Source of the DNA: Aminobacter carboxidus
GTDB lineage: Bacteria; Pseudomonadota; Alphaproteobacteria; Rhizobiales; Rhizobiaceae
Length of the DNA stretch: 64,000 nucleotides
Direction of reading: 5' to 3'
Assembly (NCBI RefSeq): GCF_014863355.1
Contig: NZ_JACZEP010000003.1
Span: 186,001-250,000 of the forward strand
Under the pieces are notes generated by a model. The model had not been told where the DNA came from. It searched no databases and saw only the letters and a program-made list of their open reading frames with translations. Positions 1 to 64,000 of this stretch are shown here, one piece after another; the first letter of the stretch is position 1; each line of letters begins with the position of its first letter. Both the position numbers and the translations under genes were made by a program.

Positions 1-148
1 GCGCCCCGTAATGGTCGGACAGGAACTGGGCGGCAATCGCCACCGCACCGGTGACCGCGAGGCCGGGCCAGTAAGTCTGCACCACCGAAGGCAGGCCGTT
101 GAAGCGTTGTGTTGCGGCGGCGGTGTTCATCGGTTCATTCCCGGTCAT
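1..148 (-). CDS. tauZ: TauZ/YeiH-type putative sulfate exporter, N-terminal part (runs off left edge)
   Basis: Only the first ~49 codons are inside the window. The frame reads M-T-G-N-E-P-M-N-T-A then a hydrophobic stretch ending in AAQFLSDHYGA, which resembles the first membrane segment and following 'FLSEHYGAP' signature of the YeiH/UPF0324 putative sulfate exporter family (TauZ in taurine loci). The family is an inner-membrane protein of about 10-12 helices thought to export sulfate or sulfite released from C2 sulfonates. It lies 55 bp downstream of xsc on the same strand, where such an exporter is expected. Two starts are possible, ATG at 148 or ATG at 130; neither has a strong ribosome-binding site (GGGAA precedes 130). 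The family call rests on a short segment plus context. Confidence 0.72.
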   Translation of the reverse strand, partial: MTGNEPMNTAAATQRFNGLPSVVQTYWPGLAVTGAVAIAAQFLSDHYGA

Positions 149-203
149 GGTGTGCGGTGTCTCGCCCGCCCGGCGGACCGGGCAGGCGAGGGGTGTCGCG
201 AGG

Positions 204-1979
204 TCAGGCGAGCTGCTGCGGCCGCATGTCGGAACGCTCGATGCCGGCAACCGGCACCGGCTTCTTCATCGCGTCGCGGCGGAAAGGCTCGCCGAGCTCC
301 TGGTTGAGGATGACCTCGACGAAGGTGGTCACGCCCTTGGCCTGATCCTCGATCGCCTTGTGCAACGCCGCCGTCAGCGCCGCCGGCGTGTCGGCGACGA
401 CACCCTTCAGGCCGCAGCCGTCGGCAATCTTGGCGTAGCTGAGGTTGGGGTTGAGCTCGGTGCCGACGAAGTTGTTGGCGTACCAAAGCGTCGTGTTGCG
501 TTTTTCGGCGCCCCACTGGTAGTTGCGGAAGATCACCATGGTGATCGCCGGCCAACCTTCGCGGCCGATCGCTCCCATCTCGTTCATCGAGATGCCGAAG
601 GCGCCATCGCCGGCAAAACCGACCACCGGCACGTCAGGACGGCCGATCTTGGCGCCGACGATCGACGGGAAGCCGTAGCCGCAGGGACCAAACATGCCCG
701 GTGCGAGGTACTTCCGGCCCTGTTCGAAGCTTGGATAGGCGTTGCCGATGGCGCAGTTGTTGCCGATGTCGGTGGAGATGATCGCTTCCTTGGGCAGGGC
801 TGCCTGGATGGCGCGCCAGGCCTGGCGCGGCGACATGCGGTCGGCCTCGCGCAGACGGGCGGTCGCATTCCACTCGGTGCCGACGTCGTCATCCTCGTGA
901 TCCATCGACGACAGCTGCTGCAGCCAGGCCGAACGGGTCTGGTGGATCGCCGCCTTGCGCTGCTCGCGGCCTTCATTGCCGGCCGACGGCGTCAGCTGCT
1001 CGAGGATCTGGCGGGCGACCTGCTTGGCATCACCGCAGATGCCGACGGACACCTTCTTGGTCAGGCCGATGCGGTCGGCGTTGATGTCGACCTGGATGAT
1101 CGAAGCATTTTTCGGCCAGTAGTCGATGCCGTAGCCAGGCAGCGTCGAAAACGGGTTGAGGCGGGTGCCGAGCGCCAGCACGACGTCAGCCTTGGCGATC
1201 AGCTCCATCGCAGCCTTCGAGCCGTTGTAGCCGAGCGGGCCGGCGGCAAGCCGATGGCTGCCTGGGAAGGCGTCATTGTGCTGGTAGCCACAGCAGACCG
1301 GCGCGTCGAGCCGTTCGGCCAGCGCCATCGAATCCGCGATAGCTTCGCCGATGACCACGCCGGCACCGTTGAGGATGACCGGGAACTTTGCCTCGGATAG
1401 CAGCTTGGCCGCCTGGGCGATGGCCTGCTGCCCGCCCGATGGCCGCTCGAGCCGGACGATGCTCGGCAGGTCGACGTCGATGACGTGGGTCCAGTAGTCG
1501 CGCGGGATGTTGATCTGCGCCGGCGCACAGCCGCGCCAGGCCTTCTCGATCACGCGATTGAGCACTTCGGGAATGCGCGAGGGGTCGCGCACCTCTTCCT
1601 GGTAGCAGACCATCTCTTCGAACATCGCCATCTGGTCGACTTCCTGGAAGCCGCCCTGGCCGATGGTCTTGTTGGATGCCTGCGGGGTCACCATAAGCAT
1701 CGGCGTGTGGTTCCAGTAGGCGGTCTTCATCGCGGTGATGAAGCCGGTGACGCCCGGGCCGTTCTGGCCGATGGCCATCGCCATGGTGCCGGTGGCGCGG
1801 CTGAAGCCGTCGCACATCATGCCGGCGTTGGTCTCGTGGGCGCAGTCCCAGAACTTGATTCCGGCCTTGGGGAACAGGTCCGACACCGGCATCATGGCCG
1901 AGCCGATGATGCCGAACGCGTGCTCGATGCCGTGCATCTGGAGGACTTTGATGAATGCTTCTTCGGTGGTCATTTTCAT
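204..1979 (-). CDS. xsc: Sulfoacetaldehyde acetyltransferase
   Basis: Cytoplasmic ThDP enzyme converting sulfoacetaldehyde plus phosphate to acetyl phosphate and sulfite, the desulfonation step of taurine breakdown. The 591-residue protein has the Xsc-type N-terminus (FGIIGSAMMPVSDLF), the ThDP-activating Glu at about residue 49 (HETNAGMMCDGFSRA), and the cofactor motif GDGAFGISMNEMGA from about residue 457 ending in the Mg-binding Asn (FRNYQWG). Length matches the family (~590). An upstream in-frame ATG at 2006 exists, but ATG 1979 is preceded by AAGGA at 8 nt and begins M-K-M-T-T-E-E-A, the normal Xsc start. It lies 43 bp downstream of tauY and before tauZ. A phosphotransacetylase (pta), usually linked, is not in the window and may lie past the left edge. 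Confidence 0.96.
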   Translation of the reverse strand: MKMTTEEAFIKVLQMHGIEHAFGIIGSAMMPVSDLFPKAGIKFWDCAHETNAGMMCDGFSRATGTMAMAIGQNGPGVTGFITAMKTAYWNHTPMLMVTPQASNKTIGQGGFQEVDQMAMFEEMVCYQEEVRDPSRIPEVLNRVIEKAWRGCAPAQINIPRDYWTHVIDVDLPSIVRLERPSGGQQAIAQAAKLLSEAKFPVILNGAGVVIGEAIADSMALAERLDAPVCCGYQHNDAFPGSHRLAAGPLGYNGSKAAMELIAKADVVLALGTRLNPFSTLPGYGIDYWPKNASIIQVDINADRIGLTKKVSVGICGDAKQVARQILEQLTPSAGNEGREQRKAAIHQTRSAWLQQLSSMDHEDDDVGTEWNATARLREADRMSPRQAWRAIQAALPKEAIISTDIGNNCAIGNAYPSFEQGRKYLAPGMFGPCGYGFPSIVGAKIGRPDVPVVGFAGDGAFGISMNEMGAIGREGWPAITMVIFRNYQWGAEKRNTTLWYANNFVGTELNPNLSYAKIADGCGLKGVVADTPAALTAALHKAIEDQAKGVTTFVEVILNQELGEPFRRDAMKKPVPVAGIERSDMRPQQLA

Positions 1980-2022
1980 TTTCTGGTTCCTTTCGATGGG
2001 GGGCAAGTCGGCCTTGGGAGGG

Positions 2023-3423
2023 CTAGAGGATTTCGTCCTTGAGGTAATACCAGCGGTACATTCCCCACTGGCCGAGCCGCCGGAACGGCGTCAGCAGCCC
2101 GTGGCTCGGCAGCGGCGAGGTGAAGATCGGCAGGTCGAGCGCGCCGCCCTTGCCGGCAACCATCTGGGCCATGCGGCGGCCGGCCTGGGCGGAATACATG
2201 ACGCCGTTGCCGCCATAGCCCATGGCGTAGAACAGCTGCTGCTTCGGATCTGGGCGGAAGACGCGCGGCATCATGTCGTGACTGACATCGACCCAGCCCC
2301 ACCAGGAGTAATCGACCTCGATGCCGCGCAAGATCGGAAACTTGCGGTAGAGCCCTTCGAGCAGCCGGTAGAGGTGACTTGCATTGACCGCGTCCCGCCC
2401 GGTGATGGCGCTACGGCTGCCGATCTGCACGCGACCGTCGGGCAGCATGCGGTAGTAGTGGCGCAATGTCCGCGTGTCGGTCAGTGGAATGTGTGTCTGG
2501 AAGTTCAGCTCCTGCCGTTCGCCCGATGTCAGCGGCCGGGTGACGATCGAGTTGGACAGGATCGGCATCAGCCTGTGCCGGGTCAGGTCGTGCAAACCGG
2601 GCGAGGTGTAGCCGGCGGTGGCGATGCAGACCGCACGCGCCCTGACGATGCCGCCTGGCGTGCGCAGATGATGCACGCCACCCTTGAGTTCGCTGCCGAC
2701 AACCGGGCTCGAGGTGTGCACTTTCGCACCCAGCTTGCGCGCAAGCTTGAGATAGCCGAAGGCAAGCTTGGCCGCATGGATGCCGATGCCGTCGGGCTCG
2801 TACATCGCGCCCTTGGCCTCGGCGTCGCGGACGAAATCGCTGTGGACTTCGTCGCGGCCGATCATGCGGGCGCGGTAGCCGAACACCTCGTTGAGCAGCC
2901 GCGTCTCCTTTTCCAGGGCCGGCAGCACCTTGTCGCGATGGGCGATGTAAAGGTGGCCGCCATCCTGCGGATCGCAGTCGATCTCGGGTGAACGGATCAA
3001 GTCGCGAAACAGGTCGAAGGCCTCCGATATTTCGACATGCATCTTCTTGGCGACGTCGACACCCCAGCGCTCGATCCATTGGGAACGCTTGAGGCGCCCG
3101 GCGGAAATCTGTGCCTGGCCGCCATTGCGCGTGCTGCAGCCCCAGGCGACGCCATTGGCTTCCAGCACCGTCGCCTTGATGCCGTGCTCCTTGGCGAGAT
3201 GAATGGCGCAGGACAGGCCGGTATAGCCTGAGCCGATGATGGCGACGTCGACGTCGATGTCCTGTGTGACAGGACCGTCGTCCTGCGGCTGCGGGCCGGC
3301 GGTGGCGATCCAGTAGGTTGGCGCGTAGTCCTTGCCAGCACCAGGATTGGGCGCGTGGACCGGGTCGTAGGCAGGATCGAACGGCAGTCGCTGTGCCGTG
3401 GACCTGACAAGCTGATGTTCCAT
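2023..3423 (-). CDS. tauY: Taurine dehydrogenase large subunit, FAD-dependent (TauY-like)
   Basis: 466-residue FAD-dependent oxidoreductase of the DadA/OrdL fold. A Rossmann dinucleotide motif IIGSGYTGLSCAIHLA lies at about residues 60-75 and a C-terminal FAD-binding segment AMGYGGNGVMYSAQAGR lies near 410. On sequence alone it would be called an amine or gamma-glutamylputrescine-type oxidoreductase. Its place between a small NTF2-like protein and xsc in a tauABC locus indicates TauY, which oxidatively deaminates taurine to sulfoacetaldehyde and passes electrons towards cytochrome c. ATG 3423 has GGGAGG 9 nt upstream; an earlier in-frame ATG at 3453 is less likely. It follows tauX by 22 bp. 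The function is inferred from gene order plus family. Confidence 0.85.
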   Translation of the reverse strand: MEHQLVRSTAQRLPFDPAYDPVHAPNPGAGKDYAPTYWIATAGPQPQDDGPVTQDIDVDVAIIGSGYTGLSCAIHLAKEHGIKATVLEANGVAWGCSTRNGGQAQISAGRLKRSQWIERWGVDVAKKMHVEISEAFDLFRDLIRSPEIDCDPQDGGHLYIAHRDKVLPALEKETRLLNEVFGYRARMIGRDEVHSDFVRDAEAKGAMYEPDGIGIHAAKLAFGYLKLARKLGAKVHTSSPVVGSELKGGVHHLRTPGGIVRARAVCIATAGYTSPGLHDLTRHRLMPILSNSIVTRPLTSGERQELNFQTHIPLTDTRTLRHYYRMLPDGRVQIGSRSAITGRDAVNASHLYRLLEGLYRKFPILRGIEVDYSWWGWVDVSHDMMPRVFRPDPKQQLFYAMGYGGNGVMYSAQAGRRMAQMVAGKGGALDLPIFTSPLPSHGLLTPFRRLGQWGMYRWYYLKDEIL

Positions 3424-3445
3424 TTCATGGTCCTCCCGAGACCGC

Positions 3446-3832
3446 TCAGGCACCGGCCGCGATCAGCGGCCTGTTCTTGCGGAAGGCCTGTTTGCGCACG
3501 ATCTTGCCGGCATCGAGCGTGAACAGGTCGCAACCCTCCGCCTCGATGCGGCTGCCGTCGGCATTGGTGCCCGAGAAGGTCCATTCCGAGACGGCACGAT
3601 CGCCGTGGACGAAGTGGCTGTGATGGGCCCAATGCGCATCTGGCATGGCCTTCCACACGCCGCTGAAGGCGTTGGCGATCGCCTCGGTTCCTGTGAAGCG
3701 GGCGCCATGGACTTCCGGTCCGGCGACGCCGTTGAAAACACAGCTCTCGGCGAAGAAGCGCATGACGCCGTCGATGTCGTGCCGGTTGAAGGCGTCGAAA
3801 AGGCTGGCAAGGTCGTCGGCGGTGATCGACAT
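3446..3832 (-). CDS. tauX: Taurine dehydrogenase small subunit, NTF2/SnoaL-like (TauX-like)
   Basis: 128-residue SnoaL/NTF2-like protein: helical start (ITADDLASLFDAFNRHDIDG), then the alternating beta pattern of the cone-shaped fold with SEWTFSGTNADGSRIEAEG. Alone it would be called a nuclear transport factor 2 family protein. Placed directly before the tauY homologue and after tauC, it matches the TauX small subunit of rhizobial and Rhodobacter taurine dehydrogenase. Its biochemical role there is not well defined. ATG 3832 has GAGGA 7 nt upstream; the longer in-frame ORF to 3895 starts with an Arg-rich stretch and is unlikely. The 148 bp between tauC and tauX holds no other gene. Confidence 0.78.
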   Translation of the reverse strand: MSITADDLASLFDAFNRHDIDGVMRFFAESCVFNGVAGPEVHGARFTGTEAIANAFSGVWKAMPDAHWAHHSHFVHGDRAVSEWTFSGTNADGSRIEAEGCDLFTLDAGKIVRKQAFRKNRPLIAAGA

Positions 3833-3980
3833 GTGGTGGTCCTCGTGTCTCTCACGGCGACGCCTCTCAGGCATGGCTTCGCCGCGGCCGGACAAGCCGG
3901 CAGAGTGGTTCTGGTCTGTTGGTCGTTGCTGGGCCGGGATCAGCCGGGCGGCGAGTTTGCCGGGTGCGCGGGCTTCGCCA

Positions 3981-4808
3981 TCAGATCTTGCCCTTCCAGG
4001 GGATCAATGCCTTTTCCAGGTAGCGCAGCATCAGGTCGAAGGCGAAGGCGAAGATGCCAATCACGATGATGCCCATGATGACCGTGTCACTGGCGAGGTA
4101 CTCGGCGGCGTTGAGCACCATGAAGCCAAGACCACGATGGGCGGCGACCATCTCAGCGGCCACCAGCGTGGTCCAGCCGACGCCGATGCCGATGCGCATG
4201 CCGGTGAAGATCTCGGGCAAGGCAGCCTTGAGGATAACCTGGCTGATGACCTGGGCACGGGTGGCCCCCATGGCGTAGGCGGCGTGGATCTGTTCGGTCG
4301 AGACTGAACGGACGCCTGCACGGGCGGCGATCGCCATCGGCGCGAAGATCGCCAGATAGATCAGGAACACTTTCGGGAATTCGCCGATGCCGAGCCAGAT
4401 GATGATCAGCGGCAGGTAGGCGAGCGGCGGCAGCGGCCGGTAGAACTCGATGATCGGGTCGAACAGGCCACGCACCGTGCGGTTGACGCCCATCAGAATG
4501 CCGATCGGGACAGCGGTGACCAGGGCCAGGAAGAAGGCGCCAAGCACGCGGCCAAGGCTTGCCAGCGTGTGCTGGATGAGCGTCGAGTTGGAGACACCCT
4601 CGGTCATGGCGATGACGAACTTGTCCCAGACGGCGAGCGGCGAGGGCAGGAACAGCGGTTTGACCCAGCCCATCTCGGTGATCAGCAGCCACAGGCCGAA
4701 CAGCACCAGCGCCGTGATCAGGCTGATGTGGCCACTCATGCCGTCGCCGGGCGCGCCGTAGATCTTGCCGGGGCGAACCGACTTGGCTCGTGAGAGGCGC
4801 TCAAGCAT
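3981..4808 (-). CDS. tauC: Taurine ABC transporter permease
   Basis: 275-residue inner-membrane permease of the SsuC/TauC family. It has about six hydrophobic segments, starting with [20 protein letters not shown] near residue 25. The cytoplasmic EAA-type coupling loop ([20 protein letters not shown], then [16 protein letters not shown]) sits in the second half. ATG 4808 overlaps the tauB stop by 8 bp, indicating translational coupling; longer in-frame starts up to 4952 read through tauB and are rejected. It forms the importer with TauB (ATPase) and TauA (binding protein). Sulfonate specificity is inferred from the neighbouring tauXY and xsc. Confidence 0.93.
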
Positions 4809-5613
4809 GGAGGAGTTCCGGGTTGCCGGACTGGCGTTCGTCGCCATAGATGATGCCAAGGATTTGCTCGCGCATGTCGATGAAATCGCGGCTGGATTTG
4901 ATTGCACGTGCGTTGCCCTCCTCAAGGAAGCGCCGATTGAAATCGAGCTCATAGGTGTGGGTGATACGGCCCGGACGCGGCGACATGACGATCAGCCGGG
5001 AGCCGAGGAACAGCGCTTCTTCGACGCTGTGGGTGATGAAGAAGAACATCTTGTTGGTGAGCTGCCAGACCTTGAGCAGCAGTTCCTGGATGGTTTCGCG
5101 GGTCAAAGCGTCGAGAGCTGCCATCGGCTCGTCCATCAATAGCATGGCTGGGTCACAGGTCAGCGCACGGGCGATACCGACGCGCTGCTGCATGCCACCG
5201 GAGAGGTGGTAGATCATGTGGCGGTGAAAATCCTGCAGGCCGACAAGAGCAAGGTTCTTTGTCGCCAGCTCACGCCGGGTCGCTTTGTTGACGCCGCGCA
5301 GCTTGAGCCCGAATTCGGTGTTGTCGATGACGTTGAGCCAGGGCAGCAGCGCGTGCTTCTGGAAGACGACGCCGCGGTCGGCGCCGGGGCCGACGACCTG
5401 CCGACCGCCGAGCGTGATGTCACCATCGGTCGGCGTCATGAAGCCGGCCATCAGGTTGAGCAGCGTGGTCTTGCCACAGCCGGAGGCACCGAGTGCGACG
5501 ACGAAGTCACCGCTTTTGACCTCGAGGTTCACGCCCTTGAGCGCGATCACTGCCTGGTCGGTGTAGAGGCCTGGATAGGTCAGGCTGACATTGCTGACGT
5601 TGAGGGTTTCCAT
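4801..5613 (-). CDS. tauB: Taurine ABC transporter ATP-binding protein
   Basis: 270-residue ABC ATPase of the SsuB/TauB class. Walker [10 protein letters not shown] lies at about 42-50, the Q-loop follows, the signature [15 protein letters not shown] lies near 140, Walker [16 protein letters not shown] follows, and the switch His is in [16 protein letters not shown]. It energises taurine import with TauC. ATG 5613 has AAAGG upstream at about 9 nt. It is separated from tauA by 82 bp containing a perfect 12-bp hairpin, and overlaps tauC. Confidence 0.95.
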
Positions 5614-5659
5614 CGCGTCGAGCCTTTCAAGGAAAATGCAATCGAGTGGTGGAGAGAGT

Positions 5660-5686
5660 GCCGCCGGCAGGACGCCTGCCGGCGGC
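5660..5686 (-). other. Intercistronic hairpin between tauA and tauB
   Basis: GCCGCCGGCAGG and CCTGCCGGCGGC form a perfect 12-bp stem with a 3-nt loop, 9 bp beyond the tauA stop codon on the transcript. There is no U-tract, so it is not a standard intrinsic terminator. Such structures after a binding-protein gene usually protect the upstream message or partly attenuate readthrough, giving more TauA than TauBC. The structure is seen directly; the role is inferred. Confidence 0.7.
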
Positions 5687-5695
5687 AGACCCGAA

Positions 5696-6715
5696 CTACT
5701 TGGATGCTTCCGTGGCGTAGCTACTGTTGACGAAGGGCGCGTAGTCGTCGAGCGCTTTGTCGATTTGCTTCTGTGCAGCGAGGAACTTGGCGCTTTCGTT
5801 CAGTGCCTTGATGGCGCCGCCGCCCAACCAGGTGTCGGAGGCCTGCTCGTCGGCATTCGGGAATGCCAGCAGGTTGAGTGCTTCGACAGCACCTGCGCCG
5901 TCGCCGCCGATCAGCTTGACGATGCCCTGCACCTGCGGCGAGTCTGCCGTCCAGGCCGCCTTGTTCTTGTTGTAGTCGGCATAGGATTCAGCCAGCACCT
6001 TGGTGAAGGCGGCCATGAACTTGGGGTTCTCGGATGCCCACTTCTTGTCGGCGACGAGCCCGTCGAAGGTCGGTACCGACGCGGCACCGATGGTCTCGGA
6101 GTCGGCGATCGTCTTGCCGTTCTTGAGCAGTTCGGAGAGTGCCGGCGGCCAGACATAGGCCGCATCGATGTCGCCGCGCTGCCAGGCAGCGATGATCTGC
6201 GGCGGCTTCATGTTGAGGATGTTGACCTCGCGCGGATCGACTTTCCAGACCTGTTCGAGACCGACGAGCAGATGAAAGTGCGATGTCGAAACGAATGGCA
6301 CGCCGACATTCTTGCCCTTGAGGTCTTCCGGCTTTTCGATGCCAGAGCCGTTGCGCACGACGAGCGCTTCCGACTTGCCGATGTTGTCGAGGATCCAGAA
6401 CAGTTCGAGATTGACGCCGCGGGTGGCGGCGGCGGTGGTGCCGGTCGAGCCGATCACGCCGATCGGGACGCTGCCGGAGGCGAGTGCCGTCGAGATGTCG
6501 CCGCCCGAGCTGAACTGGCGCCAGTCCACCGTGTAACCAGCCTCCTTGGCGGCGGCGTCGAAACGCCCGTCGGCGATGGCCGTCACGAACGGACCGACGA
6601 TCTGCTGGTAGCCGACAACGACAGTCGTTTCGGCGTAGGCGAGGCAGGAGGTGAAGACGCCGGCCGCTACGGTTGCGGCGCCGGCCAAATGTTTGAAATG
6701 CTTAAAGTGTATCAT
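5696..6715 (-). CDS. tauA: Taurine ABC transporter periplasmic binding protein
   Basis: 339-residue secreted binding protein of the SsuA/TauA family. A signal peptide covers residues 1-28 (hydrophobic core [16 protein letters not shown], cleavage after A-Y-A). The mature protein begins [19 protein letters not shown] and carries the family's [19 protein letters not shown] stretch. It captures taurine in the periplasm for TauBC. ATG 6715 is preceded by GAGGG. It is the first gene of the leftward tauABCXY-xsc-tauZ operon, divergent from tauR, and is followed by a strong hairpin. Confidence 0.93.
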
Positions 6716-6870
6716 TGTTACCCTCTTGTTTTGTTAGCCACCGGTTGTTCCGGGAACTTGCCGGCTTTGATGCCGGTCTTGGTTCTGTTCATAGGGTTAA
6801 ATGGAACCTTTGAATTGCCTTATATCCAGATTGGAAGTTGAATGACTCCAGATTAAACCTGCGTGGGACC
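6716..6870. promoter_or_regulatory. Divergent tauA/tauR control region with a direct repeat
   Basis: 155 bp between divergently transcribed tauA and tauR. TCCAGATT occurs exactly at 6825-6832 and 6847-6854, a 22-bp period (two helical turns). Read in the tauA direction this is AATCTGGA twice, and one copy continues as CTGGATATAA. From memory, the MocR-type regulator TauR of Rhodobacter capsulatus binds direct repeats of CTGGAC-TTAA type, so this is the best candidate TauR operator for tauA activation. The -35 and -10 elements are not clear. Confidence 0.6.
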
Positions 6871-8349
6871 ATGGCACAGGCGACAGTTTCGGAGACGATC
6901 TTCTTTCTCGACCGGGCGAGCCGCATCGGCCTGCAGGCGCAGATCCGCGAGACTGTAGTGTCGGCGGTGCTGTCGGGCCGCTTGCAACCCGGCGCGCAAC
7001 TGCCCTCGACCCGCAAGCTTGCGGAATATCTGAACATTTCGCGTATCACGGTGACGCTGGCCTATCAGGAACTGGCGTCACAGGGTTATGTCGAAACGGC
7101 CAGCCGAAGCTCGTATCGTGTTGCCGGCAATCCACCGACAAGCGGACTTGAAGCGGCGACATCCGATACCGGTGCTGACGAGATCGATTGGTCGGCGAAG
7201 CTGCACAAAAGCTTCATCGTCGCCAAGCAGATGCGCAAACCGCTCGACTGGCGGCGATATCCCTATCCGTTCCTCTACGGCCAGATGGACCCGTCGCTGT
7301 TCGATCTCGGCGCCTGGCGCGACTGCGCGCGCAGGGCGTTGGCACGTGAGGATTTCGAGCTGATGGCCGGCGATTTTGCCGCCGCCGACGACGTGCAGCT
7401 GGTCAACTACATCTGCTCGCGGACGCTGCCCAGCCGTGGCATCCGCGCCACGCCGGACGAGATCCTTGTGACTGTGGGGGCACAGAACGCGCTCTGGATC
7501 GTCACCCAGCTGCTGCTGCGCCAAGGCGCGCACGCGGTGTGCGAAAACCCCTGCCACCCTGACATGAGCGCGTCGCTGAAGCTGAGTGGCGCTGACGTCA
7601 CGGCCATCGACGTCGATAAGGAGGGCCTGCCACCGGCGGCGCTGCCTGATAAGGTCGACGCGGTGTTCGTCACGCCCAGCCACCATTCACCGACAGGTGC
7701 CACCATGCCCGTCGAACGCCGCGCTGCACTCCTGGCGGCGGCTGCCTCCGAAGACTTCATCATCGTCGAGGACGACTACGAGTTCGAGATGAGCTTCCTG
7801 GCGCCGCCCTCGCCGGCGCTGAAGTCCTTCGACCGTACCGGCCGGGTGTTTTACATTGGCAGCTTTTCCAAGTCGCTGTTTCCCGGCCTGCGGCTGGGCT
7901 ATCTCGTGGCGCCGGCCCCCGTCATCCGCGAGGCGAGGGCGTTGCGTGCCCTGATGCTGCGCCACCCGCCCGGTCACCTGCAGCGCACCGCCGCCTATTT
8001 CCTCGCGCTTGGCCACCATGACGCGGTGCTGCACCGCATGCGCGGTGAGTATCACAAGCGCCACATCGTCATGGCCGAGGCATTGCAGCGCGAAGGCTTC
8101 ATCATCGCCGGCTCGTCGGCTTTCGGTGGCACATCGTTCTGGGTCGCTGGGCCCGATGGCCTGGACGCCGACCTTCTGATGAACGAGCTCAGGCAGGACG
8201 GTGTACTGATCGAATCCGGCTCGCCGTTTTTTCCCGATGCGGACGGTCCGTGCCGGTTCTTTCGCATGGGCTACTCGTCGATCGCTCGCGACAACATCGC
8301 CGAGGGCGTGTCGCGGACAGCGGCACGGATGAAGCGGCTGCTCGCCTAG
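6871..8349 (+). CDS. tauR: MocR-type taurine regulator (TauR-like)
   Basis: 493-residue regulator. The N-terminal GntR winged helix (about residues 15-85) contains SGRLQPGAQLPSTRKLAEYL and ISRITVTLAYQELASQGYV. A fold-type I aminotransferase-like domain follows, with the PLP lysine in GSFSKSLFPGLRLGY and a C-terminal substrate-carboxylate Arg region. MocR proteins use PLP and a small amine effector to control transcription. Divergence from tauABCXY-xsc identifies it as the taurine activator TauR. ATG 6871 is chosen because the ORF extends upstream only through a TTG at 6838 that lies inside the proposed operator repeats. Confidence 0.92.
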   Translation: MAQATVSETIFFLDRASRIGLQAQIRETVVSAVLSGRLQPGAQLPSTRKLAEYLNISRITVTLAYQELASQGYVETASRSSYRVAGNPPTSGLEAATSDTGADEIDWSAKLHKSFIVAKQMRKPLDWRRYPYPFLYGQMDPSLFDLGAWRDCARRALAREDFELMAGDFAAADDVQLVNYICSRTLPSRGIRATPDEILVTVGAQNALWIVTQLLLRQGAHAVCENPCHPDMSASLKLSGADVTAIDVDKEGLPPAALPDKVDAVFVTPSHHSPTGATMPVERRAALLAAAASEDFIIVEDDYEFEMSFLAPPSPALKSFDRTGRVFYIGSFSKSLFPGLRLGYLVAPAPVIREARALRALMLRHPPGHLQRTAAYFLALGHHDAVLHRMRGEYHKRHIVMAEALQREGFIIAGSSAFGGTSFWVAGPDGLDADLLMNELRQDGVLIESGSPFFPDADGPCRFFRMGYSSIARDNIAEGVSRTAARMKRLLA

Positions 8350-8440
8350 TCGCCACCTTGCACCAAACCGTCCTGGTGAGATCGGCGGCCAGGTCGCTGT
8401 CAGTCTGGAACAACGGTCGGAGCGCGGCTGGGGCTGTTGG

Positions 8441-8599
8441 TTGCAGACATTCGGCGACAGCTGTCCAGAGATGGTACAGCGAGCTGCCGGGGATTGTCAG
8501 CGTTGTTGGACGGCCTTCGAGGTCGAAGCTGTCCCGCCAGGTGCCGATCGGGGTGTCCGCCAGATAGCTTTCGAACAGCGCGCTGGCGACTTCGTCCGC
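8441..8599 (-). pseudogene. C-terminal fragment of an AGE-family epimerase/isomerase
   Basis: The frame reads A-D-E-V-A-S-A-L-F-E-S-Y-L, then DTPIGTWRDSFDLEGRP and IPGSSLYHLWTAVAECLQ. This matches the C-terminal end of N-acylglucosamine 2-epimerase / mannose isomerase family proteins (a 'YL..P..G.W.D.FD..G' stretch followed by 'P.SSLYHL..A..E'). Only about 53 residues remain, in frame with the IS481-type transposase N-terminus upstream, so it is a broken gene joined to an insertion-element fragment. No start, active site or upstream two thirds of the protein are present. The family recognition is from memory. Confidence 0.6.
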
Positions 8600-8816
8600 G
8601 GCCCGGTAGCGGCCGAGCCAGCGATGGGCCGTCCGTTCCGAAACCCCGGCCGAACCGGCAGCACACCGCACGCTCCAGCCCTGTTCAATCCGTTGTACCA
8701 AAAGCACTCGACCTGACGGCGTCAGACGCGCATTCTTATGGACGTTCATTCGAGCAGCTCCGCTGAAGGTTGGTTGGCTTCGCAACCCCAGCTCTCAGTC
8801 CCTCCTCGAATGAACA
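8600..8816 (-). mobile_element. IS481-family fragment: left end and transposase N-terminus
   Basis: An ORF from ATG 8749 begins MNVHKNARLTPSGRVLLVQR and continues through a helix-turn-helix (AGVSERTAHRWLGRYRA), the characteristic N-terminus of IS481-type transposases. Upstream (8816 down to about 8770) the sequence TGTTCATTCGAGGAGGGACT followed by GAGAGCTGGGGTTGCGAAGCC looks like the terminal repeat and leader of such an element. After 50 residues the frame switches to an unrelated AGE-family sequence, so the DDE domain and the other end are missing. The element is dead and marks a past insertion and deletion beside tauR. Confidence 0.75.
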
Positions 8817-8834
8817 ACCTTCATAGCTTCGACA

Positions 8835-10073
8835 CTAGGCCACCGGTCGCTCGTCAGCGATGACCTTGCCGTCATTGGGCAGGCTGCCGCGAGCCACGAC
8901 CTCGACGCTGCCGCGCATCTTGGTGGCAGCCTGCAATGCCGCTTCGAGTTCTCCCTGCAGTCCGTCCGCTGTTGAACCCGCTTCGGCTTTCAGCAGCATG
9001 ACGTCCTGCTCGGCCTGTCGGCTGACGACGAGGCGAAGGCGGCCAAGCACTGGAAATTTTCGGCCGATCGCGGCGATCTGGGCCGGATCGACGAACATGC
9101 CCTTGACCTTGGTGCGTTGGTCGGCGCGGCCCATCCAGCCGGCGAGCCGCATGTTGGTGCGGCCGCAGGCGCTCGGGCCGGACAGCACACGCGACAGGTC
9201 GCCCGTGCCAAAGCGCAGCAGCGGGTATTCGGGGCTTAGCCGGGTAACGACGACTTCGCCGACTTCACCGTCGGCGACAGCCTCGTCGGTACCCGGGCGC
9301 ACGATCTCGACGATCAGGCCTTCGTTGACGACCAGGCCCGAACGCGCCGTCGTCTCATAGGCGGCGACGCCGAGTTCGGCGGTGGCATAGGCCTGGTAGG
9401 CGTCGATGCCGGCGTCGGCGATCTCTTGTTGCAGTGAGGCCGGGAACGCCGCTCCCGATACCAGGGCATGGCGGAACGAGCTGACTGTGCCGGTGGCGGT
9501 CATGCGGTCGAGCAGGATCTTGAGAAAATCCGGCGTGCCGATGTAGCCGGACGGCTTCAGCACCGCGATCGCCTCGACCTGTTGTTCGGTGTTGCCGACG
9601 CCGGCCGGGATTACCGCGCAGCCGAGCGCGTGCGCGCCTGCCTCCATCATGTGTCCGCCCGGTGTCAGGTGGTAGCTGAAGGCGTTGTGGACGATGTCTT
9701 GCTTGCGCATGCCTGCTGCAAACAGCGCGCGCGCGGAACCCCACCAGTCGTCGCCGCGCCCCTCTGGATCGAAGATCGGTCCCGGAGAAACGAGCAGGCG
9801 CTTCAGCGCGCCGGGTCTGGTGGGCGTGAGACCGGCGAAAGGTGGGTTCTCGGCTTGCAAGGCGAGCAACTCGCTTTTGCGGATGACCGGAACCTGCTGC
9901 AGGGCTGTGCGATCGACGAGGCTGTCGAGCGCAATTCCTCCGAGCTGTCGATGCAACGCCGGCGTGTCGGCTTGCGCCCCTTCGAGAAGCGAACGCAGCC
10001 GGGCAAAAAGTGCCGCTTCGCGCGCCGCTGGCTCCTGGGTTTCCCCGGCATCGTAATGTGCGTTCGTCACCAT
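8835..10073 (-). CDS. PaaK-like adenylate-forming enzyme (phenylacetate-CoA ligase family)
   Basis: 412-residue member of the phenylacetate-CoA ligase-like AMP-binding group. Family landmarks are HNAFSYHLTPGGHMMEAGAH, the adenine-loop-like AYATAELGVAAYET, YPLLRFGTGDLSRV and the C-terminal hinge VKGMFVDPAQIAAI. The usual Ser/Thr/Gly-rich ATP loop is replaced by RLLVSPGPIFDPEG, so either a variant subfamily or a non-standard activity is present. It is the last gene of the leftward branched-chain-type transporter operon (66 bp after the livF-like gene), suggesting activation of an imported carboxylic acid to its CoA ester. ATG 10073 has AGGTG upstream. The substrate is unknown. Confidence 0.8.
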   Translation of the reverse strand: MVTNAHYDAGETQEPAAREAALFARLRSLLEGAQADTPALHRQLGGIALDSLVDRTALQQVPVIRKSELLALQAENPPFAGLTPTRPGALKRLLVSPGPIFDPEGRGDDWWGSARALFAAGMRKQDIVHNAFSYHLTPGGHMMEAGAHALGCAVIPAGVGNTEQQVEAIAVLKPSGYIGTPDFLKILLDRMTATGTVSSFRHALVSGAAFPASLQQEIADAGIDAYQAYATAELGVAAYETTARSGLVVNEGLIVEIVRPGTDEAVADGEVGEVVVTRLSPEYPLLRFGTGDLSRVLSGPSACGRTNMRLAGWMGRADQRTKVKGMFVDPAQIAAIGRKFPVLGRLRLVVSRQAEQDVMLLKAEAGSTADGLQGELEAALQAATKMRGSVEVVARGSLPNDGKVIADERPVA

Positions 10074-10139
10074 GGTTCACCTAGAATGTGGACAAGTGGC
10101 AGGCCCGGTCGCAGGCGCGGACGCGGTGCCTGGAACAGA

Positions 10140-10976
10140 TCACGCCAGCCAGCGCTTGCGCCGCTTGTAGCTCTTGACCTCGCGGAACGACTTGCGGCCC
10201 TCGCCGCCGATGCCAAGGTAGAATTCCTTGACGTCCTCGTTGTCGCGCAGGGACGCAGCATCGCCATCCATGACGATACGGCCGGTCTCCATGATGTAGC
10301 CGTAGGTGGCGTATTTCAGCGCCATGTTGGTGTTCTGCTCGGCCACCAGGAATGACACGCCCTGCTTGCTGTTCAGGTCCTTCACAATTTCGAAAATCTC
10401 GTCGACGACCTGCGGTGCCAACCCCATCGACGGCTCGTCGAGCAGGATCATCTTGGGCCGGCTCATCATGGCGCGGCCGATGGCGCACATCTGCTGCTCG
10501 CCGCCCGAGGTGTAGCCGGCCATTGACGACCGCCGCTGCTTCAGCCGGGGGAAGTAGTCGTAGATCATCTCAAGGTCGTCGCGGATGGCACGGTTGCCGT
10601 CGCGACGCGTGAAGGCCCCGGTGAGCAGGTTTTCCTCGATCGAGAGATGGCCGAAGCAATGCCGCCCTTCCATGACCTGGATGCAGCCGCGCCGCACCAG
10701 TTCGTTCGGGCTGAGGCGATCGACGCGGTCGCCGTTGAACTCGATCGAGCCCTTGGTCACTTCGCCGCGCTCGGCATGCAGCAGGTTCGAGATCGCCTTC
10801 AGCGTCGTCGTCTTGCCGGCGCCATTGGCGCCGAGGATGGCGACGATGCCGCCTTGCGGTACGGCGAGCGATACGCCCTTGAGGACGAGGATGACGTGAT
10901 CGTAGATCACCTCGATGTTGTTGACCGTCAGCATCGGCCGGGCCGGTTCGACCGCTTTGGAAGCATGTTCAGACAT
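10140..10976 (-). CDS. Branched-chain-type ABC transporter ATPase (LivF-like)
   Basis: 278-residue ATPase. Walker A GANGAGKTT and signature SGGEQQMCAIGRAMM precede Walker B ILLDEPSMGLAPQVVDE and the switch His-equivalent region LVAEQNTN. It pairs with the LivG-like ATPase at 14583 to drive the LivHM-type permease of the same operon. ATG 10976 has GGAG 9 nt upstream; longer in-frame starts overlap the hairpin region. The C-terminal tail (SFREVKSYKRRKRW) is longer and more basic than in amino-acid LivF. Given the two ligases, the substrate is more likely an organic or aromatic acid than a branched-chain amino acid. Confidence 0.92.
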   Translation of the reverse strand: MSEHASKAVEPARPMLTVNNIEVIYDHVILVLKGVSLAVPQGGIVAILGANGAGKTTTLKAISNLLHAERGEVTKGSIEFNGDRVDRLSPNELVRRGCIQVMEGRHCFGHLSIEENLLTGAFTRRDGNRAIRDDLEMIYDYFPRLKQRRSSMAGYTSGGEQQMCAIGRAMMSRPKMILLDEPSMGLAPQVVDEIFEIVKDLNSKQGVSFLVAEQNTNMALKYATYGYIMETGRIVMDGDAASLRDNEDVKEFYLGIGGEGRKSFREVKSYKRRKRWLA

Positions 10977-10995
10977 CAGCAAGCTCCGGGGCATC

Positions 10996-11021
10996 GTCCC
11001 TTCCCCATCAGGGGAAGGGAC
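10996..11021 (-). other. Intercistronic hairpin between binding-protein and livF-like genes
   Basis: GTCCCTTCCCC / GGGGAAGGGAC forms a perfect 11-bp stem with a 4-nt loop, 17 bp after the stop of the binding-protein gene. There is no U-tract. The sequence has the look of a dispersed palindromic unit (REP-like). It probably protects the 3' end of the binding-protein message or attenuates readthrough. The structure is direct; the function is inferred. Confidence 0.7.
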
Positions 11022-11038
11022 TGGGTTCAAGGTGAGCC

Positions 11039-12367
11039 TCAGGAGGCGTCGCAGGCCTCGGAACGGGCCGGCCACGGCGCGTTCTTTTCGGCGTAGGCCT
11101 TGGCATCGGCGTCGAGCAGCGGACCGACCTTGTCGCTCAGCGGCGCGATGTAGTCGGACACCTTCTCGTAGGTGGTGCCGTTCCAGCTCTGGACGAAGGT
11201 CGAGAAGTGGCCGTTATGGTCGGCGCAGGAGAGCTTGACCTCACCGGTGAAGCCCTCGAGGCCGATTTCCTTGAGCCGTGCCTCGTCGATGTTGAGGCCT
11301 TCAAGGCCGCGGCGGACGTCCTCGCCGGTGACCACCTTGTTGCCGGTAATTTCCTGAGCCTTGCGGATCGCCTCGGCAATCAGCATCGAGTTGTAGATGC
11401 CGCGGTTGTAGAGGACCTGGCCGACCTTGTCCTTGGACGAGACCTGGCTCTTGCCGGCATCGACGACGTGTTTCTGGATGTCGGCAAGCAGCGGGAAGTC
11501 CGCACCCACGGCATGCCAGTTCAGCGTCTTGAAGCCCTTGGCGCCATCGCCGGCACCCTTGGCGTCATCCTCGCTTGGCCACCAGATCGAGATGAACTTC
11601 TCCATCGGGTAGTTGGTCTTCACCGCTTCCTTGACGGCGGTGGCGTTCAGCGCGCCCCAGCCATAGAGGATCATGTAGTCAGGCTTGTCCCGCCGCACGC
11701 TGAGCCATTGCGACGACTGGTTCTGCATGTCGGCGGCTGCGACCGGATACAGCTTGGCTTCGAAGCCGAGTTCCTTCGACAGCTGCTCGATCAGCGGCAG
11801 CGGCTCGCGGCCGAAGCTGGCGTCGAGGTAGATGTAGCCGATCTTCTTGCCCTTGAGCTTTTCTATGCCGCCGCCTTCCTGCGTTGCGATGTACTGCAGG
11901 ATCTGGGTGAAGCCGTCCCAGTAGGTCGCCGGCGGGTTGAAGATCCAGGGGAAGGTGTCGCCCTTGGCCGAGGCCGAAAGTCCGTAGGCCATCGACAGCA
12001 CCGGAATCTTGTCCACGGCGGCCTTGGGGATCAGCGGCAAGGTGATACCGGTCGACCACGGATTGACGAGCACCGGCTTCTTGGGCTTCACCGATTCATA
12101 ACATTCGAGACCCTTCTTGGTGTCGTAGCCGGTCTCGCATTCCTCGACGATCAGCTTGACGCCGCCGATGCCGCCATCGCGCTCGTTGAGAAGCGTCAGG
12201 TAGTCGTGCATGCCGTTGGCGATCGGTGTGCCGGAGCCGGCGAATGGGCCGGTGCGGTAGGTGAACAGCGGCACGTAGATCGAGTCCTCCGCCTGCGCGT
12301 CGTGGACGGCCGGCAAGGTCAACGATGCTGCTGCAGAAAGTGCGTACAACCAGTTCTTGAGCGACAT
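11039..12367 (-). CDS. Branched-chain-type ABC transporter substrate-binding protein
   Basis: 442-residue periplasmic binding protein of the LivK/type-1 fold. The signal peptide MSLKNWLYALSAAASLTLPA is followed by cleavage near AQA-ED. The mature N-terminus is YVPLFTYRTGPFAGSGTPIA, the usual start of this family. ATG 12367 has GGAGGAGAAGG immediately upstream; the much longer in-frame reading to 13168 runs through the permease gene in another frame and is not real. It sits between livM- and livF-like genes and is followed by a hairpin. The ligand is not known; homologues beside AMP ligases are usually annotated as binding organic acids. Confidence 0.9.
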   Translation of the reverse strand: MSLKNWLYALSAAASLTLPAVHDAQAEDSIYVPLFTYRTGPFAGSGTPIANGMHDYLTLLNERDGGIGGVKLIVEECETGYDTKKGLECYESVKPKKPVLVNPWSTGITLPLIPKAAVDKIPVLSMAYGLSASAKGDTFPWIFNPPATYWDGFTQILQYIATQEGGGIEKLKGKKIGYIYLDASFGREPLPLIEQLSKELGFEAKLYPVAAADMQNQSSQWLSVRRDKPDYMILYGWGALNATAVKEAVKTNYPMEKFISIWWPSEDDAKGAGDGAKGFKTLNWHAVGADFPLLADIQKHVVDAGKSQVSSKDKVGQVLYNRGIYNSMLIAEAIRKAQEITGNKVVTGEDVRRGLEGLNIDEARLKEIGLEGFTGEVKLSCADHNGHFSTFVQSWNGTTYEKVSDYIAPLSDKVGPLLDADAKAYAEKNAPWPARSEACDAS

Positions 12368-12414
12368 TTCCTTCTCCTCCCTACTTGTTTGCATTTCCGT
12401 CTTGCGAGCGGCCC

Positions 12415-13491
12415 CTAGTAAGGGAAGGGCCACACACGAAGCTTCTGCTTGGCGATCTGCCAGAGCCGCGCGAGGCCGTGCGGTTCGACGATCAGGAAAA
12501 AGATGATGAGGGCGCCGACGATCAGATAGGTCAGGTGCTCGACGGTCGCGGCAGCGATCGGCAGGCCAAGCGCCTCGGGCAGCCCGCGGATGACGATCGG
12601 CAGGATGTGGATCAGCGCGGCGCCAAAGAAGCTGCCGATCATCGAGCCCAGCCCGCCGATGATGACCATGAACAAAAGCAGGAATGACAGCTTGATGTCG
12701 AAGGCCGATGGTTCTGCGGCGCCGAGCCAAAGGAAGACCATCAGCGCGCCCGAAACGCCGCAGTAAAATGACGACACTGCGAAGGCCAGAAGCTTTGCCG
12801 GCAACAGGCGGATACCCATCAGCTGGGCTGCGATGTCCATGTCGCGCACCGCCATCCAGGTGCGGCCGATCCTGCCATGGACGATGTTGGAGGCGAGCAG
12901 GGTCATGCCCACGACAATGACCAGCACGACGAGATAGCGTGTCACCGGGGTGGCCGAGGGGCCGGTGATGGCGAGGCCAAACAGTGTGCGGGCAGGGACC
13001 TCGATGGCTCCGGAGGGATTGTCGTTGTAGAGCCAGCTGATGCGCACGAAGCACCACTGCAAAAAGAACTGCGCGGCAAGCGTTGCGACCGCCAGGTAGA
13101 AGCCCTTGATGCGCAAAGACGGCAGGCCAAACAGCACGCCGATGCCGGCGGCGAAGAAGCCCGAGCACAGGATCCAGACCAGGATGTTGACGCCCGGAAA
13201 GATCGTCGAGAGCTTGTAGGCGGCATAGGCGCCGACACCCATGAAGGCGGCCGAGCCGAGCGACAGCAGCCCGGTGTAACCGACGAGGATATTGAGCCCG
13301 ATTGCGCCGAGCGACAGGATCAGGAACGGCACCATCACCGAGGCAAGCAGGAACTCGTTGCCGAACAGCGGCACGATGACGAATGCGACGACCAGGATGG
13401 CGGCCAGGCCGAGCCTGTCCTGCAGGATCGGGAACACCGCCTGGTCGGCCGCATAGCTTTGCTTGAACTGGCCCGTCTCGCGATAGAACAT
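12415..13491 (-). CDS. Branched-chain-type ABC transporter permease (LivM-like)
   Basis: 358-residue inner-membrane permease with about 8-10 hydrophobic segments. It carries the LivM signature region GLNILVGYTGLLSLGSAAFM near residue 90, the GLPSLRIKGFYLAVATLAAQ stretch, and the cytoplasmic coupling loop GRIGRTWMAVRDMDIAAQLM. It forms the translocation pore with the LivH-like permease encoded 4 bp upstream. The C-terminus is a short basic tail ending WPFPY. Confidence 0.92.
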   Translation of the reverse strand: MFYRETGQFKQSYAADQAVFPILQDRLGLAAILVVAFVIVPLFGNEFLLASVMVPFLILSLGAIGLNILVGYTGLLSLGSAAFMGVGAYAAYKLSTIFPGVNILVWILCSGFFAAGIGVLFGLPSLRIKGFYLAVATLAAQFFLQWCFVRISWLYNDNPSGAIEVPARTLFGLAITGPSATPVTRYLVVLVIVVGMTLLASNIVHGRIGRTWMAVRDMDIAAQLMGIRLLPAKLLAFAVSSFYCGVSGALMVFLWLGAAEPSAFDIKLSFLLLFMVIIGGLGSMIGSFFGAALIHILPIVIRGLPEALGLPIAAATVEHLTYLIVGALIIFFLIVEPHGLARLWQIAKQKLRVWPFPY

Positions 13492-13495
13492 GGTG

Positions 13496-14470
13496 TCAGA
13501 TCCGCTCGATTATCTTGTCGCCGAACAGGCCCTGCGGCCGGTACAGCAGGAACAGCAGGGCAATGGCGTAGGCAAACCAGCTCTCGATGCCGCCGCCGAG
13601 CAGCGGGCCCCAATAGAACTCGCCGAGCTTTTCGCCGATGCCGATGATCAGCCCGCCGACGATCGCGCCGGGAACCGAGGTCAGGCCTCCCAGCACCAGC
13701 ACCGGCAGCGCCTTGAGTGCCACGATCTCGAGCGCGAAGGAGACGTCGGAGCGGGCGCCCCACATGATGCCCGTCACCAGCGCGACCAAGCCTGCGGCGA
13801 ACCAGACGACGACCCATATCTGGTTGAGCGATATGCCGACCGAAAGCGCTGCCTTGTGGCTGTCGGCCACGGCGCGCAACGCCCGGCCTATGCGGGTCTT
13901 CTGGAAGAACAAAGCGAGCCCGGCGATCATCACCGAGGCGATGACGGCGGCGGCGATGTCGATCTTCTGGAAGCTGACCATGCCACCGAGCATCTCGACG
14001 TCGACCGAACCGCTCGGCAGGAACAGTTCGCTGGCGATCATCTGCTTGGGATCGCCGCCAAACACCATCTCGCCGAAGCCGATCAGCACATAGGTGATGC
14101 CGAACGTCGCCATGAACAGGATGATGTCAGGCTGGTTGACCAGCGGTCGCAGCACGACGCGCTCGACCAGCATGGCCAGCACGAACATCACGCCCGCGGT
14201 CAAAACAAGCGCAACGAAGGCAGCGGTGTGGCCGGAGAAGCCGGCGGCCGAGAACTTCTCGTAGAAACCGACGAGCGTGAGCGCCGAAAACACCACCATG
14301 ATGCCCTGGGCGAAGTTGAACACGCCCGACGCCTTGAAGATCAGCACGAAGCCGAGCGCGATCAGCGCATAGAGCACGCCTGAAACCAGGCCCTCCCACA
14401 GGGTCTGGACCAGCAGGTCGGGCATCTGCGCCATCTGGACGAAGGGGTCGATGAAGATGTTGTAGAGCAT
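13496..14470 (-). CDS. Branched-chain-type ABC transporter permease (LivH-like)
   Basis: 324-residue permease with the LivH N-terminal signature GLVSGVLYALIALGFVLIFK and FNFAQGIMVVFSAL. The coupling loop (GRALRAVADSHKAALSVGI) and several hydrophobic helices follow. ATG 14470 has GAGGGGGAAA upstream; the upstream in-frame extension to 14596 is His/Arg-rich and unlikely. It pairs with the LivM-like protein encoded 4 bp downstream. Confidence 0.92.
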   Translation of the reverse strand: MLYNIFIDPFVQMAQMPDLLVQTLWEGLVSGVLYALIALGFVLIFKASGVFNFAQGIMVVFSALTLVGFYEKFSAAGFSGHTAAFVALVLTAGVMFVLAMLVERVVLRPLVNQPDIILFMATFGITYVLIGFGEMVFGGDPKQMIASELFLPSGSVDVEMLGGMVSFQKIDIAAAVIASVMIAGLALFFQKTRIGRALRAVADSHKAALSVGISLNQIWVVVWFAAGLVALVTGIMWGARSDVSFALEIVALKALPVLVLGGLTSVPGAIVGGLIIGIGEKLGEFYWGPLLGGGIESWFAYAIALLFLLYRPQGLFGDKIIERI

Positions 14471-14582
14471 CTGTTTCCCCCTCAGCCGATCCGGCAGACG
14501 ACACGCGCCGGCCGGCATGTCGTGCTGACTGTGCGTGTCGTGTTCATGCGGAATTTCTCTCCTCCACCAGACACATGCATGC

Positions 14583-15362
14583 TCAGTGCCCCACACCGAG
14601 ATAGGCTTCGATGACCTTGGGGTCGGCCTTGACCACCTCGGGCGTGCCGTCGGCGATCTTGTGTCCGTATTCGAGAACCACCACGCGGTCAGACAGGTCC
14701 ATGACCACGCCCATGTCGTGCTCGATGAGGGCGATGGTGGTGCCGAAGTACTTGTTGAGATCGAGGATGTAGCGGCACATATCCTCCTTCTCTTCGATGT
14801 TCATGCCGGCCATCGGCTCGTCGAGGAGGAGAAGTTCCGGCTCCATCGCGAGCGCGCGGCCAAGCTCGACGCGCTTCTGCAGGCCGTAGGGCAGCTTGCC
14901 CACCGGCGTCTTGCGGATCGACTCGATCTGCAGGAAATCGATGATGTCTTCGACCACGCGCCGGTTCTCGATCTCCTCGCGCATCGCAGGTCCGTAGCGC
15001 AGCATCTGCCAGAACAGCCCGCGGTGCATCTTCAGCGTGCGGCCGACCATGATGTTGTCGAGCGTGGTCATGCCGCGGAACAAGGCGACGTTCTGGAAGG
15101 TGCGGGCGATGCCCTGGCTTGCGGCCTGGTAGGGTCGCATGCGCGGTCGGGTCTTGCCCTTGTAGGTGATGCGGCCATGTTGGGGATGGTAGAAGCCGTT
15201 GACGACGTTCAGCATCGAGGTCTTGCCGGCGCCGTTAGGGCCGATGATGGCGCGGATCTCGCCCTTGCGGATGTCGAAGGAGACGTCGGTGATGGCCTTG
15301 ACCCCGCCAAAGGACAGGGACACGCCGTCGACCGCCAGCAGTGTTTCCGATTGGGCGGTCAT
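14583..15362 (-). CDS. Branched-chain-type ABC transporter ATPase (LivG-like)
   Basis: 259-residue ABC ATPase. Walker A is GPNGAGKTSMLN, the Q-loop region includes GIARTFQNVALFRGMTTLDN, the signature is the atypical LPYGLQKRVELGRAL (YGLQK in place of SGGQ), Walker B is LLLLDEPMAGMN, and the switch His is in LIEHDMGVVMDL. The degenerate signature is a feature of the LivG subgroup found beside acyl-CoA ligases. Its ATG overlaps the stop of the upstream ligase gene (ATGA, 15359-15362), implying coupling. Confidence 0.92.
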   Translation of the reverse strand: MTAQSETLLAVDGVSLSFGGVKAITDVSFDIRKGEIRAIIGPNGAGKTSMLNVVNGFYHPQHGRITYKGKTRPRMRPYQAASQGIARTFQNVALFRGMTTLDNIMVGRTLKMHRGLFWQMLRYGPAMREEIENRRVVEDIIDFLQIESIRKTPVGKLPYGLQKRVELGRALAMEPELLLLDEPMAGMNIEEKEDMCRYILDLNKYFGTTIALIEHDMGVVMDLSDRVVVLEYGHKIADGTPEVVKADPKVIEAYLGVGH

Positions 15363-17332
15363 GCGGCGGCCTCAAGCTTTGCGGTTGGCATCGCCTTGGT
15401 GTCGGCAATGCGGACCCGGGCCGAGATCACGCCCTTGCGGCCGTCCTCGAAGGTCACTTCGGTGGAGATGTCGGCAGCCTCGGCACCGTTGTAGAGCGCA
15501 TCGACCAGCGGCTTGTAGCGTTCGGCGATGAAGCCGCGCCGGACCTTCTGGGTACGGGTCATCTCGCCGTCGTCGGCGTCGAGTTCCTTGTGCAGGATCA
15601 GGAAGCGATGGATCTGGGCGGCAGCCATGCGCGGCTCGGCGGCGAGCGCCCGGTTCACCTCGGCGACATGCTCGATGAACATCGCATAGACTTCGGGCCG
15701 CTGCGCCAGTTCCTGGTACGAGCCGTAGGCGATGTTGTTGCGCTCGGCCCAGTTGCCAACCGCCGTGAGGTCGATGTTGAGCATCACGGTGACGAAGTCT
15801 CGGTCCTGACCAAAGGCCACGGCTTCCTTGATATTGGGGAAGAATTTCAGCTTGTTTTCGATGTATTTCGGCGCAAACAGCGCGCCCGAGCTCAACTTGC
15901 CGACGTCTTTTGCCCGGTCGATGATGTTGAGGTGGCCGTCGGGGTCGAAGAAGCCGGCATCGCCAGTCTTCACGTAGCCATCGGCGGTCACCGTCTCAGC
16001 CGTCTTTTCAGCGTCCTTGTAGTAACCGACGAACTGGCCCGGCGAGCGGTAGAGCACCTCGCCGTCGTCGGTGATGCGGATGTCGACATTGGGCGTCGCC
16101 GGCCCGACCGTGCCGGCGCGAATCTGTCCGTCGGGCTGCGCGGTGACATAGAGAAAGGCCTCGGTCTGGCCGTAGAGCTGTTTCAGGTTGAGGCCGAGTG
16201 AGCGGTAGAATGAAAACAGGTCCGGGCCGATCGCCTCGCCGGCGGTGTAGGCGACACGAATGCGGGAGAAGCCGAGCACGTTCTTCAGCGGCGCGTAAAC
16301 CAGAAGGTTGCCGATGGCATAGCCGAGGCGGGCACCGAGCGGGACGTCCTTGCCGTCGAGAATCTGTTCGCCCCAGCGTTTGGCTATGCCGATGAAGTAG
16401 TTGAACATCGAGCGCTTCAGCGCGCCCGCATCCTCCATGCGGATGGTGATCCGGGTCAGCAGCGTCTCGAACACGCGTGGCGGGGCGAAATAGAAGCTCG
16501 GCCCGATCTCCTGGGTATCCGCTTCGGCCGTCTCGCGGCTTTCGGGACATGCGATGCAGAAGCCGGCGACCAGCGACTGGGCATAATTGAGATAGTGGTC
16601 GCCGACCCAGGCCAGCGGCAGGTAGGCGAGTACCTCGTCGCGGTCGGTCAGCTTGTCGAATATGACCGTATCGCGTGCGGCCGCGATCGAGCCGCCGGCG
16701 CTCAGCAGGACGCCCTTGGAACGGCCTGTCGTGCCCGAAGTGTAGAGGATGATCGAGATGTCGCTGGCCTGGCCGCGATCACGCTCGGCGTCAATCGCGG
16801 CGCGCGCAGTTGCGTCGGATGCCAAGCGGGTACGGCCGCTTTCAATGATATTGCCGATAGCATGGAGCCGGCTGTGATCGTAATCGCGCAGGCCGCGTGG
16901 CTCGTCATAAAACACGGTGCGGAGCTTGGGCACGCGATCCTGCACGGAGATCAGCTTGTCGACCTGCTCCTGATCCTGCACCGCTGCAAAAGCGACGTCT
17001 GCATGGTCGAGCACATAGGCCATCTCGTCGGCGACCGCGTCGGCATAGACAGGCACGGGGATGGCGCCCAGCCACTGGGCGGCGAGAATGGTCCAGTACA
17101 TCGCCGGCCGGTTTTCACCGATGACGGCGATTGTCGCGCCGCGCTCGAGACCCAGCTGTTGCAACCCGGCCGCATAGGCGCGGATCGTCTCGGTCAGCTC
17201 GCTCCAGTTCCACGTCCGCCAGATGCCGAGGTCCTTGTGGCGCATCGCCGGGCGGTCTGGCCGCACCTGTGCATGCTCGCACAAAAGCTTGGCAAACGTA
17301 TCGCGTTCGCGCGTCTCGCTCCCTTGTGCCAA
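15359..17332 (-). CDS. Long-chain-type acyl-CoA synthetase (AMP-binding, FadD15-like)
   Basis: 657-residue adenylate-forming ligase that probably activates an imported carboxylic acid to an acyl-CoA. It has the ATP loop ILYTSGTTGRSKGVLLS near residue 190, the adenine motif YGQTEAFLYVT, and the hinge TGDAGFFDPDGHLNIIDRAK. The best start is TTG at 17332, with GGGAGG exactly 7 nt upstream; the ORF extends to 17446 without a good site. It is the first gene of the leftward transporter operon and overlaps livG by 4 bp. The chain-length or aromatic preference cannot be read from the sequence. Confidence 0.88.
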   Translation of the reverse strand: MAQGSETRERDTFAKLLCEHAQVRPDRPAMRHKDLGIWRTWNWSELTETIRAYAAGLQQLGLERGATIAVIGENRPAMYWTILAAQWLGAIPVPVYADAVADEMAYVLDHADVAFAAVQDQEQVDKLISVQDRVPKLRTVFYDEPRGLRDYDHSRLHAIGNIIESGRTRLASDATARAAIDAERDRGQASDISIILYTSGTTGRSKGVLLSAGGSIAAARDTVIFDKLTDRDEVLAYLPLAWVGDHYLNYAQSLVAGFCIACPESRETAEADTQEIGPSFYFAPPRVFETLLTRITIRMEDAGALKRSMFNYFIGIAKRWGEQILDGKDVPLGARLGYAIGNLLVYAPLKNVLGFSRIRVAYTAGEAIGPDLFSFYRSLGLNLKQLYGQTEAFLYVTAQPDGQIRAGTVGPATPNVDIRITDDGEVLYRSPGQFVGYYKDAEKTAETVTADGYVKTGDAGFFDPDGHLNIIDRAKDVGKLSSGALFAPKYIENKLKFFPNIKEAVAFGQDRDFVTVMLNIDLTAVGNWAERNNIAYGSYQELAQRPEVYAMFIEHVAEVNRALAAEPRMAAAQIHRFLILHKELDADDGEMTRTQKVRRGFIAERYKPLVDALYNGAEAADISTEVTFEDGRKGVISARVRIADTKAMPTAKLEAAA

Positions 17333-17548
17333 AGGCACGCCTCCCGTTCGTTCCCTCGTAGGTCGCCGGGTGTTCCCGGTCGTTGGATGGAAGCTCGCAA
17401 CCTTGGCAGGCTTTTTCAAGGGCTGGCTTGACAGACAGGGCGCCAATGTTCAGTCTTGGCTACCGGCCTTGTATGCCTGCGCTGGAAAAGTCCTCATAAC
17501 ATATTGAATTTATTGACTTCAGGTGTCGGCATTCGCGTGCGAGACGGG
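17333..17548. promoter_or_regulatory. Spacer carrying the probable promoter of the ligase/transporter operon
   Basis: 216 bp between the Crp/Fnr-type gene and the ligase, both leftward. The part nearest the regulator (about 17490-17530) is AT-rich, and contains TGAA and TTCA in inverted orientation 9 bp apart within TGAATTTATTGACTTCA. This is a weak candidate for a Crp/Fnr-like site, well short of the consensus. No terminator was seen after the regulator. Confidence 0.3.
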
Positions 17549-18235
17549 CTACTCGCCGTAGCCGCGCAGCTTTTCCAGGTCCAGGATCGTCACGCCGCCA
17601 CCCTCGTTACGGAGCAAGCCGGCCTTTTCCAGCTCCTGCAGGATTCGGTTGGCGACAGGTCGCGACACGCCGGCCAGCAAGCCGATCTCCTCCTGGCTGA
17701 TGTCGATGTGCGAACCGACGAAGGGACTGATCACCGGGTTGAACAGCGAGGCCAGGCTGCGTGCCACCTTGCCGGTCGAATCGAGCGTGCGGTCATGCTC
17801 GACCTGGGCAATGAACTGCCCGAGCCGCTCATTGATGAGCCGCACAAGCAGCCGGTCGAAGGCGACGCTGTTTTCAAACAGCCAGAAGAATGTCGCGCGA
17901 TTGAGAAGCGCCACCTGCGTACGGCGCAGGGCGAGGACATCATACTGGCGTGGCTCGTCCTTGAGCAGCGATCCTTCGCCGAACCAGCAGCTCGGTGGCA
18001 GGCCGGCATAGGTCACCGCCTTGCCCGAGGTGGTGATCGAACCCAGCCGCAGCAGGCCGCTGACCACCCCGATCCAGTTGTCGATGCGATCACCGCGATG
18101 GATGAAATAGGTGCCCGGCTCGAGGATGCGCAGCATGATGCCGCGCCGCGCACGCTCGCGCTCGTCCTCCGGCAGTTCCCGCGCCCAGAATACCGAGGCC
18201 AGAAATTGCTCCGGGCTTATCACGCGCGCTCCCAC
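17549..18235 (-). CDS. Crp/Fnr-family transcriptional regulator
   Basis: 228-residue regulator. The N-terminal cyclic-nucleotide-binding-like beta-roll (about residues 20-130) includes RILEPGTYFIHRGDRIDNW and GLPPSCWFGEGSLLKD. A long dimerisation helix is followed by a C-terminal winged helix with HIDISQEEIGLLAGVSRPVA then NRILQELEKAGLL. It lacks the cluster-binding N-terminal cysteines of FNR. It lies just upstream of, and co-oriented with, the acyl-CoA ligase/transporter operon and is the likeliest local regulator. Starts are GTG 18235 or, with a better GGGAG site, GTG 18223. Confidence 0.88.
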   Translation of the reverse strand: MGARVISPEQFLASVFWARELPEDERERARRGIMLRILEPGTYFIHRGDRIDNWIGVVSGLLRLGSITTSGKAVTYAGLPPSCWFGEGSLLKDEPRQYDVLALRRTQVALLNRATFFWLFENSVAFDRLLVRLINERLGQFIAQVEHDRTLDSTGKVARSLASLFNPVISPFVGSHIDISQEEIGLLAGVSRPVANRILQELEKAGLLRNEGGGVTILDLEKLRGYGE

Positions 18236-18707
18236 TCTTCATGACGGAGTCGTGCGTACCATGTCTTTGGCGTGCTCGCCATGCCGCGGGACTTGCCCGT
18301 CAATGTCCCACACAGGCTTGTCGGTCATGCCTTTTGGGAATGTTAGCGGCTGCTCAAGGAATGGCAGGGACATCGTCCGGATCGACTATGCCAACAGTGC
18401 AGAAGTCATTGTAGGCATGATCCGCTACGGCATCGATTGGACAAAGGTGCCTGGCCGATCAGCCCGACCGCGGAGGAGCCCCAAGGGGAGCGGATCGTGG
18501 CGCTGATCGCATCGAGGGGAGGGTATCGATGAAAAGCTGTCTTGCATTCGCGTGGCCGACAAGCAGGCCCGATGCCTTGTGCCGCTGCTGGCATTGACCG
18601 GCTTGAGCCGGCTTCCCGTCGATTGGCGGTGCCAGCTTCGCGGAAATCAACAAGCGCCCCGCGATCGAATCTCCAGCTTGATGCTCTCATGCATTGGCAA
18701 GGATTGA
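18236..18707. other. 472-bp stretch with no recognisable gene
   Basis: This lies between the divergent Crp/Fnr gene and the DUF2384-like gene. Short open frames on both strands have no recognisable domain, no good ribosome-binding sites and mixed composition. The plus-strand segment encoding IRIDYANSAEVIVGMIRYGI could be a decayed gene, but I cannot assign it. The last 40 bp carry the AAGGA site for the gene at 18708. Confidence 0.5.
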
Positions 18708-19400
18708 ATGGAAATGGTTGAAGACATTCATGCGCATGGAATAAATCTTGTCAACAAATACACTGAATTCTTCTTCAGTGAATTGAAGAATATGTTCGCA
18801 GTTGAGGGTGAAAGTACTGGCTGGCCGGCACGGCAGCCAAGATTGCCCGGTGCTGTAGCCCGACCGTCAGCGGCGCAGCCACCGAGCAGCATATCGGCTG
18901 AGCTGCCTGATCTTGCCTCGCAATTTATCCGTGCCCTCGCTGTCGAGGCTTCCCGCCAGTGCCTGGCGAATGAGGGCGGGGATCCCGGAATGCTGGCGCA
19001 GCCTTCGGTCCTTGCGATGGCGCCGGCCCAACCCCGTGGCGGGGATCTCGACTCCATGACCATCGAAGAGTGGGCAGGCCGGGTCGCGGGAGCCACCTAT
19101 CTGGAAGAGAATCTGCGCATACCGCGCTCCACCTTGCATCGGTGGTTTCGTTGCAACGAGGTCATCGCATTGCGAAAGGGGCGGCAACGCCACGTATTCC
19201 CCCTGGCGCAGTTCGTCGACGGAAGGCCTGCGTCGGGCATTCGCGAAGTGTTGGCGCACATCACTCATCCGCGGCAGGCCTGGCATTGGATGATACACCC
19301 CTCGCCGATGCTCAACGGTCGGACCCCGATCGAATTGCTCAAGCAGGATCTGGTCGGCGACGTCGTTTCCGCCGCAAAAGAGCATTCGCTAGCGTCATAA
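18708..19400 (+). CDS. Xre/MbcA/ParS-type antitoxin-like protein (DUF2384 domain), solitary
   Basis: 230-residue protein. The C-terminal ~110 residues resemble the Xre/MbcA/ParS toxin-binding architecture: a helix-turn-helix-like RIPRSTLHRWFRCNEVIALR, then ITHPRQAWHWMIHPSPMLNG and RTPIELLKQDLVGDVVSAAK, the 'hP..aW.W...P.p.LnG..Pl.lL' hallmark of DUF2384. The N-terminal half is low-complexity with no known domain. Such antitoxins usually precede a RES-domain toxin, but none lies on either side here, so it may be an orphan antitoxin or a regulator. ATG 18708 has AAGGA 5 nt upstream. The upstream region is more AT-rich than the surroundings. Confidence 0.7.
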   Translation: MEMVEDIHAHGINLVNKYTEFFFSELKNMFAVEGESTGWPARQPRLPGAVARPSAAQPPSSISAELPDLASQFIRALAVEASRQCLANEGGDPGMLAQPSVLAMAPAQPRGGDLDSMTIEEWAGRVAGATYLEENLRIPRSTLHRWFRCNEVIALRKGRQRHVFPLAQFVDGRPASGIREVLAHITHPRQAWHWMIHPSPMLNGRTPIELLKQDLVGDVVSAAKEHSLAS

Positions 19401-19714
19401 GTTTCGAGCGCCCGCCTGCGGGATCGAAGTGGCGTCCGTTTTTTATGTATAAATAACGTTCCATTTGTGCAGTTTGTGTTTGTTGTTTCATTTGTACATT
19501 ACTGTTGTTGTTTTAATATCACTAGGCACTTAGATTCATCGAATTTTTGACGAAGTGTTGAATTTTGTTGTTTATCAATCAATCCAGTTGTGGATATTCA
19601 AGCTCACCGGAAACGCCACATCACAAAATGTTTCTGGCAGATAGGCGCTGAATATACTTTCAATATAAGAAAGTACTCTGTGTCATTTGAATCAATTCTA
19701 CTGGAGGTTGGATA
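19401..19714 (+). promoter_or_regulatory. AT-rich leader and putative promoter of the porin gene
   Basis: 314 bp of strongly AT-rich sequence with no ORF of note. A sigma-70-like candidate is TTGACG at 19547-19552 with TTTATC at 19571-19576 (18-bp spacing), leaving a leader of about 130 nt before the porin ATG. A long 5' leader is common for outer-membrane porin messages that are controlled by small RNAs. The GGAGG site lies just before the ATG at 19715. The promoter assignment is tentative. Confidence 0.4.
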
Positions 19715-20770
19715 ATGAATATCAAGAGCGTTCTTCTTGGCTCCGCTGCAGCCCTGATCGCCGTCTCTGGCGCCCGTGCGGCCGACGCTGTCGTCGTCGC
19801 CGAGCCGGAGCCGATGGAATATGTCCGCATCTGCGACGTCTACGGCGCGGGCTTCTACTACATCCCCGGCACCGAGACCTGCCTCAAGGTAGGCGGCCTG
19901 GTTCGCTACCAGATTGATTGGGCTGACACCGACAATGGCTGGAAGAAGTATTCGGCAGCGCGCCTCAAGCTCGATGCACGTTCGGAAACCGAATACGGCA
20001 CCTTCCGCCGTTACATCGAACTGCATTGGCAGAACAATGGCGGCGAGTTCGGTACCACCTCGACCACGCCTCGGCCGTTCACCGACACGACCGACATGTG
20101 GATCCGCTATGCCTACTTCGAGGTCGGTGGCCTGATGATCGGCCGCAACGACACGCTGTTCGACGGCGGCATCGACGGCGAGTTCGATAAGGGTGGTGGC
20201 AACTTCATCAACCAGATCCGTTATACCTTCGACGCCGGCAACGGCATCGCTGTGTCGGTCGGCCTGGAAGAGGAAGACAACAACTTCGACTACGTGCCGC
20301 TCGTGACCGGCAAGGTCTCGATCGCCCAGGGTTGGGGTTCGGTCAACCTGTACGCCGCCTATGACGATCGCTTCTCCGAGTTCGCCCTGAAGGGCATCGT
20401 CAACGTCAAGGCAACTGACGCGCTGACGCTCCAGGCGGTTGCGACCTATGAGTCTGGTGCGACCTGGCTCGGCCTGATTGGCCCGTATTCGGGTTACGAC
20501 TGGTCGATCGGCGGCTATGTGAAGTATCAGGTCAACGCAAGCCTGTCAGTCGGTGCTGGCGGTCAGTACTTCGGCGACCGTCACTACGGCGACTTCGTTA
20601 CGGGCCAGACCGTGGACCTGAACGCCAACGACTGGGCCATCGGCGCCGTCATCGACTACAAGATCGTCGAAAACCTGAACGCCAAGCTGGCTGTCAATTA
20701 CAACGACGGCGACAGCTATCCGGTGGACGGCTCGTTCTCGGGCTTCCTGCGTCTCGACGCTTCGTTCTGA
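19715..20770 (+). CDS. Rhizobiales-type outer-membrane porin
   Basis: 351-residue porin. The signal peptide MNIKSVLLGSAAALIAVSGA ends at A-R-A-A-D. The mature start includes the family hallmark VRICDVYGAGFYYIPGTETC then LKVGGLVRYQID, with the two cysteines of alphaproteobacterial porins. Alternating amphipathic beta-strands follow and the protein ends in phenylalanine (SGFLRLDASF), the outer-membrane assembly signal. It forms a trimeric diffusion channel and is probably constitutively expressed. It is monocistronic, with a strong ribosome-binding site (GGAGG) and an intrinsic terminator right after it. It is the best taxonomic marker in the window. Confidence 0.95.
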   Translation: MNIKSVLLGSAAALIAVSGARAADAVVVAEPEPMEYVRICDVYGAGFYYIPGTETCLKVGGLVRYQIDWADTDNGWKKYSAARLKLDARSETEYGTFRRYIELHWQNNGGEFGTTSTTPRPFTDTTDMWIRYAYFEVGGLMIGRNDTLFDGGIDGEFDKGGGNFINQIRYTFDAGNGIAVSVGLEEEDNNFDYVPLVTGKVSIAQGWGSVNLYAAYDDRFSEFALKGIVNVKATDALTLQAVATYESGATWLGLIGPYSGYDWSIGGYVKYQVNASLSVGAGGQYFGDRHYGDFVTGQTVDLNANDWAIGAVIDYKIVENLNAKLAVNYNDGDSYPVDGSFSGFLRLDASF

Positions 20771-20793
20771 TCTGTTGCTGAACTGATCTTGGC

Positions 20794-20826
20794 AAACCCG
20801 GTTTCCAGTCACCGGGTTTGTCTTTT
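20794..20826 (+). terminator. Intrinsic terminator of the porin gene
   Basis: AAACCCGGT (20794-20802) and ACCGGGTTT (20811-20819) form a perfect 9-bp stem with an 8-nt loop, followed by GTCTTTTT. It lies 24 bp after the porin stop codon, a classical Rho-independent terminator. Confidence 0.93.
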
Positions 20827-20930
20827 TCCTGCGTCATAGCTGGGAATTTTTCGGGGTGGTTGTCTCGAATTTCGTGAATACTTCTTGCTATGCGTGACAT
20901 ATAACAGGCCACGCGCAGCGGAAGGACAGC

Positions 20931-21695
20931 ATGAGACGGTCGAACCAAGACAATGACGACGAGCAGGGATCCTCGTCAACGGTAAAAAGCGTCGAGGTCG
21001 CGGTCCAGATTCTCGACGCGCTGGCCGACGCGCCGGGTCCGGTGCGCGTGACCGAGCTTGCGCGTTCGCTGGACATGACCAAAGCCAGGGTTTCCAGGCA
21101 TCTTCAGACGCTCACTCGCCTCGGCCTTGTCGACCACGCCCGCGAGGGCGAAGGCTACGTCTTCGGCCGCAAGCTGTTCAAGTTCGGCCGAGCCGCTGTC
21201 TACCGCAGCAATGTCGTCGAGATCGCGCGGCCTTATCTCAACGAGCTCTGCGCCCAGACCGGCCATACCGCCTTGCTGACGACGCCGATCAAAGGCGGCG
21301 CGATGGTCGTGCATGCGGTGCCCAATCCGTTCGAGCCCGGCATCATGGTGCAGCCCGGCATGGTGCTGAGCTTGCCGGGATCGCCGGCTGCCCGGCTGTT
21401 TTACTACTTCGAAAACAAGAAGCCGGTGCCGCCGCGGGTCGTCGAGAACCTGACGGCATATGGCGTCGACTTCGAAACCGACACGCGCGGCAATGGGCTT
21501 GGCGGCATCGCCGCGCCGATCTTTGAGGCCGACGGCCAGATCTGTGCCTCGCTGGGGGTCATCCTGTCGTCGTCGCTGCTCGTTCCCGAGCCGGACGTCC
21601 AGTTGCTCTCGACCGTGAGATCGGTCGCCAGCGAAATCCAGAGGCGTTACGCCGACGGCGTCAACCCGCCGCTGATGCCAGGGCAATCAAGCTGA
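20931..21695 (+). CDS. IclR-family transcriptional regulator
   Basis: 254-residue IclR-type regulator. The N-terminal winged helix (about residues 15-80) contains VAVQILDALADAPGPVRVTE and MTKARVSRHLQTLTRLGLV. The C-terminal effector domain includes LLTTPIKGGAMVVHAV and GNGLGGIAAPIFEADGQI. ATG 20931 has GGAAGGA upstream. It is convergent with the Rieske oxygenase operon (21743-25619) and is the probable regulator of that operon and the nearby aminotransferase. A GTCTC-type motif in its own promoter resembles those at 25.75-25.94 kb. Confidence 0.92.
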   Translation: MRRSNQDNDDEQGSSSTVKSVEVAVQILDALADAPGPVRVTELARSLDMTKARVSRHLQTLTRLGLVDHAREGEGYVFGRKLFKFGRAAVYRSNVVEIARPYLNELCAQTGHTALLTTPIKGGAMVVHAVPNPFEPGIMVQPGMVLSLPGSPAARLFYYFENKKPVPPRVVENLTAYGVDFETDTRGNGLGGIAAPIFEADGQICASLGVILSSSLLVPEPDVQLLSTVRSVASEIQRRYADGVNPPLMPGQSS

Positions 21696-21742
21696 CGACA
21701 ATGTTGCCGGCTCGCAGGTAAGCTTCCAAGCCGGCAACTCGA

Positions 21743-22918
21743 TCATGCCCTGGGCACGACGCGCGATCCGGCCTCGAGCTCGACCAGCGCCTTAGCCGGG
21801 TCGAAGACAACGCCCATTGGATCCTTGCCGTTGGCTACCGCGTCGACCTGTTGGCGCAGGACGCGGCGCAGCATGCCGATGCCCTGGTCAGTCGAGGTCA
21901 GGTTTTCTTCCGAGTGGAAGGTGATCGGTCCCTGTCCGACCTGCGCCTCGTAATCTCCCGGTAGTTTCTGGTGCTCTTGTTCCGACAGTTCGTGCCAGAG
22001 CTTGCCGGCATATTTCGAGCGGATCTTGGCCAGCGTGCCGGCTTCGCTGACGCGGCCGACCGAGTAGATGCGGAACGACGTATCGTCCATCGGCAGCACC
22101 CAGCCGAGCAGGCTGCACGGACCGTCGACGGTTGCGACCGGACTTGCCACCGCGCGTACGGTCGGCAGCACGGCTTCGGTGATGCGCTGGTGCTCGCCGA
22201 CTTCGAGGTCGCGCAACTGCAGGCTGGAGACGCCGCGTGGCGTGTAGTGGAAGGTCACGCGCGGCATCAGGCTCATCTTGGAATTGAACTGGTCGCCACT
22301 GAACGAGCCGTGCAGGATCGGCACGTGGAAGGGATCAAGCACGTTTTCATAGTGCTGGAGCCAGTTGCAGTCGACGATGACAGGGCCGCCGCTGCCGATG
22401 CTGCTGTCGTCGGTTTCGAGAAACTCGCCGGAGCCGAGGTCCTCGAGCACATCGTAGCTCGGCAGCACCGGCTTGCGGTCGTGAGGCCCCATATAGGCAA
22501 AGATCAGGCCGTATTTTTCTTCCAGTGGATAGTGCGGCTGGCGCACATGGCCGCGCGTCTTCGCGCCCATTTCAGGCTCGCAGGGCTGTTCCAGGCAGTT
22601 GCCCTCGGTGTCGAACAGCCAGCCATGATAGCAGCAGCGAATGCCAGTTTCCTCGACGCGGCCATAATAGAGCGACGCGCCGCGATGGGCGCAGCGCGGA
22701 TGCACGAGGCCGGGCCTGCCTGCGCCGTCGCGAAACAGGATGAGCTCTTCGCCTAGCGCCAGAATCTTCCTTGGTGTGGACGTGGCGTCTTCCGACAGGC
22801 CGACCGGGTGCCAATAGCGGCGCAGCAGTTCGCCCATCGGCGTTCCGCGCCCGACCTCGGTCAATTCGGCGAAGTATGTCGGCTTTGGCAAGGCATAGGC
22901 CGATCCGTCTTTGGTCAT
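21743..22918 (-). CDS. Rieske [2Fe-2S] aromatic ring-hydroxylating / demethylating oxygenase
   Basis: 391-residue terminal oxygenase of the VanA/phthalate-oxygenase type. The Rieske motif is C-A-H-R-G-A at about 71-76 and C-C-Y-H-G-W about 18 residues later (C-x-H...C-x2-H). The mononuclear iron site contains HYENVLDPFHVPILHGSF with both histidines. A single-polypeptide alpha-type oxygenase of this length usually works with a separate FMN/[2Fe-2S] reductase, which is encoded 15 bp upstream. The first 35 residues (FAELTEVGRGTPMGELLRRY) are typical of this subfamily. The substrate is an aromatic acid or ether, unknown. ATG 22918 has GGGGAGGAAA upstream. Confidence 0.9.
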   Translation of the reverse strand: MTKDGSAYALPKPTYFAELTEVGRGTPMGELLRRYWHPVGLSEDATSTPRKILALGEELILFRDGAGRPGLVHPRCAHRGASLYYGRVEETGIRCCYHGWLFDTEGNCLEQPCEPEMGAKTRGHVRQPHYPLEEKYGLIFAYMGPHDRKPVLPSYDVLEDLGSGEFLETDDSSIGSGGPVIVDCNWLQHYENVLDPFHVPILHGSFSGDQFNSKMSLMPRVTFHYTPRGVSSLQLRDLEVGEHQRITEAVLPTVRAVASPVATVDGPCSLLGWVLPMDDTSFRIYSVGRVSEAGTLAKIRSKYAGKLWHELSEQEHQKLPGDYEAQVGQGPITFHSEENLTSTDQGIGMLRRVLRQQVDAVANGKDPMGVVFDPAKALVELEAGSRVVPRA

Positions 22919-22933
22919 TGTTGGTTTCCTCCC

Positions 22934-23911
22934 CTAGCGGTCGAGCCGCAACAGCGCTGTCGTGGCGCGCGAACAGCAGATCATCATCGAGTTTCCGGCC
23001 GCGCGTTCGCCGTCGCTGAGCACCTTGTCGCGATGATCGGGCACACCCTCCAGAACGCGGGTTTCGCAGGTGCCGCAGACCCCGTTGCGGCACGATGAGG
23101 GGGCGTGGACGCCGGCCTGTTCGAGCGCATCGAGGATTGTCTGCTCGGCACCAACCTGGATGGAGAGCCCTGACTTGTTCAGCACGACCGTGAAGCCGCC
23201 ATCGTCGGCAGCCGGCACGCTCGGGGTGAAGGATTCGCAATGCACGCTGGATGGATCGCGCGACGAAGCGGCCTCCAGGAATGCCTGCAGCATCGGCGCG
23301 GGGCCGCAACAATAGAGCTGCGCATCTGGTGCTGCCTGAGCGACGATCCGGGCAATATCGAGCAGGCCATCGTTTTCGCTGTCGACATGAAGGCGGACAT
23401 TGTCACCAAGTGCTGAAAGCTCGTCAAAAAGCGCGCACTCGGCCCGTGAGCGCACTGCATGATGCAGTGTCCAGTCGGCGCCGGTTTCGTGCAGCCGTCG
23501 CGCCATGGCGAGCAGGGGTGTAATGCCGATGCCGCCGGCAATCAGAACCGAAGCGGCTTTGGTGTCCGCAAGCGCGAAGCTCGAACGTGGCTGCGAAATC
23601 CTGATGCGATCGCCGGGCCGTGCGTGTGCATGAAGCCAGCGCGAACCGCCGCGTGTCGCCCTGTCGAGGGCAACGGCGATACGGTAGTCGGCGGCATCTG
23701 GCGTGCCGATCAAAGAGTATTGCCGCACCAGCCCATCGGGGAGATGGACATCGATATGGGCGCCGGCTTCGAAGGAAAGCAGGGGCCGGCCATTGGCGGG
23801 CCGAAGGTCATACGAAAGGACCGTAGGCGTTTCGTATGAAATCCGACGCACGATCACCTCGATCGTCGCGTCGGTTGTCTGCTGGTGACCGTCGTTCATA
23901 TCAGCGGCCAT
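22934..23911 (-). CDS. Phthalate-oxygenase-reductase-type ferredoxin reductase (VanB-like)
   Basis: 325-residue electron-transfer partner of the Rieske oxygenase. An FMN-binding barrel (RQYSLIGTPDAADYRIAVAL, residues ~55-75) is followed by an NAD-binding domain (VLIAGGIGITPLLAMARRL, CCGPAPMLQAF) and a C-terminal plant-type [2Fe-2S] domain with C-R-N-G-V-C-G-T-C and a distal cysteine (MMICCSRA). This domain order defines the class IA reductases. Starts at 23911 or 23899 are both possible and neither has a strong site. It lies between the ThDP enzyme and the oxygenase in one leftward operon. Confidence 0.92.
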   Translation of the reverse strand: MAADMNDGHQQTTDATIEVIVRRISYETPTVLSYDLRPANGRPLLSFEAGAHIDVHLPDGLVRQYSLIGTPDAADYRIAVALDRATRGGSRWLHAHARPGDRIRISQPRSSFALADTKAASVLIAGGIGITPLLAMARRLHETGADWTLHHAVRSRAECALFDELSALGDNVRLHVDSENDGLLDIARIVAQAAPDAQLYCCGPAPMLQAFLEAASSRDPSSVHCESFTPSVPAADDGGFTVVLNKSGLSIQVGAEQTILDALEQAGVHAPSSCRNGVCGTCETRVLEGVPDHRDKVLSDGERAAGNSMMICCSRATTALLRLDR

Positions 23912-23972
23912 CCCAAAGCCGTATCAAGGGAGGGCCCGACCGCGCGTCCGCGGATGCCGGGCCTGGTGAGGT

Positions 23973-25619
23973 TCAGCCCAGCGGGTTGGCCGGTGGCGTG
24001 ACAGGCGAAGGCACGAAGGGGTGGATCAGTGCCCAGGGGCTCGGCATCTCGCTGACCGAGACGGCAATCAGGGCAGGTCCCTTGCTGTCTTTTGCCCGCG
24101 TCAGCGCAGCGTGAAGTCCAGACGGTGAGTCCACCTTTTCAAAGGGCAGTCCGAAGGCACTTGCCAGATGCGCGAAGTCGGGATTGGCAAGCTCGACAGC
24201 GAAGGTGTCGCCGAAGGTGCGCTGCTGGATGCGGCGGACATTGCCGTAGTGCCCGTCGACGAACACCACGACAGACATGTTGCAGCCGTCGCGTGCCAGT
24301 GTCGCCAGTTCCTGCATGCCCCAGCCGAAGCCGCCGTCGCCATTGAGCGAAACCACGCGCCGGTCTGGATTGCCGTGGGCAGCGCCGAGTGCTGTGTTGA
24401 AGCCGTAGCCCAGCGTGCCCTGGTAGCCCGGGGTGACGTAGGAATTGGCGGCATGGACCGGGAAGGCGATATTGGAGAAGTAGCCGACCTGGGTCAGTTC
24501 GCTGACCAGGATGTCGTCGTCGGCCATGCTGGAACGAATGGCCCTGACATAGTCGGTCTGCGGCTGGATCGCGTCGGTCTGCGATGCCGACCAGGCCTTG
24601 ACCTTGCCGATCTTTTCGGTTGACGAGGCGCGTGCGTCGGACGGCAGTGCCTCGAGCAGCGCTTCGGCGGCGGCGGTCGCGTCTGACAGCACCAGGCAGC
24701 CCGGCGCGCGTGGCGCTCCGGCTGCACCCGCATCGACATTGACGTAGACGTATTTGGTGTCGCCGCTGGCGTGGGTCGGCCGGGCGATGCCGTCGATGAA
24801 CCGGGTTCCGACCGCAACGATCACGTCGGCATGGGGGAATACTGCGCGTCCGCCAAGCGATGTCAGGGCAAGCGGGTGGTTGTCATCAAGCAGTCCGCGT
24901 GCACCGTCGGTCATGACGACGGGCGCCTGAAGCCGCTCGGCGAGCGCCTGGATGGCTTTGCCGGCACCGGATGCGGCTGCACCGCCGCCGACCTGGATGA
25001 CCGGAAACTTCGCCTGCGCCAGCATGGTCGCGGCAGCCTTGACGGCGTCGGCCTGCGGTTCGAGCCGGTTGAATTCGGCGCGCTGCAGGATTGTCGTCAC
25101 GCCCTTGGCCTGCAGCACGTCGGGTGGCAGCTCGATGGCGACCGGGCGCGGATGGCCCGAGCGCAACTGCACGAAGGCTTCGTGGACGAGCGCAGGCACA
25201 TCTTCGGGGCGATGCGCGATGCCATGCCACTTGGTCAGCGACTTGAGGATGCCGCTTTGGTCCGGAATCTCGTGCAGCATGCCATGCTTCTGGCCGATCA
25301 GCGTCGAAGGGATCTGGCCCGAGATGCACAGTACGCGCGAGCTGCAGGCATAGGCGGTGGCGAGGCCGGAAAGCGCGTTGAGCACGCCGGGGCCGGGCAC
25401 GACCATGAACACGCCTTCACGACCGGTGGTGCGGGCATAGCCGTCGGCCATGTAGGACGTCGCCTGTTCATGACGCGGCATGATGTAGCGAATGCGATCC
25501 GGCTGGCTGCGGATCGCGTCCACCGCCCAGTCGAGCTGAATGCCGGGAATGCCGAAGATGTCGGCCACGCCTTCTTCCAGGAGCTGGGCAACCAGTGCCT
25601 GTCCTCCGGTCAGCTCCAT
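23973..25619 (-). CDS. ThDP-dependent acetolactate-synthase-like enzyme with altered cofactor motif
   Basis: 548-residue protein of the acetolactate synthase/benzoylformate decarboxylase superfamily. An N-terminal PYR domain carries the activating Glu in MPRHEQATSYMADGYAR (about residue 50), followed by a central domain and a C-terminal PP domain starting GDGGFGWGMQELATLARDG. The motif should end in an Asn that binds the Mg-diphosphate (usually F-N-D-G-x-Y-G-N). Here it reads F-V-D-G-H-Y-G-N (GTC codon), so the Asn is replaced by Val. The enzyme may be slow, use the next Asp, or have a changed role. It shares the operon with a Rieske oxygenase and is divergent from an aromatic aminotransferase, which hints at an arylpyruvate-type 2-oxo acid. 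Starts: ATG 25619 (GGGAAG upstream) or GTG 25640. Confidence 0.85.
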   Translation of the reverse strand: MELTGGQALVAQLLEEGVADIFGIPGIQLDWAVDAIRSQPDRIRYIMPRHEQATSYMADGYARTTGREGVFMVVPGPGVLNALSGLATAYACSSRVLCISGQIPSTLIGQKHGMLHEIPDQSGILKSLTKWHGIAHRPEDVPALVHEAFVQLRSGHPRPVAIELPPDVLQAKGVTTILQRAEFNRLEPQADAVKAAATMLAQAKFPVIQVGGGAAASGAGKAIQALAERLQAPVVMTDGARGLLDDNHPLALTSLGGRAVFPHADVIVAVGTRFIDGIARPTHASGDTKYVYVNVDAGAAGAPRAPGCLVLSDATAAAEALLEALPSDARASSTEKIGKVKAWSASQTDAIQPQTDYVRAIRSSMADDDILVSELTQVGYFSNIAFPVHAANSYVTPGYQGTLGYGFNTALGAAHGNPDRRVVSLNGDGGFGWGMQELATLARDGCNMSVVVFVDGHYGNVRRIQQRTFGDTFAVELANPDFAHLASAFGLPFEKVDSPSGLHAALTRAKDSKGPALIAVSVSEMPSPWALIHPFVPSPVTPPANPLG

Positions 25620-25955
25620 AGGTTCGTACTTCCCGCTCACGCCGCTCTTCTCCGGTTGGTTTTGATCGTAGGGCGGGCTCTGACCAGGGCCGTCTAGCCG
25701 GCCGAGGAGTGTCCCAAAACCCTGCGAGCAGTCACATGAAATGCAAAGTCGTCTCATAATGCGTTACATCGTCTCGCTAGTCAATGGCAAAACGCGACAT
25801 CCGATCCTGGCCCGTGGCTCTACAGGCACCCTGTCGTGTGACATCAGGAAAAATGGTAGAGGACGCGCGCCACAAGAGGTCAGCTTGATGAGTCCGAGTT
25901 GACCATGTTCAAAATACGCGATAAAGTCTCATAATACGAGACAATAGAGGGTGAT
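25620..25955. promoter_or_regulatory. Divergent control region with repeated GTCTCATAAT motif
   Basis: 336 bp between the ThDP-enzyme operon and the aminotransferase. GTCTCATAAT occurs at 25751-25760 and again at 25926-25935. The second copy is part of an inverted repeat GTCTC-N7-GAGAC (25926-25942), 14 bp before the aminotransferase ATG. A further GTCTC lies just downstream of the first copy. These are candidate operators for one regulator (probably the IclR protein at 20931) controlling both directions. Confidence 0.55.
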
Positions 25956-27140
25956 ATGTTTTCAAATCTCTCCACGCCGACAGCCGATCCGCTGCTCGGG
26001 ATGATGCAGCAGTTTCGCGACGACCCGAGCGCCGACAAGGTCGACCTCGGCATCGGCATCTACAAGGACGGGCAGGGCAACGCACCGGTGCTGGCAACGG
26101 TCAAGCAGGCGGAAGCTTTCCTGGTGGAGAACCAGAAGTCGAAGGCTTATGTCTCTTCGGCCGGCAATGAAGACTACAATCGCTTGACGCGGGAACTCAT
26201 CTTCGGCGCCAACAGCGGCCTGCTCGCGCGTTCGCAGGCGATCCAGACGCCGGGCGGCACCGGCGCTTTGCGTGTCGCCGGCGATTTCGCCCAGAGCGTG
26301 AAGCCGGGCGCCAAGGTCTTCCTGCCGGATCCGACCTGGCCGAACCATCCTTCGCTGCTGGCCGCTGCTGGCCTCCAGGTGGTCCGCTACCCCTACTACG
26401 ATGTTGCCTCGGGCAAGCTGCAGTTCGACCGGATGGTCGAGGCGTTGCGCGCCGCGGGTCCCGGCGATCTGGTGCTGTTCCATGGCTGCTGCCACAACCC
26501 TGGCGGTGCCGATCCGAGCCTGGCGCAGTGGGCTGAAATCGCCGAGCTGCTCGCCTCGACCGGCGCAACCCCGCTGATCGACCTTGCTTATCTCGGCTTC
26601 GGCGATGGACTTGTCGAGGATGCCGCCGGCGTCCGGCTTCTGGCCGAGCGCGTTCCTGAAATGCTGATCGCCAGCTCCTATTCGAAGAACTTCGCGCTCT
26701 ATCGCGAACGCGTCGGCGCGCTGACGGTGATGGCCAAGGATGAAGCCGCGGCCAGCCGCGCGCACGGCCACATGCTGCCGGTCGTCCGTTCCAACTACTC
26801 GATGCCGCCGGACCATGGTGCTTCGGTCGTCGCGCATATTCTCGGCGATGCCGCTCTGCGCACGACCTGGGAAGGCGAAGTCGCCGAAATGCGCGGACGC
26901 ATCAACGGCATGCGCGAAAAACTGGTGGCAGCACTTGCCGGCCGCACGACGCGCGACTTTGGCTTCCTCGGGGTGCAGCGCGGGATGTTCGCCATGCTCG
27001 GCATTACGCCGGCCGCCGCCGAGCGGATGAAGGTCGAGCACCATGTCCACATCACCAGCTCGGGCCGCGTCAACGTCGCTGGCCTGACCGACAACAATGT
27101 CGCTCACGTCGCCAACGCCATCGTGGCCGTCTGCGGCTGA
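25956..27140 (+). CDS. Aromatic amino acid aminotransferase (TyrB/AspC family)
   Basis: 394-residue class I aminotransferase of the AspC/TyrB subgroup. The cofactor-binding PGGTGALRVAGDF, the catalytic-domain FHGCCHNPGGADP (normally NPTG), the PLP lysine in SYSKNFALYRERVGALTV and the C-terminal substrate Arg in HITSSGRVNVAGL are all visible. It transfers the amino group from an aromatic or acidic amino acid to 2-oxoglutarate. Length matches the ~396-residue family. It is divergent from the ThDP enzyme and Rieske oxygenase, so it may supply the 2-oxo acid for that pathway. A hairpin terminator lies 35 bp downstream. Confidence 0.9.
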   Translation: MFSNLSTPTADPLLGMMQQFRDDPSADKVDLGIGIYKDGQGNAPVLATVKQAEAFLVENQKSKAYVSSAGNEDYNRLTRELIFGANSGLLARSQAIQTPGGTGALRVAGDFAQSVKPGAKVFLPDPTWPNHPSLLAAAGLQVVRYPYYDVASGKLQFDRMVEALRAAGPGDLVLFHGCCHNPGGADPSLAQWAEIAELLASTGATPLIDLAYLGFGDGLVEDAAGVRLLAERVPEMLIASSYSKNFALYRERVGALTVMAKDEAAASRAHGHMLPVVRSNYSMPPDHGASVVAHILGDAALRTTWEGEVAEMRGRINGMREKLVAALAGRTTRDFGFLGVQRGMFAMLGITPAAAERMKVEHHVHITSSGRVNVAGLTDNNVAHVANAIVAVCG

Positions 27141-27174
27141 GGTCGTCGACAGCGCCTTTCCGGCTGAATGAAAC

Positions 27175-27208
27175 AAGGGCGACGTTCCAATATGGAGCGC
27201 CGCCCTTT
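27175..27208. terminator. Hairpin terminator between convergent aminotransferase and pobA-like genes
   Basis: AAGGGCGACGTTCC and GGAGCGCCGCCCTTT pair over about 13 bp with one mismatch and one G-U pair, separated by a short AATAT loop. T-rich flanks on each strand suggest a bidirectional terminator for the two converging transcripts. The arm is similar to the terminator at 45224. Confidence 0.75.
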
Positions 27209-27265
27209 CGCTTCGTCGAGATGTAACCGGGACCAACTCGCGCCGTGTCCCGGCCCGGGCCGGCT

Positions 27266-28438
27266 TCAGATTTCGTAGGGCAGGCCGAGCTGGGCCTTGC
27301 GCAGCCGCTGCTGTCCGATCTCGGTGTTCCCCCAGTGGTTCAGCGTCTGGTACTGCATCCGGGTCTGGAAACTCGTCTGTCCCGGGAAGATGTGCAACGC
27401 CTCGCACATCGAGCAGGCCCAGTGAACGGTCGGCCAGATGCGGCGCAGGCACATCTGCGAATAGCTGTCGAGCAGCGTCGTGTCGTTGGTCGTCAGCAGC
27501 CGACGGATGGCTTCGGCCATGATGCGCGCGTCGCCGACGGCGAGGTTCAGGCCCTTGCCGCCGCTTGGCGGCACGATGTGCGCGGCGTCGCCGGCAATGG
27601 CGAGCCGGCCGTGGCGCATCTTCTCGCAGACATAGCCGCGCAGGCGGGCAACGCTGCGCTCGATGATCGGGCCGCGATTGAGCTGCGCTGCTGTGCCGTC
27701 GTCCATGCGGATGTCGAGTTCATCCCAGATCTGCTGATCGCTCATCGCATTGGGATCGGCGTCTGTTTCAACCTGTAAATAGAGCCGGCCGACCGAAGCC
27801 GAACGTGCGGAGGCAACAGCCAGGCCGCGCGTCGAATGGGCAAAGCCACGACGGGCGGCGAGCGGTGCCGCCTCGGCCAGGATGCCGAGCCAGGCAAACG
27901 GGTATTCGGTCAGGAAGACATGCTCGTCCGAGCCCGGAATATGCCTGCGGCTGACGCCATGGTAGCCGTCGCAACCGGCGATGAACTGGCACTCCAGAAC
28001 CTTGTCTTCGCCATTGTGGCGGTAGTGAATGCGCGGTGCGTTTTCGATATCGTCGAGGCTCGATACGTCGGCTTCAAAGACGATCGGCAAGCCGTCGGCC
28101 TCGCGCTGGAGAATCAGGTCCTCGACGATCTTCTGCTGGCCATAGGTGGTCAGGTGCCGGCCGGTGCCGTCGTCGAGCGAGATGTCGGCCTTCTGCCTGT
28201 CCCAGCACAGCTGCATCGAGCGCATCGGAATGCCCTCGCGATTGAGGCGTTCGCCCATACCGTAGGCCCGTAACGTATCGACAGTACCCGCTTCAAGGAC
28301 GCCGGCGCGCACGCGCTCGAGCACATAGGCACGCGTGCGCCGTTCCAGGATCACCGAGTCTATGCCGTTGAGCTGGAGAATACGCGCCACGAGCAGGCCG
28401 GCTGGCCCGGCGCCGATGATCCCGACCTGAGTTTTCAT
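27266..28438 (-). CDS. 4-hydroxybenzoate 3-monooxygenase homologue (PobA-like) with altered active site
   Basis: 390-residue flavoprotein hydroxylase co-linear with PobA: FAD motif IIGAGPAGLLVARIL, the R-A-G-V-L-E substrate-side loop, and the GDAAHIVPPSGGKGLNLAV motif. Aligned by eye with the remembered Pseudomonas enzyme, the carboxylate-binding Ser212, Arg214 and Tyr222 and the Arg220 position are kept, while Tyr201 is Phe (GFAHSTRGLAV), Thr294 is Ser (PPSGG) and Tyr385 is Gln (KAQLGLPYE). Tyr201 and Tyr385 form the proton relay that ionises the 4-OH, so ordinary 4-hydroxybenzoate activity is doubtful. It is the last gene of an operon containing a gallate-type cleavage pathway, 46 bp after the CHA aldolase. 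ATG 28438 is the PobA start; the extension to 28495 is rejected. Confidence 0.85.
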   Translation of the reverse strand: MKTQVGIIGAGPAGLLVARILQLNGIDSVILERRTRAYVLERVRAGVLEAGTVDTLRAYGMGERLNREGIPMRSMQLCWDRQKADISLDDGTGRHLTTYGQQKIVEDLILQREADGLPIVFEADVSSLDDIENAPRIHYRHNGEDKVLECQFIAGCDGYHGVSRRHIPGSDEHVFLTEYPFAWLGILAEAAPLAARRGFAHSTRGLAVASARSASVGRLYLQVETDADPNAMSDQQIWDELDIRMDDGTAAQLNRGPIIERSVARLRGYVCEKMRHGRLAIAGDAAHIVPPSGGKGLNLAVGDARIMAEAIRRLLTTNDTTLLDSYSQMCLRRIWPTVHWACSMCEALHIFPGQTSFQTRMQYQTLNHWGNTEIGQQRLRKAQLGLPYEI

Positions 28439-28484
28439 GAGTTCACCTGTTGCTGCTGATGAAGTTGCGGCGCCGTTTCCGGCG

Positions 28485-29153
28485 TCAGTACTCAAGGCCC
28501 TTGTCTTTGAGCCTGGCCCGCAAATTGAAGAGATCGAGGCTGAGCACGCCCTTGGCGAGTTCGGCGCGTTTGGCTTCCTCGTCGGCGATACGCCGTTCGG
28601 AGAGTTGTGCCACGGTATCGGCCAGCTCCCGAGGAATGATCACCACGCCGTCGTCGTCGGCTACGACGACATCGCCGGGATTGACCACCGCACCGGCACA
28701 CGAGACCGGCACGTTGACCGAGCCGATCGTTTCCTTGACCGTGCCCTGGGCGCAGATCGCCGTCGACCAGACCGGGAACTTCATCTGGGTGAGGTCGCGG
28801 ATGTCGCGGACGCCGGCGTCGATGACGAGGCCGATGCCGCCGCGCGCCATGACCGACGTTGCCAGAAGGTCGCCGAAATAGCCGGCGTCGGAAGGTGAGA
28901 ACGGGGCAACGACCAGGATGTCGCCCGGCTTGATCAGTTCGATCGCCACATGGATCATCCAGTTGTCGCCAGGCGGCACCAGGACCGTGACGGCACTTCC
29001 TGATATGGCGGCACCGGGATAGATCGGCCGCATCCTGGAGCTCATCAGTCCGGTGCGGCCAAGAGCTTCATGGGTGGTGGCGACGCCGGCTTTGGCTAGC
29101 CGGGCGATGGTCGCGCCGTCGGCGCGCTCGATGTTGCGGATGACCTTGTTCAT
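28485..29153 (-). CDS. ligK: 4-carboxy-4-hydroxy-2-oxoadipate (CHA) aldolase / oxaloacetate decarboxylase, RraA fold
   Basis: 222-residue RraA-like aldolase. It cleaves CHA (and 4-hydroxy-4-methyl-2-oxoglutarate) to pyruvate plus oxaloacetate or pyruvate, and decarboxylates oxaloacetate. The LigK/GalC pattern is clear: start [20 protein letters not shown], substrate loop [20 protein letters not shown], metal/pyruvate motif [12 protein letters not shown], and C-terminal helices. Length fits the ~225-residue family. It is the final step of the gallate / protocatechuate 4,5-cleavage route and follows LigJ in the same operon. Its ATG overlaps the stop of the second RraA-like gene (ATGA). Confidence 0.88.
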
Positions 29154-29806
29154 GACCGGCGCGTCTGCAGCGAGTGATAGCGAAACTTGGTGCGGGCATC
29201 GCGCAGCGACATGCCCTCGGTGATAGCCTGCCGGATGGCGTTTTCGGCGGTGGCGATCTCGTCGGCGAGGTCCAGAACCTCCGACGCGCGCTCGCTCGGA
29301 ATGACGACGACGCCGTCGGCATCGCCAACGAGAATGTCGCCCTGGCGAACCAGCGCGCCGCCGATCTCGACTGTTATGCCGGTCGCGTCGACCTGGACGC
29401 GGTCCTTGCCGGTCTTCATCGAATAGCTGCGCGAGTAGATCGGGTAGTCGAGCCGAAGGCACAGGTCGACGTCGCGGCAGGCGCCGTCGATCACCGTGCC
29501 GGCAAGGCCCTTGTGACTGGCGAGCTGGGTCATGATATCGCCCCAGACAGTGCAATCCTCGCGGCCGCGATTGTCGAGCACGACGACAGTGCCGGCCGGA
29601 AGGTCGTCGATGAAGTCGCCGACATTGCCCGGCGCCAGAACGTCGACAGGGACGTAGCGGACGGTGAAGGCGCGGCCGACGAGCCGGAACTTGTGGTCGC
29701 GTGGCTTGATGCCCCGGCAGACACCTTCGATGCCAAGCCGGTCCATGGCGTCGGACAAGGTGGCGCAGTCGTGGTTGCCGGCGCGTTCTACGGCCTGGTC
29801 GGTCAT
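29150..29806 (-). CDS. RraA-family protein, second of three tandem copies
   Basis: 218-residue RraA/HMG-CHA aldolase superfamily protein. It starts [20 protein letters not shown], has the nucleophile-side loop [20 protein letters not shown], and the metal-binding Gly-Arg-Asp motif [13 protein letters not shown]. The retained Arg-Asp pair argues for a metal-dependent aldolase or decarboxylase rather than the RNase E inhibitor role. It overlaps both neighbours by ATGA. The substrate is unknown; it could act on a substituted CHA analogue. Confidence 0.82.
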
Positions 29807-30465
29807 TGCATTGCCTCGAGCATGTCTTCGTAATCGGCGCCCAGCACCTGCGAGACCGGCTTGCCGGACTTCAGGGCCTCGACCATCAGGCGTTCCTTGG
29901 CCGCGATGCGCTCGGCGGTCCGGATCACCTTCTCCGCCTCGTCGGCGGCAATGAATACCGCGCCCGAACCGTCCGAGATGACGTAGTCGCCGGGGGCAAT
30001 CGTCACCGCCTCGATGGTGACGGGCACATTGGTTGCGACTTCGTGGACGCGGCCGCGTGCCGTGCGCACCGTTGTCGCACGGGCAAAGATGGGAAAGTCG
30101 AGCCCGTTGGCTTCGTCGACGTCTCGCAACGGGCCATCGACGATGACGCCTTGTATCCCGGCAAGGCGCGCAGCCTGGGTCAGCACGCCGCCCCAGCCGC
30201 CGGCGTCGATCCCGGGATGCGAAACCACGATGATGGAATTGGCGTCGCCGGCCTCGATGGCGCGGGCACCAAGATGCACCTTGGGGCCCCCGGCTGGCGC
30301 TGGGCCCTTGGCGAGGGCAACGGTGACGACGCGCCCTGCGACAACGCCGCCGCCGGAGCGGCGGGCGATGCCGGTGACAGCACCAGTCAGCCCGAGCGCG
30401 TCAAGCGCATCCGAGACCGAGCAGGCATCGAGCTGGCGCAGCCGTTCAAGCAGCTCCGTACTCAT
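29803..30465 (-). CDS. RraA-family protein, first of three tandem copies
   Basis: 220-residue RraA-like protein beginning [20 protein letters not shown], with the loop [20 protein letters not shown] and metal motif [13 protein letters not shown]. Like its two downstream paralogues it keeps the Arg-Asp signature of divalent-metal aldolases. ATG 30465 overlaps the dioxygenase stop (ATGA). It is diverged from both other copies, so a recent duplication is unlikely and the three probably have different substrates or steps. Confidence 0.82.
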
Positions 30466-31478
30466 GATTTGACGCCCCACCAGTACATGCCTTGCGCGGT
30501 ACCGGTGCCGGCCGGCGAGCGGTAGCAAGGGACGTAGGCCACTTCGTGGAACTCGGTGTCGTATGCTTCCATGACGCCAGCGGTGGTGATCCAGCTCTTC
30601 ATCTCCGAAGTGCCCGACTGGAGCTCCGAGAGCGGGATGCTCTTGAGGAACTCGGCATCCTTTTCGCGCATCGCCTGCATGAAGCGGGCGTCCCAGTCCT
30701 CGTCGATGGTAAAATGGCTCATGCCGCCCGAGCCGAAGACGACGACGCGGGCGTCGCTGTTCCAGGAGCGGATGGCTTCGCCGACGACCTGGCCGAACTT
30801 GTAGGAGCGCCGAGCGGTCGGCTGATTCGGCGGGAAAAAGGTGTTCTGGTAGATCGGAACGTTGGGAATGACCTTGTCGCGCATCACCTGGCGGTAGATG
30901 TGGCCGAAGGCGTGACTGATGCCGGTCGTGCGCGGATTGTGCGTCGGCAGCTTGGGTGAGACGGTGATGTCGAACTCATTGTCGACCAGATTGCCGATGA
31001 TGTGCTTGGCGAGTTCCGGCACCGTATCGTATTCGCGGTACTCTTCCGGTGCGTGGCCGGCTTCGCCCTCGGCGACACCCGGTGGCATCAGCCGGCGGCC
31101 TTCTTCGGTCGCGGGATGATGGCGGATCTTGTCGCCGTAATAGATCATGTAGGGCGGGCTCAGGTCCTCGCCGTAGATCTCGTGCTGGTCGTTGCCGAAG
31201 ATGATGGCGACGTCGGCCTTCATCGCATCGAAGGCGTCGGCCAGGCGTTCGCTGGCGACGTGGCACTTCTCGTAGTTGGCGGTCATCGCCTCCATCGTGC
31301 TGCGTTCGGCAAGGTTCTCGTCCTTGCGCAGTTCGCAGAGCTGGTCGAACGTATAGACGCCGCCGCGGAACGGATGCTGCCGCGTGCGGTCCGACTGGAC
31401 GCGCAGCAGCCATTTGTCAGGCGTGGTGTGCAGTTGCGGCCCGTGAGCCGTGCAGATGAATCCGACTATTTTCGCCAT
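30462..31478 (-). CDS. LigB-superfamily (type II) extradiol ring-cleavage dioxygenase
   Basis: 338-residue non-heme iron dioxygenase of the LigB/gallate dioxygenase group. Iron ligands expected from LigB are His12 (present, C-T-A-H-G-P), a second His near residue 60-120 (NDQHEIYG is a candidate) and a Glu in SGTSEMKSWITTAGVM. The SGGMSHFTIDEDWD loop carries the acid-base His. DesB/GalA gallate dioxygenases are ~420 residues with a LigA-like tail, and LigB needs a separate LigA. This protein has neither, which suggests a single-subunit enzyme for gallate or a methylated derivative such as 3-O-methylgallate. It lies between LigJ and the RraA trio. Confidence 0.82.
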   Translation of the reverse strand: MAKIVGFICTAHGPQLHTTPDKWLLRVQSDRTRQHPFRGGVYTFDQLCELRKDENLAERSTMEAMTANYEKCHVASERLADAFDAMKADVAIIFGNDQHEIYGEDLSPPYMIYYGDKIRHHPATEEGRRLMPPGVAEGEAGHAPEEYREYDTVPELAKHIIGNLVDNEFDITVSPKLPTHNPRTTGISHAFGHIYRQVMRDKVIPNVPIYQNTFFPPNQPTARRSYKFGQVVGEAIRSWNSDARVVVFGSGGMSHFTIDEDWDARFMQAMREKDAEFLKSIPLSELQSGTSEMKSWITTAGVMEAYDTEFHEVAYVPCYRSPAGTGTAQGMYWWGVKS

Positions 31479-31528
31479 AGGGTAGCCTCCATGTTTGCCA
31501 AGGCTGCGCTTCAGGTGACCTGGGTTGA

Positions 31529-32554
31529 TCAGGCTTCGATGTTGAAAAGCCGTGCGGCATTGCCGCCCAGGATTGCCTTGCGTTCATCATCTGAGATGAA
31601 CGACAGACCGTTGATGTGTGGGATGATGGTGTCGAAGGTCTCGCCGGTTTCCGGATCGATGGACGAACCGACTCCAGGCATTTCTGCGCCATAGAGGCAC
31701 TGCGAAGCGCCGACCACCTTGACCAGCAGCTCGATCGCGTCGCGCGAGTAGAGCACTGTGTCGAAGTAGAGCTTCTGCAGCCGATCGCGGAACCGAACGC
31801 CTGACGAGGACATGCCGTTGCGCGGCACGGTGGTCGCATCGAAGCGGCCGAGCTGGTAGGGGATCGCGCCGCCGCCATGGCTGACCAGGATCTTGAGGTC
31901 CGGGAAGTCATCAAGCACGGTCGACTTGCACAGGCCGTAGACCGCGGTGGTCTCTTCGTTGATGAAGTGCAGCGAATAGGGCTCGCGCTCAGGCGCCCGC
32001 GAACTCGCCGAATGGATGTGGCCGACGACATCCAGCTCGCAGAGCTTTTCGTAGAGCGGATACCAGTAGCGGTCGCCCATCGGCGGTGCCATGCGGCCGT
32101 TGTTTTCGAACGGATCGGGATTGATCAGGCAACCGCGAAAGCCGAACTCCTTCACGCAGCGTTCGAGTTCGCCAAGCGCTTCGGTAATCGGGCTGTCGCC
32201 GGTCTGCGGCAGGCCGGCGACGCCGTAGAAGCGCTCGGGATAGAGCGCGCATTCCTGCGCGATGATGTCGTTGGCATATTCGACGTACCAGTGGACGAGC
32301 TTCTTCGGTTCTTCCGAATGCATCAGCTGGAACGGGCGTGGCGACAGCATCTGGATGTCCACGCCGGCCTGGTCAAGGCAGGCGAGGTGGCCCATCGGCG
32401 CCATCTCGACGCGCTTGAACGCCTGCTCCAGCGCTTCGTTGGAAACCGGCGGCGCCTTGCGGCCATGCGCGCCGCGATGCGACAGGATGCTGGCCTTGTA
32501 GGCGGGAAGCTGATGCGGCACCGCCATGTGTGCGTGACAGTCGATGATTTTCAT
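31529..32554 (-). CDS. ligJ: 4-oxalomesaconate hydratase (amidohydrolase type)
   Basis: 341-residue amidohydrolase-superfamily hydratase adding water to 4-oxalomesaconate to give CHA. It matches LigJ over the whole length: start MKIIDCHAHMAVP with the H-x-H metal pair, KEM-like MAPMGHLACLDQAGVDIQML, SPRPFQLMHSEEPKKLVHW, INPDPFENNG, and VSHGGGAIPYQLGRF. Length equals the 341-residue family. It operates between the extradiol dioxygenase and the CHA aldolase encoded downstream. An extension to 32659 is rejected because ATG 32554 starts exactly at the conserved motif. Confidence 0.92.
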   Translation of the reverse strand: MKIIDCHAHMAVPHQLPAYKASILSHRGAHGRKAPPVSNEALEQAFKRVEMAPMGHLACLDQAGVDIQMLSPRPFQLMHSEEPKKLVHWYVEYANDIIAQECALYPERFYGVAGLPQTGDSPITEALGELERCVKEFGFRGCLINPDPFENNGRMAPPMGDRYWYPLYEKLCELDVVGHIHSASSRAPEREPYSLHFINEETTAVYGLCKSTVLDDFPDLKILVSHGGGAIPYQLGRFDATTVPRNGMSSSGVRFRDRLQKLYFDTVLYSRDAIELLVKVVGASQCLYGAEMPGVGSSIDPETGETFDTIIPHINGLSFISDDERKAILGGNAARLFNIEA

Positions 32555-32595
32555 CGGGCACTCCAGAATTCCAGTAAGGTTCGCATGGGCCCGCC

Positions 32596-34257
32596 TCAGT
32601 TCACTGCGGCGGCAGTGCCGGTGATGGTATCGAGCAGAGTGTCGGGGGTCGCCGGGCATGCATCGCCGCGCCAGGCGACGTGCCTGTCTGGCCGTGACAA
32701 CACAAAGGCTTCGGCATAAGGGCCACAGCCTTCGTCACCGGGCACGACGTCGAGCAGCTGGATCGGGATGCCGCGCGCCGCTGCCGCGGCCAGGAACGCC
32801 GACGCATCGCGGGCCGGGTCGAACCGCAGCAAGGTGTAGTCGGGGCCCATCGCGTCATAGAGCGAGCGCTTGTCCCCCAGCCAGATGTGCGGCGTGCGGC
32901 AGCCGGGCACCGTCGACGGTGTGAAGTCGGCCATCGAATAGGCCGGCTGTGCTGCGCCATCATAGGAAATGATCGGCGAGCGGTCGTAGTAGTAGCCAAA
33001 GTTGAGGCCGCCGCAGCAATATTGCTGGACGTTGAGGTTGTAGATCTTGCGTCCCAGTGTCTCGCGCGCGGCAGCGCCGGCCGGTGTGTCGTCCTCGATG
33101 TCGACAGGCACCACCTTGCGTTCCTTGGCCATGGCGTGGGCATGGTTCATGGCGAAGACCGAGACCTGCTCGGTGATCGGCTGACGTTCGGCGGCGTAGG
33201 CGTCGAGCATGCCTGATTTGCCCCAACCCGAGACGTTGGCGGCGAGCAGCCAGCCAAGGCACTCGGCGTCGGCGATGCCGGCGTTCATGCCATAGCCGGC
33301 GTAAGGCACCCAAAGATGTGCTGCGTCACCGCAGATGAAGACCCTGCCCTTGTGGAAGCTGTCGGCGACGAGGCGACGGCCGAACCAGTCTTCATTGGAC
33401 AGGACTTCATAGGAAAAGTCCGGGCCGACGCCGAGGATCTCGCGGATCGACCAGTCACGGTCGACGCTGTCGAAGTCCGGTTCGTCGTCGCGCAGATAGT
33501 TGTGCACCAGCCAGGTCTCGCGGCCGTCGATGGCATAGACGTTGCCGCTGCGTCGCGGATTGAGTGAAAAGCTCGCCCATGCCGGCGCGTCGTTCATCAG
33601 GCCGAGCAGCTGCGGTGAACGGATGTAGGTCGACTGCACGCGCTGGACGACGGCGTCGCCGACAAGCTTGGCGCCGATGTCGCGGCGGACCTGCGAACGG
33701 CCACCATCGCAGCCGGCGAGGTAGCGCGCCGAGATCGTCGTCTGCTCGCCAGAGTCGATATTGCGGGCGCTGATCTCTACCCCGTCTGTGGTCTCAGCGT
33801 GCGACAGATATTCGGTGCGGTTGAGCACCGTCAGTCCCGGCATTGCCACTGCGTGTTCGAACAGGATCGGCTCGAGGAAGAGCTGGTTGATCCGGTGCGG
33901 CGGCTCGGCCGTCGGCCAGTCGGTATCGGGCCCGCCGGTTGCCGTGAAGCGGTCGCGCCGGCAGGGGATCGGGATGCGGGTAATCGCCTTGCCGGTCATC
34001 GAGGTGCGATAGGCGATGTCGTTGGCATAGTCCTCGGGCAGACCAGCGTTGCGCGCAGCATTGGCCACGCCCAGACGCCGCAGGATCTCCATCGAACGCG
34101 CCGAGACGTGATTGCATTTGACGTTCGGCGGCTCGCCGCGATGGCGAGTCTCCAGGATCGTCACCGCCACGCCGCGCTGCGCCAGGATCATGCCCAGCGT
34201 CAGCCCGACAGGTCCCGCGCCGACAATGAGGACGTCGGTCTTCAGCGCCGAGGTCAT
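32596..34257 (-). CDS. FAD-dependent aromatic monooxygenase (MhpA/PheA-like)
   Basis: 553-residue flavoprotein aromatic hydroxylase. The FAD motif VLIVGAGPVGLTLGMILAQR lies at residues 9-28, the DG motif at YLAGCDGGRSQVRR, and the second FAD motif at GRVFICGDAAHLWVPYAGYG. A C-terminal thioredoxin-like domain ends the protein, a layout seen in MhpA and resorcinol or phenol hydroxylases. It uses NAD(P)H directly, yet its ATG overlaps the stop of a Rieske ferredoxin-like gene (ATGA), which is unusual for this class. It probably hydroxylates, or oxidatively removes a group from, the upper-pathway substrate; the substrate is not known. Confidence 0.88.
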   Translation of the reverse strand: MTSALKTDVLIVGAGPVGLTLGMILAQRGVAVTILETRHRGEPPNVKCNHVSARSMEILRRLGVANAARNAGLPEDYANDIAYRTSMTGKAITRIPIPCRRDRFTATGGPDTDWPTAEPPHRINQLFLEPILFEHAVAMPGLTVLNRTEYLSHAETTDGVEISARNIDSGEQTTISARYLAGCDGGRSQVRRDIGAKLVGDAVVQRVQSTYIRSPQLLGLMNDAPAWASFSLNPRRSGNVYAIDGRETWLVHNYLRDDEPDFDSVDRDWSIREILGVGPDFSYEVLSNEDWFGRRLVADSFHKGRVFICGDAAHLWVPYAGYGMNAGIADAECLGWLLAANVSGWGKSGMLDAYAAERQPITEQVSVFAMNHAHAMAKERKVVPVDIEDDTPAGAAARETLGRKIYNLNVQQYCCGGLNFGYYYDRSPIISYDGAAQPAYSMADFTPSTVPGCRTPHIWLGDKRSLYDAMGPDYTLLRFDPARDASAFLAAAAARGIPIQLLDVVPGDEGCGPYAEAFVLSRPDRHVAWRGDACPATPDTLLDTITGTAAAVN

Positions 34258-34664
34258 GGCCGAGGCTCCCTGACGGTCAAAACAACGTCGCCGTTGCTCA
34301 CCTGCACAGGAATGGGCGTCAGCCCGACATTCTTATCGATCGGATGGCGACCGGTGAGCATGTCGAACTCGAAGCCATGCCAGGGGCAGACGATGTGCAA
34401 CTGCTCCTTGGAGAAGCCGAGGCCGAGGCTCTTGCCGTTGTCGGCCACCAGCTCCAGCGTGCGCGGCATGATCTTGCCCTGGCACACCGGGCCGCCCATG
34501 TGCGGGCAGATGTTGAGATAAGCGCGGACTTCCTCGCCGACGAAGTAGACGCCGATGCCTGTGCCATCGACGTCGATGACCATTCGCTGGCGCTTCTTGA
34601 GTTCGTCGTGCCGGCCCAGCACGATCTGCCGCGACGTTCCCGCCGCCATGTCGGCGCCGCTCAC
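34254..34664 (-). CDS. Rieske [2Fe-2S] ferredoxin-like protein
   Basis: 136-residue Rieske domain protein. Cluster ligands are in C-P-H-M-G-G at about 54-59 and C-P-W-H-G-F-E about 40 residues later; the ~38-residue spacing is longer than the usual 16-20, with an insert (LVADNGKSLGLGFSKEQLHI) between the two ligand pairs. It could be a ferredoxin partner of an oxygenase or a free-standing redox subunit. The start is GTG 34664 with GGAGG 5 nt upstream, overlapping the upstream stop (GTGA). It sits between the 103-residue protein and the FAD monooxygenase. Confidence 0.85.
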   Translation of the reverse strand: MSGADMAAGTSRQIVLGRHDELKKRQRMVIDVDGTGIGVYFVGEEVRAYLNICPHMGGPVCQGKIMPRTLELVADNGKSLGLGFSKEQLHIVCPWHGFEFDMLTGRHPIDKNVGLTPIPVQVSNGDVVLTVREPRP

Positions 34665-34972
34665 GATGCCCTCCGGAACCACATGGCGAGGTCGAACACG
34701 TTGAGGTCGGCGGCGCGCAGAAGCTCACTGACCAGGACTGCGGTTTCGGTGGCGGTCAGAGCGTCCTGGTTGACTGGCGGGAAAATCTTGTCCGACTTCT
34801 CGACCTTGGCCGCGTAAAGCTTTCCAAGAGCGGCGAGTGCGACTGCGATGTCGGCCTCGCTGATCTTTTCGAGCGTTCCCGAAGCAAGGGCCTCGTCTGC
34901 TGCCGCTGCAATTGACGCGGCTGCCGCGCTGAAACCAGCGCCATGTTCTGAAGTTATCATTGTCTGTGCCAC
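34661..34972 (-). CDS. Small protein of unknown function in aromatic operon
   Basis: 103 residues, Ala-rich and helical. A conserved-looking C-terminal part is VTE-like ALTATETAVLVSELLRAADL then NVFDLAMWFRRAS. There is no signal peptide, metal motif or HTH. It is not a LigA-type alpha subunit, lacking that family's pattern. GTG 34972 overlaps the previous stop (TAGTG), ATG 34960 is an alternative, and its stop overlaps the ferredoxin start. Such coupling suggests a stoichiometric partner of the ferredoxin or monooxygenase. Confidence 0.7.
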   Translation of the reverse strand: MAQTMITSEHGAGFSAAAASIAAAADEALASGTLEKISEADIAVALAALGKLYAAKVEKSDKIFPPVNQDALTATETAVLVSELLRAADLNVFDLAMWFRRAS

Positions 34973-36225
34973 TACGATGCGGTTTTCGGGCGATTGGCGA
35001 GGACGTCCTCGGCCAGCGGCTTGCGGCGTGCCGTATCCAGCTTGAACAGCCGCGCGGCGTTCAGGCCGAGGATGTTGCGCTTGGCCTGTTCGGAGAGGAA
35101 AGGCAGCGAGTCGATGGTCGCCGGCGAGTCCCAGTCCCAGTGCGGCCAGTCCGAGGAGTAGAGCAGCTGGGTCTCGGCGTTCATCGCCTCCATGGTCGCT
35201 TCAAGAAGCTTCATGTTGGTGCGTTCGAGCGGTTGGCTCGTGTAGTACATCTCGCGCATGTATTCGCTCGGCAGCCGCTTGAGGCCGGGCGCCTCGCTTG
35301 GCCGCATCAGCACCTCGTGGTCGAGGCGCTGCATCAGGAACGGGATCCAGGCGAGGCCGCTTTCCACCCAAAGCATGTTCAGCTTGGGGAAGCGCTCCGG
35401 CATCGCGTTGACGATCCAGTTGGTGAGGTGGATCTGGTTGTAGTGGGTGAACGACAGCGCATGCATCGACAGGAAGCGGTTGAGCTGGGCGAAGGACGGA
35501 TCGCCCCAGTGGTAGCCGGAGTGGAAGGCCAGCGGCTTGTCCAGTTCCTGGATCATCGAATAGAGCCGCATGTAGCAGTCATGGTGGACCGGCTTGTTGC
35601 GGGTCGAGCAGACGGTGAAGCCGATGATGCCTTCGGTGTCGCCGTAGCGCTCGACGAGCTCCTCGCACGCCTCGGGCGAATTGAAGGGCAAATAGAGCAA
35701 GCCCTTCATGCGGCTGTCGATCGGCAGGATGCGTTCGATCATCCAGCGGTTGAACGCCTTGGCCAGCGCCACCTCGATCTCATCCTGCGGATGCATGCCG
35801 AGCAGCAGCATGGCGCTAGGGAACACCACCTGGTAGTCGAGACCCATCGCATCCATGCTGCGGCGGGCGGTCGAGATGAAGCGGTGGACGCTGTCGTCGT
35901 TCACCGGCTCGCGCCGGCCCTGGTGGCCGATGCGGCCGCCGACACTCTGCAGCGACAGGCCCGGCGAGATGTTGAGCAGGGCGTTCGATCCGCCGAAGCC
36001 CTTGACCTGGTGCTGGCCGATCTGGCGCAACACGTCGTTGTCGATCAGGTCGATGATCTCGGACCAGAAATGGTCTTCCGAGACGTGGGCATCGACGTCG
36101 ACGATAAGATAATCGTCAAAGTTCCTCGCCGCCTGGCGCGTGGCGTGCGCGAGCACATCGCGCGAGTCGGTCGAGCCGGTGATTTCACCGATCTCACGGA
36201 AGTTGGGAATGGAATGCTCGGTCAT
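34972..36225 (-). CDS. Amidohydrolase-family protein (ACMSD/LigW-like)
   Basis: 417-residue metal-dependent hydrolase or decarboxylase. DVDAHVSEDHFW replaces the classical H-x-H with D-x-D-x-H at about residues 43-47. The central His is in AFHSGYHWGDPSF, and the late Asp is in YSSDWPHWDWDSP. Large members of this group hydrolyse or decarboxylate aromatic acids (gamma-resorcylate and 5-carboxyvanillate decarboxylases are relatives). It lies between the aldehyde dehydrogenase and the small protein, in the upper part of the operon. ATG 36225 is chosen over a TTG at 36240. The reaction is not assigned. Confidence 0.82.
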   Translation of the reverse strand: MTEHSIPNFREIGEITGSTDSRDVLAHATRQAARNFDDYLIVDVDAHVSEDHFWSEIIDLIDNDVLRQIGQHQVKGFGGSNALLNISPGLSLQSVGGRIGHQGRREPVNDDSVHRFISTARRSMDAMGLDYQVVFPSAMLLLGMHPQDEIEVALAKAFNRWMIERILPIDSRMKGLLYLPFNSPEACEELVERYGDTEGIIGFTVCSTRNKPVHHDCYMRLYSMIQELDKPLAFHSGYHWGDPSFAQLNRFLSMHALSFTHYNQIHLTNWIVNAMPERFPKLNMLWVESGLAWIPFLMQRLDHEVLMRPSEAPGLKRLPSEYMREMYYTSQPLERTNMKLLEATMEAMNAETQLLYSSDWPHWDWDSPATIDSLPFLSEQAKRNILGLNAARLFKLDTARRKPLAEDVLANRPKTAS

Positions 36226-36236
36226 TGCGCTACGCT

Positions 36237-37676
36237 TCAACCCTGTGTCACGAATTTGGTCACGAGATAGCTGTCCAGGCCTTCCGACCCGCCTTCGGAG
36301 CCGTAGCCACTTTCCTTGACGCCGCCGAACGGGGTCTCGGGCGTCGTCAGCACCATGTTGTTGATTCCGACCATGCCGGACTCCAACTCGTCGCCGATGC
36401 GTGTGGCGGTGGTGGTGTCGCGGGTAAAGGCATAGGCGGAGAGACCGAAGGGCAGCCTGTTGGCCTCGGCAACGACCTCGTCGAAATCCTTGAACCGGCG
36501 CGTCACCGCAACCGGGCCGAACGGCTCCTCGTTCATGATCCGCGCTTCGTTCGGCACGTCGGTCAGAACTGTGGGCTGCCAGAAGTAGCCGCGGTCGCCT
36601 GTCCGTTCGCCACCCAGTTCAACGCGCGCCCCGGAGCGTTGCGCGTCCGAAACCAGGCTTTCCATGGCGTCGATGCGGCGACCGTTCGCCAAAGGTCCCA
36701 TCTGGGTCTCCGGATCGAGGCCGTCGCCCAGCCTCAGCGAGGCTGCGACTTCACGAAACCTCGCGACAAACTTGTCGTGGATCGACTCGTGCAGGTAGAA
36801 CCGCGTCGGCGTGATGCAGATCTGGCCGGCATTGCGATACTTCGACCGCGCCGTCATTTCGGCTGCCTTCTCGACGTCGGCGTCGGCGAAGACGATGGTC
36901 GGCGCATGGCCGCCGAGTTCGAGCGTCGCCGGCTTGACACCGTCGGCGGCCAGCCTGGCGAGATGCTTGCCGACGCGGGTCGAGCCTGTGAACGAAATCT
37001 TCTTGATCACCGGCGATGCGATCAGATGCGTCGAGATCTGGTCCGGCACACCGAAGACGATGTTGAGCACACCATGGGGAAGGCCGGCATCGGCAAGGGC
37101 CTGGGCGATCGCCAGGGTTGGCGATGGCGTTTCCTCGGCCGGCTTGGCAATGCACGAGCATCCGGCGGCAAGGGCCGCGGCGATCTTGCGCGCCGGGATG
37201 GTGACGGGAAAATTCCACGGCGTGAACACGGCGACCGGGCCTATCGGGTCGCGGAACACCAGGCTGCGCACGCCTGAGGTGCGCGACGGAATGATGCGTC
37301 CATAGGCGCGGCGGCCTTCTTCGGCGTACCAGTCGAAGATATCAGCAGCGCCATGCACCTCGGCCATCGAATCGCCGACCGGCTTGCCTTGCTCCAGCGT
37401 CATGGCACGGGCGATGCCTTGTGCGCGTTCACGCAGCAAACCCGCCGCGCGGCGCAGAATACCGTAGCGCTCGAATGCCGAAACCTTGCGCCAGGAACGG
37501 TATGCGGCTGCGGCCGCAGCGAGGGCATCGTCCAGGTCGGCTGTGGTTGCGACCGGGATTTCGCCGATGGTTTCGCCGCTGGCGGGGTTGATGACCGGCA
37601 GGATCTCGCGATCGTTCGCCCGAACCCTCTCAGAACCGATGCGCAACGAGCGATCTATCTGACCTTCTGTGACCAT
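36237..37676 (-). CDS. NAD(P)-dependent aldehyde dehydrogenase (succinate-semialdehyde dehydrogenase-like)
   Basis: 479-residue ALDH. Cofactor-binding ITGS-type ISFTGSTRVGKHLARL, catalytic Glu in LELGGHAPTIVFADADVEKA and catalytic Cys in NAGQICITPTRFY are present, with the C-terminal NMVLTTPETPFGGVKESGYG. Class resembles GabD. It is the first gene of the ten-gene leftward operon, so it probably oxidises an aldehyde formed from the upper-pathway substrate (an aryl aldehyde, or formaldehyde-equivalent chemistry elsewhere). ATG 37676 is used because the extension to 38354 overlaps the divergent regulator. Confidence 0.9.
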   Translation of the reverse strand: MVTEGQIDRSLRIGSERVRANDREILPVINPASGETIGEIPVATTADLDDALAAAAAAYRSWRKVSAFERYGILRRAAGLLRERAQGIARAMTLEQGKPVGDSMAEVHGAADIFDWYAEEGRRAYGRIIPSRTSGVRSLVFRDPIGPVAVFTPWNFPVTIPARKIAAALAAGCSCIAKPAEETPSPTLAIAQALADAGLPHGVLNIVFGVPDQISTHLIASPVIKKISFTGSTRVGKHLARLAADGVKPATLELGGHAPTIVFADADVEKAAEMTARSKYRNAGQICITPTRFYLHESIHDKFVARFREVAASLRLGDGLDPETQMGPLANGRRIDAMESLVSDAQRSGARVELGGERTGDRGYFWQPTVLTDVPNEARIMNEEPFGPVAVTRRFKDFDEVVAEANRLPFGLSAYAFTRDTTTATRIGDELESGMVGINNMVLTTPETPFGGVKESGYGSEGGSEGLDSYLVTKFVTQG

Positions 37677-37839
37677 GTCCCACTCAACTGATTGAAATTG
37701 TTGAAGGCGGGAGCTCGTCACCGCCAATCTTGAAATATATGATAGTTTAAAAATTTTGGTCGCGCAATCGCCATTTTTCGCTTGATTTTCGACTCTGAAT
37801 GCTCTTTTTTGTCCTAAATATCTTATCAAAGGGATTGGC
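37677..37839. promoter_or_regulatory. Divergent promoter region of the aromatic operon and its GntR regulator
   Basis: 163 bp of markedly AT-rich sequence between the two divergent genes. A TGG...CCA pair (TGGTCGCGCAATCGCCA, about 37758-37774) is a weak candidate for an FCD-type operator, whose usual form is TGGT-N-ACCA-like. AAAGGGATTGGC just before ATG 37840 is the regulator's ribosome-binding site. Exact promoters are not assigned. Confidence 0.45.
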
Positions 37840-38616
37840 ATGCAAAAGGCACCTGATGCTGAAGGTGGCGGTCTTGCCCAGATGGTCGGCCCGGCAGAGC
37901 GGCTGTGGTCCTCGGGCAAGCAGACGACGCTTTCGGCGAGCGTGATCGACCAGATACGCACTGTGCTGTTCGCCGGCAGGCTTGCTCCAGGCGATCGCCT
38001 GGGCTCGGAAGCCTCGCTGGCGCTGCAGTTCGGCGTCAGCCGCATGACGATGCGCGACGCGCTGCGATCACTGCAGGCGTCTGGCGTGATCGAGGTCAAG
38101 GTCGGCATCAAGGGCGGCATCTTCGTCGCCGAGGGCAATTCCGAGCGCCTGGCCGAGACCATCGCTATCCAGCTGAAGCTGATCGGCATCAGCACTGAAG
38201 AGCTGCTCGATACCCAGATCGCCATCGAGGTGATGGCGGCGGGGCTTGCCGCCAGCAATGCGACAAGCATAGACATCAAGGCATTGCATGAGGCGCTTGG
38301 CGAGGCCGAGCGGCTGATCGACGACGCCGAGGAGTTCACCTGGGCGGCGATCAATTTTCATGGCTGCGTCGTTGCAGCCTCACATAATCGGGTGCTCGCA
38401 GCACAGTTCAGGGCCCTCAGCCATGTTCTGATGCCGCTCTACGTCAGGGGATCGTCGCCTGAAGTGGCCCGTCGCGCGGTGGCATTTCAGCGCGCGCTGA
38501 TTGCCTGCATCGAAGCACGCGAGCCCGACGCGGCGAGAAACCTCGTTTACGGACGTTTGCAATTCGTCAAGTCGCGCCAGCTGGGCGACCTGGCGAAGGG
38601 AGAAGCCGGCGACTGA
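37840..38616 (+). CDS. GntR-family regulator with FCD ligand-binding domain
   Basis: 258-residue FadR/VanR-type regulator. The winged helix (about 25-95) contains VLFAGRLAPGDRLGSEASLA and FGVSRMTMRDALRSLQASGV. The all-helical FCD domain has its metal/ligand positions in MAAGLAASNATSID, NFHGCVVAASHNRVL and LMPLYVRGSS. It is divergent from the ten-gene aromatic operon and upstream of the co-oriented peptide-type transporter, so it probably controls both. FCD effectors are usually carboxylates, matching an aromatic or dicarboxylic acid inducer. Confidence 0.92.
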   Translation: MQKAPDAEGGGLAQMVGPAERLWSSGKQTTLSASVIDQIRTVLFAGRLAPGDRLGSEASLALQFGVSRMTMRDALRSLQASGVIEVKVGIKGGIFVAEGNSERLAETIAIQLKLIGISTEELLDTQIAIEVMAAGLAASNATSIDIKALHEALGEAERLIDDAEEFTWAAINFHGCVVAASHNRVLAAQFRALSHVLMPLYVRGSSPEVARRAVAFQRALIACIEAREPDAARNLVYGRLQFVKSRQLGDLAKGEAGD

Positions 38617-38745
38617 CCATGGAGGAACGGCCGGGCACCGTGCCTTGCCGCTTTGGTTTCAAGCCGAATGCAGAGGGGAATGCCTGCTGAACGTCGCAAG
38701 AGAAGCGACGTTGCGGGTCAATTTGCGAAAAAGGGAGTGAGGAAG

Positions 38746-40275
38746 ATGTTTACGATTTCGCGCCGGAGCCTGCTCAAGATCTCAGCGGCTTCCGGCCTGA
38801 TGGCGGCATTGCCTGGCGGCGGCGCCTGGGCGGCCGCGCCCAAGCGCGGCGGCCACCTTGTCGTGGCGAGCGGTGGTGCGTCGACTGCGGATTCGCTGGA
38901 TCCCCGGACCTTCGGCTCGCCCTACACGGCGGTCATGTCCGGCATCACTTACAATTCGCTGATCGAGGTGCATGGCCTTGATATGGAACTGCGGCCCGGC
39001 CTCGCCAAGAGCTGGGAGCCGTCCAATGGCGGCAAGACCTGGATCTTCGATCTGGTTGAAGGTGCCACGTTCCACAATGGCAAGGCCTTTACCAGCGAGG
39101 ACGTGGTGTTTTCGCTCAAGCGCCATGCCGAAGAGGCCTCGCGTTCCAACATGCGCAGCATCATCAAGGGCGTCGCCGATATCCGCGCCGACGGTCCGAA
39201 CCGCGTCATCATCGACCTGCCCGAAGCCAACTACATGTTCCCGGCCATGCTGACGGCATTCTCGCTCGGCATCGTTCCGGCCGGCACGACGACCTTCGAC
39301 GGTGTCGGCACCGGCCCTTACAAGCTGAAGAGGTTTTCGCCGGGCGAGGTTCTCGAAGCCGAGCGCAACGAGAACTATTTCAAGTCGGACGCAGCTTTCG
39401 TCGACAGCCTCGAATTCCTGGCCATCAACGATGCCTCGGCACTGGGCAGCGCCTTCCAAAGCGGCCAGATCCACCTGACCACGCTGCTCGACGCGCGCAC
39501 CGCGCCGCTGATGCGGCAGATGCCGAACCTCAAGATTTACAACACCGAGGGCCGCGGCTTCATCTGCTTCAACATGCGCACCGACATGGCGCCGTTCGAC
39601 AATCCCGACATGCGCATGGCGCTCAAGCTCGCCGTCAACCGTCCTGATATGCTTGAGCGTGTCTCGGTCGGCGTCGGCCGCATCGCCAACGACACGCCGG
39701 TGGCACCGAGTGATCCGGTCTTCGCCGCCGAACTGCCGCAGACCGAATACGATCCGAAGCGCGCCAAGGAACTGTTCGACAAGACCGGCTTCAAGGGTCC
39801 GCTCGTGCTGCAGACCTCGGAAGCGATCTCGTCGCGCGCCGTCGACATGGCCGTGATCTTCCAGGAGCACGCCGCCAAGGCGGGCATTCCGATCGAGGTC
39901 AAGCGCGAGCCCTCGGACGGCTATTGGGAAACCATCGTCGGCCAGACGCCGTTCCACGTTTCGGCCCGTTCCGACCGGCCGACGGCGGATGCGATCTTCT
40001 CGGTCGCCTTCCTCGGCACCTCGGGAAACAACGAGTGCAAGTGGGTGAACAAGGACTTCGACACCGCGGTGATCGCCGCGCGTGCCGAGCCTGACCTCGA
40101 GAAGCGCAAGGCCTTCTATGCGACGGCGCAGAAGATCTGCCGGGAAGATGGCGGCACCATCATTCCGTTCTTCTCCAGCACGGTCGAAGGCACGACCAGC
40201 GACCTCGACGGTTTCGTGCCGTCGGCTCTGCAGATGGCGGGCTACCGCGCCATCGAGCAGGTCTGGTTCGCCTGA
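38746..40275 (+). CDS. Peptide/nickel-type (SBP family 5) ABC transporter substrate-binding protein
   Basis: 509-residue periplasmic binding protein. The N-terminus MFTISRRSLLKISAASGLMA has a twin-arginine (S-R-R-S-L-L-K) signal, with cleavage near A-W-A-A-A, which implies Tat export. The body carries family 5 features: SLDPRTFGSPYTAVMSGITY, LAKSWEPSNGGKTWIFDL and FNMRTDMAPFDNPDMRMAL. ATG 38746 has GGGAG and GAGG upstream; the frame opens earlier at 38653 without support. It leads the importer operon (dppB-, dppC-, dppDF-like) and probably delivers the aromatic substrate or a conjugate, since family 5 proteins bind varied ligands. Confidence 0.9.
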   Translation: MFTISRRSLLKISAASGLMAALPGGGAWAAAPKRGGHLVVASGGASTADSLDPRTFGSPYTAVMSGITYNSLIEVHGLDMELRPGLAKSWEPSNGGKTWIFDLVEGATFHNGKAFTSEDVVFSLKRHAEEASRSNMRSIIKGVADIRADGPNRVIIDLPEANYMFPAMLTAFSLGIVPAGTTTFDGVGTGPYKLKRFSPGEVLEAERNENYFKSDAAFVDSLEFLAINDASALGSAFQSGQIHLTTLLDARTAPLMRQMPNLKIYNTEGRGFICFNMRTDMAPFDNPDMRMALKLAVNRPDMLERVSVGVGRIANDTPVAPSDPVFAAELPQTEYDPKRAKELFDKTGFKGPLVLQTSEAISSRAVDMAVIFQEHAAKAGIPIEVKREPSDGYWETIVGQTPFHVSARSDRPTADAIFSVAFLGTSGNNECKWVNKDFDTAVIAARAEPDLEKRKAFYATAQKICREDGGTIIPFFSSTVEGTTSDLDGFVPSALQMAGYRAIEQVWFA

Positions 40276-40289
40276 CAGGACTGGACGGC

Positions 40290-41270
40290 ATGACTCTGTT
40301 CGCCAATTCCCCGGTGAAATCGTTCGTAGTCGCCAGGGTTGCGTCCGGGCTCGTGTCGATCTTTTTCATTTCGTTCCTGGTTTTCCTGGGAACGTCGATG
40401 CTGCCGGGCGACGCAGCCAATGCGTTGCTCGGCCAGAATGCCACCCCTGAAACGGTCTTGGCCCTGCGCACGGAGCTGGGCCTCGACCAACCTTTGCCGG
40501 TGCGCTACTTCCATTGGCTTGGCAATGCGCTGCATGGCGATTTCGGAACCTCGCTCTCCAACGCGCAGCCGGTGATCAACCTGTTGGTGCCGCGGCTGAT
40601 CAATTCGCTGATCCTTGCCTTTTCGGCGGCGGCGATCGTCCTGCCGCTCGCCGTCGGCATCGGCTTGCTCGCCGCCATCAACCGCGGCAAGGCACTCGAC
40701 ACTGCCACCGGTTCGATCTCAGCGATCTTCCTGTCGATGCCGTCATTCCTGATCGGTTACCTGCTGGTCTTCATTTTCGCGGTCAAGCTCGGGCTGTTTC
40801 CGCCCTTGTCGATGGTCCGTTCCAGCGCCAGCCTGCCAACCTGGATTTCGGCCCTGACATTGCCGGTGCTGACCCTGGTGCTGGTCGCGCAGGCCCATGT
40901 AATGAAGCTGACCCGTGCCGCCGTGCTCGGGGTGATGAGCTCCGACTACATTCTGATGGCAGAGACCAAGGGCATTCCCCGCAACAGGATCATCCTCAAG
41001 CACGCGCTGCCCAATGCGTTGTCGCCGATTGTCTCGATCTGCATGATCACCATGGCCTACCTGATCGTCGACGTCGTGGTGATCGAAGCCGTGTTCAACT
41101 ATCCGGGCATGGGCAAGCTGATGGTCGACGCGGTTGCCTATCGCGACATCCCGATGGTGCTGGCCTGCGGCGTGCTGTTTTCGACGATCTTTATCTCACT
41201 CAACTTCACCGCCGACTTGTTGGCCATGCTCGTCAATCCGCGTCAGCGCCTGCCCAGGAAGGGGAACTGA
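40290..41270 (+). CDS. Peptide/nickel-type ABC transporter permease (DppB-like)
   Basis: 326-residue permease with six predicted helices. The first cytoplasmic/periplasmic segment carries MLPGDAANALLGQNATPETV, typical of DppB. The coupling loop includes AETKGIPRNRIILKHALPNA and the C-terminal signature is EAVFNYPGMGKLMVDAV. It pairs with the DppC-like protein encoded 3 bp downstream and starts 14 bp after the binding-protein gene. Confidence 0.93.
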   Translation: MTLFANSPVKSFVVARVASGLVSIFFISFLVFLGTSMLPGDAANALLGQNATPETVLALRTELGLDQPLPVRYFHWLGNALHGDFGTSLSNAQPVINLLVPRLINSLILAFSAAAIVLPLAVGIGLLAAINRGKALDTATGSISAIFLSMPSFLIGYLLVFIFAVKLGLFPPLSMVRSSASLPTWISALTLPVLTLVLVAQAHVMKLTRAAVLGVMSSDYILMAETKGIPRNRIILKHALPNALSPIVSICMITMAYLIVDVVVIEAVFNYPGMGKLMVDAVAYRDIPMVLACGVLFSTIFISLNFTADLLAMLVNPRQRLPRKGN

Positions 41271-41273
41271 ACC

Positions 41274-42083
41274 GTGTCGAGCAAGTTGACGCTGACCGTT
41301 TCCCTGGCTGTCCTCGCAACGATGGCGGCAGCCGCCATCCTTGCGCCGGTGCTGGCGCCGTTCCCGCCCAACGAAATGGTCCATGCCGCATTCGACGCGC
41401 CGGGCGTAGGTGGTGTGCTGGGTGCCGACGGTCTTGGCCGGGACATGCTGTCCCGCATCCTCTACGCCACGCGCTACACTTTCGTTGCGACACTGATCGC
41501 CACCACGCTGGCCTGCATGATCGGTGTGTCGCTCGCCATCATCGCCGGTTTGAGCAAGGGGTGGGCTGACATCATCATCGGCCGCGCCGTCGACATCCTG
41601 ATGTCGATCCCGCAGATCATCTTCGCGTTGATCATCCTCGCCATTGCTGGCGTGTCGCTGACGACGCTGATCCTGACCATGGCGGTGCTGCAGTCGAGCA
41701 CCTACTACCGCGTCACCCGGCCGATCGCCGGCGACCTGGCGGCGATGGAATATGTCGAGGTCGGCCGTCTGCGTGGCGAGCGGCTGCACTGGTATTTGTT
41801 CAAGGAAATACTGCCTAACATGGTGCCGTCGCTTTTGGCGCAGTTCGGACTGGGGCTTTCCTCCGCGGCACTTTTCATCAGCTCGCTCAGCTTCCTGGGC
41901 ATTGGCATCCAGCCACCTGCGGCTGATCTCGGCGGGCTTGTTCGCGAGAATGCGCTGGCCCTTTCAACCGGCCGTCTGACACCGCTGATACCGGCGTTCT
42001 GCATCGCGCTCTTCTGCCTGAGCGTGAATGGGATCGTCGATTGGCTCGTCGGTCGCTTTTCAGACAAACCGGACGTGAAATGA
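41274..42083 (+). CDS. Peptide/nickel-type ABC transporter permease (DppC-like)
   Basis: 269-residue permease. The N-terminus SLAVLATMAAAAILAPVLAP is a membrane segment. It is followed by the DppC hallmark LGADGLGRDMLSRILYATRY and the coupling loop MEYVEVGRLRGERLHWYLFK. GTG start at 41274 with AGGGGAA upstream. It is 3 bp after the DppB-like gene, and its stop overlaps the ATPase start (ATGA at 42080). Confidence 0.92.
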   Translation: MSSKLTLTVSLAVLATMAAAAILAPVLAPFPPNEMVHAAFDAPGVGGVLGADGLGRDMLSRILYATRYTFVATLIATTLACMIGVSLAIIAGLSKGWADIIIGRAVDILMSIPQIIFALIILAIAGVSLTTLILTMAVLQSSTYYRVTRPIAGDLAAMEYVEVGRLRGERLHWYLFKEILPNMVPSLLAQFGLGLSSAALFISSLSFLGIGIQPPAADLGGLVRENALALSTGRLTPLIPAFCIALFCLSVNGIVDWLVGRFSDKPDVK

Positions 42084-43672
42084 GCGGAAATCGCATACTG
42101 AGCATCGACAATCTGCGCGTCGAGACACGAACGGGCGTCCTGCTCGATGACGTCTCGATCCATGTCGACCGCGGCGAAGTGCTGGGCATCATCGGTGAGT
42201 CAGGGGCCGGCAAGAGCACGCTGGCGCTGAGCTCGATCATGCTGTTCAAATCGGGATGCAGGCCTACATCAGGCTCGATCACGCTATGCGGCCAATCGCT
42301 GATGGAACTCGGTACCACCGAGCTCGAGACCATCAGGCGTACCAAGGCGTCTTATGTCGCCCAAAGCGCTGCAGCTGCGTTCAACCCGTTCTACCGGCTG
42401 GAAGATCAGGTCACCGAAATCCCCGCCATGGCGCAGAAGCTGACCTCGGCCCAGCGCCGGCGCATGGCGGTCGAGTTGTTCGAGGAGCTCCAGCTGCCCG
42501 ATCCCAAGAATTTCGGCCGTCGCTATCCGCACCAGGTCTCAGGCGGCCAGCTGCAGCGGGCCATGATCGCCATGGCGCTGATCAACCAGCCCGATCTGAT
42601 CATCTTCGACGAGCCGACCACCGCACTTGATGTGACGACGCAGATCGAGGTGCTCAGGCTGATCAAAAAGGTGGCGAGCACGCACAATTGCGGTGCCCTC
42701 TACATCTCGCATGACCTGGCGGTGGTGTCGCAGATGGCCGACCGCATCATCGTCATGCGCAACGGCAAGATGGTCGAACAGGGCCCGACGCGTCAGCTGG
42801 TCGACCATCCACAGACCGAATATGCCAAGCGGCTCGTTGCTCACCAGGGCGATGGCAGTTACGCCAGCATCGACGGCAGCGACGCGACCTTGCTCGATGT
42901 GCGCAATGTCGATGTCGGCTATGGCGGGGTCGCTGCCGTGAAGGACGCATCGATCAGGCTTGGCGCCGGCTCGGTGCTGGCGCTCGTCGGCGAGTCTGGC
43001 AGTGGCAAGACCACGCTGGCGCGCAGCATTGCCGGGCTGCAGCCTGCGCGCACCGGCGAGATCCGCATGCGCGAAAGCGTGCTTGCACCGCTGGTCGAGC
43101 GTCGCAGCTTCGACCAGAGGCGACTGATCCAGTACATCCACCAGCTTCCCGACCTGGCGCTCAACCCGCGCCAGTCCATCCGCGACGTCGTTGGCCGGCC
43201 GCTCAGCTATTTCCACGGGTTGCGCGGTGCTGCCGCCGAACAGCGGCTGCGCGAACTGATGGATGCTATCGAGTTGCCGGCGGCCTATCTCGACCGCTAC
43301 CCGGCATCGCTCTCCGGCGGGCAGAAGCAGCGTGTCTGCATTGCGCGTTCGCTGGCGGCAAAACCCGACATCTTGATCTGCGACGAGATCACCTCGGCGC
43401 TCGATCCGCTGGTCGAGGAGAGCATCGTCAAGCTGCTCACCCGGCTGATCAAGGACGAGGGGCTGAGTATCCTGTTCATCACCCACAATCTGGGCCTCGC
43501 GCTGCGCTTTTCGCACAAGACTGCCGTGATGCAGGCGGGGCGCATCGTCGAGCATGGCGATACGCGCGCCGTGTTCGAACAGCCGCAATCCGACTACACG
43601 AAGAGCCTGATCCGCGCCGTGCCGCAGCTTCGCGAGGGCTGGCTGGACGGCTTTTCCGCCAATGCCGCCTGA
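42080..43672 (+). CDS. Fused two-domain ABC ATPase (DppD-DppF-like)
   Basis: 530-residue protein carrying both ATPase domains of a peptide-type importer in one chain. Domain 1 has Walker [14 protein letters not shown] (about 36-44), signature [15 protein letters not shown] and Walker [14 protein letters not shown]. Domain 2 has Walker [14 protein letters not shown] (near 318), signature [15 protein letters not shown] and Walker [14 protein letters not shown]. The second Walker B has Asp-Glu-Ile in place of the usual Asp-Glu-Pro. Both domains look catalytically competent. Start ATG 42080 overlaps the DppC-like stop. Confidence 0.93.
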
Positions 43673-43745
43673 ATGAAAGCGAGGCCGCGCACATGCGCGG
43701 GCCTGCTCCGCGATCTGCGGCGGTCAAATTTCGAGGGAGACAACC

Positions 43746-45155
43746 ATGACGCAGTCGCATGCGATGATCATCAATGGCGAGAGGGCGGAGGCCGCGGGCA
43801 CGTTCGGCGTCATCGACCCGGCGCGGGCGGAGGTCTTCGCCCAGTGCCCTGCCGCCGGTCCGGAGCATCTCGATGCTGCGGTTGCAGCCGCGCGTGGGGC
43901 GTTCCCGGCATGGCGCGACACGGCAATCGATGAGCGGGCGCGTCTGCTCAACGAGATTGCGAATGCCGTCGAAGCCGACAAGGAGGCGCTGGCAGTCCTT
44001 TTGTCGAGCGAACAGGGCAAACCACGCGCCAGCGCCCATGGCGAGATCGGCGCTGCCATCCACTGGATGCGCGAAACGGCAAAGCTCAGGCCGCCGGTCG
44101 AAGTCATCCGCGACGACGAGAAGATTAGGATCGAGGTTCACCGCAAGCCGCTTGGCGTGGTCGGCTCGATAACGCCGTGGAACCACCCGGTGCTGATCGC
44201 CACCTGGCACGTCATGCCGGCGCTGATGGCTGGCAACTGCGTCGTGATCAAGCCGTCTTCCTACACGCCTTTGACCACGCTTCGGCTCGTCGAGCTTGCG
44301 AATGCGCATCTGCCGCGCGGCGTGCTCAATTCGGTCACCGGCGAGGGCGGCATCGGCCGCGCCATCACCAGCCACCCCGGCATCGACAAGATCGTCTTCA
44401 CCGGCTCGACGCCGACCGGGCGCAACATCATGTCGAATGCCGCCAACACGCTGAAGCGCCTGACGCTCGAGCTCGGCGGCAATGACGCGGCGATCGTGCT
44501 TGCCGATGCCGATATCGATGCCATCGCGCCGGTGATCTTTGCCAAGTCATTTGGCAATAGCGGTCAGACCTGCGCGGCGCTCAAGCGTCTCTACGTGCAT
44601 GAGAGCCTGCACGATGCGCTCGCCGAAAAGATCGCTGCCCTCGCGCGCGCCGCCAAGGTCGGTCCGGCCAGCGATCCGACAAGCCAGTTCGGTCCTTTGC
44701 AGAACAAGGCGCAGTTCGATCTGGTGCGCGCGCTCGCCGACGATGCCAGGGCCAATGGCGGGCGCTTCCTGGCAGGCGGCGAAGCCTCTGGCGAAGGCGG
44801 CTACTTCTTCCCGCTGACAGTCGTCACCGAGGTGACCGACGGCATGCGTATCGTCGACGAGGAGCAGTTCGGCCCGATCCTGCCGATCGTGCGTTACAGC
44901 GACGTCGACGATGCGATCGCGCGCGCCAACGCCAGTGAAAATGGCTTGGGCGGCTCGATCTGGTCGTCTGATCTCAAACGGGCTGAAGAACTGGCGCGGC
45001 GCCTCGAATGCGGAACCGCCTGGGTCAACGACCACAGCTCAATATCGCCGGCAGCACCTTTTGGCGGCGCAAAACAGTCGGGCATCGGCGTCGAATTCGG
45101 CCATTGGGGGCTCGAAGAGTACATGCAGATGCAGACGGTCCATATCACGCGCTGA
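43746..45155 (+). CDS. Aldehyde dehydrogenase family protein
   Basis: 469-residue NAD(P)-dependent aldehyde dehydrogenase. Catalytic Glu is in LELGGNDAAIVLADADIDAI, Cys in SFGNSGQTCAALKRLYVHES, and the substrate-lysine region is PWNHPVLIATWHVMPALMAG. A Gly-rich TGSTPTGRNIMSNAANTLK binds the dinucleotide. It is 73 bp after the ATPase gene and co-oriented, so it is probably the last gene of the importer operon, acting on an aldehyde from the imported compound. ATG 43746 has GAGGGAGA upstream. A strong terminator follows. Confidence 0.9.
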   Translation: MTQSHAMIINGERAEAAGTFGVIDPARAEVFAQCPAAGPEHLDAAVAAARGAFPAWRDTAIDERARLLNEIANAVEADKEALAVLLSSEQGKPRASAHGEIGAAIHWMRETAKLRPPVEVIRDDEKIRIEVHRKPLGVVGSITPWNHPVLIATWHVMPALMAGNCVVIKPSSYTPLTTLRLVELANAHLPRGVLNSVTGEGGIGRAITSHPGIDKIVFTGSTPTGRNIMSNAANTLKRLTLELGGNDAAIVLADADIDAIAPVIFAKSFGNSGQTCAALKRLYVHESLHDALAEKIAALARAAKVGPASDPTSQFGPLQNKAQFDLVRALADDARANGGRFLAGGEASGEGGYFFPLTVVTEVTDGMRIVDEEQFGPILPIVRYSDVDDAIARANASENGLGGSIWSSDLKRAEELARRLECGTAWVNDHSSISPAAPFGGAKQSGIGVEFGHWGLEEYMQMQTVHITR

Positions 45156-45223
45156 GCGAGCGCCGGCTTCGGCTGTGCGATGCGGTTGCGGCTGGCGCCG
45201 GATGATCGCAGGGCAGCAAAACG

Positions 45224-45250
45224 AAAGGGCGGCTCCTGGAGCCGCCCTTT
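45224..45250. terminator. Bidirectional intrinsic terminator between ALDH and hpaI
   Basis: AAAGGGCGGCTC (45224-45235) and GAGCCGCCCTTT (45239-45250) form a perfect 12-bp stem with a 3-nt loop. A-rich and T-rich flanks on either side make it suitable for both converging transcripts. It lies 68 bp after the ALDH stop and 25 bp beyond the hpaI stop on the other strand. Confidence 0.88.
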
Positions 45251-45275
45251 CTGCATTTCAGATGGGAGGGCCGGC

Positions 45276-46082
45276 TCAGTAGCCGGAGCCTGGTGCCCGA
45301 GTGTCGTCGCCGCCACCCACCTTGAACTTTGCCGCTAGTGTACTCGTTGCCTGCGCCAGCAGGCCGACATCGTTGCCCACTGCGACAAATGCCGCACCGA
45401 GCTCCAGATATCGCTGCGCCAGACTGGCGTCGGAGGTGAGGATACCGGCAGCCTTGCCTGATATGCCGATGCGCCGGATTGCATCCTCCACAGCTGCCTG
45501 CACCTCCGGCGCACCGGGCTTGCCGAGGTAGCCCATGTCGGCGGCGAGATCGGCCGGCCCGATGAAGATGCCGTCGACGCCGTCGACGGCAGCGATGGCT
45601 TCAAGCTCGGCGAGCCCAGCCCGGGTCTCCAGCTGCACCAGCAGGCAGGTCTGGTCGTTGGCGGTGGCCAGATAATCGGGGATGCGGTTGAAGGCGGAGG
45701 CGCGGGCAAGTGCAGCGCCCACGCCGCGCACGCCATGAGGCGGGTAGCGCATGGCCTTGACGAGTTCGCGCGCCTGGTCGGCGGTTTCGACCATCGGCAC
45801 CAGGATGGTCTGTGCGCCGATGTCGAGCAACTGCTTGATGATCCAAGTTTCCCCGATCGGCGGGCGCACGACCGGATGTGAGCCGGAGGCGGCGATGGCC
45901 TGCAACTGCGCCGCCATGACGGGTATGTCGTTCGGTGCGTGCTCGCCGTCGATCACCAGCCAGTCGAATCCGGCGCCGGCGCAGATCTCCGCCGTATAGG
46001 CATTGGCAAGGCCGAGCCACAGGCCGATCTGGGCGTCGCCGTTCAGCAGGGCGGCCTTGAATTTGTTGCGTGGTGCGGGCAT
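45276..46082 (-). CDS. hpaI: 4-hydroxy-2-oxoheptanedioate aldolase
   Basis: 268-residue class II pyruvate aldolase of the HpcH/HpaI family, splitting 4-hydroxy-2-oxoheptanedioate to pyruvate and succinate semialdehyde, the last step of homoprotocatechuate breakdown. [20 protein letters not shown], the catalytic His in [14 protein letters not shown], the metal Glu in [14 protein letters not shown] and the metal Asp in [14 protein letters not shown] are present. Length equals the family (~265). It is the last gene of the hpa operon, 10 bp after hpaH. Confidence 0.95.
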
Positions 46083-46092
46083 GACGATGTCC

Positions 46093-46899
46093 TCAGGCGA
46101 AGTAGGCGCTGACGGTTCCGAATGGGCCAAAGTCGGCCATGATAGTGTCGCCGTGGCGTGCCTCGACGGGACGGATGAACGAGCCTGAGAGCACGACGTC
46201 GCCGGCTGAGATCGAACCGCCGAACATGGCCAGCCGGTTGGCCAGCCAGGCGATGCCGGCTGCCGGATGGTTGAGCACGCCGGCACCCAGGCCGGTTTCT
46301 TCGACCTCGCCGTTTCGTGACACGATGGCGCCAATCCAGCGCATGTCGGCCTCGGTCGGGCGCATCGGCCGTCCGCCGGTGATGATGCCAGCATTGGCGG
46401 CATTGTCGGAGATGGTGTCGACGATGGTGCGGGTGCGGCCCGTTGCCGGGTCGCTGCGCAGGATACGCGTGTCGAGGATCTCGATGGCCGGCGCAATGAA
46501 ATCGGTGGCGTTGAGCACGTCGAACACCGTCGTGTTCGGACCCTGCAGCGGCGCCTTCATGACGAAAGCGATCTCGGCCTCGATGCGCGGCTGGATGAAG
46601 CGGTCGGCCGGGATGGTCGCGGCATCGGCGAACATCATGTCGTCGAGCAGTACGCCTGAATCGGGGATGTCGATGTTGAGCGCATATTGCATCGCCTTGG
46701 ACGTCAGGCCGATCTTCCAGCCGATCCGGCGGTTGCCCTGGGCAAGCTTGAGCTGTACCCACTGGGCCTGGACGGCATAGGCGTCCTCCATGTCCATCTC
46801 TGGGTGATCGAGCGACAATAGCCCGATCTGCTTGCGCTGCTTTTCGGCCTGGTCGAGCCGCTGCGCGGCAGCCTGATGCTGTTGGGGCGAGAGCTTCAT
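46093..46899 (-). CDS. hpaH: 2-oxo-hept-4-ene-1,7-dioate hydratase
   Basis: 268-residue FAH/MhpD-type hydratase, adding water to 2-oxohept-4-ene-1,7-dioate. Features are [20 protein letters not shown] near 65-85, the metal-binding E-x-E in [16 protein letters not shown], and ILDTRIL plus [14 protein letters not shown]. Length and order match HpaH of E. coli W (267). ATG 46899 overlaps the hpaG stop (ATGA). Confidence 0.95.
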
Positions 46900-47768
46900 G
46901 GTTGCTCGTCCATGATCGTGTTGCGCAATGTGCCGATGCCTTCGGCTTCGACTTCCACGATGTCACCCGGCACCAGCCAGCGCGGTGGATCGAAGCGCGC
47001 GCCGGCGCCAGTCGGTGTTCCGGTGACGATCACATCGCCTGGAACAAGTGTTGTGAAGGTCGATATGTAGCTGATCAGCTTGCGGAAGCTGAAGATCATT
47101 CGGCTGGTGCGGTCGTCCTGCCGCAACTCGCCATTGACCCTGGTCGTCAGGCGAATGTCGGCAAGCTGGGATTCGTCGGTATAGGGCACGAGCCAGGGGC
47201 CGATGGCGCCGGTGGCGTCGAAGTTCTTGCCCTGGGTGACGTTGAACTTGGCGTGCCGCACCCAGTCGCGGATCGTGCCTTCGTTGCACAGCGACAATGC
47301 TGCGATGTGGTCGAGCGCATCGCCTTCAAAAATGCGACGTCCGCCTTTGCCGATGACGATGACGATCTCGCCTTCATAGTCGAGTTGCGGCGATTCCGGC
47401 GGCCGTACGAGGGCTGTGCCATGTCCCACGAAGGAACGCGGAAAACGGATGAACAGCGACGGATTGCCGGGCGCAGCCTGGCCGTCCTTGTACTCCTCAT
47501 TGCGGTCGGGGAAGTTGACCCCGACGCAGATCAGCTTCTCCGGCGTGGAGATCGGGATCTGATAGCTGACCCCGGCTTCGGCAATGTCGGCCGCGCGCTT
47601 CGATGCGGCTTCCGCCAGTCGACTAAACCCGTTGTCCGCGATGACCTCGCGCAGCGTTGGCCATTGTGGGAAAAGGGGGGCGAGGTCGACAATGCCTTGG
47701 TCGGTTACAGCACCGTAGCTGGTCCTGCCGGCGTGGGTATAGGTGGCGAAACGCGGTCGCTCGGTCAT
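46896..47768 (-). CDS. hpaG: FAH-family decarboxylase/isomerase of the homoprotocatechuate pathway (HpaG-like)
   Basis: 290-residue fumarylacetoacetate-hydrolase family protein. The GVNFPDRNEEYKDG loop, the metal cluster LDYEGEIVIVIGKGGRR (two Glu) and NVTQGKNFDATGAIGPWLV (Asp) are visible, with the C-terminal VIVTGTPTGAGARF. E. coli HpaG is a ~430-residue tandem fusion with decarboxylase and isomerase halves. Here a single domain is encoded, so isomerase and decarboxylase activities may be combined or shared. ATG 47768 is preferred; a GTG at 47780 overlaps the hpaD stop. Confidence 0.88.
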   Translation of the reverse strand: MTERPRFATYTHAGRTSYGAVTDQGIVDLAPLFPQWPTLREVIADNGFSRLAEAASKRAADIAEAGVSYQIPISTPEKLICVGVNFPDRNEEYKDGQAAPGNPSLFIRFPRSFVGHGTALVRPPESPQLDYEGEIVIVIGKGGRRIFEGDALDHIAALSLCNEGTIRDWVRHAKFNVTQGKNFDATGAIGPWLVPYTDESQLADIRLTTRVNGELRQDDRTSRMIFSFRKLISYISTFTTLVPGDVIVTGTPTGAGARFDPPRWLVPGDIVEVEAEGIGTLRNTIMDEQP

Positions 47769-47776
47769 GTCACTGC

Positions 47777-48757
47777 TCACGGTGCGATAATCGGCGACGC
47801 GGCGAGTGCCGATGGCCGTGGCTCGGTGCCGGCGAAGGTGCTGCCTTCCTCGAACCACGAGCGTGGGGCAGGGGCGCCCCACAGCGTCTGGCGCTGTGGA
47901 TCCTTGAGGTCCCACTTGATCGGCTCAAGGTCGGGATCGACCGTCTGGTAGTCCGAGCAATAGATCTCGATGCGGTGACCGTCAGGATCGCGGATGTAGA
48001 GGAAGAAGGCGTTGGAGATGCCGTGACGGCCGGGGCCGCGCTCGATGTTGCCGACGTAACCCGTGGTTGCCATCAGGTCGAGCAGGTCGATGATGTTGAG
48101 CGGCGTCGGCACCCAGAAGGCGACGTGATGCAGGCGCGGGCCGAGGCCGTTGGTGAAAGCGATGTCGTGCACGCCGCCCTTGCGGTGGGTCCATGCCGCC
48201 CACAGGCGGCCGGTCTCTGCATCCTCGGTGAATTCGGTCACGCGGAAGCCGAGTTCATTGTAGAAGGCGACCGACTGGTCGACATCGGGCGAGAAGCAAT
48301 TGAAGTGGTCGATGCGCAGGGGCTTCACGCCCTTGTAGAGTGCGTATTTCTGATGGATCGGCGCCAGCCGATCCATCCGGGAATAGAACTCCAGCGGAAT
48401 GCCGTGCGGGTCGCGGGTGCGCAACGTGCGTGACTGGTAGGGCCGCTCGACCCATTCGACCGGCAGATCCTTGGCCTTGAAGAAGTGCTCGGCCTTGTCG
48501 AGATCTTCGTCTGAAAATACCTTGAAGCCGAGGTCACGGGCTTCGGCGTGGTCGCTCTGCTTCAGCACGATGCAATGATGGCCACGCTCTTCCATGGCGC
48601 GCAGGTAGATCGTATCAGCGGTCTCGTCAGTGACCTGCAGGCCGAGCGTGTCGACATAGAACGCACGGGACTTCGCCAGATCCGTCACGGCCAGCTCGAC
48701 ATGGCTCAGCCGTACGATGTTGAAGGCGGGATAGAGGTTGGGTGTGGGCAATGGCAT
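47777..48757 (-). CDS. hpaD: 3,4-dihydroxyphenylacetate 2,3-dioxygenase (vicinal-oxygen-chelate type)
   Basis: 326-residue type I extradiol dioxygenase cleaving homoprotocatechuate. It has two VOC modules, the second holding the metal ligands: HFNCFSPDVDQSVAFYNELG, HHVAFWVPTPLNIIDLLDLM and PDGHRIEIYCSDYQTVDPDL. The last carries the Glu ligand and the family's IEIY signature. Length matches homoprotocatechuate dioxygenases of the Brevibacterium/Arthrobacter-like and rhizobial type, unlike E. coli HpaD (LigB type). It lies 15 bp after hpaE. Confidence 0.93.
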   Translation of the reverse strand: MPLPTPNLYPAFNIVRLSHVELAVTDLAKSRAFYVDTLGLQVTDETADTIYLRAMEERGHHCIVLKQSDHAEARDLGFKVFSDEDLDKAEHFFKAKDLPVEWVERPYQSRTLRTRDPHGIPLEFYSRMDRLAPIHQKYALYKGVKPLRIDHFNCFSPDVDQSVAFYNELGFRVTEFTEDAETGRLWAAWTHRKGGVHDIAFTNGLGPRLHHVAFWVPTPLNIIDLLDLMATTGYVGNIERGPGRHGISNAFFLYIRDPDGHRIEIYCSDYQTVDPDLEPIKWDLKDPQRQTLWGAPAPRSWFEEGSTFAGTEPRPSALAASPIIAP

Positions 48758-48772
48758 GATGTCTGTTCCCGC

Positions 48773-50290
48773 TCAGCCGCCGAGCTTCTGGATGTTGTGG
48801 GCCGTCGTGGCGAAGGCGATGTTCTTGGTTTCCATGTAGAAATCGAACGACCAGTCGCCGCCGTCGCGACCGATACCTGAGTTCTTGACGCCGCCGAATG
48901 GCGCCGGCAGGTGGCGAACGTTCTCCGAGTTGACCCAGATCATCCCCGCTGCCAGCCCTTCGGTGAAGCGCAGGGCGCGCGTCACATCAGATGTCCACAG
49001 ATATCCGGCAAGACCGTATTGGGTGTCGTTGGCGATCGAAAGGGCTTCGGCCTCGTTGTCGAACGGGATCGCCGTCAGCACCGGCCCGAAGATCTCCTCC
49101 TGGGCGATGCGCATGTCGTTGCGCGCGCCGGTGAACAGCGTTGGCGCGACGTAGCAGCCACCTCCCGGAGCCTCGACCTTGCTACCGCCAGCAGCAATGG
49201 TTGCGCCTTCCGAACGGGCGAGCTCGATGTAGGACAGCACCTTTTCCTCATGGATCGGGTGGATCAGCGGACCGACGACGGTCTGCGGATCGAGCGGATG
49301 GCCGACACGGATGCGCTTGGCCTTCTCCGCCACGATGGCGGTGAACTTGTCGTAGATCGAAGCTTCGACAAGCAGGCGCGAGGACGAGGTGCAGCGCTCG
49401 CCGTTGAGCGAGTAGATCATGAACACAGCGGCATCGGCGGCACGTTCGAGGTCGGCGTCGGCGAAGACGATCACCGGGTTCTTGCCGCCGAGCTCGAAAT
49501 GCACGCGCTTCAGCGTTTCGGCGCCCTGGCGCATGATCATCGAGCCGGTGCGGCTTTCTCCAACGAAGCCGATCGCCTTGATGTCAGGGTGTTCTGTCAG
49601 CGCCTTGCCGGCATCTTCGCCCAAGCCGTTGACCAGGTTCCACACACCCTTCGGCAGGCCAGCCTCTTCGGCGATCTCGACAAGCAGCCGCGCGGTCAGC
49701 GGCGAGAACTCAGCCGGCTTGTGGACGATGGTGCAGCCGGCGGCGAGCGCCGGCGCGATCTTCCACGTCGAGAGCATGAAGGGCGTGTTCCACGGCGTGA
49801 TGACGCCGACCGGGCCGATCGGCACGCGGGTGGTGATGTTCAGCTGGCCGGGCGCCTGCAACGTGCGGCCGTCGCGTGCTTCGGGTGCCTTGTCGGCGTA
49901 GTAGCGGAAGTTCTCTGCGCCGCGCAGGGCTGCCTTGGCCATGAATTTCAGCGACTGGCCGGTATCCATGCATTCGATGAAGGCGATTTCCTCTGCCCGC
50001 TTGACGATGGCGTCGGCGATCGCGTGCAGCACCTTCTTGCGGGCATCGCCCGACTGGGCGGCCCAGGCGGGGAAGGCTGCCTTGGCTGCCTTGGCGGCCA
50101 TGTGGATGTCCGCCGCCTTGCCGTGTGCCACCCGGGCGAGCGGCTTGAGGTCGACAGGGGAGATGGTCTCGAAGGTCGTGCCGTCGAGCGCCGGAACCGC
50201 CTCGCCATTGATGTGGTTGCTGACCCCACCGGATTTGAAGCGTTCAAGATAGGCTTCAGCCTTGCGCAGGTTGTTTTCGAAATCTGACAT
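48773..50290 (-). CDS. hpaE: 5-carboxymethyl-2-hydroxymuconate semialdehyde dehydrogenase
   Basis: 505-residue aldehyde dehydrogenase oxidising the ring-cleavage product to 5-carboxymethyl-2-hydroxymuconate. The HpaE-type N-terminus SNHINGEAVPALDGTTFETI, catalytic Glu in FELGGKNPVIVFADADLERA and Cys in YSLNGERCTSSSRLLVEASI are present. ATG 50290 has GGA 9 nt upstream; a GTG at 50305 overlaps the hpaF stop. Second gene of the hpa operon. Confidence 0.93.
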   Translation of the reverse strand: MSDFENNLRKAEAYLERFKSGGVSNHINGEAVPALDGTTFETISPVDLKPLARVAHGKAADIHMAAKAAKAAFPAWAAQSGDARKKVLHAIADAIVKRAEEIAFIECMDTGQSLKFMAKAALRGAENFRYYADKAPEARDGRTLQAPGQLNITTRVPIGPVGVITPWNTPFMLSTWKIAPALAAGCTIVHKPAEFSPLTARLLVEIAEEAGLPKGVWNLVNGLGEDAGKALTEHPDIKAIGFVGESRTGSMIMRQGAETLKRVHFELGGKNPVIVFADADLERAADAAVFMIYSLNGERCTSSSRLLVEASIYDKFTAIVAEKAKRIRVGHPLDPQTVVGPLIHPIHEEKVLSYIELARSEGATIAAGGSKVEAPGGGCYVAPTLFTGARNDMRIAQEEIFGPVLTAIPFDNEAEALSIANDTQYGLAGYLWTSDVTRALRFTEGLAAGMIWVNSENVRHLPAPFGGVKNSGIGRDGGDWSFDFYMETKNIAFATTAHNIQKLGG

Positions 50291-50301
50291 TGAGGTTTCC
50301 G

Positions 50302-50688
50302 TCACTTGTTCCGCAGGCGCGGGTGGATGGCGTTGTTTTTCCAGCTCAGCTCGGCATCGATCTCGCGGATCTCGAGTGAAAGCGCGAAATGAGGCGTGGC
50401 AAAAAGAGGTGCGAGAGACGCGTTCGCGGCGGCGAAGATCGCTGCGCCGGCCTGTTTCTTTTCTTCAGTGGAGCGGCCTGCGCCGATTCTGAAGCTCATG
50501 TCGATGAAGCCGTTTTCGGGTAGGCGGTCGGCAATCGCATAGGCGTCGCAGCGCAGCGCCCGCACCCTGACTGCGCCGTGTTCGAACAGGCCGGTGTCGA
50601 GGATCGCCTGCGACAGCTCTCCGCACAGCGCCGGCATGTCGACGCGGCCGTCGAGATTGGCGGAATATTCGAGCGTGAGGTGAGGCAA
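50302..50688 (-). CDS. hpaF: 5-carboxymethyl-2-hydroxymuconate delta-isomerase
   Basis: 128-residue tautomerase-superfamily isomerase. After Met removal the N-terminal residue is the catalytic Pro-1 (M-P-H-L-T-L-E-Y-S). Conserved regions include LFEHGAVRVRALRCDAYAIA and DMSFRIGAGRSTEEKK. Length equals the CHMI family (126-130). It is the first gene of the leftward hpa operon, 31 bp from a palindromic operator. Confidence 0.93.
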   Translation of the reverse strand: MPHLTLEYSANLDGRVDMPALCGELSQAILDTGLFEHGAVRVRALRCDAYAIADRLPENGFIDMSFRIGAGRSTEEKKQAGAAIFAAANASLAPLFATPHFALSLEIREIDAELSWKNNAIHPRLRNK

Positions 50689-50719
50689 GGTTTGTCTTCC
50701 TGCACAGGTGGCGCTTTGA

Positions 50720-50737
50720 TATTTAACATGTTAAATA
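50720..50737. promoter_or_regulatory. Palindromic operator, probable HpaR site
   Basis: TATTTAACATGTTAAATA is a perfect 18-bp palindrome located 32 bp upstream of the hpaF ATG and about 140 bp upstream of hpaR. MarR-family proteins such as HpaR bind short perfect palindromes overlapping their target promoters, so this is the best candidate for HpaR repression of hpaFEDGHI. The palindrome is seen directly; the binding protein is inferred. Confidence 0.7.
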
Positions 50738-50879
50738 GTTTTGCCGATCGCTGTCAAGGCGCTTATGTCGTCAGAATTTGGCTGATTGCCGCCGCGCGGC
50801 GTTGATCCGTCGGGGCGCGGGTATTATCGAAAAGAAGTGGAATGCCGGCCAAGCCGCCACCTGCCATCAGGAGTTGCCC

Positions 50880-51308
50880 TTGCTGCAAAGCACCCGACGC
50901 TCGTTGCCGATGTCACTGCTGCGCGCGCGCGAGGTGGTGATGGCCCAGTTCCGCCCCATACTCGCCCAGCATGGCGTTTCGGAGCAGCAATGGCGTGTTA
51001 TCCGCGTGCTTGGAGAACAAAGCCCGCTCGACGCGACGGAACTTGCCGAACGGGCCTCGATCCTGGCGCCGAGCCTGACGCGGATCATCAAGGCGCTGGA
51101 GGAACGCAAGTTGATCACCCGCGGCAAGGTCGAAGGCGATGGCCGCCGTGTGATACTGTCCATCGCGCCGAAAGGGCAGGTTCTGATCTCGCAAGTGTCG
51201 CCGGAGAGCAGCGCCATCTATGACGAAGTCCAAAGGCGCATCGGTCACGAGCGCTACGAACAGCTGCTCGACCTGCTGGAGGGGCTGATCGATCTCGAAA
51301 AGAAATGA
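50880..51308 (+). CDS. hpaR: MarR-family repressor of homoprotocatechuate degradation
   Basis: 142-residue MarR-type regulator very similar to HpaR: SLLRAREVVMAQFRPILAQH, VSEQQWRVIRVLGEQSPLDA, the recognition helix ILAPSLTRIIKALEERKLI and the wing RGKVEGDGRRVILSIAPKG. TTG at 50880 with AGGAG 6 nt upstream is the most likely start; the ORF is open from 50778 but its first 34 residues are unlike the family. Divergent from hpaFEDGHI, it should repress it until 4-hydroxyphenylacetate or a homoprotocatechuate derivative binds. Confidence 0.92.
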   Translation: MLQSTRRSLPMSLLRAREVVMAQFRPILAQHGVSEQQWRVIRVLGEQSPLDATELAERASILAPSLTRIIKALEERKLITRGKVEGDGRRVILSIAPKGQVLISQVSPESSAIYDEVQRRIGHERYEQLLDLLEGLIDLEKK

Positions 51309-51374
51309 CGGTCGCGTGGCGGCAATGTCCCGGCAGGTAGGAGCCATTCGCGCACAAGCTGCTATGACTACCGC

Positions 51375-52292
51375 ATGATCGCCCTAAAGAAGCTGCGCGA
51401 ATTGACCCTGACGGCTGCGACAAGTGCTGAGCGGCCATTGCATCTCAGCGCCGCAAGCGGCCTCGTCTGCCTCGCTGCGACGATGTATGTCATCGCCGAC
51501 GATGAACTCCATCTTGGTATCTTTTCGACCACCGACGACGGCCCTGGCCGGCTGGTCAGGCTGTTCGACGGTGTGCTGCCGGAGGAGAAAGCCGCGCGCA
51601 AACGGCAAAAGCCCGACCTCGAAGCACTGACCTTTCTGCCTGCTTTCGAGGATTTTCACCATGGCGCACTGCTCGTTGTCGGCTCGGGCTCGGGGCCTAA
51701 CCGGCGCCGGGGTGCCCTGCTCGGACTTGATCCGTTGGGTCGCATTTCAGGCGAGCCGCGAAGCCTTGACCTGTCGGCCATGCTTGTTCCGCTTGCCGCC
51801 GCCTTCGCCGAGGTCAATGTCGAAGGCGCCGTTGTTGCCGGTGACGAACTGTGTCTGTTCCAGCGTGGTAACAAGCAGCACGCGGACAATGCAATCATCC
51901 GCTATCGCCTTGCTGAGGTCGTCGAAGTCGTGACCGGCCGTCGTACCGATGTGCTCCGGTCTGTGAAGATCGGCAGGCTCGATCTCGGCCATGTCGAAGG
52001 TGTGCCGCTGTGCTTTACGGATGCCACAGCGCTGCCCGGTGGCGACATGGTGTTCAGTGCGGTGGCCGAAGACACGGACGATGCCTTCAACGACGGCGCA
52101 TGTGTCGGGGCTGCCATCGGCATCGTCGGGAACGACGGGCGGCTGCGTTTCGTTCGCCGGCTCGATCGGCCGTACAAGATCGAGGGCATTCACGCTGAGC
52201 TCGACGGCAACCGCCTCGACCTGCTGGTAGTCACCGACGCCGACGATCCGGACATTGCAGCTGCGCTCTATGCGGCGACGATCGCGATCTGA
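51375..52292 (+). CDS. Conserved hypothetical protein, beta-propeller-like (DUF6929-type)
   Basis: 305 residues with repeated beta-rich blades, e.g. CLAATMYVIADDELHLGIFS, HGALLVVGSGSGPNRRRGAL and KIEGIHAELDGNRLDLLVVT. There is no signal peptide, membrane helix or catalytic motif that I recognise. The pattern (short strands, GNRLDLLVVTDADDPD ending) suggests a propeller related to DUF6929 proteins. It follows hpaR by 66 bp on the same strand, but gives no obvious link to aromatic breakdown. Its stop is directly followed by the stop of the ferredoxin reductase gene on the other strand. Confidence 0.7.
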   Translation: MIALKKLRELTLTAATSAERPLHLSAASGLVCLAATMYVIADDELHLGIFSTTDDGPGRLVRLFDGVLPEEKAARKRQKPDLEALTFLPAFEDFHHGALLVVGSGSGPNRRRGALLGLDPLGRISGEPRSLDLSAMLVPLAAAFAEVNVEGAVVAGDELCLFQRGNKQHADNAIIRYRLAEVVEVVTGRRTDVLRSVKIGRLDLGHVEGVPLCFTDATALPGGDMVFSAVAEDTDDAFNDGACVGAAIGIVGNDGRLRFVRRLDRPYKIEGIHAELDGNRLDLLVVTDADDPDIAAALYAATIAI

Positions 52293-53243
52293 TCACGCCG
52301 GTGGCGACTGGTGCACGAACTCTTCGTTGAAGATGTCGTCCTGGCGCAGGCCAAGCTCGCGCAACGCCGTTCGCGCCGCGCCCACCATGCCGGGAGGACC
52401 GCAAAGATAGGCTTCGGTGCCTTCCTGCAACGGCACAGCGGTGACATGACCGATGCCGGCAACCGGATTTCCCATCTTGCCTGACCAACCTTGATTTGCC
52501 GTATCGGCCGTCAGTACGATTTCGAGTGGCAGTTCGGTCGCCAGTGCCTTCAGTTCGTCGATCGCATAGGCGTCCTGTGCTTCGGCGAAGCCCACGACAA
52601 GGCTCAGCGGTGGTGCTGAAGACCGGTCGATGCCGCGCAGCATGGCGATCACCGGCGCAAGTCCCGTACCGCCGGCGACGAACAATTTCGGTTTCGGGTT
52701 GGCACGTAGATAGAAGATGCCGAAAGGACCGCGCACGGTGAACGCGTCCTGTGCTTTGGCGCGTGTCGCCAGATAATCCGCCATCGCCCCGCCGGGAATG
52801 TCGCGGACATGCAGGATTTGTTCTGCTTCAGCAGGGCCATTGGCCATGGAGAAGCGCCTGGGACCATCGATGCCGGGGAATGTCGCTTCGACGAACTGGC
52901 CCGGCAGGAATGGCAGCGGAAACTGCAGCCGATACCTGATCTCCCAGACCGAGCGGGAGAGCTTCTGGAAGCTGTTGATCTTGGCGCGGCGCAGCGTCGG
53001 CGGCGACACGTCGGCCCGGCGATAGGGAACGACCGCCTCAAATCCGCTCTGCGCCGGCTCGACGCAGAGCAACACCTCGTCACCGTTGGGGCGGCGCGCG
53101 ACACAGGTCCGGCAGGTACCTTCCCGGCAGCTGTGGGCCAGCGCGTTGCCTGCCTGTTCGGCGGAGGTGAGCACCGAGCCGCCAGGCGCCGGTGCAAAAC
53201 TCATGACCTCGCCATCGGCGAAGGTGATCGAAATCCTGTCCAT
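52293..53243 (-). CDS. [2Fe-2S] ferredoxin:NAD(P)H oxidoreductase (class IB-type)
   Basis: 316-residue electron-transfer protein. The N-terminal plant-type ferredoxin carries C-x4-C-x2-C in HSCREGTCRTCVARR and a fourth cysteine in VLLCVEPAQSG. It is followed by an FAD-binding barrel (PRRFSMANGPAE, with R-x-F-S) and an NAD-binding domain (FVAGGTGLAPVIAMLRGI, YLCGPPGMVGAARTAL). The order is that of toluene/benzoate-type reductases, whose partner is normally a Rieske oxygenase. None is in this operon; a PNPOx-like protein precedes it by 9 bp. The partner is unknown. Last gene of the eight-gene operon. Confidence 0.9.
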   Translation of the reverse strand: MDRISITFADGEVMSFAPAPGGSVLTSAEQAGNALAHSCREGTCRTCVARRPNGDEVLLCVEPAQSGFEAVVPYRRADVSPPTLRRAKINSFQKLSRSVWEIRYRLQFPLPFLPGQFVEATFPGIDGPRRFSMANGPAEAEQILHVRDIPGGAMADYLATRAKAQDAFTVRGPFGIFYLRANPKPKLFVAGGTGLAPVIAMLRGIDRSSAPPLSLVVGFAEAQDAYAIDELKALATELPLEIVLTADTANQGWSGKMGNPVAGIGHVTAVPLQEGTEAYLCGPPGMVGAARTALRELGLRQDDIFNEEFVHQSPPA

Positions 53244-53252
53244 CGTGCCGGC

Positions 53253-53804
53253 TTAGAAGTCGTCGGAGACGTAGCCGGTCGACAATCCGTCGATGCTGAC
53301 GACATTGTTGCTGAGGCGATAGGCTTCGAGATTGTCCTCGCCCTTGGTCTCGGCCCACTCGATCAGCTCGTTGCGTTCCTGCATCTCGCCGATGACGGGG
53401 ATGCTCCAGCCGCACGATGTCGCCACGCTCTCGACATGGAGCCGGAAGATCTGGCGCGTGCCAGGCAGGCGGGGGAACAGTGCCAGCATGGCGTCCCATT
53501 CCGGATGGTCGGGGCGGATCAGATCGGCCTTGCCGTAGAGCCTGAGCGTCATCGCTTCGCCGGTGAAGGCACAGAACAGCATCGTCATGCGGCCATTCTC
53601 GGTGACGTGGGCGGCAGTTTCATTGCCGCTGCCGGTGAGGTCGAGATAGGTCACCGTGCGCGCATCCAGCACCCGGAGCGTGTCCAGGCCCTTGGGCGAC
53701 AGGTTCACCCGACCGTCCATCGGAGCGGTGGCGACGAAGAACAGCTTCTGCGCCTCGATGAAGCTACGGATGTCAGGTGGAATTTCCTTCCAGTTCAGGC
53801 CCAT
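53253..53804 (-). CDS. Pyridoxamine 5'-phosphate oxidase-family flavoprotein-like protein
   Basis: 183-residue PNPOx-like split-barrel protein. SFIEAQKLFFVATAPMDGRV and NLSPKGLDTLRVLDARTVTY are the classic N-terminal strands. RMTMLFCAFTGEAMTLRLYG and the dimer-side RQIFRLHVESVATSCGWSIP also fit the family. Members bind FMN or heme and reduce diverse substrates. Position immediately before a ferredoxin reductase suggests the pair act together. It is 12 bp after the aminotransferase. Confidence 0.85.
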   Translation of the reverse strand: MGLNWKEIPPDIRSFIEAQKLFFVATAPMDGRVNLSPKGLDTLRVLDARTVTYLDLTGSGNETAAHVTENGRMTMLFCAFTGEAMTLRLYGKADLIRPDHPEWDAMLALFPRLPGTRQIFRLHVESVATSCGWSIPVIGEMQERNELIEWAETKGEDNLEAYRLSNNVVSIDGLSTGYVSDDF

Positions 53805-53816
53805 TCTGCTCGCTCC

Positions 53817-55139
53817 TCACCACATCATGAACGAGGCCACGTCCTTGTCGGACACCTTGCCGGCAAGCACGTCCTCGATCGATTGTCCGACGATGGCGAC
53901 ACCTTCGGCGGCCTCGTCCTCGCTCAGCGTCAAAGGCGGCATGAATTCGAGAACGTTCGCCTTGAGCCCGACATAGGTGAAGGCGGCACCCAGCTGATAG
54001 CCGCGGTAGATGATCTTGGCGGTGGTCGTGGCCGGCACAGGTTCGCGTGTCTGGCGGTCCGCAACGAGGTCAACACCGACAGCGAGGCCGCGGCCTCTGA
54101 CGTCACCGATCATCTCGTATTTCGCGCCGAGCGCCCGCAATCCATCGGTGAACAGTTTGCCTGTCCGTGCAGATCTTGCAGCCAGGTTTTCACTGGCGAT
54201 GGTCTTCAGCACGGCACCGCCAGCGGCGGTGGCGACCGGGTTGCCTGCTGTGGTCAGCAGCGCGAAGGCGGGAGCATGGTCCATGATCTCGCTCGGCCCG
54301 ACGACCGCCGAAAGCGGCAGCCCGCCGCCGAGTCCCTTGCCGAACACCACGAGATCGGGCGTCAGCCCTTCGTGCTGGAAGCAGTGCATCAACCCGCTGC
54401 GACCAAGCCCGACCTTGACCTCGTCGACGACGATCTTGATGCCATGTCGCCGGCAGCGTTCCTGAAGTCCGAAGAGGAAGCCGGGCGGCGGCACGATCAG
54501 GCCGCCGTCCGACATCAGCGGCTCGATGAAGATTGCCGCGACCTGGTCGGGCGGGCAGGTGGTCTCGAACTGATAGTCGAGCAGGGCAAGGACGTCGTCG
54601 GCGCTGAACTGTGGCCGGAACGGATCGGGATAGGGCAGGAGCACGACACCCGGCCGTGGCAAGGTATGGGTCATCGCCGTATGGCCGCTGATGCCCATCG
54701 AGCCCGAAAGGTTGCCATGGTAGGAGCCGATGAACGAGATGAAACGCGAGCGTCGGGTCGCCGCTTGCAGCACGCGCACAGCGCAATCGTTGGCGTCGGA
54801 GCCGGAATGCCCAAACCAGACGCGCCGTTCGCCTTCGCCCGGCGTGATCGCCAGCAGTTCCTCCGCCAGCGAGACGGCAGGCTCGTTGGGGTAGAGCAGC
54901 AGGCTGGCACCGGCCATGTCGCGGACCGAGCGTTCGACGGCCTCGACGATCGCCGGATGACCATAGCCCAGGATTGCCGGACCGGCCGATCCCGAGAGAT
55001 CGAGCACTTCGCGCCCGCCTTCCTCGATCAGGCGATTGCCGCGGCCACCGACAAGGCTCAGCGGCGAGAATCTCAGCCTGCCGATCTCGGCGATGACCCT
55101 GGCGTCGCGTTCGCGCAGCGAAAGCTCTGACGTGTTCAT
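53817..55139 (-). CDS. Class III PLP aminotransferase
   Basis: 440-residue class III aminotransferase. The PLP phosphate-binding FGHSGSDANDCAVRVLQAAT, the SYHGNLSGSMGISGH loop, the Asp in IKIVVDEVKVGLGRSGLMHC and the Schiff-base lysine in DLVVFGKGLGGGLPLSAVVG are present. Substrates in the class are omega-amino acids and diamines (4-aminobutyrate, putrescine, ornithine). ATG 55139 overlaps the upstream stop (ATGA). In this operon it probably transaminates the amine released by the hydrolases. Confidence 0.9.
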   Translation of the reverse strand: MNTSELSLRERDARVIAEIGRLRFSPLSLVGGRGNRLIEEGGREVLDLSGSAGPAILGYGHPAIVEAVERSVRDMAGASLLLYPNEPAVSLAEELLAITPGEGERRVWFGHSGSDANDCAVRVLQAATRRSRFISFIGSYHGNLSGSMGISGHTAMTHTLPRPGVVLLPYPDPFRPQFSADDVLALLDYQFETTCPPDQVAAIFIEPLMSDGGLIVPPPGFLFGLQERCRRHGIKIVVDEVKVGLGRSGLMHCFQHEGLTPDLVVFGKGLGGGLPLSAVVGPSEIMDHAPAFALLTTAGNPVATAAGGAVLKTIASENLAARSARTGKLFTDGLRALGAKYEMIGDVRGRGLAVGVDLVADRQTREPVPATTTAKIIYRGYQLGAAFTYVGLKANVLEFMPPLTLSEDEAAEGVAIVGQSIEDVLAGKVSDKDVASFMMW

Positions 55140-55918
55140 GCCACCATTTCTCCGCGGAAAGCCGGCAGGGCAGAAACCAGGCGGTTCGCCCATGCGTCGA
55201 TGTCGTCAGAAGATGTCAGAAGGTCCTGGCGGATCTCGATGAGTACCGCGTCATGGCCGCGGTCGTCGCCGTGGACCGGTATGGCGTAGTCTGAATCGCG
55301 GTTGATGACGTAGGGCACGTTGGCATCGACATTGAGCCCTTGGCCATTGTTGCGCAGGCCGTCGACAAGCCTCGTTCCCAGCTCGGTCGCGCCGGCAAAC
55401 AGCACGCCTGCATGCCAAGGCCGGGATACGCCGAGATAGGTTGGCGTGAAGCTGTGCACGGTGACGATGCGGGTTGGCCTTCCGTCCTTCTCACGGTCGG
55501 CGAGATGGCTGCTCACCTTGTCGTGGAAGGGCTTGAACATGATGGCCACGCGGCGCGCCCGTTCGGCTTCGTCGATATCGCTATTGCCGGGAATGGTCGT
55601 GTCCTCGGAGAGTGTAGGAATGCTTCCTTCCGATCCGAGTGGCCGGTTGAGGTCGATCAGCAGCCGCGAATAGGTACTGAGGAAGGCTGGAGCGTCGAGC
55701 AATGCCGACAGCCGTTGCGTCAACAGGGCAGCGCCAATGTCCCAGGCGATGTGCCGTTTCAGGTCTCTTTCGGTGAGCCCCAGACGGCTGTATTCGGCAG
55801 GCATGTGGTTGGACGCGTGCTCGCACAGCAGCACTGTGTCCGAGCGGCCGGCTTCGTTGAGCACGACGACGGCTTCGGGCCAGTCATTAGCCCGGTTATG
55901 CAATGCAGCCGATGACAT
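55136..55918 (-). CDS. N-formylglutamate amidohydrolase-family hydrolase
   Basis: 260-residue zinc-type amidohydrolase of the HutG/FGase family: VLLCEHASNHMPAEYSRLGL near the start (metal-binding E-H), HIAWDIGAALLTQRLSALLD, IDLNRPLGSEGSIP, VTVHSFTPTYLG and a final Glu in HDAVLIEIRQDLL. These conserved positions match the FGase pattern. There are no histidine-utilisation genes nearby, so it probably cleaves a different N-acyl or gamma-glutamyl-type amide. Overlaps the GS-like gene by one base (TGATG). Confidence 0.88.
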   Translation of the reverse strand: MSSAALHNRANDWPEAVVVLNEAGRSDTVLLCEHASNHMPAEYSRLGLTERDLKRHIAWDIGAALLTQRLSALLDAPAFLSTYSRLLIDLNRPLGSEGSIPTLSEDTTIPGNSDIDEAERARRVAIMFKPFHDKVSSHLADREKDGRPTRIVTVHSFTPTYLGVSRPWHAGVLFAGATELGTRLVDGLRNNGQGLNVDANVPYVINRDSDYAIPVHGDDRGHDAVLIEIRQDLLTSSDDIDAWANRLVSALPAFRGEMVA

Positions 55919-57240
55919 CAGTAAAGCGTCCGGTAGAGCTCGCAGATCGCCGCCGCGTCCTGGCTGGCGAGCCTGGCGATCTCGGCGCGCTTGACGCCGA
56001 CGAAGGTCTCGATGAACACCGGCGTGAACCAGCCGGTCACCGTAGCGCTGTCGAGCAGCACGTCGAGAGCGGCATCAAGCGTCTGCGGAAGCCTGACGAG
56101 GCCGAGCGCCTCCCGCTCGCCGTCACTCATCAGCGTTGGGTCGTCGGAGACGAGCGGCGGTACCGGAAGCTTGTGCGTCATGCCGTCCAGCCCAGCTCGG
56201 ACGATGGCCGCCAGCGCCAGATAAGGATTGGCGGTGGCGTCTGCCGCGCGGTACTCGATGTTGAACTGCTTGGCTGGATCGCGGCCGCCAATGGTCACGG
56301 TCGGGCAGATGCGCAGTGTTGCCTCGCGGTTCTTGTCGGCGAGCCAGGTGTAGGACGAGCTCCAGTTGTGCGGCGTGAGGCGATAATAGGACGGCACGCT
56401 GGAAGCGGTCAGGCAGGTGATCGCCGGAAGGTGCTTGACGATGCCGGCGCAGAACGAGCCGGCCGCGGCTGACAGCCCACCTGGGCCGCCCCGGTCGTAG
56501 GTGACCGGCTGGCCTGCTTCGTCGACGAAGCTGAAATGAATGTGGACGCCGTTGCCGACGGCGGTCGGTGCCGTCTTGGGTGCGAAGCTGGCGCGCCAAC
56601 TGAAATTGCGCGCCACTTCCTTGGTGATTTCACGGATCGCCACGGCGCGGTCCGCCGCGCTCAGCGCGTCGGTCGGCGCATGGGTGATCTCGAACTGGTC
56701 GCTGCCGAACTCGGCGATGATCACCTCAGGCGCGACGCCGGCCTCCTCGAGTGCTGCCATCAAATTGGGCGCGAAAGGGTCCGTTCGGCGCAGTGCATCG
56801 ACGGAGAACGAATGCGCGGTCGGGAAATTGGCGCCGAAGATCTGGAACTCCTGCTCGAAGGTCGCCACCACCGACAGGCCGGTTGCCGCCTTGAGTTCGG
56901 CAAGGGCCTGCTGCAGCATGGTGCGGGTGCAGCCGAGCCACGGCGTGCCGTCGAGCTCGACGATGTTGCCGGCAACGATATCGAACGGCGTGGCCGAGCC
57001 GGTCAGGTCGGTCTTGTAGCGCGCCTTGAGGTCGGGAAGGATTCTCAGGTCGCCTTCCGACCCCCATGGATTTGGGTCGGCGATCGAGTTGAACGGTGTC
57101 AGCGACAGGTTGGCCTGGAGCCAGCCGATGCCGGTTTCGGCGACCTTGCCAAGCTTGCTTTCGACGACCGAGCGCCCGCGCGTCACCGCGGCAAGGTCGG
57201 TCGTCACAACTGCGACCAGGGGTTCGAAGCGGTTGGTCAT
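55918..57240 (-). CDS. Glutamine synthetase-family ligase (non-GlnA)
   Basis: 440-residue GS-fold enzyme. Catalytic-domain features are EQEFQIFGANFPTAHSFSVD, the metal/ATP region GNGVHIHFSFVDEAGQPVTY, and the glutamate-binding EYRAADATANPYLALAAIVR. The N-terminal beta-grasp region is short. The pattern differs from GlnA and fits the group that makes gamma-glutamyl amides (gamma-glutamylputrescine, gamma-glutamylanilide and gamma-glutamylmethylamide synthetases). Here it would ligate glutamate to the imported amine or its breakdown product. Overlaps isochorismatase-like gene by ATGA. Confidence 0.9.
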   Translation of the reverse strand: MTNRFEPLVAVVTTDLAAVTRGRSVVESKLGKVAETGIGWLQANLSLTPFNSIADPNPWGSEGDLRILPDLKARYKTDLTGSATPFDIVAGNIVELDGTPWLGCTRTMLQQALAELKAATGLSVVATFEQEFQIFGANFPTAHSFSVDALRRTDPFAPNLMAALEEAGVAPEVIIAEFGSDQFEITHAPTDALSAADRAVAIREITKEVARNFSWRASFAPKTAPTAVGNGVHIHFSFVDEAGQPVTYDRGGPGGLSAAAGSFCAGIVKHLPAITCLTASSVPSYYRLTPHNWSSSYTWLADKNREATLRICPTVTIGGRDPAKQFNIEYRAADATANPYLALAAIVRAGLDGMTHKLPVPPLVSDDPTLMSDGEREALGLVRLPQTLDAALDVLLDSATVTGWFTPVFIETFVGVKRAEIARLASQDAAAICELYRTLY

Positions 57241-57884
57241 GCGTTACGTCCCAAAGCATTGAAGCGAGCGACGACCGTTGCCGTGTCGGCGGTCCAGCAG
57301 TAGCCCTTGAAAGCGGAGAGTGCAGTGTCGTGGCGCTGCTGGGTGAAGGATGCGCAGGCGTCGGAAACACAGGTGACGAGGTAGCCCCGGTCGGCAGCGT
57401 CGCGCACGGCCATGTCGACGCACTGGTCGGTCATGATGCCGGCAATGACGAGCTGGCGAATGCCGAGATTGCGCAGGACGTAGTCGACATTTGTCGAGTT
57501 GAAGATGCCTGAGGAGGTTTTGGGAAGCATGATCTCGTCGCCGACTGGGACGAGGCTCGCAACGGGCAAACCCTCGGCCATGCTTGGCGGCACATGCATC
57601 GGGGTCAGCTTGTGGTCGAGCGAGCGGTCACGGCCGTCCTCGGTCAGGCTCTGGATGATGGTGTGCAGGACCTCGACGCCGTTGGCGCGTGCTGCTGCCA
57701 GCAGCCGTTCGGCGTTGGGAATGGTCCGCGTCGCGGTCTCGCGATAGAAATAATGGTCGGCGGTCAGGTCGGCATGGTCGGGGTCGCAGCCGGGCTCAAG
57801 CCAGATCCGCTGCATGTCGACGATCAGGAGCGCCGTGGCTCCCGACTGATAGGGCGCGTCGCGCCCGGGCAGTGTTTCGGTCAT
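57237..57884 (-). CDS. Isochorismatase-family hydrolase
   Basis: 215-residue cysteine hydrolase of the isochorismatase/nicotinamidase group. The triad appears as Asp in ALLIVDMQRIWLEP, Lys in IMLPKTSSGIFNSTNVDYVL and Cys in LVIAGIMTDQCVDMAVRDAA. The V-I-A-G-I-x-T-D-x-C signature is textbook. Members hydrolyse amides, ureides or N-carbamoyl compounds. Its ATG overlaps the regulator's stop (ATGA), and it precedes the GS-like gene. Confidence 0.9.
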   Translation of the reverse strand: MTETLPGRDAPYQSGATALLIVDMQRIWLEPGCDPDHADLTADHYFYRETATRTIPNAERLLAAARANGVEVLHTIIQSLTEDGRDRSLDHKLTPMHVPPSMAEGLPVASLVPVGDEIMLPKTSSGIFNSTNVDYVLRNLGIRQLVIAGIMTDQCVDMAVRDAADRGYLVTCVSDACASFTQQRHDTALSAFKGYCWTADTATVVARFNALGRNA

Positions 57885-58813
57885 TGCTTGGGTTCTTTCT
57901 TCGAATGTTTTGGACCGAACGAGCCGGGGCCGCTGTCGGGCTCGGTTGTGCTGCGTCTTGTGCTGTCGAGGGTGACGGCATTGGCGTGCCGTACGTTTTC
58001 GAGATCGACGATGCGGGTACGGTTGGCCTCGCTCATCGTCGAAACGATGTGGGCGACAAGCGCTTCGATCTGGGCAACCGCTGGCGCCATCGAGTCGTAA
58101 GGGGACTCGACTTCGAGCTGGCTGACGATGACCACTTCGGCTAGGTCGGCGACCGGCGACAGCCACGGGTCGGTGAAAAGCACGATGCGCACGCCACGGG
58201 CAGCCGCTTGCCTGGCGTAGGCGACGACGTCGAGCTGGTAGCGGCGGTAGTCGAGGACGACCAGCACGTCACGCTTGTCGAGGTCGACCAAGGTGTCGAA
58301 ATCCTGAGCCGAAAGCGATGCCACCTCGCGGATGCCGGGGCGGAACTGCATGAGATAGCCGGCCAGCATGCCGGCGACATGGCGGCTGAAGCGGCCGCCG
58401 ATCAGGACAACCTGGCCCTTTGCCTCCATGATCAGCTTGGCGGCACGGTCATAGGTCTGCGGCGGTGTCGCCGTGGTCGACTTGTCGACGCAGGCCGTTA
58501 CCGATTTCAGGTAGGAGATGATGACGCCGTCCCGGCTGCCGTCGGGACTTTTTGCCCCCATCATCTCCAGTGGCGAGTGAAGCCGCGCCTCGACCTCGGC
58601 GAGCAGCTTCGACTGGAAATCGGCGATGCCGTCGAAGCCGAGCTTCATCACCAGCCGTACGACTGTCGGGTCGCTCACCCCGGCGCGGCGCGCCAGGCTT
58701 GTCGCCGTCCCCAGACCCGACGTTGGATAGTCGGTCAGCAACAGCCGCACGATCTTTTCCTCGGAAGGCGTCAGGGAGAGGTCCTCCCGCATCAGAACGT
58801 CTCTAATGGCCAT
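57881..58813 (-). CDS. RpiR-family transcriptional regulator
   Basis: 310-residue RpiR-type regulator. The N-terminal HTH has LTPSEEKIVRLLLTDYPTSG and SLARRAGVSDPTVVRLVMKL. The C-terminal SIS domain (about residues 120-260) includes GQVVLIGGRFSRHVAGMLAG and LVVLDYRRYQLDVVAYARQA. The tail is Ser/Thr-rich and basic. ATG 58813 has GGAGG 5-6 nt upstream. It lies second in the operon and likely represses it, with the inverted repeat in the 60.2-kb promoter region as a possible site. Confidence 0.9.
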   Translation of the reverse strand: MAIRDVLMREDLSLTPSEEKIVRLLLTDYPTSGLGTATSLARRAGVSDPTVVRLVMKLGFDGIADFQSKLLAEVEARLHSPLEMMGAKSPDGSRDGVIISYLKSVTACVDKSTTATPPQTYDRAAKLIMEAKGQVVLIGGRFSRHVAGMLAGYLMQFRPGIREVASLSAQDFDTLVDLDKRDVLVVLDYRRYQLDVVAYARQAAARGVRIVLFTDPWLSPVADLAEVVIVSQLEVESPYDSMAPAVAQIEALVAHIVSTMSEANRTRIVDLENVRHANAVTLDSTRRSTTEPDSGPGSFGPKHSKKEPKQ

Positions 58814-58840
58814 CAATGCCTCCAGCGCTCGACAGCGCGA

Positions 58841-60163
58841 TCAGATTTCGCGCAGGCCGCAGAATTCCGCGATCGTTGCCGCCAGTACCTTGGTGGTTTC
58901 GACGAGACTGTCGATCTCTACGTATTCATCGATGCCGTGCAGGCCATCGCCCGCGCAGCCATAGATGACACAGGGAACTCCGGCGCCGGAGTAATGTGCC
59001 GCATCGCAGACGCCGGCCATTGCCGAGATCTCGACCGGCAGGCCGAGCGCCTTGCGCTGGCTGACCAGCGACTGGACGATGGCGTGGTCGACGGGCGTGT
59101 CGAGCGGCGGGAAATGCAGGCCCTGCAGTTCCCAGATGACGCGCGGCGGGTTCTGTCTGAGGAAGCCGTGCTGCGACGCGAAGGCATGCACAAAAGCTTC
59201 GAACTCGGCGCGGACGTTTTCCTTCTTCTCCTGCGGCAGGAATTTCAGGTCGAGATCGACGACGAACGCATCGGGAATGATCGCCGGGTTCGAAAGCAGC
59301 GTCGGCTTGCCGTCGGCGTCGGGCGACACGCCGCCGATGACCACGCCGGGATTGATGGTGGTGATGCCAGGTGGCAGCAGCGGGTGGAACTTGTTCATGC
59401 CCCATTCGCGCTCGAACTCGCGCAGCGCCATGATGAACAAGGTGCCGAGCTCGATGGCGTTGACGCCAGGTTCGAGCCGCTTCGGGTTGTCGTGGCGCTG
59501 CGGGTAGATCGTGTTGTAGCGCCAGCCGGCATGCGCGCTCTTGCCCGGGATGGCAACGCGCACCCATTCGAGACCGCCTGCCGCCGGCAGGATATCACCC
59601 CATGTCGGTTCGGTGACGATTCCGGCGCGGGCCTTGGGCATTGTCCTTGCCGCGTGCGCTGCACCGAAACCGCCTGCCTCCTCGTCGACCACGGCGTGGA
59701 AATCGATCCGGCCGACAGGGCGATAGCCGGCCTTGCCGATGGCCCGGATGGCGGCGGCCATGGTGGCAATGCCGCACTTCATGTCGATCGCGCCACGGCC
59801 CCAGACCCGGCCGTCGCGGATTTCGCCGCCGAACGGATCGACGGTCCATTTGGCTTCGTCGACCACCGGCACGACGTCGACATGGCCATTGAGGAGCAGG
59901 CTTCTCTCGTCACTGCCGGCAAGCGTGCCGATCAGATTGGGGCGGTTGGGGAAGACTTCCTGCTGCTGCGTCGTCAGCCCGATTTCTTCCAGCACGCGCG
60001 CCAGATGCGCCTGCACCTCGGGCTCGCGGTTGAGCTTTTCGTTCGCCTCGAACTTCGGATTGACGGAGGGAATCCTGACCAGGTCACGTGTCAGGCCGAC
60101 GACAAAATCGCGTTCCTGCTCAACGACTTGCTGGATGCTCTCGATGGCTTTTTCGATGCTCAT
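58841..60163 (-). CDS. M20-family zinc peptidase / deacylase (ArgE/DapE-like)
   Basis: 440-residue M20 amidohydrolase. Metal ligands appear in LLLNGHVDVVPVVDEAKW, GRGAIDMKCGIATMAAAIRA and the catalytic Glu of HAVVDEEAGGFGAA. The lid domain KSAHAGWRYNTIYPQRHDNP and late His in GDGLHGIDEYVEIDSLVETT complete the site. Substrates are N-acyl amino acids or dipeptides. It is first in the leftward operon (27 bp before the RpiR gene), divergent from the importer. ATG 60163 has GGGGAG upstream. Confidence 0.9.
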   Translation of the reverse strand: MSIEKAIESIQQVVEQERDFVVGLTRDLVRIPSVNPKFEANEKLNREPEVQAHLARVLEEIGLTTQQQEVFPNRPNLIGTLAGSDERSLLLNGHVDVVPVVDEAKWTVDPFGGEIRDGRVWGRGAIDMKCGIATMAAAIRAIGKAGYRPVGRIDFHAVVDEEAGGFGAAHAARTMPKARAGIVTEPTWGDILPAAGGLEWVRVAIPGKSAHAGWRYNTIYPQRHDNPKRLEPGVNAIELGTLFIMALREFEREWGMNKFHPLLPPGITTINPGVVIGGVSPDADGKPTLLSNPAIIPDAFVVDLDLKFLPQEKKENVRAEFEAFVHAFASQHGFLRQNPPRVIWELQGLHFPPLDTPVDHAIVQSLVSQRKALGLPVEISAMAGVCDAAHYSGAGVPCVIYGCAGDGLHGIDEYVEIDSLVETTKVLAATIAEFCGLREI

Positions 60164-60421
60164 GTGTCTCCCCGTTCATGCTCTCAGGCGTATCTGAGCT
60201 GTAGCCTAATGACGAAGAGAATTCTACAAGAAAATAATATCTCGTCAATCTTGAAGAGATATTGACATGATCGTGACGATGGTCTTACCTCACGTCAAAG
60301 CGAGAACCCGCAAGCAAGAAAAGCCGTCGGCAAAGGCGGCCCCAGCGCATCCAGCACGTCAGATCGCCGGTGGTCTCGACCGTCGGCGTCGCCAATTCTG
60401 TTTCAACAATGGGAGAGTGAA
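60164..60421. promoter_or_regulatory. Divergent promoter region with inverted repeat
   Basis: 258 bp between the M20-led operon and the importer. AATATCTC (60236-60243) and GAGATATT (60256-60263) form a perfect 8-bp inverted repeat with a 12-bp spacer. It overlaps the possible -35 TTGACA at 60262-60267 of the importer promoter. This is the best candidate for the RpiR regulator's operator. The importer leader also contains a run of A and G before GGGAGAG, the ribosome-binding site. Confidence 0.55.
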
Positions 60422-61663
60422 ATGAGTACCAAACGTCTGATGGCGGCCTTGCTGGCAACATCGATGCTCGTCGGCGGCGTGGTTGCCGGAAATGCTCAGG
60501 ACAAGACCACCAAGATCGCATTGCTCGCGCCGGTTTCCGGCAAGGCGGCGGCCGACGGCGCCGAGATGGTCAATGGTGCGCGCATGGCGGTGGACGAGAT
60601 CAACGCCGCCGGCGGCGTCGCCGGATTCAAGCTCGAACTCGTCGTTGGCGACATCCAGGATTCGACGCCCGATGTGGTCACCAGCGTGTTCGAACGTCTG
60701 GCCGGCGACCGCGAGGTCAACGCCATGGTCTCGGGCTACACCAGCACGACCAATTTCGAGATCGAACTGATGGCCGAGCAGGAGATGCCCTACATCATCG
60801 CCGGCAACACGGCGGAGACGCGGGCCATCATTTCGGCGGCGCCCGACAAGTATCCGACCGTCTGGTCCTATATGCCGACTTACGACGCCTATGAATCGGA
60901 GCTGGTCTCCGTTGTCGATGGCCTCGAAAAAGCCGGCAAGCTGCCGCTCGACAACAAGAAAGCAGCGCTGATCTCCTCGGACAATCCCTACTCCAAGACG
61001 ATCATGGACGGGCTGAAGAAGAACTTCGAGGCTGCTGGCTGGACCGTGACGTCGACGGATCTCCTGCCGTTCGGCGAAATCAACGACTGGCGGCCGTTCC
61101 TCGCCAAGGTCCGCGAGGCCAAGCCCGCGGTGATCGTCAACACCGACTACATCTCGGCCAATGCCGCGACCTTCCTGACCCAGTTCCTCGAGCAGCCGAC
61201 CAAGAGCCTGGTCTTCATCCAGTACGCGCCGTCGGTTCCCGAGTTCATGGAGCTGACCAAGGATAAATCGACCGGCATCATGTACAACATGATCGGCGGG
61301 CTCTACGGGACCACTGGCGAAAACAAACGCGCCACCGAGGTGGTGTCCAAGTACAAGGCCAAGTATGGCGCCGAGCCGGGCGGTTATGGTGCCCATCTCT
61401 ACGAGCAGGTCTACATCTACGCCGATGCACTGGCCAAGGTCGGTGACCCGACCGATCGCCTGGCGATAGGCAAGGCCATCGGGGAGACCGACAAGCAGGT
61501 CGCCATCGGCCGCATGGCGTTCGATCCCAAGACGCATCTCGCGCTGCAGGGTGCGGACACGGTGCCGATCCTGTTCTTCCAGCTGTGGAACGGCGAGCGC
61601 AAGCTTGTCTATCCGGCCAACCTTGCCGGCGCCGAGTTCCAGACGCCGCCCTGGATGAAGTGA
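60422..61663 (+). CDS. Branched-chain-type ABC transporter substrate-binding protein
   Basis: 413-residue periplasmic binding protein of the LivK/type-1 fold. The signal peptide MSTKRLMAALLATSMLVGGV ends near GNA-QD, and the mature N-terminus is KIALLAPVSGKAAADGAEMV. The ligand-binding pocket residues are not assigned, and the ligand is not known; context suggests an amide or amino-acid derivative degraded by the divergent operon. It is followed by an intercistronic hairpin. Confidence 0.9.
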   Translation: MSTKRLMAALLATSMLVGGVVAGNAQDKTTKIALLAPVSGKAAADGAEMVNGARMAVDEINAAGGVAGFKLELVVGDIQDSTPDVVTSVFERLAGDREVNAMVSGYTSTTNFEIELMAEQEMPYIIAGNTAETRAIISAAPDKYPTVWSYMPTYDAYESELVSVVDGLEKAGKLPLDNKKAALISSDNPYSKTIMDGLKKNFEAAGWTVTSTDLLPFGEINDWRPFLAKVREAKPAVIVNTDYISANAATFLTQFLEQPTKSLVFIQYAPSVPEFMELTKDKSTGIMYNMIGGLYGTTGENKRATEVVSKYKAKYGAEPGGYGAHLYEQVYIYADALAKVGDPTDRLAIGKAIGETDKQVAIGRMAFDPKTHLALQGADTVPILFFQLWNGERKLVYPANLAGAEFQTPPWMK

Positions 61664-61678
61664 TCCGTCACGACGTCC

Positions 61679-61710
61679 GACGGCCGGTGCTACCATCATG
61701 CCCGGCCGTC
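61679..61710 (+). other. Intercistronic hairpin after the binding-protein gene
   Basis: GACGGCCGG (61679-61687) and CCGGCCGTC (61702-61710) form a perfect 9-bp stem with a 14-nt loop, 15 bp after the stop codon. There is no U-tract, so stabilisation or partial attenuation is more likely than termination. It mirrors the hairpins at 5660 and 10996. Confidence 0.65.
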
Positions 61711-61733
61711 GCCCCTCATCGAGGAAATGAGAC

Positions 61734-62492
61734 ATGAACGCATCGCCAGATCAAAATGGCGCTCTCTTGCAGGCACGCAATGTCACCCGTCGGTTCGGCG
61801 AACTGGTCGCCGTCAACGACGTGTCGTTCGACGTGCTCAAGGGCGAGATCTTCGGCATTGCCGGCCCCAATGGCAGCGGCAAGAGCACGCTGTTCAACAT
61901 CCTGACCGGCATTCCCTTCGGTCCGTCCGCCGGCCGGATCATCTTCATGGGGGAGGAAATCCAGCGCCTGCCGGCCTACCGGATCAGCCAGGCTGGCCTC
62001 GTCAGGACGTTCCAGAAGGACGCCGAGTTTCCGACCATGACGGCGCGTGAAAATGTCGTCTGCGGAGCGGTCTATTGCGGCGGATTGCGACGCGATGCCG
62101 CCCAGGCCGCCGCCGATGACGCGCTCGACGCCGTCGGTTTCGACAAAAGGCGCCAGTCGCTGCCGGCGATGGACCTGTCGGTTTACGAGCGCAAGCAGCT
62201 GATGATTGCGTCCGCCGTTGCGGGCAGCCCGGCGATGCTGTTGCTCGACGAGCCGGCCGCTGGCCTGACCAAGCCCGAGATCAAGGAGCTCGGCGATCTC
62301 GTGCTCAGCATCCGCGACCGGGGCGTGACGATCGTTCTCATCGAACACGTCCTGACATTGCTGCTGAAGGTGTCGGAACGGCTGATGGTTCTCAACCAGG
62401 GTGCCGTGCTGGCACATGGCGATCCGCACGAAGTGGTGCGCGATCAGCGCGTCGTCGAAGCCTATCTCGGCAAACGGGAGCTCGTCCTATGA
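61734..62492 (+). CDS. Branched-chain-type ABC transporter ATPase (LivG-like)
   Basis: 252-residue ATPase. Walker A is GPNGSGKSTLFN, and the Q-loop region VRTFQKDAEFPTMTARENVV. The signature is the atypical LSVYERKQLMIASAVAG (no SGGQ), as in some LivG subgroups. Walker B is MLLLDEPAAGLTKPE and the switch His is in LIEHVLTLLLK. It works with the LivF-like protein, whose ATG overlaps its stop by 4 bp (62489). ATG 61734 has GAGGAAA upstream. Confidence 0.92.
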   Translation: MNASPDQNGALLQARNVTRRFGELVAVNDVSFDVLKGEIFGIAGPNGSGKSTLFNILTGIPFGPSAGRIIFMGEEIQRLPAYRISQAGLVRTFQKDAEFPTMTARENVVCGAVYCGGLRRDAAQAAADDALDAVGFDKRRQSLPAMDLSVYERKQLMIASAVAGSPAMLLLDEPAAGLTKPEIKELGDLVLSIRDRGVTIVLIEHVLTLLLKVSERLMVLNQGAVLAHGDPHEVVRDQRVVEAYLGKRELVL

Positions 62493-63217
62493 CGCCAGAT
62501 CTTGCACTTGAGGTCTCAGGCGTCCGTGCCGGCTATGACAGCTACGACGTGCTGATGGGGGTATCGCTCAAGGTCGGCATCAACGAGCGCGTCGGACTGT
62601 TTGGCCCCAACGGCCATGGCAAGACAACCCTGCTGAACGCGATATCAGGCGTCATCAAGCCGCGCGTTGGCAATGTCCGCTTCATGGGCGACGAGATTGC
62701 TGGCAAGTCGCCGCAAGCCGTCGTCGATCGCGGCCTGATTCATGTTCCCCAGGCCAACCTGCTGTTCCCGCAGATGGAAGTCATGGAGACGCTTGAGCTC
62801 GCCGCTTTCTGCAAGCGGGCCAAGCCGGAGAAGTCGGCCAATCTCGACAAGGTGCTGCAGCTGTTTCCGCGCCTGAAGGAGCGGCGACGCCAGCAATGCA
62901 AAACCCTGTCCGGCGGCGAACGGCAGATGCTGTCCATCGGCGTTGGGCTGATGTGTGCGCCGAAGATGCTGATGCTCGACGAGCCGACGCTCGGCCTGTC
63001 GCCCAAGCTGAAGGACGAGCTTGCGGTGGCGATCGGTGAAATTTCGCAGACCGGCATTCCGCTCCTGCTCGTTGAGCAGGACATTTCATTCGTCCTGTCG
63101 CTCGCCGACCGGATGTATCTCGTCGACCATGGCGAGATCACCCGTGAGGTCAGCAAGGGCCAGGACGTCGACCACGAACAGATAATGCAAATGTATTTCG
63201 GCGAGGAGCACGCATGA
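62489..63217 (+). CDS. Branched-chain-type ABC transporter ATPase (LivF-like)
   Basis: 242-residue ATPase. Walker A GPNGHGKTTLLNAIS (His within the P-loop, a mild variation), signature LSGGERQMLSIGVGLMC and Walker B LMLDEPTLGLSPK are present. The switch region is LVEQDISFVLSLA. The start overlaps LivG-like stop (ATGA) and its stop overlaps the permease ATG (ATGA, 63214). Confidence 0.92.
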   Translation: MTPDLALEVSGVRAGYDSYDVLMGVSLKVGINERVGLFGPNGHGKTTLLNAISGVIKPRVGNVRFMGDEIAGKSPQAVVDRGLIHVPQANLLFPQMEVMETLELAAFCKRAKPEKSANLDKVLQLFPRLKERRRQQCKTLSGGERQMLSIGVGLMCAPKMLMLDEPTLGLSPKLKDELAVAIGEISQTGIPLLLVEQDISFVLSLADRMYLVDHGEITREVSKGQDVDHEQIMQMYFGEEHA

Positions 63218-64000
63218 TGAGCCTTGATGCTTTCAGCGCCCTGCTTGTCAGCGGGCTCGTGCTGGGTTCGATCTATGCGATGATGGCCAGCGGCCTGTCG
63301 CTGGTCTGGACAACGCTCGGCATTTTCAACTTCGCCCACGGCGTGTTCATGGCGCTCGGCGCTTATGTCGCCTGGACGGTTTCGGACGCCGCCGGCCTCA
63401 ACCTGTGGCTCGGCTTTGCCATCGCCATGTCGGTGGCCTTCATGGCCGGCCTTGGCATTCTCATCGAGCGCACCGTGGTGCGGCCCTTCTACGGCCAGCG
63501 TGACATGCTGCTGATCACTGTGATGACGACACTCGCGGTCATGATGTTCCTGGAAAAGGGCATCCAGATGCTGTGGGGACCGCGCCTCAAGCAGCTGCGC
63601 CCGATCGTCGAAGGCAAGGTTTCGCTTCTCGGCATCACGATCTCCGCCCAGGAAGCGTTCATCATCGTCATCGCACCGCTGGTGCTGGCGGCGCTGTGGG
63701 CATTCTTGCGCTGGACATCGACGGGCAGGGGCATCCGCGCCGTCGGTCAGAACCCCGATGCAGCCAAGCTGATCGGCATCAACGCCTCGGCGATGTTTGC
63801 CGTCACCTTCGCGCTATCTGCCGTGTTGGCCGGCTTCACAGGCATTCTGCTCGGCTCGCTCAGATTGCTGACGCCGGGGCTTGGCGCCGAGCCGCTGATC
63901 AAGGCCTTCATCATCGTCATCTTCGGCGGCATGGGCTCATTGGCTGGTACCATCGGTGCTGCCTACATCATCGGCCTTGTCGAAGCGTTCCTGATCACCA
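63214..64000 (+). CDS. Branched-chain-type ABC transporter permease (LivH-like), truncated by the right edge
   Basis: 262 codons are readable from ATG 63214 with no stop before the window end. The N-terminus M-M-S-L-D-A-F-S is followed by LLVSGLVLGSIYAMMASGLS and FNFAHGVFMALGAYVAWTVS, the LivH signature. The coupling loop GRGIRAVGQNPDAAKLIGIN and the glycine-rich IVIFGGMGSLAGTIGAAYII lie near the end. About 30 residues are probably missing. A LivM partner should lie just beyond the edge. Confidence 0.92.
   Translation, partial: MMSLDAFSALLVSGLVLGSIYAMMASGLSLVWTTLGIFNFAHGVFMALGAYVAWTVSDAAGLNLWLGFAIAMSVAFMAGLGILIERTVVRPFYGQRDMLLITVMTTLAVMMFLEKGIQMLWGPRLKQLRPIVEGKVSLLGITISAQEAFIIVIAPLVLAALWAFLRWTSTGRGIRAVGQNPDAAKLIGINASAMFAVTFALSAVLAGFTGILLGSLRLLTPGLGAEPLIKAFIIVIFGGMGSLAGTIGAAYIIGLVEAFLIT

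Follow-up and report, generated by a model that had tools for sequence, protein, structure and literature searches.

An 11-gene operon of Aminobacter carboxidus, a soil bacterium, probably serves to degrade a 3-substituted 4-hydroxybenzoate that most likely represents one half of a biaryl; judging mainly from sequence relationships, we give this reading a probability of roughly 0.6. The operon lies in the window, the 64,000-nucleotide stretch of DNA that was analyzed. According to the ORF coordinates, its genes run in a single direction on the minus strand, from position 37676 down to 27266:

36237..37676, minus: NAD-dependent aldehyde dehydrogenase (ALDH), succinate-semialdehyde-dehydrogenase-like, 479 aa (Pfam Aldedh, 545 bits)
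34972..36225, minus: amidohydrolase-related dinuclear oxygenase (ARO), probable terminal oxygenase, 417 aa (PDB sequence matches)
34661..34972, minus: 103-aa protein, predicted helical, partner of this ARO clade (locus survey)
34254..34682, minus: soluble Rieske ferredoxin (Pfam Rieske, 48 bits)
32596..34257, minus: group A flavin hydroxylase (FMO), PRK06126 subfamily, 553 aa (NCBIfam and PDB matches)
31529..32554, minus: LigY-type meta-cleavage-product hydrolase (PDB bit scores, SYK-6 identity, tree)
30462..31478, minus: LigZ-type class III extradiol dioxygenase (identity to SYK-6 LigZ, tree)
29803..30465, minus: RraA-like protein 1 (Pfam; 54% identical to the SYK-6 gene after ligZ)
29150..29806, minus: RraA-like protein 2 (Pfam; 57% identical to the SYK-6 gene before ligY)
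28485..29153, minus: LigK, 4-carboxy-4-hydroxy-2-oxoadipate (CHA) aldolase (TIGR02798; 64% identical to SYK-6 LigK)
27266..28438, minus: PobA-like flavin hydroxylase, LigYZ-linked subfamily (TIGR02360, residue alignment)

The preliminary description spoke of a ten-gene operon, though its own list holds 11 genes. The one-directional run with overlaps or gaps under 51 bp was borne out: from the ALDH gene to the PobA-like gene, the spacings are 11, −1, −22, −4, 41, 50, −4, −4, −4, and 46 bp (range, −22 to +50 bp). Pfam and NCBIfam matches, with the coordinates, also confirmed the presence of the ALDH, amidohydrolase, 103-aa protein, Rieske ferredoxin, FAD monooxygenase, two RraA-like proteins, CHA aldolase, and PobA homologue. 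In two other genomes (L032 and L033), all 11 genes, both the upper block (the first five genes) and the lower block, are found together in different orders; a 16-kb contig of a third genome (L031) carries 9 of the 11. Since the genes regroup in this way, their co-occurrence exceeds chance, which supports their recurrence as a single catabolic set. A scan of positions 27100–38000 for promoter and terminator patterns gave nothing above shuffled sequences.

The ring-cleavage block

The hydrolase was previously called LigJ. It scored 412 bits against LigY (6e6i) versus 202 bits against LigJ (6dwv) and shares 53% identity with SYK-6 LigY versus 35% with the gene that occupies the LigJ position in SYK-6. 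The dioxygenase, a PF02900 protein earlier described as LigB-type, is 51% identical to SYK-6 LigZ across residues 1–335, nearly its full length, and ~30% identical across half the length to four SYK-6 paralogues. Trees were built from rows hand-picked from the fetched loci, with three rows in each, including DesB, flagged as long or partly filled; the LigJ-position gene was set apart with moderate support (24 rows, 81/95, the bootstrap not having settled), and the LigB/DesB group was separate from the dioxygenase (27 rows, 99/97). These comparisons point to a LigY-like hydrolase and to a LigZ-like dioxygenase that is neither GalA/DesB-like nor LigB-like. Both assignments, and with them the predicted ring-opening and C–C hydrolysis steps, are well supported by orthology.

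The RraA pair matches the two genes that separate ligZ from ligY in the dehydrodivanillate cluster of SYK-6, which was recognized by position, SLG numbering, and a ddv gene description; these two proteins are candidates for the C5-dienoate steps after LigY. LigK exceeded the TIGR02798 cut-off (344.2 versus 304.5 bits), in keeping with the earlier CHA aldolase assignment. Because the LigY- and LigZ-type genes and the RraA pair all match SYK-6, the lower block appears to be a biaryl meta-cleavage module joined by LigK. The four-gene module is that of the 5,5'-dehydrodivanillate (DDVA) pathway in Sphingobium sp. SYK-6 (identities of 51, 54, 57, and 53% for LigZ, RraA1, RraA2, and LigY). In contrast to that pathway, the operon has neither a LigXa O-demethylase nor a LigW decarboxylase among its 11 genes and adds the ARO trio, two flavin hydroxylases, an ALDH, and a linked LigK.

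From the SYK-6 protocatechuate-4,5 region (L122, 19 kb, taken from locus numbering to span ligC to ligI), the ORFs that were 120 aa or longer were compared with the window by tblastn. LigK (64%) was the only close match; the others involved the LigJ- and LigB-position genes or antisense shadows, and no homologues of LigC, LigI, LigU, or LigA were seen in the window. Within these bounds, the reported absence of LigC, LigI, LigA, and a tautomerase stands, as does the poor fit of protocatechuate 4,5-cleavage.

To place the module, we surveyed the best 80 of 161 LigY loci confirmed in one scan, with flanks of up to 10 kb; three loci were from Aminobacter, several lay on short contigs, and presence was judged by bit-score thresholds of our choosing. 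LigZ was present in 60/80 of these loci, RraA1 in 56/80, and RraA2 in 43/80. The ARO trio accompanied LigY in 7/80 and was absent from 73/80, a count that bears on the preliminary description's own refuting condition of a lower block lacking the upper one. The upper block is thus one among several that supply the lower block. SYK-6 and other bacteria also carry a second LigYZ-type cluster (L075), for which no match to a described pathway was made; because of it, LigY/LigZ homology leaves the identity of the substituent unfixed.

The probable dinuclear oxygenase and its partners

The first amidohydrolase is a PF04909 protein whose five best PDB matches (8sm7, 8sm6, 8sm9, 6m1w, and 8sm8; 82 to 118 bits) are all AROs or candidate AROs, a class that is described in PMC10811679 and was found via neighboring Rieske ferredoxins. 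It is probably an ARO, resembling the dinuclear oxygenases more than hydrolases or decarboxylases. A hydrolase or decarboxylase of the gamma-resorcylate or 5-carboxyvanillate type, with the ferredoxin serving another enzyme, would share the Pfam family, and decarboxylases do appear among the weaker PDB matches (2dvt, 54 bits); the five stronger matches and the presence of a Rieske motif plus small partner within ~1.5 kb in 21/30 loci of the clade, its own included, make this assignment very improbable.

Residues D45, H47, H235, H266, E288, and D359 are invariant in an eight-row alignment and would be the metal ligands (three carboxylates and three histidines). H235, H266, E288, and D359 align with 8sm7 in a significant segment, D45 and H47 only in an insignificant one (−3.1 bits). 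Since the AlphaFold model computed from the eight-row alignment was poor (mean pLDDT of 51.7), the putative dinuclear site rests on sequence alignment.

The Rieske ferredoxin gene belongs to the same operon as the ARO gene, and by analogy, the ferredoxin may play an AibG-like role. The 103-aa protein had no match in Pfam or NCBIfam, and its model (pLDDT of 74.3) had no PDB fold match at E ≤ 0.001. We examined 30 of the 34 ARO matches listed, with flanks of ~1.5 kb; the window's locus is counted in this set, to which one genus contributes several copies. As judged by a profile built from ten sequences, one of them the window's own, a protein of the 103-aa family lies within ~1.5 kb in all 21 Rieske-bearing loci (the L152 match probably duplicates the gene found in adjacent L140). 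Of the 30 loci, 7 lack both the small protein and a Rieske motif, and 2 have the small protein without the motif. ARO was detected in 5 of 10 same-genus genomes searched, its own included, and was missing from the other 5. The contexts of 14 further AROs, some on stretches that stop at contig ends, were diverse (ALDH, alpha-hydroxy-acid oxidase, acyl-CoA dehydrogenase with CoA-transferase, gluconolactonase-like protein, and Nramp), and no single ARO reaction followed from them.

The trio shares with the AibH1H2/AibG/AibF and SfbO systems an Amidohydro_2 protein beside a small Rieske ferredoxin, as well as the best PDB matches, and a PDR/VanB-type reductase is encoded here too, on the same island. 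Unlike those systems, the operon adds the 103-aa partner, has no second amidohydrolase of the AibH1 kind in the trio, and places its ARO, a putative oxygenase by sequence, among genes of aromatic catabolism.

Flavin hydroxylases and the likely substrate

The FMO (58 to 61% identical in L032 and L033) is homologous over nearly its full length to HbpA, the 2-hydroxybiphenyl 3-monooxygenase, and to RebC (E of 3e-42 and 5e-73) but falls in its own PRK06126 subfamily. The combination of an FAD monooxygenase and a ring-cleaving dioxygenase led us to consider flavonoid (fde) and isoflavone (ifc) clusters; this was rejected because PMC11069340 describes IfcB as a putative glyoxalase similar to FdeC, whereas the operon dioxygenase belongs to PF02900 and is not glyoxalase-like. 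The ALDH had succinate-semialdehyde dehydrogenase as its best NCBIfam match, with a score under the cut-off; its identity is 64 to 65% in L031–L033, 68% in Polymorphobacter (L023), and 59% beside an ARO in L174.

The PobA-like protein has R199, G200, F201, V210, S294, and Q385 (PaPobA numbering). R199, G200, F201, S294, and M/Q385 recur in 10/10 aligned LigYZ-linked PobAs, the window's included; two nearly identical copies from Aminobacter (L018 and L028) and copies of the window itself had been removed beforehand. The canonical PobA encoded elsewhere in this genome carries L, I, Y, T, and Y at 199, 200, 201, 294, and 385. Compared with PobA and XaPobA, the variant retains Ser212, Arg214, Arg220, and Tyr222; it differs from PobA by Tyr201→Phe, Tyr385→Met/Gln, Leu199→Arg, and Thr294→Ser. 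On these residues, the subfamily keeps the carboxylate site and has lost both 4-hydroxyl tyrosines. A role as 4-hydroxybenzoate 3-hydroxylase does not fit, the score being below the TIGR02360 equivalog cut-off (406.8 versus 538.7 bits) with Phe and Gln in place of Tyr201 and Tyr385. Nor does a role as protocatechuate 5-hydroxylase of clade F: XaPobA, a natural enzyme of this kind, also dispenses with Tyr201/Tyr385 (PMC10770758), but its V/I199, W201, M210, F385 signature is lacking here.

These assignments bear on which aromatic acid is degraded. The preliminary description favored a gallate-type route. On such a reading, the variant PobA or the FMO would make gallate, the dioxygenase would open it, and the LigY-like protein would act as oxalomesaconate hydratase ahead of LigK. 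A bona fide CHA aldolase suits this chemistry, LigK is common to both this operon and the gallate operon (DesB/GalA, LigJ or GalB, LigU/GalD, LigK/GalC), and both XaPobA and a PobA engineered at 199 and 385 hydroxylate protocatechuate, according to PMC10770758. The route is nonetheless unlikely: the hydrolase groups with LigY and the dioxygenase with LigZ, both separate from the LigJ- and LigB/DesB-position rows and in clades other than those of the gallate operon, the RraA pair is that of the dehydrodivanillate cluster, and the variant PobA is without the XaPobA signature (V199/W201/M210/F385). No tautomerase homologue was seen within the window, and neither oxalomesaconate tautomerase nor LigJ hydratase is in the operon, in a search that covered the window and, for the hydratase, the LigJ fold as distinct from that of GalB.

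It is also rather doubtful that LigZ and LigY act here on a monomer, i.e., a 4-hydroxybenzoate whose 3-substituent is small (methyl, carboxyl, or methoxyl), with no biaryl involved. Arg199 may hint at a polar or anionic 3-substituent such as carboxylate, and L085, L086, and L090 have PobA-LigY-LigZ sets in which neither ARO nor LigK passed the thresholds used. Against this, the nearest characterized relatives work on a biaryl, and two flavin hydroxylases plus an ARO seem beyond the needs of a monomer.

Proposed pathway and surrounding island

For catabolism of one biaryl half, the LigY/LigZ grouping and the LigZ/RraA/RraA/LigY module shared with SYK-6 lead us to expect a 5-substituted protocatechuate as intermediate, its substituent leaving as a carboxylic acid. 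The first five genes do look like an upper pathway, of which we found no description; the trihydroxybenzoate proposed earlier as its product is at odds with this grouping. ARO, the 103-aa protein, and the ferredoxin, perhaps with the reductase at 22934–23911, would together with ALDH trim or oxidize a side chain down to a ring carboxylate. The FMO or the variant PobA would hydroxylate beside the phenol, giving the 5-substituted protocatechuate; the LigZ-type dioxygenase would cleave the ring next to the substituent; and the LigY-type hydrolase would break the C–C bond, yielding the substituent as a carboxylic acid and 4-carboxy-2-hydroxypentadienoate. The RraA pair and LigK could convert this C5 piece to 4-hydroxy-4-methyl-2-oxoglutarate and two pyruvates, and the remaining flavin hydroxylase, along with this genome's pca or hpa pathway, could consume the freed acid. 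If this reading is correct, LigZ/RraA/RraA/LigY, described so far in the breakdown of a lignin dimer, is a transferable core for splitting biaryls, to which various bacteria attach upper pathways of their own. A poorly understood dinuclear oxygenase class would then be set in a defined catabolic setting whose product can be tested, one of its clades would have a small third component that is always present, and a PobA subfamily whose pocket is altered would be defined.

The operon is flanked by the following genes:

21743..22918, minus: Rieske oxygenase alpha subunit, accessory
22934..23911, minus: PDR/VanB-type reductase
23973..25640, minus: ThDP-dependent enzyme, PRK08266 subfamily, accessory (706 bits, cut-off 571)
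25956..27140, plus: aromatic amino acid aminotransferase, accessory (NF006719, 517 bits, cut-off 377)
37840..38616, plus: divergent regulator, FCD domain-containing in the pAA01 annotation
38653..43669, plus: dipeptide-type ABC transporter (substrate-binding protein, two permeases, ATPase), accessory
43746..45152, plus: second aldehyde dehydrogenase, accessory
45279..50688, minus: hpaIHGDEF homoprotocatechuate meta-cleavage genes

The ThDP-dependent enzyme may be a 2-oxo acid decarboxylase, and the reductase is a candidate electron donor for the Rieske ferredoxin. A tentative extension, on balance improbable, is that the island (about 20–51 kb of the window) handles a biaryl derived from amino acids, for example dityrosine or dityrosine peptides. 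The ABC transporter would import the substrate; the aminotransferase, ThDP decarboxylase, and aldehyde dehydrogenases would shorten its side chains; and ARO with the ferredoxin and 103-aa partner would turn the remaining arylacetate into a benzoate. A flavin hydroxylase, LigZ, and LigY would then split the biaryl, and the second ring would exit as a salicylate-type acid that a flavin hydroxylase converts to homoprotocatechuate or protocatechuate, to be processed by the neighboring hpa genes or by the pca genes; the hpa genes thus possibly serve the second ring. Such a pathway would be new and would employ an ARO in aromatic catabolism. Dityrosine was not mentioned among the literature matches listed, a weak negative given that the term was not required and that the listing covered a minority of the hits.

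The aminotransferase and ThDP genes were found near the operon only in Aminobacter and L032 (4/80 of the best 80 of 161 LigY loci, at the thresholds used) and not in the stretches around L033. In L032, the aminotransferase is 56% and the ThDP enzyme 45 to 46% identical; a 40% identical ThDP enzyme adjoins an ARO in Neorhizobium (L019). The ABC transporter is 66 to 75% identical in the L032/L127 island. Across 371 aa, the Rieske oxygenase alpha subunit shares 33% identity with the product of a Rieske oxygenase gene that lies close to ligY in SYK-6. HpaB_N is missing from the genome while hpaDEFGHI are present, and hpaE/F/R-like genes adjoin the operon in L031 too.

The operon and its occurrence in Aminobacter

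The features of the window considered here are as follows:
37676 down to 27266, minus strand: eleven-gene operon, gaps between neighboring genes −22 to +50 bp
22934–23911: PDR/VanB-type reductase gene
45279–51263: hpaIHGDEF and hpaR homoprotocatechuate genes

The operon encodes, in order, an aldehyde dehydrogenase (ALDH), an amidohydrolase similar to amidohydrolase-related dinuclear oxygenases (AROs), a 103-aa protein, a Rieske ferredoxin, and an FAD monooxygenase (the upper block), followed by LigY-like, LigZ-like, RraA1, RraA2, and LigK proteins (the lower block) and a PobA-like protein. The preliminary description had counted ten genes; the unidirectional, closely spaced run stands, but it comprises eleven genes and is a real operon. 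A gene-for-gene copy (87–99% identity) is located on plasmid pAA01 of A. aminovorans, a species in which strain KCTC 2477 has the operon, and matches to the ARO at 95–99% were found on six Aminobacter plasmid records in all. When same-genus genomes were assessed, the source genome included, the ARO was present at 95% or more in 5 of 10 and had no match in the other 5; the operon ARO is therefore accessory. No description of the operon as such was found in open-licence PubMed Central papers, using queries that were never aimed at the whole operon.

Lower-block enzymes and the probable ring-cleavage route

The hydrolase first read as LigJ scored 412 bits against LigY (PDB 6e6i) and 202 bits against LigJ (6dwv); it is 53% identical to LigY of Sphingobium sp. 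SYK-6 and 35% identical to the protein encoded where LigJ is placed in SYK-6. In a tree of 24 hand-picked rows it groups with LigY, the LigJ group being separated at 81/95 with an unsettled bootstrap. The dioxygenase, previously called LigB-type, is 51% identical over residues 1–335 to the product of the SYK-6 gene at 818.8–819.8 kb, compared to ~30%, over only half the length, for four SYK-6 paralogues that include the LigB- and DesB-position proteins. A tree of 27 hand-picked rows likewise places it with LigZ, separate from the LigB and DesB positions; several inner branches of both trees are weak. Position and locus tag (SLG_07720, given in PMC12997858) lead us to regard the 818.8–819.8 kb gene as LigZ, and we equate its surroundings with the dehydrodivanillate cluster of PMC6874591. 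Between LigZ and LigY, SYK-6 has a pair of RraA-like genes whose products share 54% and 57% identity with RraA1 and RraA2, respectively, of the operon. The identities, the RraA pair, and the trees thus do not support the gallate-type lower block proposed earlier.

The assignment of the aldolase held: the family model identifies LigK as a true member, and it is the sole close match in the window to the SYK-6 4,5-region. Together, LigZ and LigY cleave a catechol ring next to its carbon substituent, which is freed as a carboxylic acid along with 4-carboxy-2-hydroxypentadienoate. Since addition of water to the latter yields 4-hydroxy-4-methyl-2-oxoglutarate, a substrate type of LigK-class aldolases, the presence of LigK beside LigYZ is understandable without gallate. 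The RraA pair would be the obvious candidate for the step that is left. Judged from sequence, the operon appears to encode a novel form of the LigZ/LigY biaryl pathway whose upper part is built around an ARO.

A second LigY-LigZ-RraA-RraA-LigK-like cluster was observed in SYK-6 itself (locus L075, 2088880–2109878, positions 9902–14059); it is not the dehydrodivanillate cluster, which lies at 0.82 Mb. Loci of Cupriavidus, Paraburkholderia, and Sphingobium contain comparable sets.

The probable ARO, its partners, and the variant PobA

The five best PDB sequence matches of the operon ARO were 8sm7, 8sm6, 8sm9, 6m1w (which we take to be AibH1H2), and 8sm8. Residues H235, H266, E288, and D359 align with the same residues of 8sm7, while D45 and H47 do so only within a segment of insignificant score; all six are invariant across eight aligned ARO rows and are putative metal ligands. 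According to PMC10811679, 8sm6 (SfbO), 8sm7, 8sm8, and 8sm9 are AROs or candidates discovered via neighboring Rieske ferredoxins, and SfbO ligation involves three carboxylates and three histidines. At 378 residues, the 6m1w chain is as long as AibH2 in PMC7782822, where electrons of the Aib system pass from a flavin/2Fe-2S reductase through a Rieske ferredoxin. The PDR/VanB-type reductase at 22934–23911 is a candidate for such a role in the window.

The 103-aa protein, predicted to form four helices, had no match in Pfam or NCBIfam, and comparing its predicted model with PDB folds gave no hit at E ≤ 0.001. ARO matches were present in 17 of 385 class-level genomes. Flanks of ~1.5 kb were searched in 30 ARO loci (from among 34 matches listed, the source genome's own included) with a small-protein profile built from ten members. 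Such a protein was found in 23 of 30 loci, a Rieske motif in 21, and neither in 7. Since the small protein occurred in 21 of 21 Rieske-bearing loci, it regularly accompanies AROs of this clade where the ferredoxin is present. Against 73 background LigY loci, the best E value of the profile was only 3.9. The portions of the ARO literature consulted do not mention a similar protein.

In locus L169 (7684–10268), one ferredoxin and one small partner are followed by a tandem of ARO-like genes (56 and 55% to that of the window), an arrangement reminiscent of AibH1H2. The ARO clade is expanded in three genomes of one genus (G318, G408, and G485; four matches each at E ≤ 1e-60), and five of their loci (L142, L143, L155, L159, and L160) contain neither a ferredoxin motif nor a small partner within ~1.5 kb. 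On Salipiger and Phaeobacter plasmids (L022 and L025), the ARO, small protein, and ferredoxin genes have Rieske oxygenase, alpha-hydroxy-acid oxidase, and PDR/VanB reductase genes in their vicinity, and a Mu-type transposase gene lies within several kilobases.

The last operon gene does encode a PobA homologue, as described, but at 406.8 bits it fails the equivalog cutoff of 538.7. A second PobA of the same genome passes (692.7 bits) and is surrounded by ORFs that by eye resemble a pca cluster. After near-identical L018, L028, and extra copies of the window's own sequence were dropped, the operon PobA and nine LigYZ-linked PobAs (10 of 10) had R199, G200, F201, S294, and M or Q385 (PaPobA numbering) and kept S212, R214, R220, and Y222. 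In PMC10770758, residues 212/214/222 hold the carboxylate, XaPobA residue 199 helps enclose the 3-hydroxyl, and natural loss of Tyr201/Tyr385 in XaPobA accompanies a 3-substituted substrate. We infer that the variant acts on a 3-substituted, perhaps anionic, 4-hydroxybenzoate.

Conservation of the two blocks and a possible dityrosine-type island

Among the best 80 of 161 LigY loci, LigZ was found in 60, RraA1 in 56, RraA2 in 43, PobA in 10, and the ARO in 7; the 103-aa protein and ferredoxin accompanied the ARO in the same 7 of 7. Most of these LigY loci lack the ARO. All eleven genes, in different orders, are present in L032 (a MAG titled Proteobacteria bacterium RHODO2) and L033 (Sinisalibacter aestuarii). 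Nine lie on a 16-kb contig of a Rhodobacteraceae MAG (L031), and in a Xanthobacteraceae MAG (L084) the ARO, small protein, and ferredoxin genes, with an HpaB-type hydroxylase, adjoin LigY and LigZ. In contrast, Polymorphobacter locus L023 contains LigY, LigZ, two RraA, aldolase, and ALDH genes and no match to the ARO. These loci therefore have the lower block in common, and the upper block differs among them.

The operon and its flanks could form an island for a dityrosine-type substrate, although we consider this unlikely. The proposal stems from genes shared with L032 and its continuation L127, which encode an M20 peptidase, an aminotransferase (56%), a second ALDH (41%), a ThDP-dependent enzyme (45%), an ABC transporter (66–75%), a Rieske oxygenase (59%), and a reductase (47%); all except the peptidase gene likewise flank the Aminobacter operon. 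It also draws on hpa neighbors, since hpaE-, hpaF-, and hpaR-like genes (67, 39, and 42%) border the L031 operon, matching the position of hpa genes in the window, and on the absence of HpaB_N matches from the whole genome, the same model being positive in 6 of 14 control genomes. Against it count the rarity of the aromatic amino acid aminotransferase and ThDP genes, found at the chosen thresholds in 4 of the best 80 of 161 LigY loci (three from Aminobacter), and their absence around L033.

On a Bradyrhizobium plasmid (L024, 7082–10993), the neighborhood of a LigY/LigZ/RraA/RraA set includes a RidA-family gene and two P450 genes; the substrate used by that lineage might therefore contain nitrogen.
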